This document shows positions 1 through 64,000 of a stretch of 64,000 nucleotides of DNA, in pieces (position 1 is the stretch's first letter; each line of letters starts with the position of its first letter). Under the pieces are notes generated by a model, which was given only the letters and a program-made list of their open reading frames with translations, was not told the DNA's origin and did not search any database. The translations under genes were made by a program, and so were the position numbers. Origin of the DNA: Mermis nigrescens (Eukaryota; Nematoda; Enoplea; Mermithida; Mermithidae); NCBI GenBank assembly GCA_036768485.1, contig JAVLUZ010000142.1, positions 19,465,735-19,529,734 of the forward strand. Reading direction: 5' to 3'.

Positions 1-697
1 ATAAAAATTATGTAATAATTTTTATAGATTTTTGGTTCGAAAGAGGAATTATGAATTTTGCACAAAATGATAAATAAAGGTTTTACCCAATGAAATCCGG
101 CAAGAAATAAAGTAGTGGCCGGCCTAATTCCAAATCCTAACTGCCTGCAATATATTGCACCTCTAGGCAGTTGCTTTTTGTGCTTTTACCAAATAAAAAC
201 AATTTACAAGCAATGGCGCTGATATAGTCAGAAACAACATGCCAGAAAACGCAAAGGCTAATCTGCCACCAAACTAGACTAATCAGATCAATAATCGTAG
301 GGGGAATGGCCTACAGTAATATAAGAAGAAAATATTGTATAATGTGTTTATAACAAAAATTGTGTGCTTCTTGCACATAGATTTTTTGGGTCTCCGCACA
401 GGTTCAACGTGAATAGCGGTCATGTCACCTATGTTTTAAATGAAAAAATTTATAGGGGACTTGTAGGGGGTTCCGCAGTAAAAGGTCGCATCTTTGTATC
501 CCTCACGACACATAGCGACAATAGTCCAACCAAAAGACACTGCGTGGTCGGAATGCCTCCGCATGTTGTACTATCGATGATCTGAAAACTATGGCTGGAT
601 TGCCAAAGTGGAACCAAAAGACCGGATGGTCGGAATTGGTGCACTAAGGTGTGCAAAGGCCGTACAAGTAACGGCACGTGTAGATACACTATCTACA
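1..697 (-). repeat. Family A LTR, partial (U3 side), leftward
   Basis: Read on the minus strand from 697 this begins with the palindromic terminus TGTAGATAGTGTATCTACA and follows the same order of blocks as the two LTRs at 5291 and 18111. At the far end (about 1-190) it still matches their AT-rich part and the segment around 5780-5960. It is clearly more diverged than those two are from each other. The U3 start faces gag sequence of another element at 698, so this looks like the 5' LTR of an element lying left of the window, or a solo LTR, inserted into that gag. CTAG at 698-701 would be one copy of its target duplication; the other copy is outside the window. Confidence 0.8.
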
Positions 698-3391
698 CTA
701 GTCTCTAGCCCTTTCGCAGTCACCGTGTTTACATCATTAGGAGACGTCAGGGTTGGCTGCAGTGGGGGCGCATTTACGGTGGGTTGGTTATCCACAGTGT
801 ATGTGACGTATGGGCAATTAAAACCGTTGTCATTGCGATAATTTGAATTATAATATGTTCCACGTTGTTTGTTAGGAAACTGAACAAAAGGTGCGTTTTG
901 TCATGACTGATTGTTATAGCGATTATCGTAGCGCGAATTTTGATAATTGGCATGCGAATTTTGGTGATAATCATTACAATTTTGCCTAAAATTCGGTCGT
1001 GCTTGCTTAGATTCAAAGCGATTATCATTATTCGCATAATGAGATGAGCGATGTTGACTAGAATTATGAAATTGCGATTGAGAACGATGTCGATTTTGAG
1101 AATTCGAATGCGATGGCGAACGATTTCAGCGCTGAAAAAGAACGCGATTGGCTACAATTGCGAGCCATGGAATTGTTATTATTCCGATCAGACTGAGTAT
1201 TATTATTATTATTAGACACTTCTTGTCTCTGACGCGTAAAACATTCCTCATAGATATGACCTATGCACTTGCAAAAGGTGCAATATTTATGAGAAGAATT
1301 TTCTGGCTTTTCAGTGCGCGACGAGCGATAAAACATTTTATGTTGCGAGCGATCTGGCTCATTTTGGTTAGATGCGTGAGGTGTATCCTTAGGTATTGCG
1401 CTAACTACAGGAGCGGCTGTTACCGATACATACGGTGTTATTGCTTTTTTATCATCTTGGAATTCCTGATTAGCGAATTCAGCATTTAACGCATTATCCA
1501 AAAATTCAGCCAGTGATGCTCTAGGTTTTTTATGATATGCCTCTTTCGAAATGTGTGGTAATAAACCTTGTTTTAATTGATGTTGCAATAAGTAATTGAA
1601 ATGATGCGAGTCGACTTCAAGATAAGGATCCACTTTTATTAACTCTTCGCGAAGCGCGAGATAATAAGCTTTAACCGATTCGTTAGGCTGCTCTTTATGT
1701 GTCAAAAAACGATTAAAAACCGTTTCAGCGTCCATTGGACAAAATTCCGCTATTAACGCTTGTTTCGTTTTAGAATAAGATTGTTTTATCTCAGCAGGTG
1801 ACGAACGGTATAAGCGTGAAGCATAAGGATCAAGAAATGCTGTCATAAATTTCAAGCGATCAGCTTTATCGATATCATAGGTATCGTCAAGCAACTCAAA
1901 TTCTGCGAGGTATCCTCATATATCAGTTTTATTGGCATCAAAAAATTTTTTATTTGCAATTGCAATTTGCATTTGTGCTTAAAAGGGTCCGAAATTTAAG
2001 GAATCAGCGAGATTTGATTTACTATACGAGCCTTCAGATGAAGAGTCCAAATTATGACAATGACGACGTCGGTGCGATTTACTCTTGCGACGCAAGCGAC
2101 AACTACGTGGACAATCGTAGCAACTCGTCGAGCTTTTGTCAGAAAATTTTACGCGACGTCTCTGAGTAGGTGACTCAGGTAAGGGCGCGGATTTATTTTG
2201 CACAATAGCAGGTTCGTTATTTATGCCAGATAAATTTATTTCTAAAGGTTACATTTTGATATTCGAGGAATGCAAAATAGGGTTAATTGGTGGTATTTTG
2301 AGATTCGCAGGATTTGGTACATAATTATTTGGAAATATTTCACCTTGAGGCGGAAAATATTGCAGTGGTGGTGGATTTAAACACTGCTGTGAGTTCGCAT
2401 TCGAAGAATTTGGTAAAAAAGAAGGCGCGTTACGATTTAAAGACAGCAATGGCCGAGATCGCGACATCTGCGAAATTGATACCGATGCCTGCAAAATTAT
2501 AGGTATAATTTCCGAAAAACCTGAGTTTTGCACTGGTTGCAAACCCGTGTTTAATGGATTTCGTGATAAATTAGATGTTTCAGTTGCGCTGATTCGTACA
2601 ACTTTGAGCGATAGTTTCTGGAACAATTTCCAAAGGTGATCGAGAATTAGATGCGCGGTTGCCAGTGGACAACAACGAAGATGCACGATGCATACTTTCC
2701 ACATGATTCGCATTTTACGCATTAAATTCAGAAAAATTTTTGCTATCGATAGAGTGGTTAACGCGCTCAGATGGATTACTTTCAGTGTGATTCGAAACTG
2801 GTTGAGGTTTAAGCAATGTGCTTAATTCCAAATGCAGTTTACACATTTCATCCAAATTTTCTTTTTATCTTGATTTACCGACGTAGAAAGGTCCGAAAAT
2901 TGCATATGAATAGCTTCTAGCGCTTTTAAGATAAGATCATTAGTCACACTAGCACTAGCACAAACATTGTCGGCATTTCTGCTTTGACTATTATTACTTT
3001 ATACGTCAGAATCAGCATTATCTGGCTCCGAACTGGTTTCAGGATTATTTGCCGTGTTGAGTGTAGTCGTATTATCAATAATCATATTATTTGATGAATT
3101 ATCGACGTTAGGATCCAAAATTTGATTAATGCACGATTGCATATTAGCCAATAATACTTCGTCGTCAGACTGAGTAGTGCTCACGGCATTTAACGACGCG
3201 GGTAATCGATCATTATTCACATTACTATTTGTGTCGTCCTTATTTGTATCATTACTCGCGTTATAACTCGCGCTATTAGAATCAACAGGCGCGGTAGATA
3301 ATTGGCGAGATGAAGTAGATGGTGTAGAAGATTTTTTCAATTTAGCGGGCGGTGTCTGCAAAACTTTTCCCCTGCCATTTCTGGGTATCAA
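698..3391 (-). pseudogene. Degraded gag of family B Ty3/gypsy-like element
   Basis: Leftward gag relic. The N-terminal piece (3391 to 2999) starts with a short basic segment containing QTPPAK, like RTPPAK at the start of the family A gag. A middle piece is open at 2722-2249. The capsid and nucleocapsid piece (1894 to 1064) has Retrotrans_gag-like blocks shared with family A, such as NSYTKTK/QSYSKTK, EQPNESV and AYYLAL, then one CCHC knuckle (CTFCKCIGHIYEEC) and an asparagine-rich tail. Homology to the family A gag C-terminus continues through about 1037-700 and stops where the LTR begins at 697. Several stops and frame changes separate the pieces, so it cannot make an intact Gag. No protease or pol follows; that part is outside the window or lost. 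Confidence 0.8.
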
Positions 3392-3950
3392 AAACGTTGA
3401 GAAATATGACCTTGGGTAAGGAAAATTTCAGTACGTCAAAATTTTGCCAAGAATAGATGTTTCGAATTTGACCTTTTGTCGTTTCATAAAACAGGTTTTT
3501 TCATGTGAATAGTATGTGCATACGTAAAGCAAGATATACCTGTACGTGAAATGAGCGAAAATACGTAGCACTAAGCCTAAGGCGCAAAGAAACGTACGTG
3601 GTTATAAAAAGACATAGGTAAAAACCTAGATATTGAAAATTCGTCGTTGAGGAGAAAAATGATGAATTGTTGCCAGAGGGCCGACGTTTATAGAAAAATG
3701 CGAGCAAGAAAGCTGCCTTCGTCGCCAGAGAGTTGATAGAAATAGAAAAATAACAATGACTTTACCATGATTCACAAAATCTGTTACCACGGACGCTTAC
3801 TTAAAATGCGCACTGCCACAATCGCGGTCGATACAACAACAAGGGCGAACGAAATGTTACACATATTTAGATGGCCAAAAATAATGATTTTCGGATCGAA
3901 AAATAAATTTAAGATGACTGATCAGTTTGGCTGTAGCTAGCAGCCTAAAA

Positions 3951-3963
3951 GAGGGACGTTCCA
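3951..3963 (-). other. Putative primer-binding site of family B element
   Basis: Read leftward, TGGAACGTCCCTC lies one base inside the ACA end of the family B LTR. It is analogous to TGGAGTTTCCCCC in family A at 6517. The matching tRNA was not identified. Confidence 0.5.
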
Positions 3964-3964
3964 A

Positions 3965-4983
3965 TGTAAATACAGGGCCTGTCCAAGTCTACTGAAGCGA
4001 CAAGGAATGGGGTGTATTCACCTTCGGGACTTACTTAGGTACCTAAGTACTTAAATCTGCTCTTAGCGCTGGCCCCGGTCGCGTAATTAAAGAAACTTCG
4101 ATCTTCTGGACGCTTGCAGACCTACGGCGCGACTCCCTCAGCCCTATTATTGCTGGCCGCACTTTTGTTGGGAGTCTACGCAGCTACTCCCTAGATCCTA
4201 CAAGTACCTACCTAATCCCGGTAATGCCGCAAGGTCAGTTGACCTATCTCAATCCCGCTCAAGTTGATGAATTAACTTGTTTTTGAGGTTCGAATCAATC
4301 AGAAATGTTTTTGGTTCATAATGTAAGTAGCACAATGAAATTTGAAAACAACACCAACGAGCTCTAAGCTGATCAGTCATCATAAGAGATTAAATAATAT
4401 TTTGACCAATTTTGGGATTGAGAAAAGAGTATAGACTTTTGAACAAAATAAATAATCACACGGAATTTACCTATTGCTTTCCACCTAGACTCAGAAATCC
4501 TCGACGTTTGTAGGCAACCGACCTCACCCTCAATATATAACACCCCTGGGTGGGTTTTCTATTTTATTCTAACAATATGTACACGGCCTTGTGCCGGAAA
4601 GCAAAACAACAACAAAAACGAATAAAACGCACTAGACGATAAAATTGTACGTCAGCCAACTAACTGATGATCTCATAGGATCATTACAGTAAACAAAAGT
4701 TTACGTTAAAATAACAAGACAAAATTACTTTCTAACTCACATCGAATATTCTAAACTAAGATAAGCGGTAACGCATAAAACAATTACTATTATCATATAC
4801 TTAATTCTATGTTACCGGACAAGTATCTTATTGTTTTTTATATTGAAAATTTGGGAAAAGATGGGAAACTGAAGGCATAGCCACAAGTGCACTATCGCGC
4901 AATAGCTACTTGTATTGACTATGTTAAAGGCTACCGCTGAACTGCTAACACTAGTTCGCAAACGTGTAACTCTCGTAGTTACA
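3965..4983 (-). repeat. Family B 5' LTR, leftward
   Basis: On the minus strand this runs from TGTAACTACGAGAGTTACA at 4983 to TTTACA at 3965, so it has TG...CA ends and a palindromic left terminus like family A although the sequence differs. A TATA-like TTATATATTG is present at about 4531-4541. The segment 4018-4085 read leftward is recognisably related to the family A U5 (CCAGCGCTA, TACTTAGGTA, TCCCGAAGGT). The leftward PBS and gag follow. The flanking TCTG at 4984-4987 is probably its 4-bp target duplication and lies inside the terminus of a MITE. The matching 3' LTR is not in the window. Confidence 0.7.
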
Positions 4984-5149
4984 TCTGTTTCACTCAACTT
5001 CGGTCAAAAATTTTAAAACTATCTCCGACAATAAGCTGACAGATTGCGATTATAGCATTGATCTGATATACATTTAGATATCGTAACCCTCGGCTTACTG
5101 TCGGTGGAAATTCTTATAATTTATGCACAAAGTTATGTGAAACAGACTA
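4984..5149 (+). mobile_element. Small TIR MITE, copy 1, clipped by family B LTR
   Basis: About 166 bp bounded by inverted ends TCTGTTTCACTCAACTTC and TTATGTGAAACAGACTATA. Inner blocks are TATCTCCGACAATAAGCTGA and ACCCTCGGCTTACTGTCG. Its outer end (CTTATAG in copy 2) is missing because the family B LTR is inserted there. No coding capacity. Confidence 0.75.
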
Positions 5150-5195
5150 TAGACGTCCGAGAAACCCTTAGGGTCAATTTTGGGAAGTAACACTT

Positions 5196-5290
5196 ATAGT
5201 CTGTTTCACTTAACTTCGTGCGTAAATTCTAAGAATTTTCATCGACAGTAAGCCGAGGGTTACGATAATTATATATCAGATCAATGCTAT
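5196..5290 (-). mobile_element. Same MITE, copy 2, left half (split by the LTR element)
   Basis: Inverted relative to copy 1. It begins CTTATAGTCTGTTTCAC and shares the TCGACAGTAAGCCGAGGGTT block with copy 1. It stops at CTAT (5287-5290), where the family A element is inserted; the rest resumes at 19337. Confidence 0.8.
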
Positions 5291-6515
5291 TGTAGATAGT
5301 GCATCTACACAAGCCGTTACATGTACTGCCTTTGCGCACCTTAGTGCGCCAATTCAGACCATCCGGTCGTGTGTTTCCACTTTGGCGACCCAGCCATATT
5401 TTCAGATCGACGATATGACATGCGGAGGCATTCCAACCACGCAGTGTCAATTGGTTGGACTCTTGTCGCTAGGTGTCGCGAGGGATACTATGATGAGACC
5501 TTTTTACTGTGGAACACCCTCACAAGTCCCCTATCACTTTTCACATTTAAAACATAGGCGACCGCTATTCACGTTGAGCCTGTGCGGAGACCTGGAAAAT
5601 CTATGTGCAAGTAGCACACAAATTTTGTCATAAACACATTTTACAATAATTTCTTCTTCTATTTCTGTGGGTCAATCCCCTCAGGATTATTAGTTGGTTG
5701 GTGCCAGTTTGGTTTTTGCTTTTGCGGCGTGTCATCTTCGACTATATTAGCGCCATTTATTGTTCATTGTTTTAATTTGGTAAAAGCACAAAAATCCACT
5801 GCTTAGGGGTGCATTATATCGCAAGCAGTCAGGAATTGGGATCAGGCCGGCCATAGCTTTATTTCTTGCCGGATTTCGTTGGGTAAAGTTTTTATTTATT
5901 GTTTTGTGCAAAATTCATAATTCCTTTTTCAATCCAAAAATCTATAAAAATTATTACATAATTGTTATAGTTGATGACAGCCCGGAATAGAGCTCTTTGT
6001 TGTTGTGTTTTAAGTACAGAGTGCTGTTGGAACCAGAAATCGTAAGTAGTTTCGCCATAGGTAATCTAGTGCGAAACCCTTTCAATTCTTTTCGCGAAAA
6101 ATTACTCTTTTGGTCTAAAAAGGTCTAAGGACCTAGGGCGAATACCGGGTTTATCTAATTACCCCTGGTTAAGATCTGCGGTCGGCATCTCCTTCCCTTT
6201 TTCTCCATAGGTACCGGACCAATTACGTCCGTGGAGATTTTAGGTAGTTTGTATTCAGGGTCAGCTTGGAAGAGTGCAGGTTTTTACCGCAGCTTCTTGA
6301 CCAGCGCTAGGTGTAGCATAGGTACTTAGGTAAATCCCGAAGGTACTTACGGGGGTTCGCTGCTTTCATAGTTGTTGTGTGTTGGGTATCTTCTCTGACG
6401 GCGTGCTGTCAGTTTATTTATCCGTACATACTTCAAGTGCTGAATCAGCCAACTTGTTTGCGCGCGCTAAGATACTCCAATAACTCGAAGGCGGACGGAA
6501 CCCACCTAAGTTACA
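5291..6515 (+). repeat. 5' LTR of family A element
   Basis: 1225 bp, starting TGTAGATAGTGCATCTACA and ending CCTAAGTTACA. It aligns end to end with 18111-19336 with few differences: one base in the terminal palindrome, a 1-2 base indel near 5520, and a four-base ATGA difference near 5560. A candidate promoter or poly(A) site was not pinned down. Confidence 0.93.
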
Positions 6516-6516
6516 G

Positions 6517-6529
6517 TGGAGTTTCCCCC
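6517..6529 (+). other. Putative primer-binding site
   Basis: TGGAGTTTCCCCC lies one base after the 5' LTR end (ACA, G, TGG...), the expected position for tRNA priming. A tRNA ending GGGGGAAACTCCA would fit; its identity is unknown. Confidence 0.6.
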
Positions 6530-6985
6530 TTAAGGTTGCTCGCGACAACCAATCCGGTGTCTGTCATCATTTAAATTAATACATAATATTTTCTTTACCC
6601 AAAAATATTTATTTCGGCATTCTAAAAATGTGTATTGTTTCGTTCGTATATTTTTATCGTATCGTCCATGTCGTGGCAGTGCGCAGATAAGTTAAGCGTT
6701 CGCGGCAAAGAAATTTTGTATTCGTGGTAAAGTCGCTGGTATTTTTTCTCTATATACCTATTCGACTAAGCTAAATATTTTCGCCTTTCGCCACACTCAT
6801 AAATTCTTTTGTGCCTCTCTTTCGTACTCGTTGCTATTTTGGCATATAGAGGTACGTTTTCAGGAAAAACCCATACCTAGAGGGGTCCAATTCGAAAAAA
6901 TTTTTCAGATTTTCAGATAGTGGATTTTTTGGGAGAAAAATTTTCTTTTACCTAACGTTCATATTTCAAACGTTCCATTTTTATA
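6530..6985 (+). other. Untranslated leader of family A element
   Basis: AT-rich leader between the PBS and the first gag ATG at 6986, with no long open frame. It would hold packaging and leader signals by position, but none can be recognised. Confidence 0.5.
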
Positions 6986-7740
6986 ATGGGTGGTAAGAAA
7001 ATTTTACGTACCCCTCCAGCTAAAAAGGTGCCGCCCCTAGCCCGTCCTGCGCGCCCAGTACAGCCTGATCAAACCAGTTCTTCGGCGAGCGATAACACTA
7101 TTTTACCCCCTTCGGTACATAATACCTCTGTTATCCCTTCTGATAACGAGTCTACTACTGGCAGTGTGCATTCCGGAACCGGTAATTCTGCTGATATGCA
7201 AATTGAAGTAAATTCTGATGCAACGATTGTTAATAATGATCTTAACTTGCGTGCGAGTAACGATGATAATCAGACGGAAAACGAAGCCGTTTTACCTAGT
7301 CGAACTTTTGATGTGGAAAGTAATGCATCTGAAAAGCAAAATGAGGATGAAACTCGTCCTAATTTGGCAAATTCTGACCGAATTCTTTCGACTATTTACC
7401 TATGAATGATCGTATGCCTGTTGATTTTAGATCGTCGTGTATGCGTGAGCAGCGTGTGCAAAACCCTCTCTCTGCGGATAATTTATCTACTTTTGCGCAT
7501 TCTTCACAGCACGCGTCTAATCAGCAAAGTGTTGAAAACGCGCCTACTTTTTCAGAATTTTTGCAGCGCCCTTTAAATCAGCTAGCGCCTGAATTTGTGC
7601 CTAATACTGTAAATAATACGCAACATCATTCTGTAAACCCGCCGCCCTTGCAGTATTTTCCTTCTAACGCTGGAAAGCGCGCCCATGCAGCACGCGGTCG
7701 CATTTCAGGAGCAATAATTTTTCAGCGCACAATAATTTAG
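6986..7740 (+). pseudogene. gag N-terminal region, frame-broken
   Basis: Begins with ATG at 6986 and a basic segment (MGGKKILRTPPAK) also seen in family B. A Ser/Thr/Asn-rich acidic stretch follows to 7405. A second frame overlaps by a few bases at 7402-7740, and a third at 7761-7994 is Ser/Arg-rich. The frame changes suggest at least two indels before the capsid. No catalytic motif; by position this is a matrix-like or linker part of Gag. Confidence 0.65.
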
Positions 7741-7984
7741 CCAATCCTAACAACGAATCCATGCCAATCAGGGACAATACAGTCGCGCCAGCCAGCCAGC
7801 GCCATGTCAGATTTTCAGATGAGGACTCTAGCTCTTCGCAGCAGGAAGATTCGCATCGCTCGCGCTGCAGCGAAAGTTCGCGTCGCAGTTCTCGTCGCCA
7901 CGCCATAATTCAGATTCTTCGTCTTCTTCGCGCGATAAATCATCTGTTGCTGAAGCTATTAATCGCGGCCCTTTTATACAGCAA

Positions 7985-10132
7985 ATGCATATAGCAGTAG
8001 CTGCTAGGAAATCTTTTCAGGGTGAAAAAACCGATATTTGGAAATTTTTCAGCAAATTTGAAAGACTGGCAAAAATATATAAAATTGATAAAAAAGATCG
8101 AGCTGAATTTGTTTCATCATTTTTCGACGACTATGCGTTAAATTTGTATGAAGCGTTACCTCAAGAAGTGCGTAATTCTTACACTAAGACTAAGTACGCT
8201 ATGATCGCGGAATTTCGTCCTCTCGATCACGATACGTTATATGACCACTTTCTTGACCGTAAGCAACAGCCCAATGAGTCTGTTCAAGCTTACTATCTCG
8301 CACTTCACAAACAATTAAGGCGCGCTAGACCTCATATTGGAACTGACTCTGAGCAATTTAACGAAATGCTTTGCCATCAATTAAAGCGCGGTATGTTGCC
8401 TGAAATTTCAACTGCAGCCTATCAACGCGCGCCTGAAGCTGAGTTACATGAATTTTTGCATAATGCTAAATGCGCAGAGTATGCAGCGCGCCAACTTGTA
8501 GCGAAAAAAGCGCCAACGCCCTATGTCTCGACCATTGCCAATCCTGCCACCGGTGCAATTCCTAAGGAATCTGTGCGTTTTTCTAATAATGCTGATTCTG
8601 ATCGTTCGCGCAATAAGACGTTTTCTCGTTCAAAACGCCCCAAAAATGAGCAATCTTCAGCGCGTAAATTTTGCGATTTTTGTAAGCGCACGGGTCATGT
8701 TGAGGAACAATGTTTTAAAAAGATGAGACAGCGCAAACTTGACGAAAATGCACAGCAAGCGAAATTCGAACCCGCCGCGCGTCAACGTAGTCAGTCGCGT
8801 TCTTGGAATAGTCGTAATCGCTCATCGTCGCGCTCAAATAATAATAATCGACCTCAGTCTAAGCCTAGGTATCGCGATCAAAGCCAAAATCGTCAACCTA
8901 TCCCTCAAAGTTCTGACGCACGTTTTGATTCTAGGCGCTCGCGTCCAATTTTTAGGCAAAACTATAACGATTACGCGCCAAATTATCGCCAAAACTATCA
9001 AAATCAGCCCTATGATAATCGCATGCAATCGTATGACTATCGCCAAAATAATCCTTATGTGACTCATCCGGCAGAACAGCGTAATACGTATTATAATTCC
9101 AATTATCGTTCTGCGCCGCGAAATTATCCCCCTAACGTCACATATGTAGCGGATTTCCAGCCCGCCTTAGATTATCCCCCGCCGCAACCGCCCTACTCGC
9201 CTAAGAAAAATGCAAACATGGTTACTTCTCATCAATCTGAAGAAACTAAGCGGGAAGAAAATTTTGCATCCCAAGCATTTTTGGAAGAATATGATAGATT
9301 GCAGCGAAGATTAGCGGTTTTAGAAAAAATGACTTCATCCCCCACCTTAAATCAGGATCCTGAAATTCCGATAGTTAGTCATGCAGGTACAAATCTACCC
9401 ACCATTTTGGCTGAAATTCATGGTGTAAAAATTCCGGCACTAATTGACACTGGCTCGCAAGTCACAATGATGACTACTGCAGCATTTTTAAGACTAGGTT
9501 TCAGGTTACCTCCGAAACAAACGTCTAAAGTTGTGCACGGTGTAGGTGACACAACAGTAGTTGTTCGCTTTAATTTTAATATGACTATAACTATCGCGGA
9601 TCATTCTATTCCCACGTTAGTGTCTATCATCGATAAATTGCCAGAAGACATGCTTCTCGGTTTTGATTTTTGCCGTTCCGCGTTACTCTGGGTGAATCCC
9701 ATCGAAGATTGTGCGTTTATAAACGGTATAAAATTAAATCTCTTATCACCGAGTGAAAAATTGCAGTTTCGTACCAATCCAAACGCTAAGATTGCATGTC
9801 CTATCTGCGTGCATGTTTCAATTTCAGAGCCCATCACGATTTTGCCACGCCACGAATTAATAACACCTGCTTATATAAGTCATGGTTCCTATGATGCTGA
9901 TATTGCACTTTTCGAGCCCGATCCAGATTTTATGCGCAGAAGTTCACTTTTTGTCGCCCCTGCTATCGTCGACACTTCAGTTTCAGTTTTTCCTTTGAGG
10001 TTATGTAACATCTCGAAATCGCCCGTTCAGGTCGACACTGGAGAGCTAATTGGATCCCTAACGTCTGATGTTGAGGTCGTGTCTCATGTTTCTGTTTCAG
10101 ACGATCGCTCGCTCGAACTTTTTCCTCGATAA
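7985..10132 (+). CDS. Gag capsid-nucleocapsid fused to aspartic protease
   Basis: 715-codon open frame. Residues about 10-150 are a Retrotrans_gag-like capsid (IWKFFSKFERLAKIYK, EFRPLDHDTLYDHFL, QQPNESVQAYYLAL). A single CCHC knuckle (CDFCKRTGHVEEQC) follows near residues 228-241, then an Arg/Ser/Asn/Tyr-rich RNA-binding-like stretch to about residue 400. From about residue 465 comes a retropepsin: the active site is LIDTGSQVTMM, and DMLLGFDF is the flap-distal hydrophobic-LG block. The ORF ends in TAA at 10130-10132. The shown start is simply the first ATG of the open frame; the real protein probably begins at 6986 in an intact relative. Confidence 0.88.
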   Translation: MHIAVAARKSFQGEKTDIWKFFSKFERLAKIYKIDKKDRAEFVSSFFDDYALNLYEALPQEVRNSYTKTKYAMIAEFRPLDHDTLYDHFLDRKQQPNESVQAYYLALHKQLRRARPHIGTDSEQFNEMLCHQLKRGMLPEISTAAYQRAPEAELHEFLHNAKCAEYAARQLVAKKAPTPYVSTIANPATGAIPKESVRFSNNADSDRSRNKTFSRSKRPKNEQSSARKFCDFCKRTGHVEEQCFKKMRQRKLDENAQQAKFEPAARQRSQSRSWNSRNRSSSRSNNNNRPQSKPRYRDQSQNRQPIPQSSDARFDSRRSRPIFRQNYNDYAPNYRQNYQNQPYDNRMQSYDYRQNNPYVTHPAEQRNTYYNSNYRSAPRNYPPNVTYVADFQPALDYPPPQPPYSPKKNANMVTSHQSEETKREENFASQAFLEEYDRLQRRLAVLEKMTSSPTLNQDPEIPIVSHAGTNLPTILAEIHGVKIPALIDTGSQVTMMTTAAFLRLGFRLPPKQTSKVVHGVGDTTVVVRFNFNMTITIADHSIPTLVSIIDKLPEDMLLGFDFCRSALLWVNPIEDCAFINGIKLNLLSPSEKLQFRTNPNAKIACPICVHVSISEPITILPRHELITPAYISHGSYDADIALFEPDPDFMRRSSLFVAPAIVDTSVSVFPLRLCNISKSPVQVDTGELIGSLTSDVEVVSHVSVSDDRSLELFPR

Positions 10133-11939
10133 ATAAGGCTTTACAGGGTTCCATCGCTAACTCTAAGGAACAGCAGCAAATTCGTGATCTTTGTCATAAA
10201 TATAATTCGATATTCGCTTTAAAAGGCGAACCACTCGGTCGCACTCCGCTCGTTAAACTATCACATTGACACAGGGGATAATCCCCCTGTTGTAGGTAAA
10301 ACTTATCGTGTCGAACACGCAGCGCCGACAAGTCATGCAACGAATAATAAACGAAATGATCGCGGAAAAAGTCATCAGACCAACAACTAGTCCCTGGGCC
10401 AGTCCTTTGTTTTTAATCGGGAAAAAAGATGGTTCCCTCCGCCCAGTTGTGGATTATCGACGATTAAATGATGTGACAAAAACTCAAATTTATCCTCTAC
10501 CTCAAATTGATGATTATTTTGATGCCCTAGGGTCTGCAGCTTACTTTAGTACGCTAGACTTAAAATCTGGGTATTGGCAGATCCCCCTTGACGAAAAATC
10601 GCGTGAAAAAACCGCTTTTATCTGTCCTGTAGGTCACTACGAATTCGAAGTGTTACCTTTTGGTTTAAAAAACGCCCCCGCCGATTTTCAGCGCCTTATG
10701 GAGCTTGTTCTCGCTGGTTTAAATTGGAAAACCTGTCTCGTATATATCGACGATATAATTGTGTTTTCGCGCACGTTTTCAGAGCATCTTAAAAATCTAG
10801 AAGATGTCTTTCGCGCGCTTCAAAACGCAAACTTAAGGGTTAAACCAGAAAAATGTCATCTAGCCCATGCAGAAGTCCAATTTTTGGGTCATCGCATAAG
10901 GTCGCTAGGTATTGCTCCTGACTTGACTAAAATTGCAGATTTGATCAATTTTCCAGTGCCAAAAACGGTGAAAGCTTTACAGAAATTTCTTGGTCTCGTT
11001 CAATGGTTCAAAAAATTTGTAAAAGATCTCGCGAAAATCGCGAAACCTCTTTTTCGTTTATTAAGAAAAGACACGGAATTTCTTTGGACTGAAGAACATC
11101 AAAAAGCTTTTCAAACGGTAAAAGATGCCTTCACTTCACCACCGATTTTGCAGTTGCCTAAGTTCGATAATGACCATCAATTCATCCTGACAACCGACGC
11201 AAGCAATTATGCGCTAGGTGCCATTCTAACGCAGAAACATCTTCCATCTAAAAATCGTTTCATTCTTGGTTATGCTAGCCGTGTTTTAAACTCGGCCGAA
11301 TGTAACTATGCCACTTCTGAGAAGGAGGCTTTAGCGGTTGTTTGGGCAATTAAGCATTATAGGCATTATCTTTATGGTAAAAAATTCATCGTGGAAACAG
11401 ATCATCAGGCGCTTACTTGGCTCGTAAATGTAAAAGATCCTTCCAGTCGTTTAAGACGCTGGGGTTTAAAATTACAGGAATACGAGTATGAGGTTGTTTA
11501 TGTACCAGGCGCATATAACTGCGCTGCGGACTTATTATTGCGTCATCCTAAGTACGATCGCGACGAACAACGTTATAAACTCGAACGTAAACCCGTTGCT
11601 AACATCGCTAACCTCGAATCCGAAGCGTCTGAGTCTGACGATGACAACAAACCACCTGATATGAGACAACAAACCATCGCGCCAAAACAGCAAGCTGCGC
11701 AAAAAGATCATCCGCCAGTTTTTTATGAACGCATCACTTTATCTGAAGCTGAAAAAGCAGAAATTCTGTCGCCTGCTAAACTACTTGCTGAACAACGTCA
11801 AGATGAAGAGTTAAACAAAATTCGTGAATTGCTCAACGACTTTACAACACGTAAATATCGCGACGAATTTTTCTTGCTAAATAAGATTCTTTATCGCAGA
11901 TTTCAGCCTAAGCGTGCAGCTAATACCATTCATCAGCTT
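10133..11939 (+). pseudogene. pol: reverse transcriptase and RNase H
   Basis: The region 10139-10270 reads as the usual pre-RT segment (KYNSIFAL, EPLGRTPL) but has a stop and frame change near 10267. The main open frame starts at 10308. RT motifs: SPWASPLFLIGKKDG, FSTLDLKSGYWQIPL, PFGLKNAPADFQ and the catalytic YIDDIIVFS. RNase H follows with LTTDAS, SEKEALAVVWAIKHY and ETDHQALTWL (catalytic D, E and D). The frame is ended by a 165-bp MITE at 11948 placed just before the integrase zinc domain. This would be cytoplasmic cDNA synthesis machinery in an intact copy. Confidence 0.92.
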
Positions 11940-11947
11940 GTCATTCC

Positions 11948-12112
11948 CAGGCACGTAGCTGTGGGGGGGACTGGGGGGGTCCGGATCCCCCCAAAATTCA
12001 GAAAAAACCCAAAAAATAGGACTTTTTACATGTTATTCTGTACTATTTTTGGCTTAGACCCCCCAAAATTGGTGTTGGTCCCCCCAAAATAGGAGGGCCA
12101 GCTACGTGCCTG
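11948..12112 (+). mobile_element. 165-bp hAT-like MITE inserted in pol
   Basis: Perfect 14-bp terminal inverted repeats CAGGCACGTAGCTG / CAGCTACGTGCCTG are flanked by a perfect 8-bp duplication GTCATTCC (11940-11947 and 12113-12120). The interior is rich in G and C runs (CCCCCCAAAAT). Removing the element and one GTCATTCC leaves a continuous RNase H to integrase reading frame, so it is a clean secondary insertion. It has no coding capacity. Confidence 0.93.
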
Positions 12113-13513
12113 GTCATTCCAAAATCGCTTCGTAGTTTCATCTTAACCGAATTTCATGATTCCATCTTTGGAGCCCATTTCTCTGCGCGAAAAATCTTAC
12201 CCGCCATTCAGCTTCGTTACTGGTGGCCTAGAATGGAGAATGATGTGCTTGCATGGTGTAAGAATTGTGAGGTGTGTTTGCAGCGTAAGGTAGCGAATAA
12301 CCCCACCACCATACCTCTGCAGCCCATCGAAGTTTCAGCACCCTTTGAGTTAATCGCGTGTGATTGTCTCCATATGCCTCGCTCGACGTCCGGGAATGAT
12401 CAAATTGTTGTTTTCATGGACTATTTTACTAAGTATGTTGAAGCGTTTGCAGTGTCTGATATAAAAGCGGTCACCATAGCAAACCTATTATTGCACAAAG
12501 TAATTCCTAGACATAGCATTCCAAAGCGATTTTTAACTGATCAAGGCTCAAATTTCACATCAGCGCTAATTTCCGAAGTTTGCAAATTACTAAGTGTTCA
12601 AAAAGTTTTCACAACCCCTTATCATCCTCAGTGTGATGGGTTGGTTGAACGGTATAATCGAACACTCATCGATGGACTTTCTAAACTAAGCGCGAGAAAT
12701 CAATAGGACTGGGAACAATTTTTGCCCTTTGCTTTATTCGCGTATCACGCAACGCCGCAGTCATCTACAAATATTTCGCCATTTGAGATGCTGTACGGTC
12801 GTGAACCTTCTTTTCCACTCGATATACAGCTTTTAAGCGATCTCGCGTTGAATCCTAATATACCTAACATCGCTGAAAAATATCTTGCTGATCTGAAACT
12901 TACGCTTCTTAACTTACACGATATTGCTAGCGAAAATCTTGCTAAAGCGCGTAACCATCAGAAAAAGGAGTATGACAAAACAACGCGCGAAAGTAAATTT
13001 GCAGTTGACGATATTGTATATCTCAACAATAAAGCGGTAATTCAGCCTGAAATTGGAAAACTTTCACCTAAACAATTAGGTCCATATCGCATCAAAGCCT
13101 TGCCAACGCCTGAAACTGCGCGCATCATCTATTTGCATAATCCTTTAATCGAACATGTAGTGCACCGTAATCGCCTCTTACCTGCCCCAAAGTTGCCCTA
13201 TTCCGATCTCATTGCCGAAAAGTACGCATACGTACCCGGTGATTTTGTTTTAGTTAAGCTACCGCGTCGACCTGTGTGTCCGGCAGTAGTTATAACTTTT
13301 GAGGAATTAGCGGGCCGGGAAAGGAATATGAGGGAGTGTGCGCCTATTCGTTTGTTAATTGGTGCTAAATCGGCACATGCCGTGCCCTTAACTAACGTTA
13401 CACCTTTTGCAGAGCCATGGCTGAGCAGCGTGCCCCAACAGAAGAGGACGTCGTGGACCGAGATCGTCCGACGTTTAGCCTCGGGAACGACAACGATGCC
13501 GCCCATTTCCTAG
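12113..13513 (+). pseudogene. pol: integrase with GPY/F C-terminus
   Basis: The zinc-binding HHCC module (FHDSIFGAH ... CEVCLQRK) spans about 12150-12290. The DDE core follows: first D in ACDCLHM, second D in LTDQGSNFTS, E in LVERYNRTL. A TAG stop at 12704-12706 breaks the frame; it resumes at once with LPFALFAYHATPQSSTNISP. The C-terminal part carries KLSPKQLGPYRI (GPY/F type) and a basic tail ending at 13513. The end overlaps the third coding region by 97 bp in another frame. Confidence 0.9.
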
Positions 13514-15216
13514 TAGCGCTCGAAGCTGCGGCTGCTGCAAAGCAGTATCGCGCAGAGGTGTGCCCTTTACAGTTCCTTTACTTCGAAAACGACGAACACG
13601 TGACTCCCAATCTTCGCGAACCATCACACCACAAAACGCCACACCACTACGATTGTATCTATGCCCAACGTAAGTGGTGGCTGGCAACAATGGACCGTAT
13701 TCCGTTGTCAGCGCCATATGTGCCCAAAAACGCCATTCGACGTACCGTAATGGTCGAAACACACGAACAGTCTTATAACGCGATACGAACACTTTTCAGG
13801 TCGTCTAATCATCTGAACAGCCAGTGCTTTTTTGGCTTCGACTCCGAGCATGTCAACGACCGTTCGTTCATGCCCTACCGCGTTTGGGAACGATATTGGC
13901 AACAACTCGATCCCAACTACATGCAGGCCAACAGTCCTTTTGTTCGATACATTCAGATCGCCGACGTTCGTGGCCATGTTTTTGTTTGGGATATTTCTAG
14001 GTTTCCACAGCCCCCGTTTGGGCTGGCGGAGTTGCTTGAGACACAGCTGCGAGATGTTTTTCTAGCCTGCCACGATCCTAGTAACGATAAGATTGCCTAT
14101 TTTCACGTCTACGGCCCACATCGCGCAGATGTAGTGGCCTATTTACAAAATCGTGATAGCTTTCCTCCACCGCGTTCGGTTTTCAGGGCCAATATTTTAG
14201 ATACGCTGGTGATGAGCCGCTTTTTCATGGTTGAACATCGTATCGATGCCGGAAATCATCGCCTAAAAACGTTGGCAGCTTTCTTCTTCGATATGCAGCC
14301 GGATTCTTCAGCAGTCACGTGGATTGGCCAGGCATGGAACATGCCTTTGACGGGTCCTATGTTACGGTATCTCGTTTTAGACCAGATTTTCTCGCTCGAT
14401 GTCTACATTCTTATCGATACGTATTCGCCAAATATGAGTCAAATTTCTCCTCGTCGTGTTCCACCAGGTTTTACTTTTGAGGGTGACGAACGTTCCATCC
14501 AGGCAGCGCCGCCGCCGGAGCCGTTATACATCAAGCTGTCGAAATTACCGCCCAATATGAAACAAAGGCGAAAAGCCATACGACGACATTTCCGCAGATC
14601 ATTGACAGCTGATTCGGACGGCGAGGATCCAACGATGATTATTTTAGATGGCTATGAGTTAGACGACCAGGGTAGGCCGCCATTTCCGCCGCCGTCGCAG
14701 CGTTCGCCATCGCCGACGCAGCAACAAGTTCTCAACGGTATTATTGCTAATTTGCCTTCCACATCGCGTAACATGCCTGAACCGATGGATACAAACGTTT
14801 TAGATAGGGTTCCAGTTGTGGCCGCAACCAGCGCCCCGTTAGGTCGGCCCCTGGATGTCAAAAATTTGCCTTTCGTCTCTCAACCGGCACGTACTCGAAA
14901 ATCGCGTTTTGAGCCCTTACAAGCTGTTCCAGCTTCAGTGGCTCCTCCTCCGCCTGCTTACTTGGCGCCGACGGATATCCAAAATATCATGGCCTCAATG
15001 ACGTTGCCTTTCGCCGCCAAGCCTTTGCCGTCAATGCGTATTCCTCGGATTTTGCAGCCGCAACCGACGGAACCAGTTGTCCTAACTCCGGCTGAACAGC
15101 CGATGCAGGTGCAGGATAACAAGGAACAACGCCGAACAACCGCCTACGCAGAATTATTTTCAGGAAACCATGCAAGAATTGCAGGAAACAGGTCAACCTT
15201 GCCTGTCTATCCATAA
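13417..15216 (+). CDS. ORF3a: DEDDy 3'-5' exonuclease-like protein of the retrotransposon
   Basis: 599-codon ORF whose ATG overlaps the integrase end. Residues about 130-335 fit the RNase D/WRN/Egalitarian-type exonuclease fold. Exo I is FGFDSEH (D142, E144). The likely Exo II aspartate is D238 in HRADVVAYL. Exo III is Y318-x3-D322 in LRYLVLDQ, preceded by the family's typical LKTLA block and W/PLT run. All four acidic positions and the tyrosine of DEDDy enzymes are present, so it may be catalytic, acting on RNA or DNA ends; the substrate is unknown. Residues 1-130 are unassigned, and about 345-590 are Pro/Ser-rich and disordered-looking. I know of no standard Ty3/gypsy protein of this kind; the assignment rests on motif spacing only. 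Confidence 0.75.
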   Translation: MAEQRAPTEEDVVDRDRPTFSLGNDNDAAHFLVALEAAAAAKQYRAEVCPLQFLYFENDEHVTPNLREPSHHKTPHHYDCIYAQRKWWLATMDRIPLSAPYVPKNAIRRTVMVETHEQSYNAIRTLFRSSNHLNSQCFFGFDSEHVNDRSFMPYRVWERYWQQLDPNYMQANSPFVRYIQIADVRGHVFVWDISRFPQPPFGLAELLETQLRDVFLACHDPSNDKIAYFHVYGPHRADVVAYLQNRDSFPPPRSVFRANILDTLVMSRFFMVEHRIDAGNHRLKTLAAFFFDMQPDSSAVTWIGQAWNMPLTGPMLRYLVLDQIFSLDVYILIDTYSPNMSQISPRRVPPGFTFEGDERSIQAAPPPEPLYIKLSKLPPNMKQRRKAIRRHFRRSLTADSDGEDPTMIILDGYELDDQGRPPFPPPSQRSPSPTQQQVLNGIIANLPSTSRNMPEPMDTNVLDRVPVVAATSAPLGRPLDVKNLPFVSQPARTRKSRFEPLQAVPASVAPPPPAYLAPTDIQNIMASMTLPFAAKPLPSMRIPRILQPQPTEPVVLTPAEQPMQVQDNKEQRRTTAYAELFSGNHARIAGNRSTLPVYP

Positions 15217-16299
15217 TTTTCTCAATTTTCGCGATTGGCTTGGACCAGAAGCAGGTTTGGAACTGTACACAGGTTTGCGTACTGACATTCAACTGTGTTA
15301 CAACTCGATGTACGCCCATTATTTGCAGTATTGTCGAATCTCTAATCCGCCGGAGAGGCCAATCATTCCGCTACGCTTGCCCACGGATCCGGATCCAAAC
15401 GAGGCATTTAGGAATTGGGTTGCGCCGCGTTTTATTACGCAGCCTTCTGTCTTTCACCGCCAGTTCTATCCAGATCCGTTGTTTACGCGAAATCACATGT
15501 TTATCACGACCGGTTATATGGTCTACGAAGTAAACATCCAATACGTCGCAAACCATTCTTTTCAGCCGACGCCGCCGCAAATGAACGTTCGACTCGGTGT
15601 CACAATTCAGCCTGAGTTCTTTCCGCATCGTATCCAGCCTCAGCCTGATCATACGGCGCCGTTGTGTTTGACGATGCTGCAAATGGTTGATATTTTCGAA
15701 GCGTTTCGTGGATTCGAGTGAGAATACGAAACCACTTTCAGCCGCAAACCGGTGTTTGCTACTGCGCACGTGTTGCAAGCTACATCACTGTTGCGCTATT
15801 TAGATCAATGTTTCTTCATTTTCGCGACGTTGTATGGCGATCCTGGAATTGCCTGGCGAATGTGTGAACAGATTCGACGGATGCTTCGTGCCGCCTTCTT
15901 TGGTCCGACGTATACTCAATTTCCGAGGGAAGCCTTCGTAGAATTTCCTGAGTTAGCAGAAGAAATTGAGGATCCGGTTGTGCTACATCGCGATATTCAG
16001 CTAATTCGCGAAGCCACAGATCCTGACTTAACGGTGCCTGCTCAATTTGGCCGTCACAAATCGCGCCAACACTCTACGCATTATCTTCTGAAAAAACTAC
16101 CTGACGAATTGAACAATATTTGCCAAAACCAGCAGAGACGCCAATTGCACAAACGACTCGCTGATGCGGAGGACCCAAGTGGCCCCCAAGCGAAGAAACG
16201 ACGAAACGTTTCAGATCTTTCCTTACAGGCTCAGATCAACTTACGCCAGTCCCGAATGATAATCGAGAAAGCCAATCGTGAAACTCAACCGATGCCGCC
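15110..16299 (+). pseudogene. ORF3b: unknown middle part of the third coding region
   Basis: Open in a different frame from ORF3a and overlapping its end. It enters from a Pro/Gln-rich stretch near 15122 and contains SIHNFLNFRDWLG, MYAHYLQYC and many aromatic residues. A single TGA at 15719-15721 interrupts it, and the same frame continues at once to 16299. The second half has FIFATLYGD and a helical, charged end (KKLPDELNNIC, QAKKRRNVSDLSLQ). No signal peptide or membrane segment is visible, so it does not look like an envelope protein. The frame switch near 15.1 kb may be a mutation or a true frameshift site. I do not recognise the fold. Confidence 0.55.
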
Positions 16300-16307
16300 A
16301 TTGCCAC

Positions 16308-16567
16308 CACACCTGGGCGTGGGGGTTTTCAGGGGGTATGCACCCCCAGAAACCAAAATACCCCCCAGAAATCAAAATACCCCCCCAGAATTCAATTTTT
16401 GAAATTTTTTTCGCTTTTTTCGCAATTTTTTGATGCCAATGGATAGTGCTTGATGAGAAACGTCGAAAAATGGTGTTTTTATCACCATACCATCGTTTTT
16501 AAGGCCATTTTTTGACCTTCAAAAAAATCTTGCACCCCCCCCAGAAATTTCTTGCTGCCCACGTATG
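16308..16567 (+). mobile_element. 260-bp MITE (CAYACGTGGGC family) inserted in ORF3
   Basis: Ends CACACCTGGGCGTGG and CTGCCCACGTATG, with an 8-bp duplication ATTGCCAC / ATTGCCAT (16300-16307 and 16568-16575). The interior has A/T runs, GTCGAAAAATGGTGTTT and CCCCCCAGAA blocks. The same family occurs at 23604-27232 (interrupted), 41310-41451 and 44722-44956. The 268-bp net addition shifts the frame by one, exactly matching the frame change between ORF3b and ORF3c. Confidence 0.88.
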
Positions 16568-17579
16568 ATTGCCATGCGTTACTGTTGCACGTAAGCCAGG
16601 ATCTTTAGCCATGGCCTCTGAAATAAGACGTGAGGATGAGAACGCGTACATGGAACGCTTACGATCCTATCACGAAGCCATTCCTTTATTAAGGGCCAGC
16701 CGATACGTCCGGAATAAATACGAACATACTCAACGAGCTATGCGTGCCAATCAAAAATGACGAGAGCGACGCAAAAGGCAAGCAATGATCTATCGCCAAC
16801 TGGCGTTATTATCGAAACCATCTGAAAACGAACCCGGACCCTCTTCTTTGTCTCGTTTCAGACAGAATTCGCCCCAGTTACCGGCAGCATGGACGCCGCG
16901 TGAGCAATTGCAGCAGCGGCCAACGCAGCAACACCAGCCGCGTTCAACCCCGCCGCCGCGAGCAGTGCAGCGCCAAAGGTCGCCGTTGCATCAACGCGAA
17001 GGTTTTGGGCATGGCTCATTACTGACGCATTGGTTGCAGCAGTCGGCTGACAATGTCGGCGGTTATCAACAGTGGCAATTCGAATCGTCGCAGCAGCATT
17101 CGCCGCAGCGTCAACGCGAAGGCGTTGGGCGTCGCCCATCACCAACACGTTGGTCGCCGCGGTCAACCGTTAGTCTCGATCGGCCGCAACACGAACGCCG
17201 TTCAATCTCCCGGTCAAATGAGTTTTGGGGTCAACCACAACCACAACCATACCATTTGCGCTCTCCTTCGCGCGAATCCGGCAGTTTTGGGCGCTTTCCT
17301 TCTCCACCGCGCCGTGATCAAAGGTTCGAGGAGTTCCGCCATCCGGCTACTCCGTCTAGTCAACCACGAGTTTATTATGGATTCGAAGCACCATCGCCGG
17401 ATGCCGTTTCGTACGACGAGCATCGTAGCCTGCGCAAACGCATGCAACTGCGCGTAAATTTATTGGATGAGGATCACCCGTCGAATCGTCGCTCTACGGA
17501 CTCGAGTGACTCGTCGCGTCGCTCGATTCGATCGTCTCGTTTCTTTCCGACGTCGAAACCCGACCATAAACGCCATTGA
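16568..17579 (+). pseudogene. ORF3c: Gln/Pro/Ser/Arg-rich tail
   Basis: Continues ORF3b after the MITE. It opens with a charged helical segment (SEIRREDENAYMERL), is broken by TGA at 16758-16760 and reopens at once (RERRKRQ). A low-complexity tail of repeated HQREGFG / RQREGVG and SPT/RSPSR motifs then ends with TGA at 17577-17579. SR-rich and basic, suggesting nucleic-acid binding, but this is inferred from composition only. It may be translated as one product with ORF3a and ORF3b in an intact relative. Confidence 0.55.
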
Positions 17580-18097
17580 TAGCCACGTTTGGCTCGCTTA
17601 CCACATTAATTTGGACTCTGCGATTGTGCCGATGGCCAGCAGCATTTTATTCGTTTGGATCAACGTTGTCTTTTTCGCGTCTTGTGTAAAGCGTCTTTAT
17701 TATAAAACTACTAGTTCGCGGTCCGTTATTGCCTGTATCTTTAAAATTTTTGTCTTTAAATTTTGCATAATCTCGTCATTTTAAGCTTGTTGATTCCTGA
17801 ACTTGCTCAGAGCAAGTGTGGCCTTATTTTATCTTAACTTTATCTAAAACCTACGTAATTTCCTTTTATCCAAATTTATTTTTCAGGTTTCCGCACTACT
17901 TGATAGAGGCTCGGTCATGGATTCAGCCGCCATACTTTTTAACTCAAAATTTTTTTCCCATCCACAGGGGGCCCAACCAAAATTTCGATAAATTACTCAA
18001 ACTTTTCCATTTGTTGGATCCCCAACAAATTTTTCTTATATTTCAATAATTTTCATTCCAATTAAAAAATTCGGCCCGTGTTCCGAATTTTTTCCCG
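17580..18097 (+). other. Non-coding 3' region of family A element
   Basis: AT-rich 518 bp between the end of the third coding region and the polypurine tract. No convincing coding sequence is seen. Confidence 0.5.
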
Positions 18098-18110
18098 GTG
18101 AGGGGAGGAG
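18098..18110 (+). other. Polypurine tract
   Basis: GTGAGGGGAGGAG immediately precedes the 3' LTR start TGTAGATAG. This is the position and composition expected for plus-strand priming. Confidence 0.85.
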
Positions 18111-19336
18111 TGTAGATAGTGTATCTACACGAGCCGTTACATGTACGGCCTTTGCGCACCTTAGTGCGCCAATTCAGACCATCCGGTCGTGTGTTTCCAC
18201 TTTGGCGACCCAGCCATATTTTCAGATCGACGATATGACATGCGGAGGCATTCCGACCACGCAGTGTCAATTGGTTGGACTCTTGTCGCTAGGTGTCGCG
18301 AGGGATACTATGATGCGACCTTTTTACTGTGGAACACCCCACAAGTCCCCTATCACTTTTCACATTTAAAACATAGGCGACATGACCGCTATTCACGTTG
18401 AGCCTCTGCGGAGACCTGGAAAATCTATGTGCAAGGTGCACACATTTTTTGTCATAAACACATTTTACAATAATTTCTTCTATTACTGTGGGCCAATCCC
18501 CCTCAGGATTATTAGTTGGTTGGTGCCAGTTTGGCTTTTGCTTTTGCGGCGTGTCATCTTCGACTATATTAGCGCCATTTATTGTTCATTGTTTTAATTC
18601 GGTAAAAGCACAAAAATCCACTGCTTAGGGGTGCATTATATCGCAAGCAGTCAGGAATTGGGATCAGGCCGGCCATAGCTTTATTTCTTGCCGGATTTCG
18701 TTGGGTAAAGTTTTTATTTATCGTTTTGTGCAAAATTCATAATTCCTTTTTCAATCCAAAAATCTATAAAAATTATTACATAATTTTTATAGTAGATGAC
18801 AGCCCGGAATAGAGCTCTTTGTTGTTGTGTTTTAAGTACAGAGTGCTGTTGGAACCAGAAATCGTAAGTAGTTTCGCCATAGGTAATCTAGTGCGAAACC
18901 CTTTCAATTCTTTTCGCGAAAAATTACTCTTTTGGTCTAAAAAGGTCTAAGGACCTAGGGCGAATACCGGGATTATCTAATTACCCCTGGTTAAGATCTG
19001 CGGTCGGCATCTCCTTCCCTTTTTCTCCATAGGTACCGGACCAATTACGTCCGTGGAGATTTTAGGTAGTTTGTATTCAGGGTCAGCTTGGAAGAGTGCA
19101 GGTTTTTACCGCAGCTTCTTGACCAGCGCTAGGTGTAGCATAGGTACTTAGGTAAATCCCGAAGGTACTTACGGGGGTTCGCTGCTTTCGTAGTTGTTGT
19201 GTGTTGGGTATCTTCTCTGACGGCGTGCTGTCAGTTTATTTATCCGTACATACTTCAAGTGCTGAATCAGCCAACTCGTTTGCGCGCGCTAAGATACTCC
19301 AATAACTCGAAGCGTATGGAACCCACCTAAGTTACA
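18111..19336 (+). repeat. 3' LTR of family A element
   Basis: 1226 bp with TGTAGATAGTGTATCTACA start and GTTACA end. It is almost identical to the 5' LTR and is followed by the CTAT target duplication. Confidence 0.93.
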
Positions 19337-19412
19337 CTATAATCGAAATCTGTCAGCTTATTGTCGGAGATAGCTTTAAAATTTACGACCGAAGTTGTGT
19401 GAAACGGACTAT
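19337..19412 (-). mobile_element. MITE copy 2, right half
   Basis: CTATAATCGAAATCTGTCAG... continues the MITE left at 5290 and ends GTGTGAAACGGACTATAAG, the inverted counterpart of CTTATAGTCTGTTTCAC at 5196. Together the halves give one MITE of roughly 165 bp split by the 14 kb element. Confidence 0.8.
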
Positions 19413-19896
19413 AAGCTGTGCTTCTGCAAAAAAACAAAAAACACAAAATTTCATGTTAATGACAGGGTAAGTTTGGACTCCTATGTACACATGTATCTCA
19501 AAAATCCATCCGCGAATTTTCATAAATGGTACACTCAGGTAAGTCGAAACATCGTTAATAATTAGTTGAAGTTTAAATAAAATTTATCTGACGTGATTTG
19601 AAATATTCAGGAGAATGCACTTTTGAAAAACGTTTTTCTTACGATTTTTCGTTATTTTGCATTGTGGTGTAAAGTTTACACCAGTAAGGCGCATTAAAAC
19701 TTAGTCTAGGGTGGCCTACCATTGGAATTATGTACATACGTAAGCCGCTAGATTTGTTGAAGCATTTATAATAAGCCGTTGTTTCCAGGTTTCAGGAGTT
19801 TGATCGAGCCATTTTGATCAAGAATTCAGAATCAGAGGGCTGGAACACCTATTGAGCCAAAAAAATGAGAATAAATTTATTATCAAGTGAAAACTT

Positions 19897-19900
<4 letters not shown>
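19413..19900. other. Intergenic, nothing recognised
   Basis: AT-rich sequence between the retrotransposon flank and the microsatellite. No coding, RNA or repeat signature was found apart from a short TGTAAAGTTTACACC palindrome near 19668. Confidence 0.5.
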
Positions 19901-19943
<43 letters not shown>

Positions 19944-19953
19944 TACATATACA

Positions 19954-20044
<91 letters not shown>

Positions 20045-20082
20045 GCGCGCGCACGTACACACACACACACATACACATACAA
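19901..20082. repeat. (CA)n microsatellite
   Basis: About 180 bp of AC dinucleotides with a few ATACAT interruptions and an ACGCGCGCGC segment near 20041. It lies about 290 bp upstream of the SAP18 ATG and is expected to be polymorphic and Z-DNA prone. Confidence 0.97.
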
Positions 20083-20367
20083 ACAGAGACAACTCAAAGT
20101 TACAATTATAGATTTTGCTCACAGCAGAAGCAAAAGTATCTTATATAATGTTAATGTCTTTTTTTATATATTACTGTAGCCGAATTTAATCAAAAAATAT
20201 CACTAAGCTAGCTAAACTGAAGCAGCGCAGCGCCAGCAGCAGAAGAGCAGAAGTAGGGAACGTTGTTTTGTTATCAGACCGGCGTATTTTTGGATTGATT
20301 CGTTTAACTGTCACGCAGTTCGCTATTTTAAGCACTAGTTAATATTCGCATTTTCGTTTTGAACTGG

Positions 20368-20447
20368 ATGGCGTCTAATGCGGTTCAAATAGGATCTCAG
20401 GTTGAAGACAGAACCGAAGAGACTAAACCTGTCAACAGGGAAAAAAC
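20368..20447 (+). CDS. SAP18: SAP18 exon 1
   Basis: Encodes MASNAVQIGSQ through NREKTC. The ATG at 20368 is the first in frame (an upstream non-ATG extension is open but not conserved). The 3' border lies within ACATGTC (20446-20452), which recurs at the start of exon 2. Confidence 0.85.
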
Positions 20448-23400
20448 ATGTCTTATTTGCTTGTGCTTGCCTCCTTCCTGTCTTATGCTCTTAGAAGCTA
20501 TAATAATACTAATAATAATAATAATACTTTATTCGGAATAAACGCAAGAATAAAATGTCGCATGGAAAAAATGACAAAAGAATACAAAACGCGAAATGTC
20601 CTGCACACAGGCAAACAGTTGATTGTGCTCCCGAAAATTTTCTCAGTAAAAAGAACACTCATTTCAGTTTTGAGTCGTAACGTTAAAATTTTTACAAAAT
20701 CAGCCGAATCGCGGTTCTGAATTCATCCTAAAAATGGTCAAAATTCATCAGCAAATTGGCAGTAATTATTTGCAGTCAACTGCAAATAATATAGCACACA
20801 ATGTAATATTATTTGCAGTCACAAACCAACGGCCTAGACTGCAAATAAGTTCAGAAAGTATAATATTATTTGTAGTCAAGAACTAAGTAGCCTTGACTGC
20901 AAATAATATACAATGTACTGAATTATTTGCAGTCTAGATCGCTGGTTTTTGACTGCAAATAATATTCGACTGTGTGTGATATTATTTGCAGTCAAGGTCG
21001 CTGGTTTTTGACTGTAAATAATATCACATGTGCGCAATATTATTTGCAGTCTAGGCCGCTGGTTTTCGACTGCAAAAAATATTACATTGTATGCTAAATT
21101 ATTTGCAGTTGACTGCAAATAATCACTGCCCAACAAATTCATACCCAACTGTAGCCAAAAAATTGCTGTGATTCTTGCTTCCTGAACAAATCTCATTTTC
21201 TGCATGAAACCTGTGAAGAATAGAAGACAAATAGATGCAAAATACGCTTTAGGTTGTGTGAAGACTAAAAATGGAGTGTAAATTTTTTGCGATTATTGGC
21301 TAAAAAAGCAAAGGGAGGAGTAAAGGAAAAAATTATTCCCACATTTCAATTCGGGGGGGGACACGTGCCCCCTACCCCCTGGATACGAGTCTGATCCAAA
21401 GGTATATCAAAACTGCCGAAAGTCTCTGAAACAAATTAATATAATAATAATAATACTTTATTCGGAAAAAAACAAGGATAAGAAAGTCGCAAGAAAAATA
21501 AGATAGCACAGTGTAAAATGCGAAATTTCCTGGACACACAGACACGTGTGTGTGTCTGTGTATATTATCTGTGTATATTTATCTGTCTGTGTATATTTAT
21601 CTGTCACACAAACACGTGTGCCCCATCAAAAAATTTCCGAAATCAATTTGTTTTTTAAAGTTCTCTTAAACGTCTCAACATTTGGAGAATTTCGAATACA
21701 TTGTGGAAGATCGTTCCAAATTATTGCTGATCTAGTAGTAAAACAATACTTTTAACAATCAAGTCGAACTTTTTCTAAAAAGATCTGATTTGCGAATGCA
21801 TTCCTAGTACGCGAATGACCATAAAACTGATAAAAATCTCCAGAAAGTACATAAGAGATTATGATGAATAATATTATACGTTACGATTAAAGTTAAATAA
21901 AGTCGACGGAATTTGAGCCTCTCTAAATTGGAAAATATTCATTATTACTGACTTTTCAATTTCTTACAAAACAGCCATTTTTCAGGTTTCTAATCATCGC
22001 GAGCATCGCTAGAAACCCAAAACTGGCCGCGTAAACCTGGTTTTGATATGCAAATTAGCCTGATTTGCATAGTATGCAAATTAGGCTAATTTGCATATTG
22101 CAAACTTGATTCAGGGCATGTCTTGGGTTCATAGTGCTGCTCCTGATGATTAGAAGCCCAAAAAGCGCTGTTTGAGGCTTCAGATTGGTGTCAGGGGATA
22201 ATCTAAGCCTAAGCCAAAGATGGGGCAAAAATTGCTTCGCTCGCTTAGCTCGCTCTGCAATTTTCGCCCCATCTGATTCAGGCTTACATCATCCCCTGGC
22301 ACCAATTTGAAGGCACATAACTAAGCCTAAGCCTAAGCCAGTGCTAAGCTCAACTTAATGATTAAGAAAACATGTTGTTTACACCACTCACTATTCTAAT
22401 CCTCCAATTTGTCGGGCCTTTGTCACAATTATCAATTAGCGTAGTTCGATTGGAGCATCAAGTTGAGTGAAATCACTAGTAGTATAGATTTTCGGGCGCA
22501 GATAAAAACCGGAACGTTCTAGCTGCTAATCTGTTGAAAATATGATATAGTTAAGGGGCAGCAGAATTCGTGGTATTAGCCGAAATTGATGAATCCAAGG
22601 ACTTTCTATATGACTATACTCGAATTCTCAAAGAATGCTTGCTGGCAAAAGCACACTCAAACTCGTCCTGGCCGTCGGTGCCTTCTGCTTCTTCACTAAT
22701 CACTGATACATGTGCCCACCACATAGCGATTCCTTACATATTCACCCGTCAGTACGTACATTATGTAAACTTTAACAATGCGCACGGGAGCATTGCATCT
22801 TCCTTTTACAGGTCATTTTTCCAGTCATGCTAGATAATTTAGCGCGAATCAATTTGATTCGCTGTTGATGGATTTCGCAGAAGTCTAAAAAAAACAGTTC
22901 TGCGCTTTTTCCTACCAATCGCACGTCAGTCTCTTAAATGTTGTCCAATCCGATCGTCGCCTGTAGTGAATATAGAAAGTAGTTCGCTTTCTGTGATACA
23001 GTAATATTTGTGATTAGATAATTTTCATAAAGGAAGGTACTTGATCAAATGCGTTAAGGCTTTACTAAGATCAGTAAAAAGACCAAACTTGTGTTCAACA
23101 GATTTTCACTAATACCATATTCTATCGTTTCTATAAGTACGTTCCTCACTAATGTTTATGTCCCTCCTACATCCGTACCAATCATTTCGGATCATGTAAT
23201 CGTCTGTTTCATTGAACTTTGAACGTCCCTTATTTATCCAGACAAACCTATTGGGGTTGAAAATTACCTCCCTCATAATTTTATGTAAATGTCCTTTAAA
23301 CTAATGCGGTAAACGTGATATTCTACAGTATAATGAGTTACAAGGAGTCAAACACATCCGCCTGATGGTGTTATCAATTACCTACCTCATGTTTATATGT

Positions 23401-25384
23401 AAATTAGAGCTGTGCCGGGGCCGCCTTTTTTGCCGGGGCCGGGGCCGGGGCCGGGGCCGGGGCCTGGCCGGGGCCAATAATAGCGTGCTTTACCATGCTC
23501 ATAGTACGACCCTGCCCTTCCCCTTATATGTACCTATGCATATATTCTTGTTTGTAGATATGCACGTCAAGCGTTAATATTTGTTGGGATTACAAGATAT
23601 AACAGAACATGGGCATGGGGGGATCTAGACCAGTGATCGGACCGAGGGTACTTTTTGGACCCTCGGCCTCGGCCGAGGCCGAGGCGACTTAAAATCCTTG
23701 CCTCGGCCGAGGCCGAGGCCGAGCCGAGGGTAATGCCGAGGGTCAAGCTTATATACCTATACCCATAAATAGTACTCTTAGAATATTTTGTAGGTACATA
23801 AGCTAGAGAATAATCGTAATATTTAACACTTTATCGAACTAAAACAAATGTTTTTTGGTGTTGGCCAGAATTTTTATTTCAATCTGATGAAGCAGATAAT
23901 TATTTCATCATCGAAATCTAGATCATCTGAATCAAAGTTAGCCTCATATATTTCGCCTTGTTGTGCTATCGCGTTATCGTCGTCGTCAGCCTTCATCAGA
24001 TTCTTTGAAGTCACACTATTATAACCAACTGCTTTGTGATTGTGCTTTACAAAAAAGAGTCCTTGAACGTTTTATGGTAGCAGACGAATGCGAGAATTAC
24101 TGTATTTTCTGATCCATCCAGTAGCGGGAGGGGGCGGTATACAAACTTTTCCAAAAAAGTCAACGAAATAGCATTTTTCGGTGTTTTACATTGTATACTT
24201 TTACATAAAATCACTTTTGAAGTCATATTTTTCTTGAAATTCTAGAATTTTCGACAATTTTGTGCGAAAAAAGATCATTAAATTTCTAAGACTTTAACAA
24301 AAATCTGGCGCGAAGCGCCGAGAAATTTGCAAAATTAAGGCGGATAGACGTCTAGAAGCATGATTTACTGCTTGATTTCCTGTATTTATAGCATTTGATG
24401 CAAAACATTGAAATTTTTTATTGAAAATAGAAGAAAACTATGCAAAAATAGCTGTTTCTGCTGTTAAAATTGTTTTGAAACCTACATGAACAGAAAAGGG
24501 CTTCCAGGGCCCGGTTTCACCACAAAGCTACGAGTAAGGAGTTACGGGTGACGGTTTCATATGTACAGGCTACGAGTGCTACAAATTTCCGTTTCACCAA
24601 AAACTGAGATTTACGAGCCACGGGTCACGAATAACGGCTGGGCGGTTTCACCAGATATTACGATCGAATGTTACGAGTGAAAAGATTCGTAAATTTTGTA
24701 ATATTATCACGGATCAAAACGAGGTCCGTAGGACTCGTAAAGTAGTGGCAGACTAGTGCGTTTAATAGTTTTCTGGTTTGTTTTTTCTCAATTTGTTTCA
24801 CTTTCGTGCACAAACCTAAATAATATATATACTGGCAGCACATGTAAAGGGTAAGAAGATTAGCATTAAAAAAATAATATATTTTTCAAAAAATGTTTTA
24901 GAGAAATCCCATAAAATTCGATTCTTAAGCTGCATTCTTGAGTAGTAATTCGAAATTTTATTTCTTTAGCCCTTGTTAGTAATGTTCGCAGCTTTTTTAT
25001 GAAAAATATTACAATCACTTAGACATTTTTTCATGAATTGCGGAAATCAGACATTTTTGATTAGATTTCTGAAAATTAGAATTTCATCAAATTCCTTCGG
25101 AAAAGAGCCGACTGCATATTTTATGTACGTATTAATGACAACTAAGAATGATTTGTTAAATTTGAAAATTGAAATAATACGCTGTGATATACTTTTAGCT
25201 TCGTAACGTCTCTGAATATGATTTAATTGATTTCGTTTATAAATTATAATAATAATAATGATAATAATAATAATAATAATAATAATAATTATTATTATTA
25301 TTATTATTATGATTATTATTAGTATTAGTATAATAATAATAATAATAATTATTATTATTATTATTATTAGTATTAGTAATATTC

Positions 25385-25431
<47 letters not shown>

Positions 25432-28400
25432 TTTATTGTTATTATCGTCATTATTATTATTACTGATATTATTATTTTCGTTTTTATTTAAAGTTATAAA
25501 TTTTCTGAAAAGCTTATTAATTCTTGTTGACTAAATCCCAAACATTTCTTAACACTTTCTATGTTTTTCTATCGAGCGGCATAAAATCTGCAATTAATTA
25601 CATAATTATGCTGTTTAAGACAGAGACAATGGCTAACGAAGAATGTCATACGCAACAGAAAAGATTTACATTTTATTACGAGTACTCGTAAAAAGGTCCA
25701 AAAAGTACTCGTAAAAAATGAGTTTTTATGAGTCCTTCGGAAATCCTGGTGAAACCCTCGTAATACGAATTATTAACCCGTTGCTCGTTACTCATAACTC
25801 GTAGTCGTAATTCATAACTCGTAAAAAGATGGTGAAACCCGATTTTCCCGTAAAACGGAAGTCGTAGGACTCTAAGGATTCGTAAACTTATGGTGAAACC
25901 AGGCCCTGTCGCCAAGAAAGTAAATAAATGTCATTAATAGGTATCATCCGGCGCGCAGCGCCGGAAAAATTTGAGAAATTATGGTCACTGACGACCAAGA
26001 ATCATTGCAAATTGCATATCCATTCTTTATTTCGCCAAATATTTTGGCCAATGGGGAGCGGCCGCCCCCTTAAATCCGCCTCTGCATGTAGCGACTGTAC
26101 TTTCCGATCCATGTAGCAAAAAGACGCTTTTGGTTGTACAAATTATCATTCTGAAATTCAACGCGAAGCGCAAAAAGTCATTCGCGATTATTCTCATATT
26201 TTATTTCGAAAGGGGCACTTTCCCCCAATCCCCCTGTATACGAGCCTGAGCTCCACATTAGGGTTAAAATAGGAACTATATGCTATGCTGGAAGGTCGGT
26301 AGGATACTTAATCAGTGATACTGATACACAAAACCTCTAAAATAAAAAATAATTCATGACAATGCGGTGGAAGAATAGAAAAGCTGTGGTGAATGAATGA
26401 CAGACAAATGTTCAAAAACTCCTTTTTGTAAAGCATAATCTCAAAGCAGTTGGTTATAATAGTGTGACTTTAAAGAATCTGATAAACGATGACGACGACG
26501 ATGACGCGATAGCACAACAAGGCGAAATGGATGAGGCTAACTCTGATTCAGATGATCTGGATTTTGATGATGAATTATCTGCTTCATCAGATTAAAATCC
26601 GAATTCTGGCTAACAACAATAAACATACAAACATTTATTTTAGTTAGATAAAGTGTTTAATATTACGATTATTTTCTCTGCACTGTACTTTCCGATCCAT
26701 GTAGCGAGCATGAGAAATAAAAGTTAGTCATCATATGAATATCAATTGGCACTTTGCTGTATGTAACTTGGTGTAACTGGGTACGCGCCTAAAACCATAA
26801 GAAAAGCCAATAGGTAAGAAACAGCCTGTGTACTGCAGATGCATTCTGAATAGTTAATTTTTAATGGTTATATTAAACTTATTCAAATTTGATTTTAACC
26901 CTCGGCGCCTCGGCACTTTTCAGCTTCGCCCTCGGCGCCGAGGCCGAGGCTCCAAAAAACGCCGAGGCTTGCCGAGGCCGAGGCCGAGGCCGAGCCGGGC
27001 CTCGGTCCGATCACTGATCTTAGACCCCCAAGAATTCACATTCTCCCCCAAAAAAAATCCGCTAGACCCCCAGAAATTGATTTTCAGAATTTTTTGTTTT
27101 TCTGCAGGTTTTTGATGCTAATGGATAGCTCTCATTGAGAAGCAGCGAGAAAACGGTGTTTTTTCGCTCTATCATATATTATCAGGCACTTTTTGACTTA
27201 CCCCCCTAGAATTTCTGAGCTGCCCATGTATGGATTTAACTCCTCTGACTTGGATGCGTTTTCAATGCTTTACTTTGCACTTTTTTAGGCTTATTATTCT
27301 ATTTGTTCTGACTAGGCATTAGCTGTCTGCTACCAAGCAAGCTGGAAATGCTCGTCTATATGGTGTTACAATTTAAAATATGTCAATTTTGATTATTAAC
27401 TAGAAATTTGCACCAATCTGACATAGTGAAATAAAGATTTGAATTAGCAAGATCTGTGGTTTGCTTGAAATTGAGTTTGAAGGTAAATCTGCCCAAAACA
27501 TTATCAATTTTCTACATTATAATCAACTCAGCATTGGCCCGGCCCCGGTGCCGGGGCCCGGCCACAACCCCGGCCCGGGGCCGGGGCCTAGAGCCCCGGC
27601 GCCGGGGCCGGGGCCGGGGCCTGGCCCCGGCACAGCTCTAATGTAAATGTCCTTTGAACTTATGCTGTACTTTATATTCTACAGTATAATGAGTTACAAG
27701 CAGTAAAACACATCCGCATGTCTGTTTTTTATTCCATATAGTCTGTTTCATTGTACTTTGAACGTCCAACATTTACCCGCACACACCTATTGGGGGTAAA
27801 ATTACATGGTGTTATCAATTACCTACTTCATGATTTTATGTAAATGTCCTTTAAACTTATGCTATTTACTTTATATTCTACAGTATAATGAGTAACAAGC
27901 AGTAAAACACATCCGCATGTCTGTTTTTTATTCCATGTAGTCTGTTTCATTGTACTTCGAACGTCCCACATTTACCCGCACCCACCTCATGGGGGTAAAA
28001 ATTACCTACTTCCTGGTCCTTTACACTAATGCGGTAAACGTGATATGTTACAGTATAATGAGTTACGAGGAGTCAAACACATCCGCATGTCTCTTTATTA
28101 TTCCAAATAAACTTATCACATGACTAATCGGTTCAGGATCGCTTCACTCTTTCACTAGTTCTGCTTCCCGTTTCCTCTGTCATATTTCCATCAGCTTTGC
28201 AGCTTGAACGTTCCGGTTTTCTTTCCGCGGCTGCCACTTGGCTGGTCTTCGTTTGTTCTAACAACTCTATGCTTCTCCTATCGCGGTTCGCTGGTTCCGA
28301 AACATATTTTTGTCGAATGATACCCCTCTAAATTTAAGGCTTTTATCCTTTCATCATAAGAAAGTCCTATATATCCAAATAACCTTTTAGTTAATTTTCG

Positions 28401-31400
28401 CTGTACCCGTTTAACCCTGTTGGTATCAGAAAGCAAATATGGGCTCCATACAGTTGTAGCATACTCTACTATAGGCCGAATATAATTCTTAAATGCAAAA
28501 ACCAACATTTTTAGATCAGGTTATTCAAAACATTTGAAAATCAAGGCGCTCATTTTCAAAGATTTTGCTGATATATTAGTAGAATGACGACTAGATGATA
28601 AGTTTGTTGTTAATGAAAACACCTAGATCTCGAATTGAAGAACCTGCGTCAGATAACAAAGAATGGTTTATGTAATATGTAAATTTAGGATTTGTGTACC
28701 CTAACAGAACATTCAGGGAGAGATATGCTGAACTGATTTTTTCACACCAGGAAACCAGCTTATGTAAATCTTTTTGCAACAAATTATGATTATGAGAAAA
28801 ATTAAAAACTTTAAATCATCAACAAAGAAAAAGACTTAACTATGCTCAACAGCTTGAACAAAATCGTTTACAAACAACAGAATTAAAGAGGGTCCCAAAA
28901 CGCTACCTTGAGGTATGTCACTAATAACTGGTTTCCAATCAGAAAGAGCTTCAAATTTTTGACCTTTTGTGTACGATTTGTCAAAGAGGAAGTTGACCAT
29001 TTTAATAGCATTCCGTTTATCCTATACTTCCCTATCAATTAAGAGTAAACGACAGAGTCAAAGGCTTTACTAAAATCGACATAAACAACATCAATAGGAC
29101 CAGATGCGTCAAGTGATTTAACCCAAATATTTGTACACTTCAAAAGCTGAGTTTCACATGACTTTCCCTTTTGAAAACCAAACTGCCGTGAAAAGAAATT
29201 TGTTTTTGACTTTGAAGAAGCAATTAAAGCTCTGTTTATAATATACCCCATAATTTTACAAGTGACGCAACAAAGAGATATTGGACGGTAAATTTCAACT
29301 GAAGAATAATCACCTTCTCAAAAATAGGTATTACAATCGCATCTTTCCAACAAGAAGGTACTTCACCACTTCTATAAGAAACTTCAAAAATAGAACTGAG
29401 TAGCTCAACAAGAAATGGGGCATGGGATCCGCAGAGGTAAATGGAAATGGAGGCAGTAATTATTTGCAGTCAACTGCAAATAATTTAGCATGCAGTGAAA
29501 TATTATTTGCAGTCAAAAACCGGCGGCCTAGACGGCAAATAGTATCACACACAATTTAGTATTATTTGCAGTGAAAAACCCTAGGCCGCTGGTTGTTGAC
29601 TGCAAATAATATTACTCTGTGTCCGATCTTATTTGCAGTCTAGGCAGCTGGCTTTTGACTGCAAATAGTATTACACTGTGCGCGATATTCTTTGCAGTCT
29701 AGGCCGCTGGTTACTGACTACAAACTATGTGTCCGATCTTATTTGCAGTCTAGGAGCTGGTTTTTGACTGCAAATAATGTTAAGTTGTGTGCTATGCAGT
29801 TGACAGCAAATAAGTACTGCCGGTAAATGGGTAAAACCCGGAAATAGAAATGGAAAATGGAAAAATGGGTAAAAATTTGAAAATGGACAATATAAAAACA
29901 GGTAAAATCCGAAAAATGGAAACGGAGAATGGCGAATTCTCCATTTTTGAAGTTTTCGTGGAAAATGATTATTTTATGAAAGATTTAGCCAAAGTCATGG
30001 ATATATTTTGATGTCTTTAGTTGAAATTCCGTTTCCATGGCCAAGATGGAAGATCGCCGGAAAATGGAAAAAGGGTAAAACCCGGAAATGAAGCAGAAAA
30101 AGGAAAATTGCTTTTCTTTCGTATTTTTTTCACTGAAAATGATTCTTTTATGAAAGATTAAGCTAAAATCGTGAATAATTTGATGTCTTCAGTTGAAACT
30201 TTGTATCCATGGGTACAGTGGTGATCTAGAATTTCCTAGTGAGCAGTACCCCAATTTTTCCAAAAACAGTCAAAAATAGATCCAAAAATTTATCCTTTCA
30301 TGCGTGAAATGACGTTTTTTCGGCGTGTCTACTTTTATTTAAAACTATTTTCGAAGCAGAAATTTTTGAAATTTTCGACAATTTTGTGCGAAAAAAAACA
30401 CTAAATTTCTGTGACTTTAGTGAAAATGTGGTGCGAAGCGCCGGAAAATTTGTGAAATTAAGGCGTAAGGAAGTTTAGAAGCTTGATTTGCTGCTTGATT
30501 TTCTGTATTTGTAATATTTCGAGAATTTTTGAATAAAAATAGAAGAAAACTAAGCTGAAATAGCTGTCTCTGCTGTTGAATTTGTTTTTAAACTTATTAT
30601 ATGAGAAAAAATGGCTTCCAGGTCGTCAAGAAAGTAAATAAATGTCATTAATAGGTATCATCCGGCGTGCGCCGGAAAAATTTGAGAAATAACGGTCGCT
30701 GACGGTCAAAAATCATTTCAAAGTTCATATCCATTCTTTATCCCGTCAATTATTTTTGGCTAATGAAGGGGGCGGCCGCCCCTACTCACCTTAAGTTCGC
30801 CCCTGCATGGGCAAGATGGAAAATCATCGGAAAATGGAAAGATGTTTAAAACCCTGAAAATGGAAAATGGGAAAATTTAAACGGAAAACGGAAAAATTTT
30901 CATTCTCGAATGTTTTCTCTAAAAATCGTTCTTTAAGGAGAGATTGGGCTAAAATCATGGATATTTTGATATACTGAGTCAAAATTCCATATCCGCGGCC
31001 AAGATGGAAAATCGCGTGAAAATGCAAAAATGAGTAAAATAAGGAAAATGGGAAATGGAAATGAAAAATTTCCACGTCCATTTTCCGGTTTTTCCCTGTT
31101 TTTCTAATTGCACGATTTTCGGTCTTGACCATAATTAAATTTTAACTTGGGACATCGAAATGTTCTTGATTTTAGCGTTTAATCTTCTTCAAGAGAACCC
31201 TTTTCAGTGAAAAAATACGAAAATAAAAAATTGTCCATTTTCAGTTTCCGTTTTCCATTTTCCGGGTTTTACCCATTTTTCCATTTGCCGGCGATTTTCC
31301 ATCTTGGCCATCGATAAACTTCAACTAAAGACCAAAATATCCACAATTTTAGCTTAATCTTTCATCCATTTACTGTGAACAAAATTCGAAAATGGAAAGT

Positions 31401-34400
31401 TTTCCATTTTCCATTTTCAGTATTTTACCAGTTTTTTATTTTCCATTTTCCGGTTTTTACCCATTTTTCCATTTTTCATTTTTCAATTTCCATTTTCCAT
31501 TTACGGATTTTACCCATTTTTCATTTTTCACTTCCATTTCTGTTTCCGGATTTTACCTTCTCCCTGAAACATGTCTGTCCCAAAACAACTGTTCTTGAAG
31601 GCAGCCTGAGAACAAATTGCAGAAAAAATGCTGATGGGAAAACTATTCATTATTTCTCGAAATATTTAAAATTTGCATGAAAATATCCCACTTTAGACTT
31701 ATTTTTAGTACCTAGGTAATGGGCGATAAGTTAGGTACTTAACGTAGGAAGGAAGTTTGCCTGCTAAAAATTCACTTTTTTGGGTTAATCAGTATTTTTT
31801 TTATACAAGGTTTCTGGGTTTCTCGGGCCAAAAATTGCTAAAAATTGTCTCAAAACGGCGCGCCGAAAAATTTGACATTTTTACATTCTACATAAATGCA
31901 AATTCTGCCATTTTAAAGATATTTGGGATAAATAATCACTCCTTTCGGTGCGAAGTGCCAAAATTGTTTTGAAAATTTTACCTCTATTTATAGTCTTTGT
32001 CTTCCCAAAAATCTTTGTACATGTACAAAGACGGTCCTGAAAAGTCTTTGTACATCGGGAAAATTCTTTGCCGAATACGAAAAACCGTGGTACGAATATG
32101 GAAATAATACTATGTAAAATATATTTCTGACTTAAGCATAGGTATCACACATTCCCATGGGGGTGTGAGGGGGTATAACCCTCACCTTAGGGTCCGAGAC
32201 TTGAATCACTGTCAGACGATTTTGAGGTATCAAACATTTTCTGCATGATTTTTGGGTACAAAAACAGCGAAGATATTAAAATTTTTTCGGCGCCTTGCGT
32301 CGACTGATACATTTCTGTTTTGTTTACCCATAAGATACCTAGAATGAAAAGTCAAAATTTTTCATGAATTCGTATATTTTTTTACTTACAAGAGTGACGG
32401 AACTAGTCCGAATGGGACAAAAAGTAGTTTGAAATGCACTCTTTCACATTAAAACGTGCTATATAGGATGTTTTAGCCATTTTTCACGTTTGACATGCAG
32501 AAAACGCTAGACTCTAAATTAAGTGGTCCAAAATTTTGGGATTCCACCACCTGAACTTTAGACCTTGGGAAACTATGGCAGGTATGCTTAGGTATAATTT
32601 ATGCAAATTTTACACCCAAAATGTACGTGTATCATTTTCAGTGTTCAGGTAAGGAATACCTTACTTTACTTTATCGTAATTGTTTCATTTCGTTCATCTC
32701 TCGATCCCACCAGTCATCATTTTGAACGCGTCTCTTAAGCTGGACAAAAATTCCATTTTGATTTTATGTTTACAATAAAGTACAACAGATTTTCTGGACT
32801 CTGGGTCTCCCCACTTCATTCCACCCCACTTCGGGCTATGAACTCCATTTTCTCAGAGATTAACTTTCCTTTCAATTACGATAATAGGTGTCGCATATTC
32901 ATTATTGATAAAAAAGAGTCTTCGGATAAAATGAATTTTGACTCAAAATTAGGCGTAAGCACATAATCAAGGGGGTAGAGAAATTTCACGCTTCCACCAC
33001 AAAAACTTTTTCACCCCTCCCCCGCCGAAAACATGTTTTTTAAGCTTTTTACGGAATTCGCAATTTTCCGAAAAATTTTTAGAAAATGTCCTGATTTAAG
33101 CGTTTTTAGCGATCCTTTTGCCCAAAAGTGACAATCTTTCAGCTCTTTTCGCCAAAAGCCATTTAAAATTATATTTTGTTGAATTTATTGAATTATTTAT
33201 GAATATTTTTTACGTTTATAAAGTATCGGAAGTAATAGCATCGTGAGAAACGCCAAAAAATGATGTTTTTAACAATACTTGTACAGCATGGGAATTTTTT
33301 TTGGGGGAGGGGAATTTTTAAGTGTCTTTTTCGGCCCCAAAAATGGTGGTCGCGCGTCAAAAACATCGTTATTCGGGCTTTTCTGACGATGCTCTGTCTT
33401 TCTAGAGCATAGAAAAAAAATTTGAAAAAAATCAAAAAAGTCGAATAAATTGAAGAGAATATAGGTAAAACATGAGTATATGGCGCGAAACGCCGAGAAT
33501 TCGACACTTTTGAGCAAATAGATGAATGAAAACACTTAAAAAAGCTCCTTTTCTACGAATTGTTTCGCAGGTTTTTGGAAATTTCCGGAAAATTGCGAAT
33601 TTTAGAGGGGATGAAAATTTTTCTGGGTGAGGGGGGTAAACCCTCAAACCCTCCAAGATCATGTATGTTTTTGACGCATATCAATTGGTTTTGAAAAAAG
33701 AGACTCTAAAGAACCCTCAGAATTTACATGCTGTGCATGTGTATGAACAGAAAGACCTTGAAGCAGAGGTCTTGATCTAGTAAGTTCAATTTTGTTCTGA
33801 GCTATGTGTTCTGCGGATTCTAGATTCACTCAAAATGATAAAAGTGTCGAAAGTTTCCATCGTTTTATGCCGGATAAAAAGTCTGTTTTTTTTCGTAAGA
33901 AGTCTAAAGCTGGGTCATGAATAATGGATAATCTAGAGGAATATTTTCTGCACGAAACAATTTTCACTGAGACAGTAAATTTACGAAGTATAATAGAATT
34001 TTTGCAAGCTTGAGCAAAAACGGGAATCGTTGTTATTGCAAATATTTATTATCACATTACATTGCTTATTTCTGTCGTCTTTAGGCACCTTCTTTCTTAT
34101 CTATAAGTGTTATCATGTTTCTTCCGCTTTTCAGACATGTCCGTTACTCTTGCGGGTTTTTTGCGCCAACGGCAGGCACAATCCACTCACTGAATACACA
34201 AGAGGAAGTGTACCAACTAATGAGCTGCAAATCTACACATGGTAAGCATCACACATTTCCATAGGAGGGGGAGGGGTGGTGAAGGGGGTATTACCCTCCC
34301 CCTTAGGGTACAAGACTCAGGTCACTGTCAGACGATTTTTGGTGAAAACCTTTTGAATTATTTTGAACTTGATTTTTAATATGGCAAAAGTGCACTTAAC

Positions 34401-37400
34401 CATTAGAATTTCACGAAGTGATACAGTATTTTTGAATGTAAGCAAGAGTAAATAGACAATTATCACTATAAAACATGCATGCAACCATACATGATCTTAG
34501 GGGGGGTTTCACCCCGAAAAAATTTTTTCACCCCCGCAAAAATTTTTTCATCTCCTAGAATTAACGATTTTTTTGAAGTTCCCAAAAATTCAATCAAAAA
34601 TTTGTAGAAAAGATGCTTTTTTGGGTGTTTTTAGCTATCTATTTGCTCAAAAGTGTCAAATTTTTCAGCGCTTCGCGCCATTCTACTCATGTTTTGACTA
34701 TGTTTTTCAATTTGTTCCGACTTTTTTAATTTTTTCGATAGAGCATCGTCAGAAATGCTGAAAAACGATGTTTTTGACGCGTACCTACCATTTTGGACCT
34801 AAAAAAGGCAATAATTTCACCCTTCAGAGTACCCATACTGTGCATGTATGCATGCGATAGCTCAAAATTTTGGGAGAGGGGTCCTCGGCATGCATGTAAC
34901 GGCTGAAAATTTAGGATTGGGGCCCTGGCCATTTTTCGATGGAGGGGGGTTAGCGACTCCAATTTTAGGCCAAAAATGGCAAAAACACCTAAAAATAGCC
35001 AAAATAGCGCAAGTTTTCACAAAATAAGAGGGTGGTCAAAAATTTTCTGACTTTGGAGGGCGGTACGGCGCTTAGAAGCGTGGGTGGGGGATGGACCAAA
35101 CCCCCTGTTACATTTATCTTTCTCGGCCATCGGCCATGCTTAGGGGGGGTAAGCGGCTCTGATTTTTGGCCAAAAGTTGCAAAAAGACCTAAAAATAGCC
35201 AAAAAGCGCAAGTTTTCGCCAAAAATGGGGGAGGGTGGGTCAAAATTTTCTGACTTCAGGGGGCTTAAGGAGGACGTCCAACTTTGGATGGGGAATTCCT
35301 TAAAGCCCCCTGTTACACGCATGATTTTCGGCCATTTGTAGGGGTTGGCTTAATGACCACCAATTTTTGGCCGGAAATCGGAAAAAGGCACCTAAAATGA
35401 CGAAAAAACGCAGGTTTTCGCCAAATATCGATTTCGGCTCGTGCATTTATTTTTGGAGCCATCTTTGGCAAAGTGATAGTAATTTTAACGTTTTTAAAAG
35501 TATTTTTTAGGGAATTTCAAAAATTTTTTGGTGCTCCGCGCAAAATATCACTAATATACTGTATTTAGCTTCAAGCAGGGGATCTTTGTGTAATCTAGGC
35601 ATCTTTATGCAGATTCAAATATCTTTATCTATTTCTACTAAGAGGATATTGAAAGAATACTGAAAAATATCGTTAACAAGTCCATCGTACGTGGACGGAT
35701 TTATAACCGACGTGTTAAAGATGCATCAAAGATGATTAAAGATTTAAGTTTGACTGTGCATTCATTAATCATCATTCTCCAACATTCTCCATGTTGAAGT
35801 GTCAACGTTCATGGTGCGAACTATAAAGTATTTTTGATCTCAACTTTCCAATGAATGAAAGGATGAACCCCAACTTTGAAAAAAAGTTTTGAAAAATTCT
35901 GGAAAGGCCGAAAAATTTTCAATTTCAGCTAACTTGGGTCGATGGGGTATGCATAAGATAGAATAAGAAATTTTTCTATCATGTAGCGAAACAACTGACG
36001 GACAAGTTTCGCACGAACAAAGCAATATAAATATTTTGGAACGATTATTTTCTTTTTTATTGGAATAAAGTTTAATATTTTAATTTCGATGAATCTTTTG
36101 TGCTTCTGTATTTCTAGGATGGACTGTAGCCTTCGAGAGCTAACAGCCTTGATTAAAGAGGTAAATCCTGACGCTAGAAGACGCGGAACAACATACGATT
36201 TTGCAGTTGTGTATGTAATTTTAAGTCAAAAATTAGTCGTTAAAGGTTTGACCGACGGATTCATCATCATTTTTATCAAAATATGAATTAGGGTTTTTCA
36301 GTAATCAGCAGTGTTTTTTTTGTACAAGGTCCGTTTGTACTTGTATGTACAAAGATGGTCCCCAAAAGCCTTTGTACATTTTTTACATGCCAATATTAGC
36401 GTACGGTAGCGATTTTAGTGCGATAAAACAGGGTTTTTCGACCTTTGGTTGTGTATTTTAGGTGATTTCTGGGTTTCTAAGGGCAAAAATAATTAAGGAT
36501 CGTCTTAAATTTGACATTTTTCCTTTTGAAATGCAATTTATGCCATTATAAAGATATATAGAACACAAAGTTACTCAATTTTTGCGAATTCTAGACCTTT
36601 TTTGCAATTTTTGTCTTCCCAAAAATCTTTGTACATGTACAACGACGGTCCCGAAAAGTCTTTGTACATCGGGAAAAATCTTTGCCGTATACAAAAAAAA
36701 CACGGGTGATTAGTCTTTATTCAGATTGTCGGCCATCTAGCCCTCCTGTTTTCACTCTCTTTCATACGCATATGATTAGAGTAATATCTTACTTTTGTAA
36801 AGCAAACGCAGGGGGCCAGGGGACAGCCGCCTTTCTCAAATACAAGCAATTTTTTAGAAAGGTAAGATAATGCTGGACTGAAAGATATAGAGAAATCGTG
36901 CACATTCTTTCATTAGAAAATCTCAAAATTTTCGGTGCTGCCGTTATTTCATTACTTGACTCTTGTTCCGTATGCAGATCAAACATGGGCAAGGTAGAGG
37001 TGACCAGTGGGGGAGAGAGGGGGGGGTGAAACTCAAGAATAGTCATATTGTAAATTTTGATCATTATTTTTGCACAAGGTCTCTTTGTACATGTACTAAG
37101 ACGGTCCCCGAGAATGAGAATACATATATACATGTAAATTTTTAAGTACACAATAGGTTTGGTACTGCAACAATATTACAATAGCACGTTATGTGAAGTA
37201 AACTGGGTTTCTTGACCCTTACTATTGAATATAATGCCCGATTATTCATATTGCCCATAATATATATACTCCTATTCTGAGCGCATATCTTAATTTACCC
37301 GAACACGAGACAAACACAATAAGATCGATAGTCAGATGTAGAACACATTAAAATCGAAACAATGAATCATCGAATATTTTGTTTTTTCTAAACTTAGGTT

Positions 37401-37892
37401 CGCCTTCCTACATTAAACTGTCCACCATAAGAGCTGAAAAATTATATTCTTCCGATTGTCGTTTGCATATTCGATCATTTCATGATTTATTTGCATTCGT
37501 TCTTATATATTGAGATTATTATGGTAGTTTTAAGCTCGATGTGATGCTTTTTCGACTTAGCTTCATTTTTAGCATGCGGCGTATGTATGTAATAATTTTT
37601 TGCTGATAACGCAGCTGTTAATTACTACTTCAAAATTAAAAACAAGTGATTTTCTGTTGAAAATATTTGCAATAGACTTTTTAGTTCACAATTGTTTGCA
37701 GTGTATCCAGACCAGAGAAACCTTGGCTATAGATTCCGGGACATTGGTAGTACGATAAGCGGACAGCGGGGTGTGGATGACAATAAAACGCTGCAGCAGA
37801 TCAAATTTGAAATCGGCGATTACATTGACGTAGCGATTACGGTGCCCGGAATGCGTATGATTCCCATGGGTCGAAACAGACGTCCTTATTAA
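20368..37892 (+). CDS. SAP18: SAP18, Sin3-associated polypeptide (four exons)
   Basis: Small ubiquitin-fold nuclear protein, known as a Sin3/HDAC co-repressor and an ASAP/PSAP (exon-junction) complex subunit. Exons by homology: 20368-about 20447, about 34135-34241, 36118-36214, about 37701-37892. Signature blocks in order: NREKTC; CPLLLRVF; TNELQIYTW; LRELTALIKEVNPDARRRGT; DFAVVY; YRFRDIGSTISG; QRGVDDNKTLQQIKFEIGDY; and C-terminal RRPY then TAA, all hallmark SAP18 segments. The minimal reading gives about 155 residues, normal for the family. Intron 1 is about 13.7 kb and full of transposons. Introns 1 and 3 have ambiguous borders because short sequences are repeated at both ends (see findings). 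Intron 2 (34242-36117) is a normal GT-AG intron. A poly(A) signal follows at 37968. Confidence 0.93.
20495..20700 (-). mobile_element. LINE 3' end, short copy
   Basis: Read leftward it ends CCGAATAAAGTATTATTATT, an (ATT)n-tailed 3' end. It matches the longer copy at 21438 (GCGAAATGTCCTGCACACAG versus GCGAAATTTCCTGGACACAC). A 5'-truncated insertion in SAP18 intron 1. Confidence 0.65.
20754..21131. mobile_element. Multi-hairpin GGCAGT element, copy 1
   Basis: The ends are long inverted repeats starting GGCAGTAATTATTTGCAG and ending TTATTTGCAGTTGACTGCAA then ATAATCACTGCC. The interior is a run of about 55-65 bp units, each an inverted pair of ATTATTTGCAGTC arms around GGCCGCTGGTTTTTGA. A second copy lies at 29453-29822. 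Non-coding. Confidence 0.85.
21438..21870 (-). mobile_element. LINE 3' end with ORF2 C-terminus
   Basis: Read leftward, about 21770-21620 encodes RSAIIWNDLPQCIRNSPN and TFKRTLKNKL, the typical extreme C-terminus of Jockey/CR1-type ORF2 proteins. GTGT/CTGT repeats and the CCGAATAAAG(TATT)n tail follow. Severely 5'-truncated. Confidence 0.75.
22170..22316. mobile_element. Palindromic MITE with TTAGGC-like units
   Basis: Near-perfect fold-back: left arm ATTGGTGTCAGGGGATAATC...GATGGGGCAAAAATTGC, right arm GCAATTTTCGCCCCATCTGA...CATCCCCTGGCACCAAT, around a CTTCGCTCGCTTAGCTCGC centre. CTAAGCCTAAGCC units occur at 22203 and again just outside at 22321. Confidence 0.75.
22317..23200. other. SAP18 intron 1 sequence, nothing assigned
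   Basis: Mostly AT-rich single-copy-looking sequence. A weak open frame at 22570-22833 has no recognisable domain or splice logic. Confidence 0.4.
23203..23404. repeat. ATGTAAATGTCC satellite unit (left of nested insertion)
   Basis: Shares CTGTTTCATTGAACTTTGAA, CAGTATAATGAGTTACAAG and CACATCCGC blocks with the tandem copies at 27641-28110. It is interrupted at ATGTAAAT (23397-23404) by the element at 23405. Confidence 0.8.
24505..25908. mobile_element. Element with GGTTTCACCA ends and ACGAGTA motifs
   Basis: Inverted ends CAGGGCCCGGTTTCACCA and TGGTGAAACCAGGCCCTG. Subterminal regions are full of TTACGAGT/ACTCGTAA and GGTGAAACC words in both orientations. The paralogue near 30615 (GGCTTCCAGGTCGTCAAG) is the empty site. 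Non-coding; contains the (AAT)n tract. Confidence 0.8.
25244..25490. repeat. (AAT)n/(ATT)n compound microsatellite
   Basis: Blocks of AAT repeats alternate with ATT blocks (switches near 25289, 25331 and 25348), so the tract can fold into hairpins. Apparent all-Ile or all-Asn reading frames are artefacts. Confidence 0.95.
27641..28110. repeat. ATGTAAATGTCC tandem satellite, about 2.4 units
   Basis: Units start at 27641, about 27839 and about 28014 (198 and 175 bp). Each has CAGTATAATGAGTTACAAGC, CATCCGCATGTCT, CTGTTTCATTGTACTT and GAACGTCC blocks. Continuous with 23203-23404 if the nested element is removed. Confidence 0.85.
28278..29440 (-). pseudogene. LINE (Jockey/CR1-like) reverse transcriptase fragment
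   Basis: Leftward, in broken frames: PSCWKDAIVIPIF (about 29370), QFGFQKGKSCETQLL and VYVDFSKAFDSV (29190-29050, RT palm), DIPQGSVLGP-like (about 28910), FVDD in place of YADD (about 28830), NHSLLSDAGSSIRDLGVF (28660) and NYIRPIVEYATTVWSPYL (28490-28430). The order and spacing match non-LTR RT and thumb. Multiple frameshifts; no endonuclease and no 3' tail attached. A dead insertion in SAP18 intron 1. Confidence 0.88.
29453..29822. mobile_element. Multi-hairpin GGCAGT element, copy 2
   Basis: Same architecture as 20754-21131, with ends AGGCAGTAATTATTTGCAG and AAATAAGTACTGCC. The flanks GGTAAATGG (29443-29451 and 29823-29831) form a probable 9-bp target duplication. Confidence 0.82.
29823..31560. 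repeat. ATGGAAAATGGGTAAAACCC fold-back region
   Basis: The left half carries GGTAAAACCCGGAAAT and ATGGAAAATGG words in the + direction. From about 31050 the right half carries the reverse complements (CCATTTTCC, CGGGTTTTACCCATTTTTCC). It is interrupted by the 30216 element. Purine/pyrimidine strand asymmetry flips at the centre. Confidence 0.7.
30216..30805. mobile_element. 590-bp hAT-like MITE (empty-site paralogue of 24119)
   Basis: Begins CAGTGGTGATC and ends TTCGCCCCTG. Flanks CATGGGTA / CATGGGCA (30208-30215, 30806-30813) agree at 7 of 8. Contains GGTGCGAAGCGCCGGAAAA. Non-coding. Confidence 0.85.
31680..32100. repeat. Fragment of the CAGTGTTTTTTTTGTA MITE family
   Basis: Includes GGTTTCTGGGTTTCTCGGGC, GGCGCGCCGAAAAATTTGAC and the paired TCTTTGTACATGTACAAAGA palindromes found in the full copies at 36309, 46211 and 60068. 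Ends are not clear. Confidence 0.65.
32110..34084. repeat. Mixed repeat fragments in SAP18 intron 1
   Basis: 32140-32330 (CACATTCCCATGGGGGTGTG, GAATCACTGTCAGACGATTT) recurs near 34245-34345, 39400-39545 and 60900-61085. 33250-33665 (GGGGGAGGGGAATTTT, CGTCAAAAACATCG, GCGCGAAACGCCGAG) recurs near 34490-34850 (inverted) and 40140-40500. No coding sequence is credible. Confidence 0.55.
34135..34241 (+). CDS. SAP18: SAP18 exon 2
   Basis: Encodes TCPLLLRVF through ELQIYT plus two bases of a Trp codon. TTTTCAG precedes 34135 and GTAAGC follows 34241. An alternative in-frame acceptor (TCGTCTTTAG) would start the exon at 34085 and add about 18 residues. Confidence 0.9.
34850..35440. repeat. Diverged tandem repeat, about 200-bp period, three units
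   Basis: Units start near 34931, 35147 and 35345. Each carries TTTTTGGCCAAAA, AAAAATAGCCAAAA, GCGCAAGTTTTCGCC and a CCCCCTGTTACA block. Lies within SAP18 intron 2. Confidence 0.7.
36118..36214 (+). CDS. SAP18: SAP18 exon 3
   Basis: TTTCTAG precedes it. It encodes MDCSLRELTALIKE through DFAVVY. Possible donors are GTATGT at 36211 and GTAATT at 36215; GTGTAT at 36209-36214 is duplicated at 37701-37706. Confidence 0.88.
36309..36705. mobile_element. CAGTGTTTTTTTTGTA MITE in SAP18 intron 3
   Basis: Ends CAGTGTTTTTTTTGTAC and GTATACAAAAAAAACACGG. Flanks GTAATCAG / GTGATTAG (6 of 8). Internal TGTACATGTACA palindromes occur near both ends. Confidence 0.8.
37701..37892 (+). CDS. SAP18: SAP18 exon 4 (terminal)
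   Basis: Encodes VYPDQRNLGYRFRDIG to the conserved C-terminal RRPY and TAA (37890-37892). The canonical in-frame acceptor is TTTTTAG at 37684; the nearer TTTGCAG at 37694-37700 gives the wrong frame with the visible donors. Confidence 0.9.
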   Translation: MYPDQRNLGYRFRDIGSTISGQRGVDDNKTLQQIKFEIGDYIDVAITVPGMRMIPMGRNRRPY

Positions 37893-37967
37893 TTGCGCAG
37901 TGTTTGTTGGATTGCGGATTTTTCTTCGTTTTGATGCTTTTCTGTAAATTACCGAACTTGTTATGCG

Positions 37968-37973
37968 AATAAA
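37968..37973 (+). terminator. SAP18 poly(A) signal
   Basis: AATAAA about 76 bases after the SAP18 stop codon, a normal distance for cleavage and polyadenylation. Confidence 0.75.
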
Positions 37974-40900
37974 ATTTCTCCAGTTTCATCCTAATCATTT
38001 CTGTGTAATTGATTTACATACAAATACGTGCAATGCAAGGTTTACTCGTGCATTGCAATAGACATGGATCAATTAAGTACGTAAAATTTTACGAAAATTT
38101 TTTGTATCACGCCTATATTTACTGGAAATTAGGGATGTTCCGGTTCCAGGTTTTCCGAAAAAGTCGGTTTCTGTTCCGGTTCTTGAAAAATTTAAATCTC
38201 GGTTTCGGTCTCGGTTCTTATGAAAGTTGGAACCGACGGCGGTTCTAAGACAGAAATCAGAGGTTCCGGTTCTCGGTTCCTTTAGTAAGTATATAAGCTA
38301 TGACTATATATAACGTAACTATCAAAATATCGTTAGAAAATTATCAGAAAATCCAACGAAGGAGCTTTTTCAGTGTATTATGCTGCGCGGGCGCCGTATG
38401 TCTAATTGTATTTTGAATCTTTTAATCTCATTCAATCTGCTTCGCATTTTTTGAAATAGTCAACTATTATATTTTTTTAATTTGGAAGGCGGAGCAACGA
38501 AACAAAATATGTAATGCTAGCTTTAAATTCAAAGTAACTCTTTCGCAGTAAATTTATTTTATTCTGGCTAAACATGAGAGGTGTCGTAATGCGCTAAAAT
38601 GTTGAACAACCTTACGGCGCTGATAGGACTGTGAAGGGTGGAAAAATATTTAATTGAGAGTTAGCCGTATTCTAAATCAAACATCAGCGAAGTAACGTCA
38701 GTTACTCGCAGCAAATGATGCCTCGCTTTTTAAAAAGCATGAAGATGCAAAATAGGGTTTTCTAAATTTTTGAGTGCTTTTAGATGGAATCACTTTCAAT
38801 GCAGAGATTCTTTGCAATTTTGAACTCCATTTGAATTTGTGAATAAACATTGTTAGTGCTACCGTAATTGCATTGAAATCTCGTTTAGAATTGCAAAGCT
38901 TCGGAATATTTAATAAATTTAAATCGAAAGAAGAAATATAACTTAAATCCGTGCTTCCTTCTTTATAAGAATTTGTCTCGATTTAAATACAAAACTGAGA
39001 AAGATTTCAGCACAATATTTCTTGAACGTTCGCTAAAAAACTACATAATTAAGGGCTAAGACTGAAATCGCTCTTTTTGTCCCTAAAAGCTTTATTCAAG
39101 CTCCATTATCTTCGTCGTATGCAAAAATTATATTTCTGACACAAAGTCAGCTGGTAAAATGAATAAAGTCATTAATAATTGGAGGGAAACACCGGAAAAA
39201 TAACAAAAATTATGCTAAACAGTATACAAAAAGCATTTTAAAAATAATCAGGGCTTATATACGCTGGGCTTACGAAACAGCGCGCATCCTCCCACTCAAA
39301 CCCGTTATCGCCAGTAAAGAATTAAATTCCGTATCATTTTAACTTCGTTCTAGGTGTTTTATTGGTAAACAAAATAGAAAAGTACTAGTTGGCGCGAAGT
39401 GCCGAAAAAAGTTTAACATCTTTGCTGCTTTTTTACCAAAAAATCATGCAGAAAATGTTTGATAGCTCAACATAGTCTGACATTGATTCGAGTTTCGTAC
39501 CCTGAGGGGGATGATACCCCCTCAACCCCCTATGAGAATGTATGTCACTGATACTGTCAAACCATGAAGTGTGTGCATAGTCGATTCGCGAGTGCAGCGC
39601 TGTTCGAGCTGTCGATTGTAGCGCTGAATGACATTCTTTTCATATTTCATCTTAGTTGAGTATTCTCTTCAGTTTCTGTTGTCATATATTTGATTGAAAG
39701 TCTAATATACAGAGTGCCACGAAATGATAGGTCTCCTGCAGAAATTGGCTCAAGAATCATGGAAAAATATGCAAATATCATATTGTAGAGTAATCTATTC
39801 TGTGTTGGATGCTTATTTTTTAAAATGTAATGTGCATCGGTTAAATTTTTACTGATGACGATCAAAAATATTTCGGTATTTCGGATTTCACGACTACATC
39901 GATTTAAAAATATAGATCGACCCCAACTTCGCTGATCTCCCACAAGTACTCAAGCATTGAACAATTCTAGAGATTTATGTATCACATATTCGAATCATTT
40001 AACATCACATTCAAATTTTCCAATATTGTTTCTGCAAAATAGCGACCGATTTCCGACTCCATGCGCATCAGCTTTTTCACTCAATTTGTCACAACTTCAC
40101 CAAGATAGATCTTTTTAAAAGCTAAAAAGCTGCTAATGGAAACCATACATTACAGCATGGAAATTTTGGGGGAGGGGGAATTAGGCCAAAAAAATTTCAA
40201 AAAGTCTTTTTTAGGTTAAAAAACGATGGCTATACGTCAAAAACGCTGTTTTTAGACGTTTCGGACAATGCTCGTTCTTCCTAGGACATAAAAACAAAGA
40301 CATTTCGAACAAAAATTGAAAAGCGTCGAGAAAATCAGACAAAATATAGTCAAAAAAATGTGTATACGCCGAAAATTCGAGACTTGAGCCAAAAATGGGC
40401 TAAAAACGCTTGAAAAGACACACTTTTTACAATTTTTACGAAAAATCGGCAATTCTGGGGGTGGGTGGGTTTGGGCCTGGGGGGTTTGAGGGTTTGTATC
40501 CCCAGAATTTAAAATACCCCCCGCCCACCGCAGATTACGCAGATTACTGTAGACCCCAAGAATCCTATTTTTAGTAAAATTTTTGGCGATTTACTCCATC
40601 CTGACGACCCTCCAGATTTTTGGTGTTGCTCATGTATGGACAGTAGCCATTCTGGGGTAAGGGGGTCAAGCCCCCATACCCCCTCCAAGAATACGTATGG
40701 TAGAAACCTCTTTTTTGAGAAATGTATTTTACTCTTTACTATCCTGAACAGAATTGAACGCTTCACATTATGGTGCATACAGGTTTTTTCTGTAGTACTT
40801 AAATGTCGATTTTTGGAGGGGCCCATCATTCAGTGACGCCCTGTACATACCTATAATAACGAGTAATCATTGAGAAAGCTAGGTCCTCGTAAATTAATTA

Positions 40901-41105
40901 CTCCGCTTTTTTATTTTTATTTTTTATATGTACTGATTAGCTATCACAGCAAGCTACGGGATCTGTTAAATATACATACATGGAGTTTGATGAAATGATA
41001 AAGGGACATGTTTTAGATTTCGAAGGTTTTCTTCATAAAAGGGTGGGCGACTGTATGATCGGAAAAAATCGTAAACATGTTTGTTATCTTCCGTACTCTT
41101 GATGT
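37974..41105. other. SAP18-MED23 intergenic repeats, left part
   Basis: 38130-38285 is GGTTCCGGTTCC-rich (the end of an AGGGATGTTCCGGTTCC-type DNA element). 39390-39545 belongs to the GAAAATGTTTGATAG/CTGACATTGATTCGAG family. 40130-40840 repeats the 33.3 kb family (GGGGGAGGGGGAATT, CGTCAAAAACGCTG) and a CCCCCAGAATTTAAAATACC block. No gene seen. Confidence 0.5.
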
Positions 41106-41270
41106 TTGATTTTCCAACTGAAGTTTGGATGTCAGCTTTCCATTTCATACTCGCTTCGGTTGGTTAGTACCTGTTTTTGTGCAAGGTCTCTTAATTTGTA
41201 CAGACATGTGCAAAGGCGGTATAACCCGAAAATTCAGTACTGGAGCTTCATTACGAGAAATACTCGTGAC

Positions 41271-41700
41271 CAGACATGCACGTGGGAGGGAGGTTTGGAG
41301 GGTCCTGACCACACATGGGCTTGGGGGTCTGGACCCCCAAGAATCTGGCGGACTTCCTAAAATCGATAGACCCCCAGAATGGAATTTTTGGTGCTATTTT
41401 TCAAAATTTTGCCCCATCGGACCCCCATAATTTGATCGCTGCCCATATATGGTCCTGACCCATCAGAATCAAAAAATGGAAAATTTTGTGGGGAAAATGA
41501 AGCGAAACGAAGGCCAAAAACGGATGAAAAATTATAATTTCCTTCACAAGTGCTTCAAATTGACCGGAAACGGTGTAATAAGTCTATTTTAGCGCTTATA
41601 CCAGTTTTTGAGGTCATTTTGACCCAAAAAAGCTTAATTTTTGACCCCCACTCTAAACCGGCTGACCTCCCCCTAGAACGGCCGTGCTAAGCATCTATGC
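41271..41700. mobile_element. CATGCACGTGGAGGG-family MITE, interrupted
   Basis: Starts CAGACATGCACGTGGGAGG and ends AACGGCCGTGCTAAG. Shares GGGGAAAATGA, AATTGACC(G/A)GAAA and TTTGAGGTCATTTTGACCC with the copies at 49505-49772 and 50120-50412. The 142-bp MITE at 41310 is inserted near its left end. Confidence 0.75.
41310..41451. mobile_element. 142-bp CAYACGTGGGC-family MITE, nested
   Basis: Ends CACACATGGGC and GCCCATATATG with a perfect 8-bp duplication GTCCTGAC (41302-41309, 41452-41459). Short relative of the 260-bp copy at 16308. Confidence 0.88.
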
Positions 41701-42213
41701 TCTTGACAGCGATTTAATAAACACAACGTCGGTCGTTCTTCAACCCCTTAAAGTCGGAGATTTTCACTTCTAATTTTTGGCAGCGTTCTGTGGCTATTTT
41801 TAAATGATTTTTTCATTTTGACGAAAAATTGAAGGTCATTTATCCCCTAAAAATGACCGACTACCCTCTCCAAAGTTTTAAGTCGTTACATGTTTAAGAT
41901 ACCTACACTGAACACACATGTATATACTATAAATCCTTACCTGCTCAAGAATGAACTTGACAGCTTTACAGAGAAGGAAAGCTGGAAAATAATTCGTTGC
42001 AATAGACAATTGATGCATCTTGTGCAGGATCGATTTGAGAAGAACGAAATTGCAATCAAAATTATCTTTGAGAACTTGTGTCTTTTCAATTCATCTTTGT
42101 GTAGGGAAAATTAGGACCAGCCAACTTGTGCAAAAGTATATTAATTTTAAAACTTCTACGTTTTTTTCAGCAAAATTTCCGAGTAGTCTTGTGTTTACTT
42201 CGCCTTGCTTGCT

Positions 42214-42241
42214 TTTTTAGATCCGATAGTTAAAAGAAATT
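42214..42241 (+). promoter_or_regulatory. Acceptor-like site upstream of MED23 ATG
   Basis: CTTGCTTTTTTAG ends at 42220, 21 bases before the ATG. It could be a 3' splice site of a 5'-UTR intron, or a spliced-leader acceptor if the organism trans-splices. Position and polypyrimidine tract are the only evidence. Confidence 0.35.
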
Positions 42242-42313
42242 ATGAGTTCAGCTACCGAAGTACTACGAAGAGAAGCAGAGACAAGAGCCGAAAGCATATA
42301 TTCCGAATATATG
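42242..42313 (+). CDS. MED23: MED23 exon 1
   Basis: Starts ATG, 24 codons (MSSATEVLRREAET...SEYM), phase 0, donor GTAAGT. The N-terminus is poorly conserved in the family, so the start is less certain than the rest. Confidence 0.75.
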
Positions 42314-45300
42314 GTAAGTAGTGCGTTAGTTCATAGCACTCATCTCATAAGCTAAACTAAGAAATATCAAATTAGCCGCATTCTCTAATGATACTTATGC
42401 GTGGATCATAATTCCTATGAATTTAACGATTATTGAAGAAGGACCGGAATAAAAGGCTATCTTTTTTGTAAAAGTTCTAAATTTAGGGGAGTAAAGTAAT
42501 TATAAATATGTAGAAATAAAATAATACTAAAATAAAATGATAAAATAAATTCAAAAGCCCTTTCAAACGGTTTCTTGTTAGCTTGTACTTGTACGAACTT
42601 TGGCCGTTTTGCAGCTGCTCAATCAGAATCGACGCAAAGTAGATATTTATGCATGATATTTTATAGGGTGGCAGTTTATTGGAAATTCACTTTGCGGATT
42701 TAATCGTACCAACATCGCCAGAAACCGAATCTTTTCGAAGGCAAGAAGCCGTTAGAGAATTAGTTCAAGTTTTCAGAGGACTCGAGGTATACGGGCTTTT
42801 TTCCATTGCATCAGATAGACCACTCGATTTTTGTTTGAAATTTTGTACTGATTTACAAAAGAATTAGCCGTCCTTATCACAAATCTTGGATATTATAGAA
42901 AAAAGACGCCTTTCGTTCTTAATATATTTATTTTCTGTTAATTTCTCTTCTATTTAGACGATTTAGATCAGCTGTAACCGCGAATTGTACAAATCAAAAA
43001 TGTCAGACTTTGGGCATTTTTTATTGGCCAATCTTTTTATCATTAGAGTGAGAAAAAGTAAATATCAGAAAAATGTTAGATGAAGGCTGAAAAGTGAATA
43101 AACCAGTTTCCCACAAAAATCAGTATAAGGCTAGTGAAGCTTTTTCTGAACATACATATTTAGACTTTTTCACTTGTGTTTATGTACGAATGTTTTGACA
43201 ACTTAGGGCAAGAAAATGCTTAAAGAGCGAAAACATATTCAAGTTTTGTTGAAATTTTTGTTAGATCTTCTTATTGAGTATATTATACTCTGTATTTCTG
43301 AAAACTATAAAACCTATGGCAAAAATTTGAATGCCGTCGTCGAGTGATTCGAATAGAAATTATGTAGGTTTGCATAAGAAATTCCGTCCAAATTGTAATT
43401 ATCGACAAAATGTCCTCCTTTTTCTCTTAAAATGGGCGTGTGCTTGTTCATTGTGCGTGAATTCTAGGCATGTCCTTTTCGCCTAACCTTAATTTAGATT
43501 CCCATTTTGTCAAATCAAAAGTTTTAAAAATATATTTTAGTGAGTATGACACCACCAGGGTGTATTTACGGAAGGGGTGGGGGCGACCCGCCTCCGTCAT
43601 TTGCTAATGTATATAGCGAGATAAAGATTGGATGTGTACTTTGCCACGGATTGTCTTTATTTCTAAAAATTTTTGGACAGTTATTAAACTTTACTTCCTT
43701 GGTGACCTAAATGCCATGCTTTACAGTTTTCTTGATTTTTGTGCACGAATTCTTAACATATTCGGCGCTTAGCGTCAAACGCTTCAATAACTTTTCCCCA
43801 GTAGTGCACGAATACAGGAAATTACGAAGTAATTCACGTCTCTAAATTTCTTTCCGTCTGAATTTCATTAATTTTTCAACGCTTCTCGCCGAGTTTCGCC
43901 GGAAGAAGTTTAAACACTTTTCTGCATATACATAATTGTGCGGAAAATTGTAAAACAATTTTAAATATTTTCATGCCAGAAATTAGTTTTCATAAAAGTA
44001 GAAATGTAAAACGGCGATACTTGATATTCCGTATATGAAAGCGGATTTTATACCTATTTTTGACTAGCTTGGTGCATGAAGTCACTCACGAACCGAATGT
44101 CCTTCTTACTGTATGGATCAATTTTTGCATTGCAGTCAATGAGCTTTTTTGGATCGACATGACCTCAAAAACTGGTATAAATGCTAAAAATAGCTTTAAA
44201 ACTGAGTTATTCCATAGTTTCTGGTCAATTTCAGGAACTTTTGAAGGAAATGTTCGATTTTAATTTACTTTTTGGCCTTCTTTTTGCCTCGTGTTCCTTT
44301 GGAAATTTTCCATTTTCCTATTCTGGGGGTCTGTCCTCCAAACACCTCACTTACTTGTTTGGTCGCGACTAGGTCGTCCATCGAGCAAGAAGAAATCAGG
44401 TGTTAGAGTGATAAGAACATTTGGTTCCCGAGCGACTTCATGCACCAGGTCAAAAAATAGATTCTAATGTAAGTGACGGATATGAGGAAAAGTGCTGTTT
44501 TTAGATCGATGTCAATGATTGATTTTTATAAGAAATTTCCAGGTTTTTTTCGGAAATTTCTAAAATTTAAAATTGTTCAATTTTAAATGATGTCTTAATG
44601 ACTGCTTGACAAGGTTTAAGTCGAAAATTGTTTGCAACCGAAATCAATCCTGTATATATATATATGGGCCTGAAATAACATTCACCAATAAATGTATATA
44701 TGTATTCATATTGGTGTCTGACCATAGGTGGGCAGCACCAAAATTCTAGGGGGTGCAAGATTTTTCAAAGGTCAAAGGTCAAAACAGGGTCTTAAAAATG
44801 CTGATATGGTGAAAAAACACAATTTTTCAACGTTTCTTATCGAGCACTACCCACTCGCATCAAAAAATTGCGAAAAAAATGAAAAAGTCAAAATTTGAAT
44901 TCTAGGGCATTCGGCCTTCGGAGGGAGTGCATACCGCCCAAACCCCCACGCCCACGTATTTGTCTTCTTCGTTAATGCTATATTGCGACGTAAACATCAA
45001 AATCAAATCATCCATAAAGTTTGAAGCGTACTTTTATGCTGAGATTAGCCAGATAACTTGTTCTTCTACCGCACTAATGCTGTGCGATTGAGCGGTAACT
45101 TTGATTTTTGAAGGATAAAGCCGAAGCATTGGTCAGTTATGTCTTAAAATGGCGACAGAGATCAGAAGCAGCTCACGTTTTAGTGAACGATTTAATTAAT
45201 GCCATATTGAGTTATCAGATTTTGACTCTTCGGTGAGATACCTACTATCTTAGATTCACAAGTTTAACGAGGTCTGCAGGGGTGAAATCCCAGAATTCGA

Positions 45301-48300
45301 GATCCGTATCTGTGCATATGATTACTAGCAAAGAAAAATGCTCCGATGGAACAAAAAGGACGAATATACTTAGAATTATGCATTATTAAGGATATAAAAG
45401 GAGGGGACTAGGGAAAAATTACTAACTTATGCCCGTGGAAGTTGTAGGAATGTACTAAAAATTAGGCTTCCGTTAAAAAACGCAAAAGAATCGAAGTATA
45501 TTCTGCGGCCTGTTGAAGAGAGTTTCACCTCCGATGTAAGAATGAATAAGATGAATAGCTTATCCTTAGGAAAAAAGCGATCACTAATAAAAAACGATAA
45601 TGTGCATTCTTAAGCTAGCCTGGGACGCATTGATATGTGGCAGCAATTACCAAGACGGTGCTCTTATCATAATTCATTTATGAAGCAATTTACGATTAAG
45701 CATAAACTCTTTTTCTGAGTCAGTGAACAATGTTTTGTGAAGCCACGCTTTTTTCAGAAGCCACAGAATATACTCCGATTTTTTTGCTTTTTTTAGCGGA
45801 ACTCTAATTTTTAGTAGATTCTTACAACTTTCACAGGCATACATAAGTAACTTTTCCCTAGTCCCCTTAATGATGCGTAATTCCAAGCATATTCGTCCCT
45901 TTTTCTATCGGAGCATTTTTCTTTGCTGGTACCCTACTTTTAATTAGCAAGATTTGAGTAAATCAGTTAGTAAACACATGTGATAACATACCACAATAAT
46001 GACAGCAGTCCAAGAATGCGGAAAACAAGTGCTCTGAAGATCAACATCATCTTTTTTAAACAAGACGACCTTACCTTATTTACACAGATCAGACCTTTTC
46101 TGCATAAACTTTACGCAACTTATCATATACACAATGTATCTCAGCGACGAGACTGCGTTCTCTAGATAACAAATTTTTTGTTTTTCAAATTTTGCTTCAG
46201 TTCTCCAGGGCACCGTTTTTTGTATTCGGCAAAGATTTTTCTCGATGTACAAAGGCTTTTCGGGACCGTCTTTGTACATGTACAAAGATTTTTGGGGAGA
46301 CAAAAATTGCAAAAAGGTGTGAAATTCGCAAAAATTTTCAGCGCTTCGCGCTGAAATGAGTAATTGTGCATTCTATATATCTTTATGATGGCAGAAATTG
46401 CATTCCAAAAGGAAAAAGTCAAATTTTTCGGCGCGCTTCGCGCCTTTTAAGGCGATTCTTAGTGATTTTTGCCCTTAGAGACCCAGAAATTAGCTAAAAT
46501 ACACTACCAAAAGTCGAACAACTCTGTTTTTACCACAACAAAATCGCGGCTGTACCATATTAAAGTTCTCCAAAATTTGTGTGTACAACATGTACAAAGA
46601 TTTTTGGGAAGACAAAAACTTGAAAGAGGTGTAAAAAAATTTCGGCGCTTAGCGCCGAAATGAGTATTATTTGTCCTAAATATCTTCAAAATGGCAGAAT
46701 TTGCATTTAGAATGGAAAAATGTCAACTTTTTCGGCGCTTCGCGCTGTTTTCAAGACAATTTTTAGTGATTTTAAGCGTCAGAAACCCAGAAATTAGCTA
46801 AAATACACTACCAAAGATCGGAAACCCTGTTTTACCACACTAAAATCGCTACTGTACTATATTAGAGTACACAAAAATTTGCATGTACAAAATGTACAAA
46901 GACTTTTGGGGACCATCTTTGTACATGTACAAACGGACCTTGTACAAAAAAATGCTGCTCCAGGAGGAGTGTAAAGGGTTCAAAAAATGCGGGTTGTGAA
47001 GTCAGATTTTTGTCGCGTTTTTTCTTTTCTCTGTCTGCCAACAACTCCGGTAATGAGACTCGGAAAAAATTTTTTTTATAGAAATGTTCTAAGACCCAAG
47101 GGCCACTTTCTGCTTACCAGCAAATTTTTTTACACACAATACGGAGTTTGACGCAAAGTTTCAAAGTTTACAATTTAGTGGAAGGTGTAAAAAACAAGTT
47201 TTGTCTCAGATTTCTCCGCCAACTTCTCCGGTTATAAGCCGGTATAAATTGAATAAAATTAAAATAAAGTACGTTCTAAAGGCTACACGTCGCAGCAAAC
47301 CGCGTTTAAAAACTCAATATTGAGTAATTTCTGGAGGTGTAAAGTTCGAAATCAGGGATGTAACATTGGATGCAAAAACACGTTTTCTCCACTTTTTTAT
47401 TAGTCAATATCTCAAATAGGATGTGTAACTGAAGTTTTTTACACATAAACGTACTACAACTTAAAAGCTACAAACTGGCGCAAACTGAATTTCTTTGCAC
47501 TCAATGTAGAGTTAGCTTCAGATTTTTAAAGTTTACACTTTACTGGTGCGCGAAAAATACGTTTTTTACCATGCTTTAGTTTGCCAACCTCGCCAGTCAT
47601 AAAACAAGACGCGTAAAGTATACTAAAAATAAAGTACGCTTTAAAGGTTACACATCGCATTCGCATTTAGAAGCGTTTGTTTTAAGTCGATACTGAGTTA
47701 GGTGTGAAGGTGCAAAGTTTGAGTTTGTAAAAAACGCTTTTTGCCGGTTTTTTGTCAGCCAACTTCTTCGGTAATGAATCGAGTTGTACAAACTATTCTA
47801 GAAAGAAAGCAAATGTCGGCGGTTACAAATCGCACCTGATCGCGATCCTCTACACTAAATACGGAGTTATTTCTGGAGGTGTAAAATACCAGCTCTATCG
47901 TTAAAAAATGGTTTTGCGATTATTCTGTTTGTTATGTTCTCCGGTTATGAATTTGTATGTCCGGACTAATGTAAAAAATAAAGAATGTCTCAAGGATTAG
48001 AAATTACAGTTTGATGAGTTCCTTTACACTCAATATAGAGATCGTTCTGGAGGTGTAAAGTTGAAATTTTGGTTGAAAAACACGTTTCTGCGTCAGCTTT
48101 GTACTTTAGGTTCTTCAATTATGAGTTGTGACATGATCTCAACTCTGAGATTGCTTTACACTCAAGGGTCACGCATTCTACTGGATGAATTAGTTTGCAC
48201 GAAATGGAGGTATAAATTAGTTCTCGCTGAAGGTTTATTTTGTCCTCATAGTGTTGTGGAGAGTTAATTTTTGTAAAATGTTATTCGGAACATTGGAGTA

Positions 48301-51300
48301 CGAATATGATTTTAGACATTCTTTACATTCATCGATTGTGTAAAGTTTACACTGAAAATTAACATTTGCTACAGAGCATTGCCGAAGGTAAGTTTTTTAA
48401 ATGTGCTCTAAAGTATAAGGATTTCTCCGTACTATTAGGATTAATAGCTTTACTGCAATTTTCTTTCCACTCCCTAGTAGTGTAAACTTTACAATTCAGC
48501 TTATTTCAGATCCAGGAGGTTGTAGGTTGTACAAGTTAAGTTTCTAACAAATTATTCACCATAAATCAGGATTACACGTCTAACTTTGTTTTTCGTGACT
48601 CCATGGCTGTGTAAAGTTTAAACTGAAAATTAATTTTAATTTCAAATCGTTAGAAAAGGTAACTTTTTCAAAAGACTGTTCAGATAGCATCATAATTACG
48701 AATTGGTAAAGAACTATTGATTGCAATGTAGATGTTGATGAGAATGAACAATCTTGTTTCCTGTCTTGTTCAAGTGCCATACTTCATTCGGCAAGTTACC
48801 TACGAGTTTTATTGATCGATTCACTCAAATCATTCTAATTAAAAGTTGGGTACTAGCAATGAAAAATGCTCCGATGGAACAAAAAGGACAAATATACTTG
48901 CAATATCGGATTATTAAAAATATAAATGGAGGGGACTAGAAAAAAGCCACCTATGCGCGCAAAAAATTATTAGAATCTGCTAAAAATCAGACTTCCTCTA
49001 AGCAAGACAAAAATCGAAGTATATTCTGCGTCCTTTGAAAAAAGGTGTTCTCAAAACATTTCTCACTCGTAGTGTAGAGAGCTTAGAAGGAAACTTATGA
49101 CCTGTGCCAAATAGCTTAGTCGGATATGAGTATCGCATTTTCATTACAATATATAATCGATATTCAGTTAAAAGGCTCAATAGATGAATTATGACATTCT
49201 AATCACGCTGTTTATTAAAGCTTTAAAGTTACACGTGCTACGCCAGCATGATGAGATGATATAGGTACATTTATTGCTCCGGCATTCTGTATATTAAAAT
49301 TTCCGGTCTATCATTATGCAATGAATTTATTTGCATAGTTATTTCGCTCGTATTCTTGCGCCCTGTCCTAAATTCTTTGGGGCTAACGTGTTTGTGCATG
49401 CTTAGTGTCTTTCTGCACTTATTTACCATTGCAACAGCGGTCGTTTGGATTTGTGTTCACTTAAGGTTGGTAAACAAAATGATTTGTCTCAAATTAGAGC
49501 CACAATCATACATGCACGTGGAGGGGTATGGAGGGGTCCGGATCCACCAGAATGGAAAAATCATAATTTCGCGGGGAAAATGAGTCAAAATGAAGGCCAA
49601 AAATAAATGAAAATTTAAAATTTTCTCTAAACGTGCTCCAAATTGACCAGAAATTGTGTAATAACGTCGTTTTAGCGCTTAAAACAGTTTTTGAAGTCAT
49701 TTTGACCCCAAATAAGCTCGATTTTTGACCCCCCAGACCGGCTGATCCCCTCCCCTAGATCGGCCGTGCTATTAACTTTGGCCACAACTATCTTCTGTAG
49801 GCCGCTGGATATACTTCAATTTTTGTGTTGCTTCAATGAGAAAGTCTGATTTTTAGCAGATTCTAATAATTTTTTGCGCGCACAGGTGACTTTTCTAGTC
49901 CCCTCCTTTTATATTTTTAATCATCCGATATTCCAAGTATGTTTGTTCTTTTTGTTCCATCGGAGTGCTTTTCATTGCTAGTTTATTTAAATGTATTCAA
50001 AGAATAATTCCGACATTATTAGAACCTTTGTTTTCGATAATGATGCAAAAGATGAAACAAGCTCGAAATCGCCTGACTTCAGGTCCTATCTGCCTGACCC
50101 TTCAGCGGGTGGTAATCAGACATGCACGCGGGGAGGGGATTTGAGGGGGTCTAGAGTCTAGTACCTCCGAATGGAAAATGGGAAATTCGGCGTGGAAATT
50201 GGGACAAAATGTAGGCAAAAATGGTTGAAAATGGAAAATTTTCTGCAAAAGTGCTTTAACACGACCAGAAACTGTGGAATAACGCTGCTTCAAGGCTGTT
50301 TTGGTATGTACGAGTATACCAGTTTTTGGGGCCATTTTGGCTCAAAAAACCTCAATTTTCGGCCCCTCCTTAGATTGCCTGAACCCCCGTCCCCAGATCA
50401 GCCATGCTGTGTACCTGCTGGTAATATTCTTCCTCACCCCTGCTGTTTATGTAGAGAATATGACGTGACTTGCTGTACATACATAGTGTATGATTTTTCA
50501 GCACTTAAATATACCATGGCGAAGGTTGATAAGTAAGTTGCGAAAAACGAATAATGTTTTCTGTTGCCAATCCGTGTGACTAGAAATAACAACGACTTAT
50601 ATCTTTTTGTAACTACTTGAGCAAACTACAAATTTCGTAGAACGTTGCATCGCTTGTTCCTTACATTTGTTCATGTTTCACTTTCTGAATTAAAACCATT
50701 AATTTTTTCAATTAAGGTCGGTTTGCGAATGTCTTTTGGTGACATCGGCTGATTTGAATATTGACAATGAACAAATTTGGCGAAAAACGCTGCAGTTCAT
50801 AGATAGAAGTATTAGCAAACTCGACTATAAGGTTACCTATTAATTTACATTTAAAATTATTTCATATCAAATCATTTCATTGACAGCATACTGTTTTGAA
50901 AATTTCGAGTCATATTCCAATTACCATTTGAGCATAGAATTTGAAAAATTCTATGAGCTATTTTTTCGCTGAATTTTAGCATTGAAAATCTATTGGGCAA
51001 CGGCTTGTTCGTATACAAACGTATAAATTGGCCAATGGGCTTTTATGTGTGTAAACATGGATATTTTCATGCGACTGATAAACGTAGCATTTATTCATAA
51101 ATTACTTAAATTTCAATCATTTAGTACGCTACAATCTAAACGGTCGAGAGCGCTTAAGCCTTTAGAGGATTTAAGATATTAACCTAGCTAGTCCTGATTT
51201 ATGACAAGTTTCCCGTATTGACATACTTGTTTTTTATGACGGGCTAGTAAATATGTTTGGATTTATTTATTTACATAAAATAAGAATATTGTGTACAACT

Positions 51301-54300
51301 TTTTTGAAACAAAACATTTCGTTTTCTACAAGGGTTCCATAAGAGAAAATTTAAATGTGTTAAATTGTATTAGGAAGATTGCTAAAACAGATTTTTCGTG
51401 CTTATGAAATCAACCTATCTGTATTAGTTGGTTTCTGTTGGACTCAACAATGCTAAATTCATGCATGTAATGTAGGTATGATCAGGCCCGTATCCAGGAT
51501 TTTATTTTGGGCGGACGTAAATTTTGAAGTCAGATATCTCGAGAACCATTGGGAGATGGGCAAAAACAAAGACCGCGTAGCGCCGAAAAAATTTGACATG
51601 CTCTACATGTATAATTCAAATTTGAGAGGTTTCGGGCGGGCTAGAAGACGAAAACTAGTAAACAATAAAATGTATCTTAAGTTTTATCTTAAGCCGGATT
51701 ATCTTAAGTTTACTAGCTCGGAAGTACGCTAAAAACGTGTTTTGGTGGTATTTTAGACCTACTTCGAGAAGTTTTCATCTTTCCCTTTGGGGGATAATTG
51801 TGTGTTTCAAAAATTATTTTCAATTTCTGGGGGGGGAGCCGGCCCCCTGCCCCCTGAATACGGGCCTGCGTATGAGTATGTACAAACTTAGTTTTTAATT
51901 ATTGAACTTTCTGAATTGAATCATATTCTTATGAAGTCAAAATTTTGCTCAATTTTTGAGCTGGCTTCTTTGTCCTGTTGAAAAGAATTAAGGACCGATT
52001 CTTGAAGTGTTCCTACTTCCGTATCTCGAGTTATTACATATAAACTTTGCCTGCCTTTAAATTATTAACCTGTGCTTGCTTACGCGCCTTGGAGAGAAAT
52101 AACGTATGCAAGTCTTTTTTGTCGAAAAAGCAGAAATAAATATAAAATCAACCAACTATATCAAATTATATTAAGATACCTCTTGTGTCTTTAAAATTAT
52201 TTATTGTTTTTCTGCGAAGTCTTCATGAACATAAAGGACTTTTCAGCCAAAAATAATAAAATCTTATATTTTAGGGTGTAAGAGATGTCCTTAAACTGAT
52301 ATTCGAACACATTTCGAATTGTCCAATGAATTTTCGAACAGAAAAACGGAAGTCGCACACATTGATTGAAGATGTAAGTTGTGTATTGCAGTTTTATCAT
52401 TGTTTGAATACGATTTATGCTAATGCACATGGCTAGGTTTTTACACATGTAGGTACACAGGCCCGTAGGCAAGGGGGCAGTTCGCTCTCCCATCCCGAAA
52501 CCAAAAAAACTTTGTTTCTCACAAGGGTATCCCAAAGAAGGAAATGAAAAATTCTCGAAGTGCAATTAAAAGGTCGCCAAAACAGGTTTTTTTGCGTACT
52601 TATGAGTAGGGATCGGATGAGGGTCTTTTTTCCCCTCGGCCGAGACCGAGGCCGAGGGAACTTTGAAATCCTTGCCTCGGCCGAGGCCGGGGGACCGAGG
52701 GACCGAGGATTTGTTATAGATATAATATGAGTATATGAGTGCAAACAATTTAGGACATATATGCTCCATTTGATGTGGGTACAATAGCTATAGGATTGAT
52801 TAGTGTAATATAGTTCAAATCTAACAAGTTATTCAAATTTTATTCGAAGGTAGTTATGCAAATGACAGGCACAGTAGTGACTAATTGCTAATCGTCTTGA
52901 TCATTCAGCTCGTTTTCGCTATCACTATTGTGCGTTCTACATATCTTTGTAATGGCAGGAATTGCATTTCAAAAGGAAAAATGTCAAGTTTTTTGGCGCT
53001 TTGCGCCGTTTTAAGACGATTCGTAGTGATTTTGGCCCTTAGAGACCCAGAAACTAGCTAAAATACACTACCAAAAGTCAAACAACTCTGTTTTTACCAC
53101 TCTAAAATCGCTACTGTACCATATTATAGTACCGTAAAATTTGTGTGTACAAAATGTACAAAGATTTTTGGGAAGACAAAAGCTGTAAAAAGGTGTAAAA
53201 TTCCCAAAAATTTTCGGCGCTTCGCGCCGAAATGAGTAATTGTTTGTCCTATATATCTTAAAAATGGCAGAATTTTCATTTAGAATGGAGAAATGCCAAA
53301 TTTTTCGGCGCTTCGCGCCGTTTGGGGACAATTTTTAGTAATTTTTGGCGTCAGAAACAGTGTTTTTTTTGTACAAGGTCCGTTTGTACATGTATAAAGA
53401 TGGTCCCCAAAAGTGTTTATACATTTTGTACATTCAATTTTTTGTGTACTGTAATATAGCACAGTAGCGATTTTAGTGTAGTAAAACAGGGTTTTCGATC
53501 TTTGGTAGTGTATTTTAGCTAATTTCTGGATTTCTGACGCCAAAAATTACTATAAATTGTCTCAAAACGGCGCGAAGTGCCTGAAAAATTTAACATTTTT
53601 CTATTCTAAATGCAAATTCTGCCATTCTCAACATATGTAGGACAAAAAATTACTCATTTCGGTGCGAAGCGCTGAAAATGTTTGGGAATTTCACACCTTC
53701 TTACAGTTTTTGTCTTCCCAAAAATCTTTGTACATTTTGTACACACAAATTTTTGGGTACTATAATATGGTACAGTAGCGATTTTAGTGAGGTAAAAACA
53801 GAGTTGCTCGACTTTTGGTAAGGTATTTTACCTAATTTCTGGGTCTCTAAGGGCAAAAATCACTAAGAATCGTCTCAAAACGACGCGAAGCGTCGAAAAA
53901 TGTGACATTTCGCCTTTTGAAATGCAATTTCTGCCATTATAACGATATATAGAACACACAAGTAATCAGTTCGGCGCGAAGCGCGAAAATTTTCGCGAAT
54001 TTCAGACCTTTACAATTTTTGTCTTCCCAAAATTTTTTGTACACGCTCAAAGACGGTCCCGAAAAGTCTGTGTACGTCGAAAAAAATCTTTTCCGAGTAC
54101 AACAAAACCACTGGCCAGAAACCCAGAATTTAGCTAAAATACACTAACAAAGATCGAAACCCTGTTTTACCACACTAAAATCGCTACTGTACTATAGTAT
54201 AGTACACAAAGATTTGCATGTGCAAAATGTACAAAGACTTTTGGGGACCATCTTTGTACATGTACAAAGGACCTTGCACAAAAAAAACCACTGCTTTGTA

Positions 54301-57300
54301 TTGAATTTACTTTTGCGATCATGTCAAGAACGACACGTTGGCTTTTTAAACTATTTGTTACGATCAAGTGAAGGGCATGCGAGAAGCAGCCGGTATTTTT
54401 GAATTTGCCAATTTCCATCGCTTAAACAACATTAGCCCCGTTATCACGAATGACGAGGTGCACTTTGCTAAGTAAATTGAAATCTAACAGCACCCTTTTC
54501 AAGACAGAAGCCAAATTTTCGCCATTATAATTCTCTGAGAACGGTAAGCATTCAACAACTGCCGCCTTACGTTATCGAACAAAACTCTAAAGGGTGCTGT
54601 ATTTGTGCTATTTCGGTATCACTCAAAAAATGCTGCGGTCTTGCATTTTCGGTCTTCAGTGCTCAGATTTTCTAGCTTGTGCAAATAAAATTGGCTTTGC
54701 GAGATTGGCCAATGTTGGCTAATGATTATAGGTGAATTTTTAGTAAATTCAATAAAAGAAACATTCTTTGTAAATTCCTTTGCTTCTTTACAATACCATT
54801 GCTACTTATTAAACAAATCATGTATGTACGAGTATGCGAAATACTTAAATATTGTCTTAGTATATTAACGTTCCATATTGAGGAATGTTGTTGACTTATA
54901 AATATTGACGAATTTTTTTCTTTTCCCTTACTTGTTGATGGGTTGGCCTGGTTAAGCCCTGCGGGACTGCTCAGCCATCTGTACTTTACCTGAGTTTACC
55001 CCTACTCATGTATAATCGGTAGATCTCCGTATGATAGAAAGCAGAGAACTTCGTGTAGTTCATACAATATCAAGAAGCATAGGGCTATATGTGCTCAAAT
55101 GGGAGTTTTCTTGTTTGTAAAATGAATTTTTGGCACGACCTCTATGCATTAGCTCAAGTGTAAATGAAGTTATCAGGTCGTTTAACACATCTGCTCTGAA
55201 GTCAGATCTTTAGTTTGATAGCAGATACATTTAACTGTAAACTGTCATATGTATATCAATTTTTCATCATTTTTAGAACTTATATCTTAAAAAGGAACTT
55301 AAATATCTACTACTAAGAATTCGGCGCAAAGCGCCGAACAGTTTTGAGGATTTTATGATAAAAGGACTGTGAAGAGCTAAAATTGTATTTTAAAGACAAT
55401 AATTCTCTTATTTGTTTTTCCTTTCTTAAAATTTTTCGTTCGTCGCACGCCATGCCTACAAGCACTAGAGATCATTTGTACGGCTGGCCTTTCATTCGCA
55501 TGCTGTAAAAAGCTATATTTAAACCGCGCTAAATTTTTTCTACATGCTGCATTGTGGATATGATGTACTGTACGAGTGTATGTGAATGCATCATTTGTGC
55601 AGTTGTTTGCTTAATTCTGAAACCGTTTTTACTTTAAGTGGTCGATACACGCTTTTAATTGTATATTACGCATCTACAGATTATCAGGATTTCCTGGCTC
55701 GCTGTCAATCGGATTTTTCGCTTTTATAATATTTGGCCATTGTCTAAATGATAGACTATCTGGGCTGCTTATTCTTTCCTAAGAACTGATCATTAAAAAT
55801 GAATGCGAAGTGCGAACAAAAGCAGTAGTTTTTGATGGGGGTTATCGCTCTAAAGCCTAAATTTTTAAGATCTGCGATGTAATGGGAAGAAAGTAAGCCA
55901 TTGAATCTCCTGGATTCGATTCAGAAATGTAAATTAGATGCCCGACACTACTGAATCTTTTTTAGACTGCAGATTTAATTATACGTATGTGTCATTGTTT
56001 CCTTCCCATCTGAATTTTTTTAGTAGTCTACTATGAATCGAGCATTAATTTCATTACGTAACTTTAATATAATCTATTCTGTTGTCTTGGTTTATCGTTA
56101 ATTCTCGCATTTTATTAAATTTCGCAGCTCATTATCAAAATATGCGATCGCAAGAACAATCTTCTACCGGCCTATTTTATCGTTAACGAAATGCGTAAGC
56201 TTTATGCAGAACCAAAATGCTTTCCCCACTGGGTAAGCGTAATTAGCTATCATTGTTTTTTTAGGATAATAAATCTCTGATATACATTCATTTTTCGCTC
56301 AGAGATTAGCTGATTGCTTCAATGGCATAGTCGAATCTTTTAGACATTTAGCTCAGATGGTCACCATAACAGGTTAGCTTAACAATTTTTCTTCTGTGTC
56401 AAACTGTCTGAATTTTTCAACGCATCTGTAATAGTCTCAAGTTTTTTCATCTATGTATTGCATATTTATCACTGTAAAATTTTGAATGACCTCGAACAAC
56501 ATTGCTTTACATTGTATTTATTCTTTACCAGTATGCTTATTAATATTCTTTCGCTTTTCATAACACGCTAAGCTTTTATGCATGTAGAGGCTCAAAATTG
56601 TAAGTTATTGTGGGTAGTCAGCCATTCTTATGAGGTCTGGATGGGTGTACATTCGATCAAAAATGCTAAAAAACCACCTTTATGCATGAAAACATCCTAC
56701 AAACACAAGTTTTAACTCATAAGTCAGGGGTGCGGTAAAAATCTCGCCATTTGGTTGGGAAATGGGAGATAGGACAACCAACTTTCGATTAGGTTGCAAC
56801 GACACATGTGCATTCATACATACACGCAGGGGCGTAACCAGGATTTTATTTCGGGGGGGGGCCCAAAATTTTTGAAGTCCTATATCTCGGGAACCATTAA
56901 GAGATACGCGAAAATAATGGCATTTTTGAGCGTTTCTCGACGAGATCTATATTATGGTGAAGTAAAAAATTTTGAAAAAAATCAAAAATTTTCTTGCTTT
57001 ATTTCAAATTTGGATATAAAAAATCTATCTTTTAACCTATCGGCATGACTAATTTCTCAATATCAAATTAAAGCTTGACTCCAAAACATTTCGAAATTCT
57101 TTTCTTTGCATTCAATTCTGCAGTTAAGCGCCGAAAATTTTAGACAAATACGCTATTTTTAAGTAAAATCTGGGCTTCTAAGGTAAGAAAAAAGATAGAA
57201 CATAAGAAATCCAGCGCGAAGCGCCGAAAATTTTGACAAATTCGTCATTTCAAGTAAAATCTGGGCTTCTAAGTTAAGAAAAAAGATAGAATATAAGAAA

Positions 57301-60300
57301 TCCAGCGCGAAGCGCCGAAAAATTTTGACAAATTCGTTATTTTTAGGTAAAATCTGGGCTTCTAAGAGAAGAAAAAAGATGGAACATAAGAAATCCAGCG
57401 CGAAGCGCCGAAAATTTTTGACAAACTCGTTATTTTTAAGTAAAATCTGGGCTTCTAAAGTAAGAAAAAACAGAACATGAGAAATCCGGCGCGAAGCGCC
57501 GAAAAATTTCGAGTTTAGAAGCTAAAAAGTGTGCTAAAAACGCATTATGGCTGTCCACAATCCGTTTCCTTTTCACTTAAAAAAAAGCAAAGGGTCCCCC
57601 TTTGCTTTTAAAAAATTATTTTTCCATTTCGGGGGGGGCATGGCCCCCGCCCTCCCTGGTTACGCCCCAGCATACACGGATGTGATTGATTAAATTTCCT
57701 AGTTTTCTTTCTGTGTGTTCCACCTCTGGACGTATCTTTAGGGAGGTCATATATGCTGCCGGCACCTGGTCATTTTGGTTTGCACTTAAACACGACTTGG
57801 AAGCTTGATCCAACCACGCTCAAGTTGTGTACGAAAGGAACTCTCCCGTTTCCTGCTGAAGTTTAGCGATTTCTTGTAAATTGACTTATTTTGGCACAAA
57901 AAATGTTTGTATCCTATTTTCGAAAGTGTTTAGGATAAGGAGGGACATTTGCGACACAACAATTGTCTGTTTATTAGCTGAAGCACATAGGCACTTTGAC
58001 AAATCACAAGATAATAATATCTAACCTGTATATTTATGTTCATATGTATTTGTGGAATTCCAATTCCTGTTAAGGGCGCAGATCTGTAATATTAAGGAAT
58101 ATAATAATAATATTAAAATTTTAATATTAAATATTAATCTTAAAATATAAATATTATCTTTAATATTAATCACATGCCTTTAACAGAATTATAAGGACCG
58201 TACAGTGCATGTGTCTATGGGTCAATCGCTAAACGGATTCCTGGTTGGGACATTAATCTTTAACAGTCGCGAATAAGAAAACAAATAATTACTGCATTAC
58301 ATTTGCATAATTCCCAATAGTATCGTCGTAACCTTAATATAAGAAACCAACATCACATACGATTTTGGGTGTTGGGAAGCTGATTGATCTAGTGAAGTTA
58401 GTAAGAAAAAACTTGTTAGATGAAGCCTAGTCTAACTGCTTACAGCGACTCTTACACATTCTTATAGAATAAGGCATTTTTCATTTGTCATGCACATATG
58501 TATTAGAGGTGTGAGAGGTAATATTACCCCTTTCGCTGAATAGTTCGAAAGTAAAGTACAACCATTTCAAGACATATATGTTCGAAATAGTAATTTTTCA
58601 GACGATTCCGACATATCTGAATGTAACTTACTATAGTAGCAATTACATACTTCACCGCTCTCCTGCCACAATTCATGAATGTCACCCCTTCTGACCATCC
58701 CGTTTGTGCGTGCACCTCTGATTGACCGTAGAAAAATGAAGGGAAGCAACATGCTGCCAGTCAGGTTGGGAATCAGTCTGATTAAAACAATTTTTTGTTT
58801 ATTTAAAAAATCATCAAAGCATTGCTTAATTGCATGCGTTTAATTTGAAGCCGCTTATACCTTACTGTAGAGTTATGACGACACAGAATTTTTGCAGTAA
58901 CTAACGCTTTTTTAACTTTACTCTTCAGGAAGTTAGCCAACCGCAGTCTTACTTAATCCACGAAATATTTCTGCAGCCTAGTTTTCGTGAATTACTCAAT
59001 ATCGTTTTATCGCTGCAAAACAAGGTAAAGTATGTAGTATATTGTTAGTTATCTGTGGTTAACCATAGAATTGATTGAAATATGTCAAAAAGTGGGACCA
59101 TTGTGCGGCGGAGCAGAATTTCATAAAATTCTGATTATAAGAAATGTATGTAACTGTTGAGCTGTTTATTGAATAGTATGTGCGTGCATACAGTGGTGTG
59201 CAAAAGTTTAGAGCCACCCTGCGTAATATCTGAATTGGCTGTTCAATAAACAATTGCAATATTAATATTCAATCAAAACTATTGAAATACGAGAACCTAA
59301 ATCGTGTAACATCGTTTCTGTGATTGTAGCTGTGTAGCCTCATGCATTGGAAAGTTTAAATTTTTGAAATTTTATTGTGCTTTTTATTGCGACAGTGGAA
59401 GCCCCAGTGAATTTCATCAGTTACCTTTGCTCAGAATCGGTTTATTGGATCGAAATGTCCTACTATTACCATATGGTAATCTTATAACAGATTTTCCATT
59501 TAGAGTGCTCAGAAATGCATAACACTTTTTCTTTCTCAAATTAAGAGTGGCGCGCCTCCAATTATTTAATCAAATTGTTCATAAAACATGCAGATGCCGA
59601 CTGGACAAAGCGGATCGTCCTCAAGGGTATAATATGTTCCTAAAACGCAAAAACAATATATAATTTATAAAAGCCTCTTGCACGATGCAAAATTAGTTTC
59701 AACTTCAGTCAGAAACGTGTCTTTACCAAATTTAGCATTATGAACTGTAAGCATAATTTTACGCAATATTAGGATGACCGCAGACCTTTTGTAACCCCTA
59801 ATATTAAGATAATTGTTCTACTGAGCCTAAAATGGCTTGCAGATTCAGGTCCAGCTACAAAAACTGATCTAAAAACTTGTCATAATTTGATTCGCTGCTT
59901 TCCTTAAGGATCGTTACAAACTTTGCAAAATACAAGAGGGTGGCTCTCAACTTTTGCACGCCACTGTAATGTAGTAAGGATTTGTACATGCGGAACCATC
60001 ACCCTATTAGAGTCATTATTCATAACATTTATTATTTCACTACTTCTCCTAAAGTTCGAACGAAAGCCAGTGTTTTTTTTTGTATTCGGCAAAGATTTTT
60101 CCTGATGTACAAAGACTTTTGGGGACCGTCTTTGTGCATACATGAACACAGATTTTTGGGGAGACAAAAACTGCAAAAAAGGTTTAAAATTCGCAAAAAT
60201 TTTCGGCGCTTCTCGCCGGAATGAGTAATTGTGTGTTATATATATCTTTATAATGTCAGAAATTGCATTTTGAAAGGAAAAATGTCAAATTTTTCGGCGC

Positions 60301-63300
60301 TTTGCACCGTTTTGAGACGATTATTACTGATATTTGCCTTCAGAAACCCAGAAATTAGCTAAAATGCACTTCTAAAGGTCGAACAACTCTGCTTTTGCCA
60401 CACTAAAAAAGCTACTGTATTATATTATAGTACCAAAAATTTGAGTGCACAAAATGTACAACGACTTTTAGGGACCATCTTTGTGCATGTATATACAAAA
60501 GGACCTTGTACATAAAAAAAAACACTGACGAAAGCACAATTTTCAGGCCTATTTTCAATTTTCAACCGAAAATTTGACATCTTTTTGAGCTTTTAATTAT
60601 TTGAAGTTAAAAATTTTAATAACCTGGCTTTAAGCAGAACTGTGACAGGGACGGATTGAATTTGAGGGGAACAATCGAACGAATGAAGATGTTTCACCCT
60701 TTCGATCCGGAAAGCTCAAAACAATAAAAACTGAAAAATTATTGAGAGATGTATGCATGTACTTGATTTGGGATTTGAGTTATGAGCTTGTGAGCCCAAG
60801 TGTATGTACTGTCGACAATGAAGTTTGTTTTATTGATTGACATGACTATTATCGACATAGTTTCCCAAGGTCGAAAGTTAAGGGGGAGTGAAGCATTTTA
60901 TGGGTAAACAAAACATGAATGCACCAGACAGCGCGAAGCGCCGAAAAAATTTTAACACCTTTGCTGCTTTCGTTCCCAAAAATCATGCAGAAAATGTTTG
61001 ATAGTTCAAAATCTTCTGACAGTGACTCGAGTCTTGGACTCTGACGTAGAAGCAATACCAACCTCTTATCCCTATGGAAATGTGAGATTATCGGCGTCAG
61101 TGTTTTTTTGTATTTGGCAAAGATGTTTCCCGATGTACAAAGACTTTTCGGGACCGTCTTTGTACATGTACAAAGATTTTTGAGAAGTCAAAAATTGCAA
61201 AAAAGGTCTAAAATTCGCAAAAATTTTCGGCGCTTCGCGCCGAAATGAGTAATTGTGTGTTCTATATGGCTTTATAATGGCAGAAATTGCATTTCAAAAG
61301 GAAAAATGTCGAATTTATCGGCGCTTCGCGCCGTTTCAGAGACGAGTCTTGATGATTTTTGCCCTTAGAGACCCAGAAATTAGCTGAAATACACTACCAA
61401 AAGTCGAACAACTATGTTTTTACCACACTAAAATCGATACTCTACCATATTATATTACCCAAAAATTTGTGTGTACAAAATGTACAAAGACTTTTGGGGA
61501 CCATCTTTGTATCTTTGTACACGTACAAACGGACTTTGTACAAAAACACTGATCGACATTCACATGCTCGTATCAGGTACTTTACATGTATTTCATTTTC
61601 TATGTAAAAATTATTTTTTGCCATTTATTGTGCGTAGAACATTGCTTCGAACATTTTCATTGTTTTTCAGACACCAAGGTGTTCTTTGGAAGAAATATTT
61701 ATTTCTACCGTTTTGGAATTAATGGCAGAGGTGGAAAGGGAAGGCAAGCAACTCAGACATATTTGGTCAACTTTGAGCAACGTGCTTGTTTTCTTGGTCA
61801 TCAACTTCCTGATTAATTTCCCGAAAATGGCGAAGAGCTTGCAATTTAAGGTACCTAGAGCAGCTCTTTTTTGCTTATCGCTGATTTGAATATGTGTTGG
61901 TTCCAGTGAAAATCGTAGGTCTCCTCCTTGATGTTTATGTCCATATTTATTTACTTATTCGATGAATTGTCGAAAATCCCAAATTTAATTTACATAGCTG
62001 TGGCTGGAAATACCCCCAATACAGTTATCTTTTAAATTGCTAGTTTTCCTAATGTGCGTTATATTAAAAGGATTCTTTTCCCAATTTTTAGTCAAAAATA
62101 GATTTGTGCATATTTTGGTCGTTTTTATTATTTAATCGGGAATATAGTTTCCTTTTATCTCATTGTTAAGGTTTAAATATGACAATTACCTTATTCTGGT
62201 ATTTTATCACGACTTGCTGATAGTTATTTAAGGTAAGTCGTTTGGGATATGAATGTGTGCTTGTTAGTATGTACTTGGACTTTTTGGGACCGTCTTTGTA
62301 CATGTACAAAGATTTTTGGGAAGACAAAAATTGCAAAAAAGGTGTGAAATTCGCAAAAATTTTTGACGCTTCGCCCCTGAAATGAGTAATTGTGTAGTCT
62401 ATATATCTTTATAATGGCAGAAATTGCATTCCAAAAGGAAAAATGTCAAATCCGTTTTAAGGCGATTCTTAGTGATTTTTGCCCTTAGAGACCCAGAAAT
62501 TAGCTAAAATACACTACCAAAAGTCGAACAACTCTGTTTTTACCACACTAAAATCGCGGCTGTACCATATTAAAGTACTCCAAAATTTGTGTGTACAACA
62601 TGTACAAATATTTTTGGGAAGACAAAAAATGTAAAAAGGTGTAAAATTCCAAAAATTTTCGGCGCTTCGCGCCGAAATGAGTATCATTTGTCCTATATAT
62701 CTTCAAAATGGCAGAATTTGCATTTAGAATAGAAAAATTTCAAATTTTTCGGCGCCTCGCGCCATTTTGAGGCAATTTTTAGTAATTTTTGGCGTCAGAA
62801 ACCCAGAAATTAGCTAAAATACACTACCAAAGATCGGAAACCCTGTTTTACCACACTAAAATCGCTACTGTACCATATTAGAGTACGCAACAATTTGCAT
62901 GTACAAAATATACAAAGACTTTTGGGGACCATCTTTGTACATGCACAAACGGACCTTGTACAAAAAAAACGCTGCCAACAACATTCATGTAACAGGGGGA
63001 TAGGGCATATCCCCCACCAAAAATTGGTCGGCCCCCATAGCCAGAAAATATTGACCCGCTCTCGATTTTTGGAAAAAATTGTGTTTTTTTGGACGGTTTT
63101 AGATTTTTTGGTCGTCTTTGGCCGAAAATTGGAGGTCATTAACCACTCTCCCATGAAATGACTGGGGACCTCCCACTCGAAATTTCGAGCCTTTACATGC
63201 ATGCCCACGAAATATGCTTTATTGGATTGAAAATCGGAAAAAGTTCCATTTTTAGATGAATACCTACAGAAAATGTCAAAAAAAGCCAAACAAATTTGCT

Positions 63301-63936
63301 TAAAATGTGTTGACCGTAAAGTTCTAAATTGTAGGGAAAAATTTCTTTCTTATACGATGTACCTCTTACACAATATATTGTATTTAGGGCGGACGGAAGG
63401 GGGTGACCCCCTCTTAACCGGAAAAAAATTTCGAAACGCAAGATAATGCACGGAATGATGGTAAAATTGCATGTCTTTAACGTAAAATCTTCAAAAATTC
63501 AGTGCTTTGCGCCTGATGTGAAGTATTTTCTATAATTTTGGCTAAAGCGTGACCAAAAACGTCATTTTTTGTAGCATTTTGATTACAAAAATTTTATTTC
63601 TTAAAGTTCGAATTTTATGATCTTAATGGATAGAGCATGTCAAAACGTCGAAAAAAGCGGATTTTGCGAGCTACCCTGACGAATTTCCCGAGAAATAGAT
63701 CAATTTATGTTGGGTACGCCCCCACCCCTTAGCTGAATCTTGGATATGGACCTGGTTGCAGTGATTAATACAATGCATTGCCCTTGTTATGTTTAATATG
63801 TACATATGTGTGCATATTGTTAATGCTTTGACGATTCAATTTTCAGCTTGCTATTTTGCCGTATCGCAAAGCACGTGATGATTTAATGTGGCTTCTTTTA
63901 CAATGTTTGTCTGCAATCGTGACCAAACAAATAACC
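42242..63936 (+). CDS. MED23: MED23, Mediator complex subunit 23 (5' eleven exons; continues beyond window)
   Basis: Nuclear Mediator tail subunit (nematode orthologue SUR-2) linking activators to RNA polymerase II. Exons: 42242-42313, 42667-42786, 45114-45232, 50717-50831, 52275-52373, 56128-56232, 56303-56372, 57742-57860, 58929-59024, 61671-61850, 63847-63936. Every intron is GT-AG and all phases join, giving 395 codons. Conserved blocks in family order: RELVQVFRGLE; WRKTLQFIDRSISKLDYK then GVRDVLKLIFEH; NNLLPAYFIVNEMRKLY; TWKLDPTTLK; IWSTLSNVLVFLVINFL; ARDDLMWLLLQCLS. This is about the N-terminal 30 percent of a protein usually near 1,370 residues. Exons are 70-180 bp, introns 70 bp to 5.5 kb and stuffed with repeats. 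Start chosen as the only in-frame ATG with a good donor 72 bases on. Confidence 0.93.
42667..42786 (+). CDS. MED23: MED23 exon 2
   Basis: Acceptor TTTTATAG, donor GTATAC, phase 0 to 0. Encodes GGSLLEIHFADLIVP through RELVQVFRGLE, matching the human MED23 N-terminal region around the FRQFWGGL segment in position. Confidence 0.85.
44722..44956 (-). mobile_element. CAYACGTGGGC-family MITE, inverted copy
   Basis: Starts CATAGGTGGGCAGC and ends CCCCCACGCCCACGTATT. The reverse complement shares GCAATTTTTTGATGC, GTAGTGCTCGATAAGAAACG and CTTTTTCATTTTT blocks with 16308-16567. Lies in MED23 intron 2. Confidence 0.82.
45114..45232 (+). CDS. MED23: MED23 exon 3
   Basis: Acceptor TTTTTGAAG, donor GTGAGA, phase 0 to 2. 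Encodes DKAEALVSYVLKWRQRSEAA through YQILTL. Joins in frame with exon 4 across a 5.5 kb intron. Confidence 0.88.
45324..45940. mobile_element. Fold-back element, GCAAAGAAAAATGCTCCG arms
   Basis: Left arm (GCTCCGATGGAACAAAAAGG, AGGAGGGGACTAGGGAAAAA) and right arm (CGGAGCATTTTTCTTTGCTGG at 45910-45930 in reverse) are inverted repeats of about 190 bp around a 230-bp loop. Lies in MED23 intron 3. Confidence 0.8.
46211..46957. mobile_element. CAGTGTTTTTTTTGTA MITE in MED23 intron 3
   Basis: Ends CACCGTTTTTTGTATTCGG and CTTGTACAAAAAAATGCTG. Flanks CTCCAGGG / CTCCAGGA (7 of 8). Two tandem half-units each hold a GGCGCTTCGCGCC-type palindrome and TACACTACCAAA. Confidence 0.85.
46958..48300. repeat. 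Diverged satellite array, about 175-190 bp period
   Basis: At least seven degenerate units with landmarks CTGGAGGTGTAAAGTT (47328, 47870, 48045), AACTTCTCCGGTTATGA-like words (47040, 47218, 47582, 47757, 47935, 48105) and AAAAACACGTTTT. Lies in MED23 intron 3. Confidence 0.75.
48855..49995. mobile_element. Fold-back element, second copy, interrupted
   Basis: Arms CTAGCAATGAAAAATGCTCC (48852) and the inverse ending CATTGCTAG (49972-49981), with AGGAGGGGACTAG / CTAGTCCCCTCCTT inside. The loop is enlarged by a CATGCACGTGG MITE (49505-49772). Confidence 0.78.
49505..49772. mobile_element. CATGCACGTGGAGGG MITE copy
   Basis: From CATACATGCACGTGGAGGGG to CCTAGATCGGCCGTGCTA. Contains AATTGACCAGAAATTGTGTA and TTTTGAAGTCATTTTGACCC. 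Related to 41271 and 50120. Confidence 0.72.
50115..50412. mobile_element. CATGCACGTGGAGGG MITE copy, just upstream of MED23 exon 4
   Basis: CAGACATGCACGCGGGGAGG to CCCCAGATCAGCCATGCTG. Same internal blocks as the copies at 41271 and 49505. Confidence 0.72.
50717..50831 (+). CDS. MED23: MED23 exon 4
   Basis: Acceptor TTCAATTAAG, donor GTTACC, phase 2 to 0. Encodes SVCECLLVTSADLN through SISKLDYK; the LDYK-GVRD junction is strongly conserved. Confidence 0.93.
51483..51868. mobile_element. 386-bp hAT-like MITE in MED23 intron 4
   Basis: Ends CAGGCCCGTATCCAGGA and CTGAATACGGGCCTG. Flanks GGTATGAT / CGTATGAG (6 of 8). Contains ATATCTCGAGAACCATTGGG and CGCGTAGCGCCGAAAA. Confidence 0.82.
52275..52373 (+). 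CDS. MED23: MED23 exon 5
   Basis: Acceptor TATTTTAG, donor GTAAGT, phase 0 to 0. Encodes GVRDVLKLIFEHISN through SHTLIED. Confidence 0.93.
52922..54293. mobile_element. CAGTGTTTTTTTTGTA MITE, outer copy of a self-nest
   Basis: Left part to 53357 and right part 54114-54293 (ending GGACCTTGCACAAAAAAAACCACTG over its last 25 bases) belong to one copy. It is broken at GTCAGAAA by another copy of the same family. The left terminus is not clear. Confidence 0.75.
53358..54113. mobile_element. CAGTGTTTTTTTTGTA MITE, inner copy of a self-nest
   Basis: Ends CAGTGTTTTTTTTGTACAAG and CAACAAAACCACTG. Flanks GTCAGAAA / GCCAGAAA (7 of 8). Inverted relative to the outer copy. Holds several GGCGCGAAGCGCC-type palindromes. 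Confidence 0.85.
54621..56127. other. MED23 intron 5 remainder
   Basis: No coding signal. A single TTCGGCGCAAAGCGCCGAA palindrome occurs at about 55321-55339 outside any recognised element; otherwise nothing assigned. Confidence 0.5.
56128..56232 (+). CDS. MED23: MED23 exon 6
   Basis: Acceptor TTTCGCAG, donor GTAAGC, phase 0 to 0. Encodes LIIKICDRKNNLLPAYFIVN then EMRKLYAEPKCFPHW, the most recognisable MED23 block here. Confidence 0.95.
56303..56372 (+). CDS. MED23: MED23 exon 7
   Basis: Acceptor TCGCTCAG, donor GTTAGC, phase 0 to 1. Only 70 bases after exon 6. Encodes RLADCFNGIVESFRHLAQMV then TIT. Confidence 0.92.
56827..57670. mobile_element. 844-bp hAT-like MITE with 91-bp array
   Basis: Ends CAGGGGCGTAACCAGG and CCTGGTTACGCCCCAG. 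Perfect 8-bp duplication CATACACG (56819-56826, 57671-57678). The interior holds four to five tandem units of about 91 bp. Lies in MED23 intron 7. Confidence 0.92.
57120..57530. repeat. 91-bp tandem array
   Basis: Units register at 57211, 57302, 57395 and 57486 (91, 93, 91 bp), plus a partial unit near 57123. Each reads GAAATCCAGCGCGAAGCGCC, then TTTTGACAAATTCGT, then AAATCTGGGCTTCTAA. Confidence 0.92.
57742..57860 (+). CDS. MED23: MED23 exon 8 (easily missed)
   Basis: Acceptor ATCTTTAG, weak donor GTTTAG, phase 1 to 0. Encodes RSYMLPAPGHFGLHLNTTWK then LDPTTLKLCTKGTLPFPAE, aligning with the human LLPVV...WKLDPATLRFPLKG segment. It is the only candidate that joins exons 7 and 9 in frame. It starts 71 bases after the MITE at 56827-57670. 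Confidence 0.9.
58929..59024 (+). CDS. MED23: MED23 exon 9
   Basis: Acceptor CTCTTCAG, donor GTAAAG, phase 0 to 0. Encodes EVSQPQSYLIHEIFLQPSFR then ELLNIVLSLQNK. Confidence 0.9.
60068..60527. mobile_element. 460-bp CAGTGTTTTTTTTGTA MITE, type copy
   Basis: Ends CAGTGTTTTTTTTTGTA and ACATAAAAAAAAACACTG with a perfect 8-bp duplication ACGAAAGC (60060-60067, 60528-60535). TGTACA-rich subterminal palindromes and two GGCGC...GCC palindromes. Lies in MED23 intron 9. Confidence 0.93.
61098..61551. mobile_element. 454-bp CAGTGTTTTTTTTGTA MITE
   Basis: Ends CAGTGTTTTTTTGTA and TACAAAAACACTG. Flanks ATCGGCGT / ATCGACAT (6 of 8). Ends 119 bases before MED23 exon 10. Confidence 0.9.
61671..61850 (+). 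CDS. MED23: MED23 exon 10
   Basis: Acceptor GTTTTTCAG, donor GTACCT, phase 0 to 0. Encodes TPRCSLEEIFISTVLELMAE through HIWSTLSNVLVFLVIN and FPKMAKSLQFK, matching the LWQHLSSQLIFFVLFQF region of human MED23. Confidence 0.95.
62275..62974. mobile_element. CAGTGTTTTTTTTGTA MITE, double-unit copy, 5'-truncated
   Basis: Begins inside the family at TTTTTGGGACCGTCTTTGTA and ends CTTGTACAAAAAAAACGCTG. Two half-units like the 46211 copy. Lies in MED23 intron 10. Confidence 0.82.
62975..63740. repeat. Repeat fragments before MED23 exon 11
   Basis: 62980-63200 (TTTTTGGTCGTCTTTGGCCG, CATTTTTGG-like words) and 63385-63735 (GGGGGTGACCCCCTCTTAAC, GTGCTTTGCGCCTGA, GTACGCCCCCACCCC) look like parts of DNA-element families, but boundaries were not found. 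Confidence 0.45.
63847..63936 (+). CDS. MED23: MED23 exon 11 (last visible)
   Basis: Acceptor AATTTTCAG, donor GTAAGT, phase 0 to 0. Encodes LAILPYRKARDDLMWLLLQC then LSAIVTKQIT, matching human GRDHLMWVLLQFIS. The gene continues past the window. Confidence 0.93.
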
Positions 63937-64000
63937 GTAAGTTTTTATAAAAAATTAGCACATGTTTGTCATTGGAGTGTCTGACTCTATAATCAGGGTT

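What the first reader, a model, noticed from the sequence alone, without database searches (positions are those of the whole stretch)
13417..15216. Ty3/gypsy-type retrotransposon carrying a DEDDy 3'-5' exonuclease ORF
Seen: after integrase, overlapping its end, an ORF has FGFDSEH (D142/E144), D238 in HRADVV, and Y318-x3-D322 (YLVLD) after an LKTLA block, the ordered signature of DEDDy nucleases. Known: RNase D, WRN and Egalitarian families share this layout; standard Metaviridae carry gag, pol and sometimes env. Inference: the element has captured a nuclease that may trim cDNA or RNA ends or counter host defence. I am not aware of a described Ty3 lineage with it, but cannot search.
Basis: partly seen in the sequence, partly recalled or inferred. 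Interest (0 to 1): 0.88.

Follow-up and report, generated by a model that had tools for sequence, protein, structure and literature searches.

The report
Retrotransposon carrying an exonuclease gene
A virus-like jumping element (Ty3/gypsy retrotransposon) in an unidentified eukaryote carries, right after its integrase gene, a gene for a predicted enzyme that would nibble RNA or DNA from its 3' ends; many copies and other element families in the same genome carry related genes, and the sequence changes between copies show that selection has preserved this part.

Summary
The ORF is real and the DEDDy reading is right, with one correction. A Ty3/gypsy element lies at 5291-19336 (LTRs 97.3% alike, TSD CTAT). 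ORF3 (13417-15216, 599 codons) overlaps the end of integrase in the env position. Pfam, PDB and protein searches find nothing directly. The element's own genome supplies the link: other LTR families carry an ORF after integrase that passes the PF01612 cut-off (best 3.6e-10), and ORF3 matches a profile of those ORFs far beyond chance (hhalign P 2.8e-10, 0 of 1000 shuffles; 46.9 bits against 4.8 for the best of 5000 shuffles). ORF3 gives 84 matching places, so it is no one-off insertion. dN/dS in the domain is 0.11-0.41 in the five copy pairs where it could be measured. Against activity: 17 of 38 other copies read have Asn at 224. DEDDy ORF3s are already described in bdelloid rotifer LTR elements (Rodriguez 2017), so the kind is known; a separate clade with its own insert, low dN/dS, a conserved 3' splice-site sequence and PWWP-like integrase tails are additions. 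Function is inferred.

The parts
5291..6515 (+). 5' LTR (TG...CA), flanked by TSD CTAT at 5287-5290
6986..7740 (+). two short ORFs between leader and gag (6986-7405 and 7402-7740)
   Evidence: no Pfam match for the first, the second not scanned
7985..10132 (+). gag and aspartic protease ORF
   Evidence: PF03732, PF13650
10308..12092 (+). reverse transcriptase and RNase H ORF
   Evidence: PF00078, PF17917; best solved match is the Ty3 RT
11949..12119 (.). approximate extent of a foldback insertion that interrupts the integrase zinc-binding region in this copy
   Evidence: read from the sequence
12233..12706 (+). integrase core ORF
   Evidence: PF00665
12722..13513 (+). integrase C-terminal ORF: GPY motif and a PWWP-like tail
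   Evidence: aligned with the PF00855-positive tails of L125 and L131
13403..13416 (+). likely 3' splice site CCTTTTGCAG|AGCC in front of the ORF3 start codon
   Evidence: the same in L087, L089 and L107, and CCCTTTTGCAG|ATCC in family B (L136)
13417..15216 (+). ORF3, 599 codons: DEDDy exonuclease domain at residues about 127-340, proline-rich tail after it
13840..13848 (+). codons 142-144, ExoI D-x-E
14086..14088 (+). codon 224, ExoII Asp
14368..14382 (+). codons 318-322, ExoIII Y-x3-D
15170..16402 (+). ORF4 (ORFs 15170-15721 and 15752-16402 of one frame with a stop between); in family B the matching part is in one 1250-aa frame with ORF3
16611..17579 (+). ORF5 frame, basic and S/R/P/Q-rich, with an in-frame stop before 16785
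18100..18110 (+). purine tract before the 3' LTR
   Evidence: read from the sequence
18111..19336 (+). 3' LTR, followed by TSD CTAT at 19337-19340

Best explanation
The window holds a Ty3/gypsy retrotransposon whose third ORF, in the place where retroviruses have env, carries a DEDDy-type 3'-5' exonuclease domain that is likely active, likely translated from its own spliced mRNA, and likely trims 3' ends of the element's RNA or cDNA. Shown by calls: the element, the homology of the domain, its presence in many copies and in other element families, and low dN/dS. Inferred: splicing (from a 3' splice-site sequence before the start codon that family B shares), catalysis (from the conserved residues) and the substrate. 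Because ORF3 is a separate reading frame and not part of pol, the protein would be made apart from the polyprotein and act in trans as an accessory factor.
For: Element. Domain: ORF3 against the profile of eight other-family ORFs, hhalign P 2.8e-10, 0 of 1000 shuffles; hmmsearch 46.9 bits against 4.8 for the best of 5000 shuffles and 2.0 for the best of 155 real pieces; five of five of those ORFs given to Pfam pass the PF01612 cut-off. Five catalytic residues invariant in the 8 rows of A4 (rows left out are told under Tried and rejected). Copies: 84 places at E<=1e-3; five family B loci 99.0-99.96% alike over 7 kb, with no stop in ORF3. Selection: domain dN/dS of the window copy 0.179, 0.409, 0.299, 0.109, 0.142 against L087, L089, L094, L107, L113; against L136 and L141 dS is saturated, pN 0.172 (these are the seven pairs computed). 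Splice site.
Against: No direct match of ORF3 over cut-off to a DEDDy family in Pfam, NCBIfam, PHROGs or the PDB, and no relative in the protein or viral collections. Both structure predictions are poor (pLDDT 43.7 and 50.1). Of 38 other copies read (of 84 places), 17 have Asn at 224 and 19 have all five residues. Two of nine ORFs of other families have lost D or E of ExoI (R129, R125). A codon-usage test did not set ORF3's frame apart. No expression or activity data.
Confidence: 0.55

Rival explanations
1. ORF3 is a counter-defence nuclease: it degrades or trims host small RNAs (piRNA- or siRNA-like) that would silence the element.
For: Accessory position and separate frame; the parts outside the domain change fast while the domain is held (identity of the window copy to L136 0.50 and 0.45 outside, 0.72 inside), with domain dN near that of gag (0.195 and 0.199). 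Solved cellular kin include MUT-7 homologs (a role of mut-7 in silencing is named).
Against: No small-RNA data; fast change outside the domain also fits a structural role; many copies look inactive at 224.
Confidence: 0.25
2. ORF3 is a catalytically weak or dead DEDD fold kept for binding RNA, like EXD1 or Maelstrom.
For: Asn at 224 in 17 of 38 copies read, scattered over the tree of family A; the precedent is named in the Discussion of PMC5408684.
Against: D142, E144, Y318, D322 hold in 36, 38, 36 and 35 of 38 copies; D224 holds in the 7 family B loci read and in the 8 rows of A4. The 224 codon follows a C (AAC-GAT), and C>T/G>A differences from the window copy are commoner at CpG (593 of 8510) than elsewhere (695 of 17174), so mutation after insertion can explain part of the Asn.
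Confidence: 0.17
3. A one-off host gene fragment inserted in this copy.
For: None found; before no second copy of ORF3 was in view.
Against: 84 matching places; 16 other family A loci and 8 family B loci without a stop over nearly all of ORF3.
Confidence: 0.01
4. ORF3 is an env-like protein and the DEDDy resemblance is convergence.
For: Position after integrase, as in env-bearing elements.
Against: No transmembrane-like stretch in the ORF3, ORF4 and ORF5 pieces measured (highest 19-residue hydropathy 1.43); homology to PF01612-positive ORFs.
Confidence: 0.02

Closest known systems
Bdelloid rotifer Juno and Vesta LTR retrotransposons with a DEDDy ORF3 (Rodriguez, Kenefick and Arkhipova 2017, PMC5408684)
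   Same: LTR element with an ORF3 after pol that codes for an RNase D-like DEDDy exonuclease; element ORFs more alike than cellular ones; found in more than one lineage (here).
   Different: All Juno, Vesta and TelKA elements have a dUTPase between PR and RT and LTRs are 159-551 bp; here no dUTPase among the matches, with 175 nt between the PR and RT ORFs, and LTRs of 1225-1226 bp. The paper reports no chromodomain after GPY/F; here there are PWWP-like tails. The paper called its cloned env-like and GDSL-like ORF3s mostly neutral and cloned no DEDDy ones; here domain dN/dS is low. No bdelloid sequence was held, so kinship of the ORFs themselves is untested.
Cellular DEDDy exonucleases of PF01612 (WRN, EXD2, MUT-7/Nibbler, RNase D, NrnC)
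   Same: D-x-E, D, Y-x3-D in order, and the W...L[TS] block before ExoIII.
   Different: Eight of eight element ORFs in A4 have 35-46 residues between the ExoI Glu and the Gln of the second strand, nine of nine cellular ones in A2 14-16; ORF3 alone does not reach the Pfam cut-off.
Dada DNA transposons with a DEDDy exonuclease domain (PMC3706591, passages)
   Same: A mobile element with a DEDDy-type domain, in Laccaria and Ectocarpus, with four catalytic residues conserved.
   Different: DNA transposon; the domain sits inside the transposase.
Cer1 of C. elegans with CERV (PMC10309623)
   Same: Ty3/gypsy element with an accessory protein made from a spliced mRNA; 3' splice sites TTTCAG or TTGCAG (abstract and passages).
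   Different: CERV is an RNA-export factor; the word exonuclease does not occur in the held main text.

Membership tests
Ty3/gypsy (Metaviridae) LTR retrotransposon | LTRs with TG...CA ends and a target-site duplication | tested here: met
   97.3% alike, CTAT on both sides
Ty3/gypsy (Metaviridae) LTR retrotransposon | Order gag-PR-RT-RH-IN | tested here: met
   Pfam order in the window
Ty3/gypsy (Metaviridae) LTR retrotransposon | RT closest to Ty3 among solved RTs | tested here: met
   Ty3 RT 6.5e-98, best of 205
PF01612 DEDDy exonuclease | Pfam gathering score reached by the protein itself | tested here: not met
   ORF3: no match; family B ORF3 14.1 bits, cut-off 23.6
PF01612 DEDDy exonuclease | Homology through proteins that pass the cut-off | tested here: met
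PF01612 DEDDy exonuclease | Catalytic D, E, D, D with Y four residues before the last D | tested here: met
   D142, E144, D224, Y318, D322 in this copy; 19 of 38 other copies read have all five
PF01612 DEDDy exonuclease | RNase H-like DEDD fold | tested here: inconclusive
   Poor models; fold search never available
PF01612 DEDDy exonuclease | 3'-5' exonuclease activity | not testable with these tools
   -
Bdelloid Juno/Vesta elements | dUTPase between PR and RT | tested here: not met
   No dUTPase family among the matches of the gag-PR and RT-RH ORFs; only 175 nt lie between them
Bdelloid Juno/Vesta elements | ORF3 belongs to the same DEDDy clade | not testable with these tools
   No bdelloid sequences held
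Env-bearing element | Transmembrane/fusion protein after pol | tested here: not met
   Hydropathy of the ORF3, ORF4 and ORF5 pieces

The most novel reading that the evidence does not exclude
LTR retroelements keep their own exonuclease family, distinct from the cellular DEDDy enzymes by an insert between the first two strands, passed down or exchanged among Ty3/gypsy lineages as a virus-like accessory gene that disarms small-RNA silencing by trimming guide or target RNA 3' ends, paired with integrases that read chromatin through a PWWP-like tail.
Probability: 0.2. Interest if true: 0.88.

Novelty: new variant of a known kind. Interest (0 to 1): 0.62.

Why it matters
Among the papers listed by the searches, as far as I read them, DEDDy ORFs in LTR elements are described only for bdelloid rotifers, where it stayed open whether they help the element. 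[quoted passage not shown]

Tried and rejected
Direct searches of ORF3 led nowhere: Pfam, NCBIfam, PHROGs, PDB, the 5.8-billion-protein set (twice), phages, IMG/VR. NCBIfam gave two weak rows for the cut domain, one of them a DEDD exonuclease model at 0.097, far below cut-off. RT, integrase and RT-pattern scans of IMG/VR found no relative. Profile A1 (six proteins) gave only P 0.016; leaving families out of A2, the query's P ranged from 1.9e-4 to 0.011, against 1.7e-12 or better for true members, so cellular profiles alone would not have settled it. A MAFFT test put nine of nine key residues in register, against at most six in 1000 shuffles and five in 146 real pieces, but it matched D238 to ExoII, which the later alignment overturned, so it is not used as proof. 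I first took the Glu at 238 of family B for the DEED change reported in bdelloids; dropped, since the ExoII residue is 224. A first tree of copies mixed strands and was redone. In one search the RH and ORF4a rows were out of frame and are not used. The last protein search was swamped by NrnC-like proteins. Rows dropped: A4 has 6 of the 9 other-family ORFs (R122, near-duplicate of R121; R125 and R129, with a lost ExoI residue); the profile has 8 of 9 (without R122); L086 (the window copy) and L145 (same place as L113) were left out of the 38 copies, which are 29 loci and 9 fetched, of 84 places. The SL1 leader sequence of nematodes (recalled) has no exact match in the genome; the host stays unidentified.

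Full report
The element. The LTRs are 5291-6515 and 18111-19336, 97.3% identical (K2P 0.018), with TG...CA ends and the 4-base duplication CTAT on either side. Inside lie gag and protease, RT and RNase H, and integrase in Ty3/gypsy order; the RT matches Ty3 best among solved structures (6.5e-98). This copy is not intact: integrase is interrupted by a small foldback insertion and split into two ORFs, and gag-PR and RT lie in separate ORFs. ORF3 is open over 599 codons.

What ORF3 is. Taken alone it is below the cut-off of every detector used. Against nine cellular DEDDy proteins the resemblance is real but thin: hhalign P 5e-4, 0 of 1000 shuffles, 0 of 155 real E. coli pieces; by hmmsearch 1 of 5000 shuffles scored higher. 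The genome settles it. A search with PF01612 finds 22 places, 19 of them in frames of 285 codons or more. In six of seven such loci that I checked, integrase lies upstream (L130 is the miss), and for two families pieces fetched upstream (L146, L147) hold RT, RNase H and the start of integrase. Five of five ORFs given to Pfam pass the PF01612 cut-off, best 3.6e-10. A single-sequence search with the ORF3 domain already finds them (R118, 1.3e-8 in a set of nine), and against their profile ORF3 scores P 2.8e-10 and 46.9 bits with the best of 5000 shuffles at 4.8.

Active site. In alignment A4 (ORF3, its family B relative and six other-family ORFs) 19 columns are invariant, among them D142, E144, D224, Y318 and D322. 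Across 38 other copies of families A and B (of 84 places) the five residues hold in 36, 38, 21, 36 and 35; all five in 19. At 224 the other 17 have Asn, scattered over the tree of family A. The codon follows a C (AAC-GAT), and C>T/G>A differences from the window copy are commoner at CpG sites (593 of 8510) than elsewhere (695 of 17174), so decay after insertion is a partial explanation; Asn in several of the deeper branches remains a point against activity in all copies.

Spread and selection. ORF3 gives 84 matching places (some are pieces of one copy, and the tool calls its counts lower bounds). Sixteen other family A loci and eight family B loci have no stop over nearly all of it. Five family B loci are 99.0-99.96% identical over 7 kb, so that family either moved recently or was duplicated with its surroundings; insertion sites were not compared. 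One other-family ORF (L118) gives 93 places at E<=1e-5. dN/dS of the window copy in the domain is 0.179 (L087), 0.409 (L089), 0.299 (L094), 0.109 (L107), 0.142 (L113); against family B (L136, L141) synonymous sites are saturated with pN 0.172. The proline-rich tail gives a higher ratio than the domain in five of these five pairs. Between A and B the domain's dN (0.195) is near that of gag (0.199) and above RT (0.037) and integrase core (0.047). A codon-usage comparison was uninformative.

Kinship. In an ML tree of 17 domains the eight element ORFs form one group (ultrafast bootstrap 97) apart from WRN, EXD2, MUT-7, RNase D, NrnC and others. All eight have a longer segment between the ExoI Glu and the second strand, 35-46 residues against 14-16 in the nine cellular proteins. 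The tree holds few cellular families (Egalitarian and Rrp6 sequences were not printed by the tools), so a cellular sister cannot be excluded. RTs of two of the other families are about 48% and 56% identical to that of the window, so the ORF is old in these elements or has been exchanged.

How it likely works. A 3' splice-site sequence stands directly before the start codon (CCTTTTGCAG|AGCCATGG) and is kept in family B although the DNA there is about 75% identical; similar sequences stand before ORF4 and ORF5. ORF3 would thus come from a spliced mRNA, apart from Gag-Pol. In family B ORF3 and the region matching ORF4 form one frame of 1250 codons; two family A loci (L089, L094) have open frames of 1304 codons around ORF3. 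The likeliest job is trimming 3' ends of element RNA or cDNA; counter-defence against small RNAs and plain RNA binding are the rivals. None was tested.

Known work. PMC5408684 (abstract, Introduction, Methods, Results 3.1-3.4 and 3.6 with part of 3.5, Discussion and legends read) describes DEDDy ORF3s in bdelloid Juno and Vesta elements and in Athena. PMC6431247 and PMC5718144 (passages) repeat this; PMC6338049 (one passage) names a DnaQ-like exonuclease domain in LTR elements and cites three papers together, of which I saw Rodriguez 2017 and passages of Ustyantsev 2017 (PMC5348765, no occurrence of DnaQ) but not Novikova 2008. PMC3706591 (passages) has DEDDy domains in Dada DNA transposons. 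The searches listed no other case that I recognised from titles, abstract starts and the passages read; subscription papers are mostly not held. The ORF is therefore a new variant of a known kind.

Noticed in passing
L125:3-974 and L131:2-1135 (integrase C-terminus); window about 13230-13400 for the family A counterpart: The integrases end in a PWWP domain (PF00855, 9e-14 and 1.5e-11); the tails of families A and B align with it but are below Pfam detection. This would be a chromatin-reading tail, like a chromodomain. One paper search listed three papers, none with such an element by title or abstract start.
   Followed up: partly
window 1-3900, minus strand: A second element copy: its LTR is 85.6% identical to the 3' LTR here, but its gag is only about 46% identical in protein and runs to within about 15 bases of the LTR, without pol or ORF3. 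It looks chimeric or internally deleted.
   Followed up: partly
window 16611-17579: ORF5 frame: basic (net +19 over 16785-17576), rich in S, R, P and Q, no Pfam match; could be an RNA-binding or export factor.
   Followed up: no
window about 16320-16570: An insertion related to 44723-44907 (80.6%) sits between ORF4 and ORF5.
   Followed up: no
window 52928-53961 and 4984-5290: Large palindromic repeats (379-nt arms, 89% complementary); the element itself sits in a repeat with inverted halves.
   Followed up: no
window 19900-20085, 25207-25521, 27641-28005, 57126-57509: Tandem arrays: (CA)n, AAT/ATT-type, 199-bp and 93-bp units.
   Followed up: no
G000 contig C728 (L116, L132) and L120: PF01612 matches in short open frames (95, 59 and 161 codons), probably exons of the host's own DEDDy genes.
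   Followed up: no
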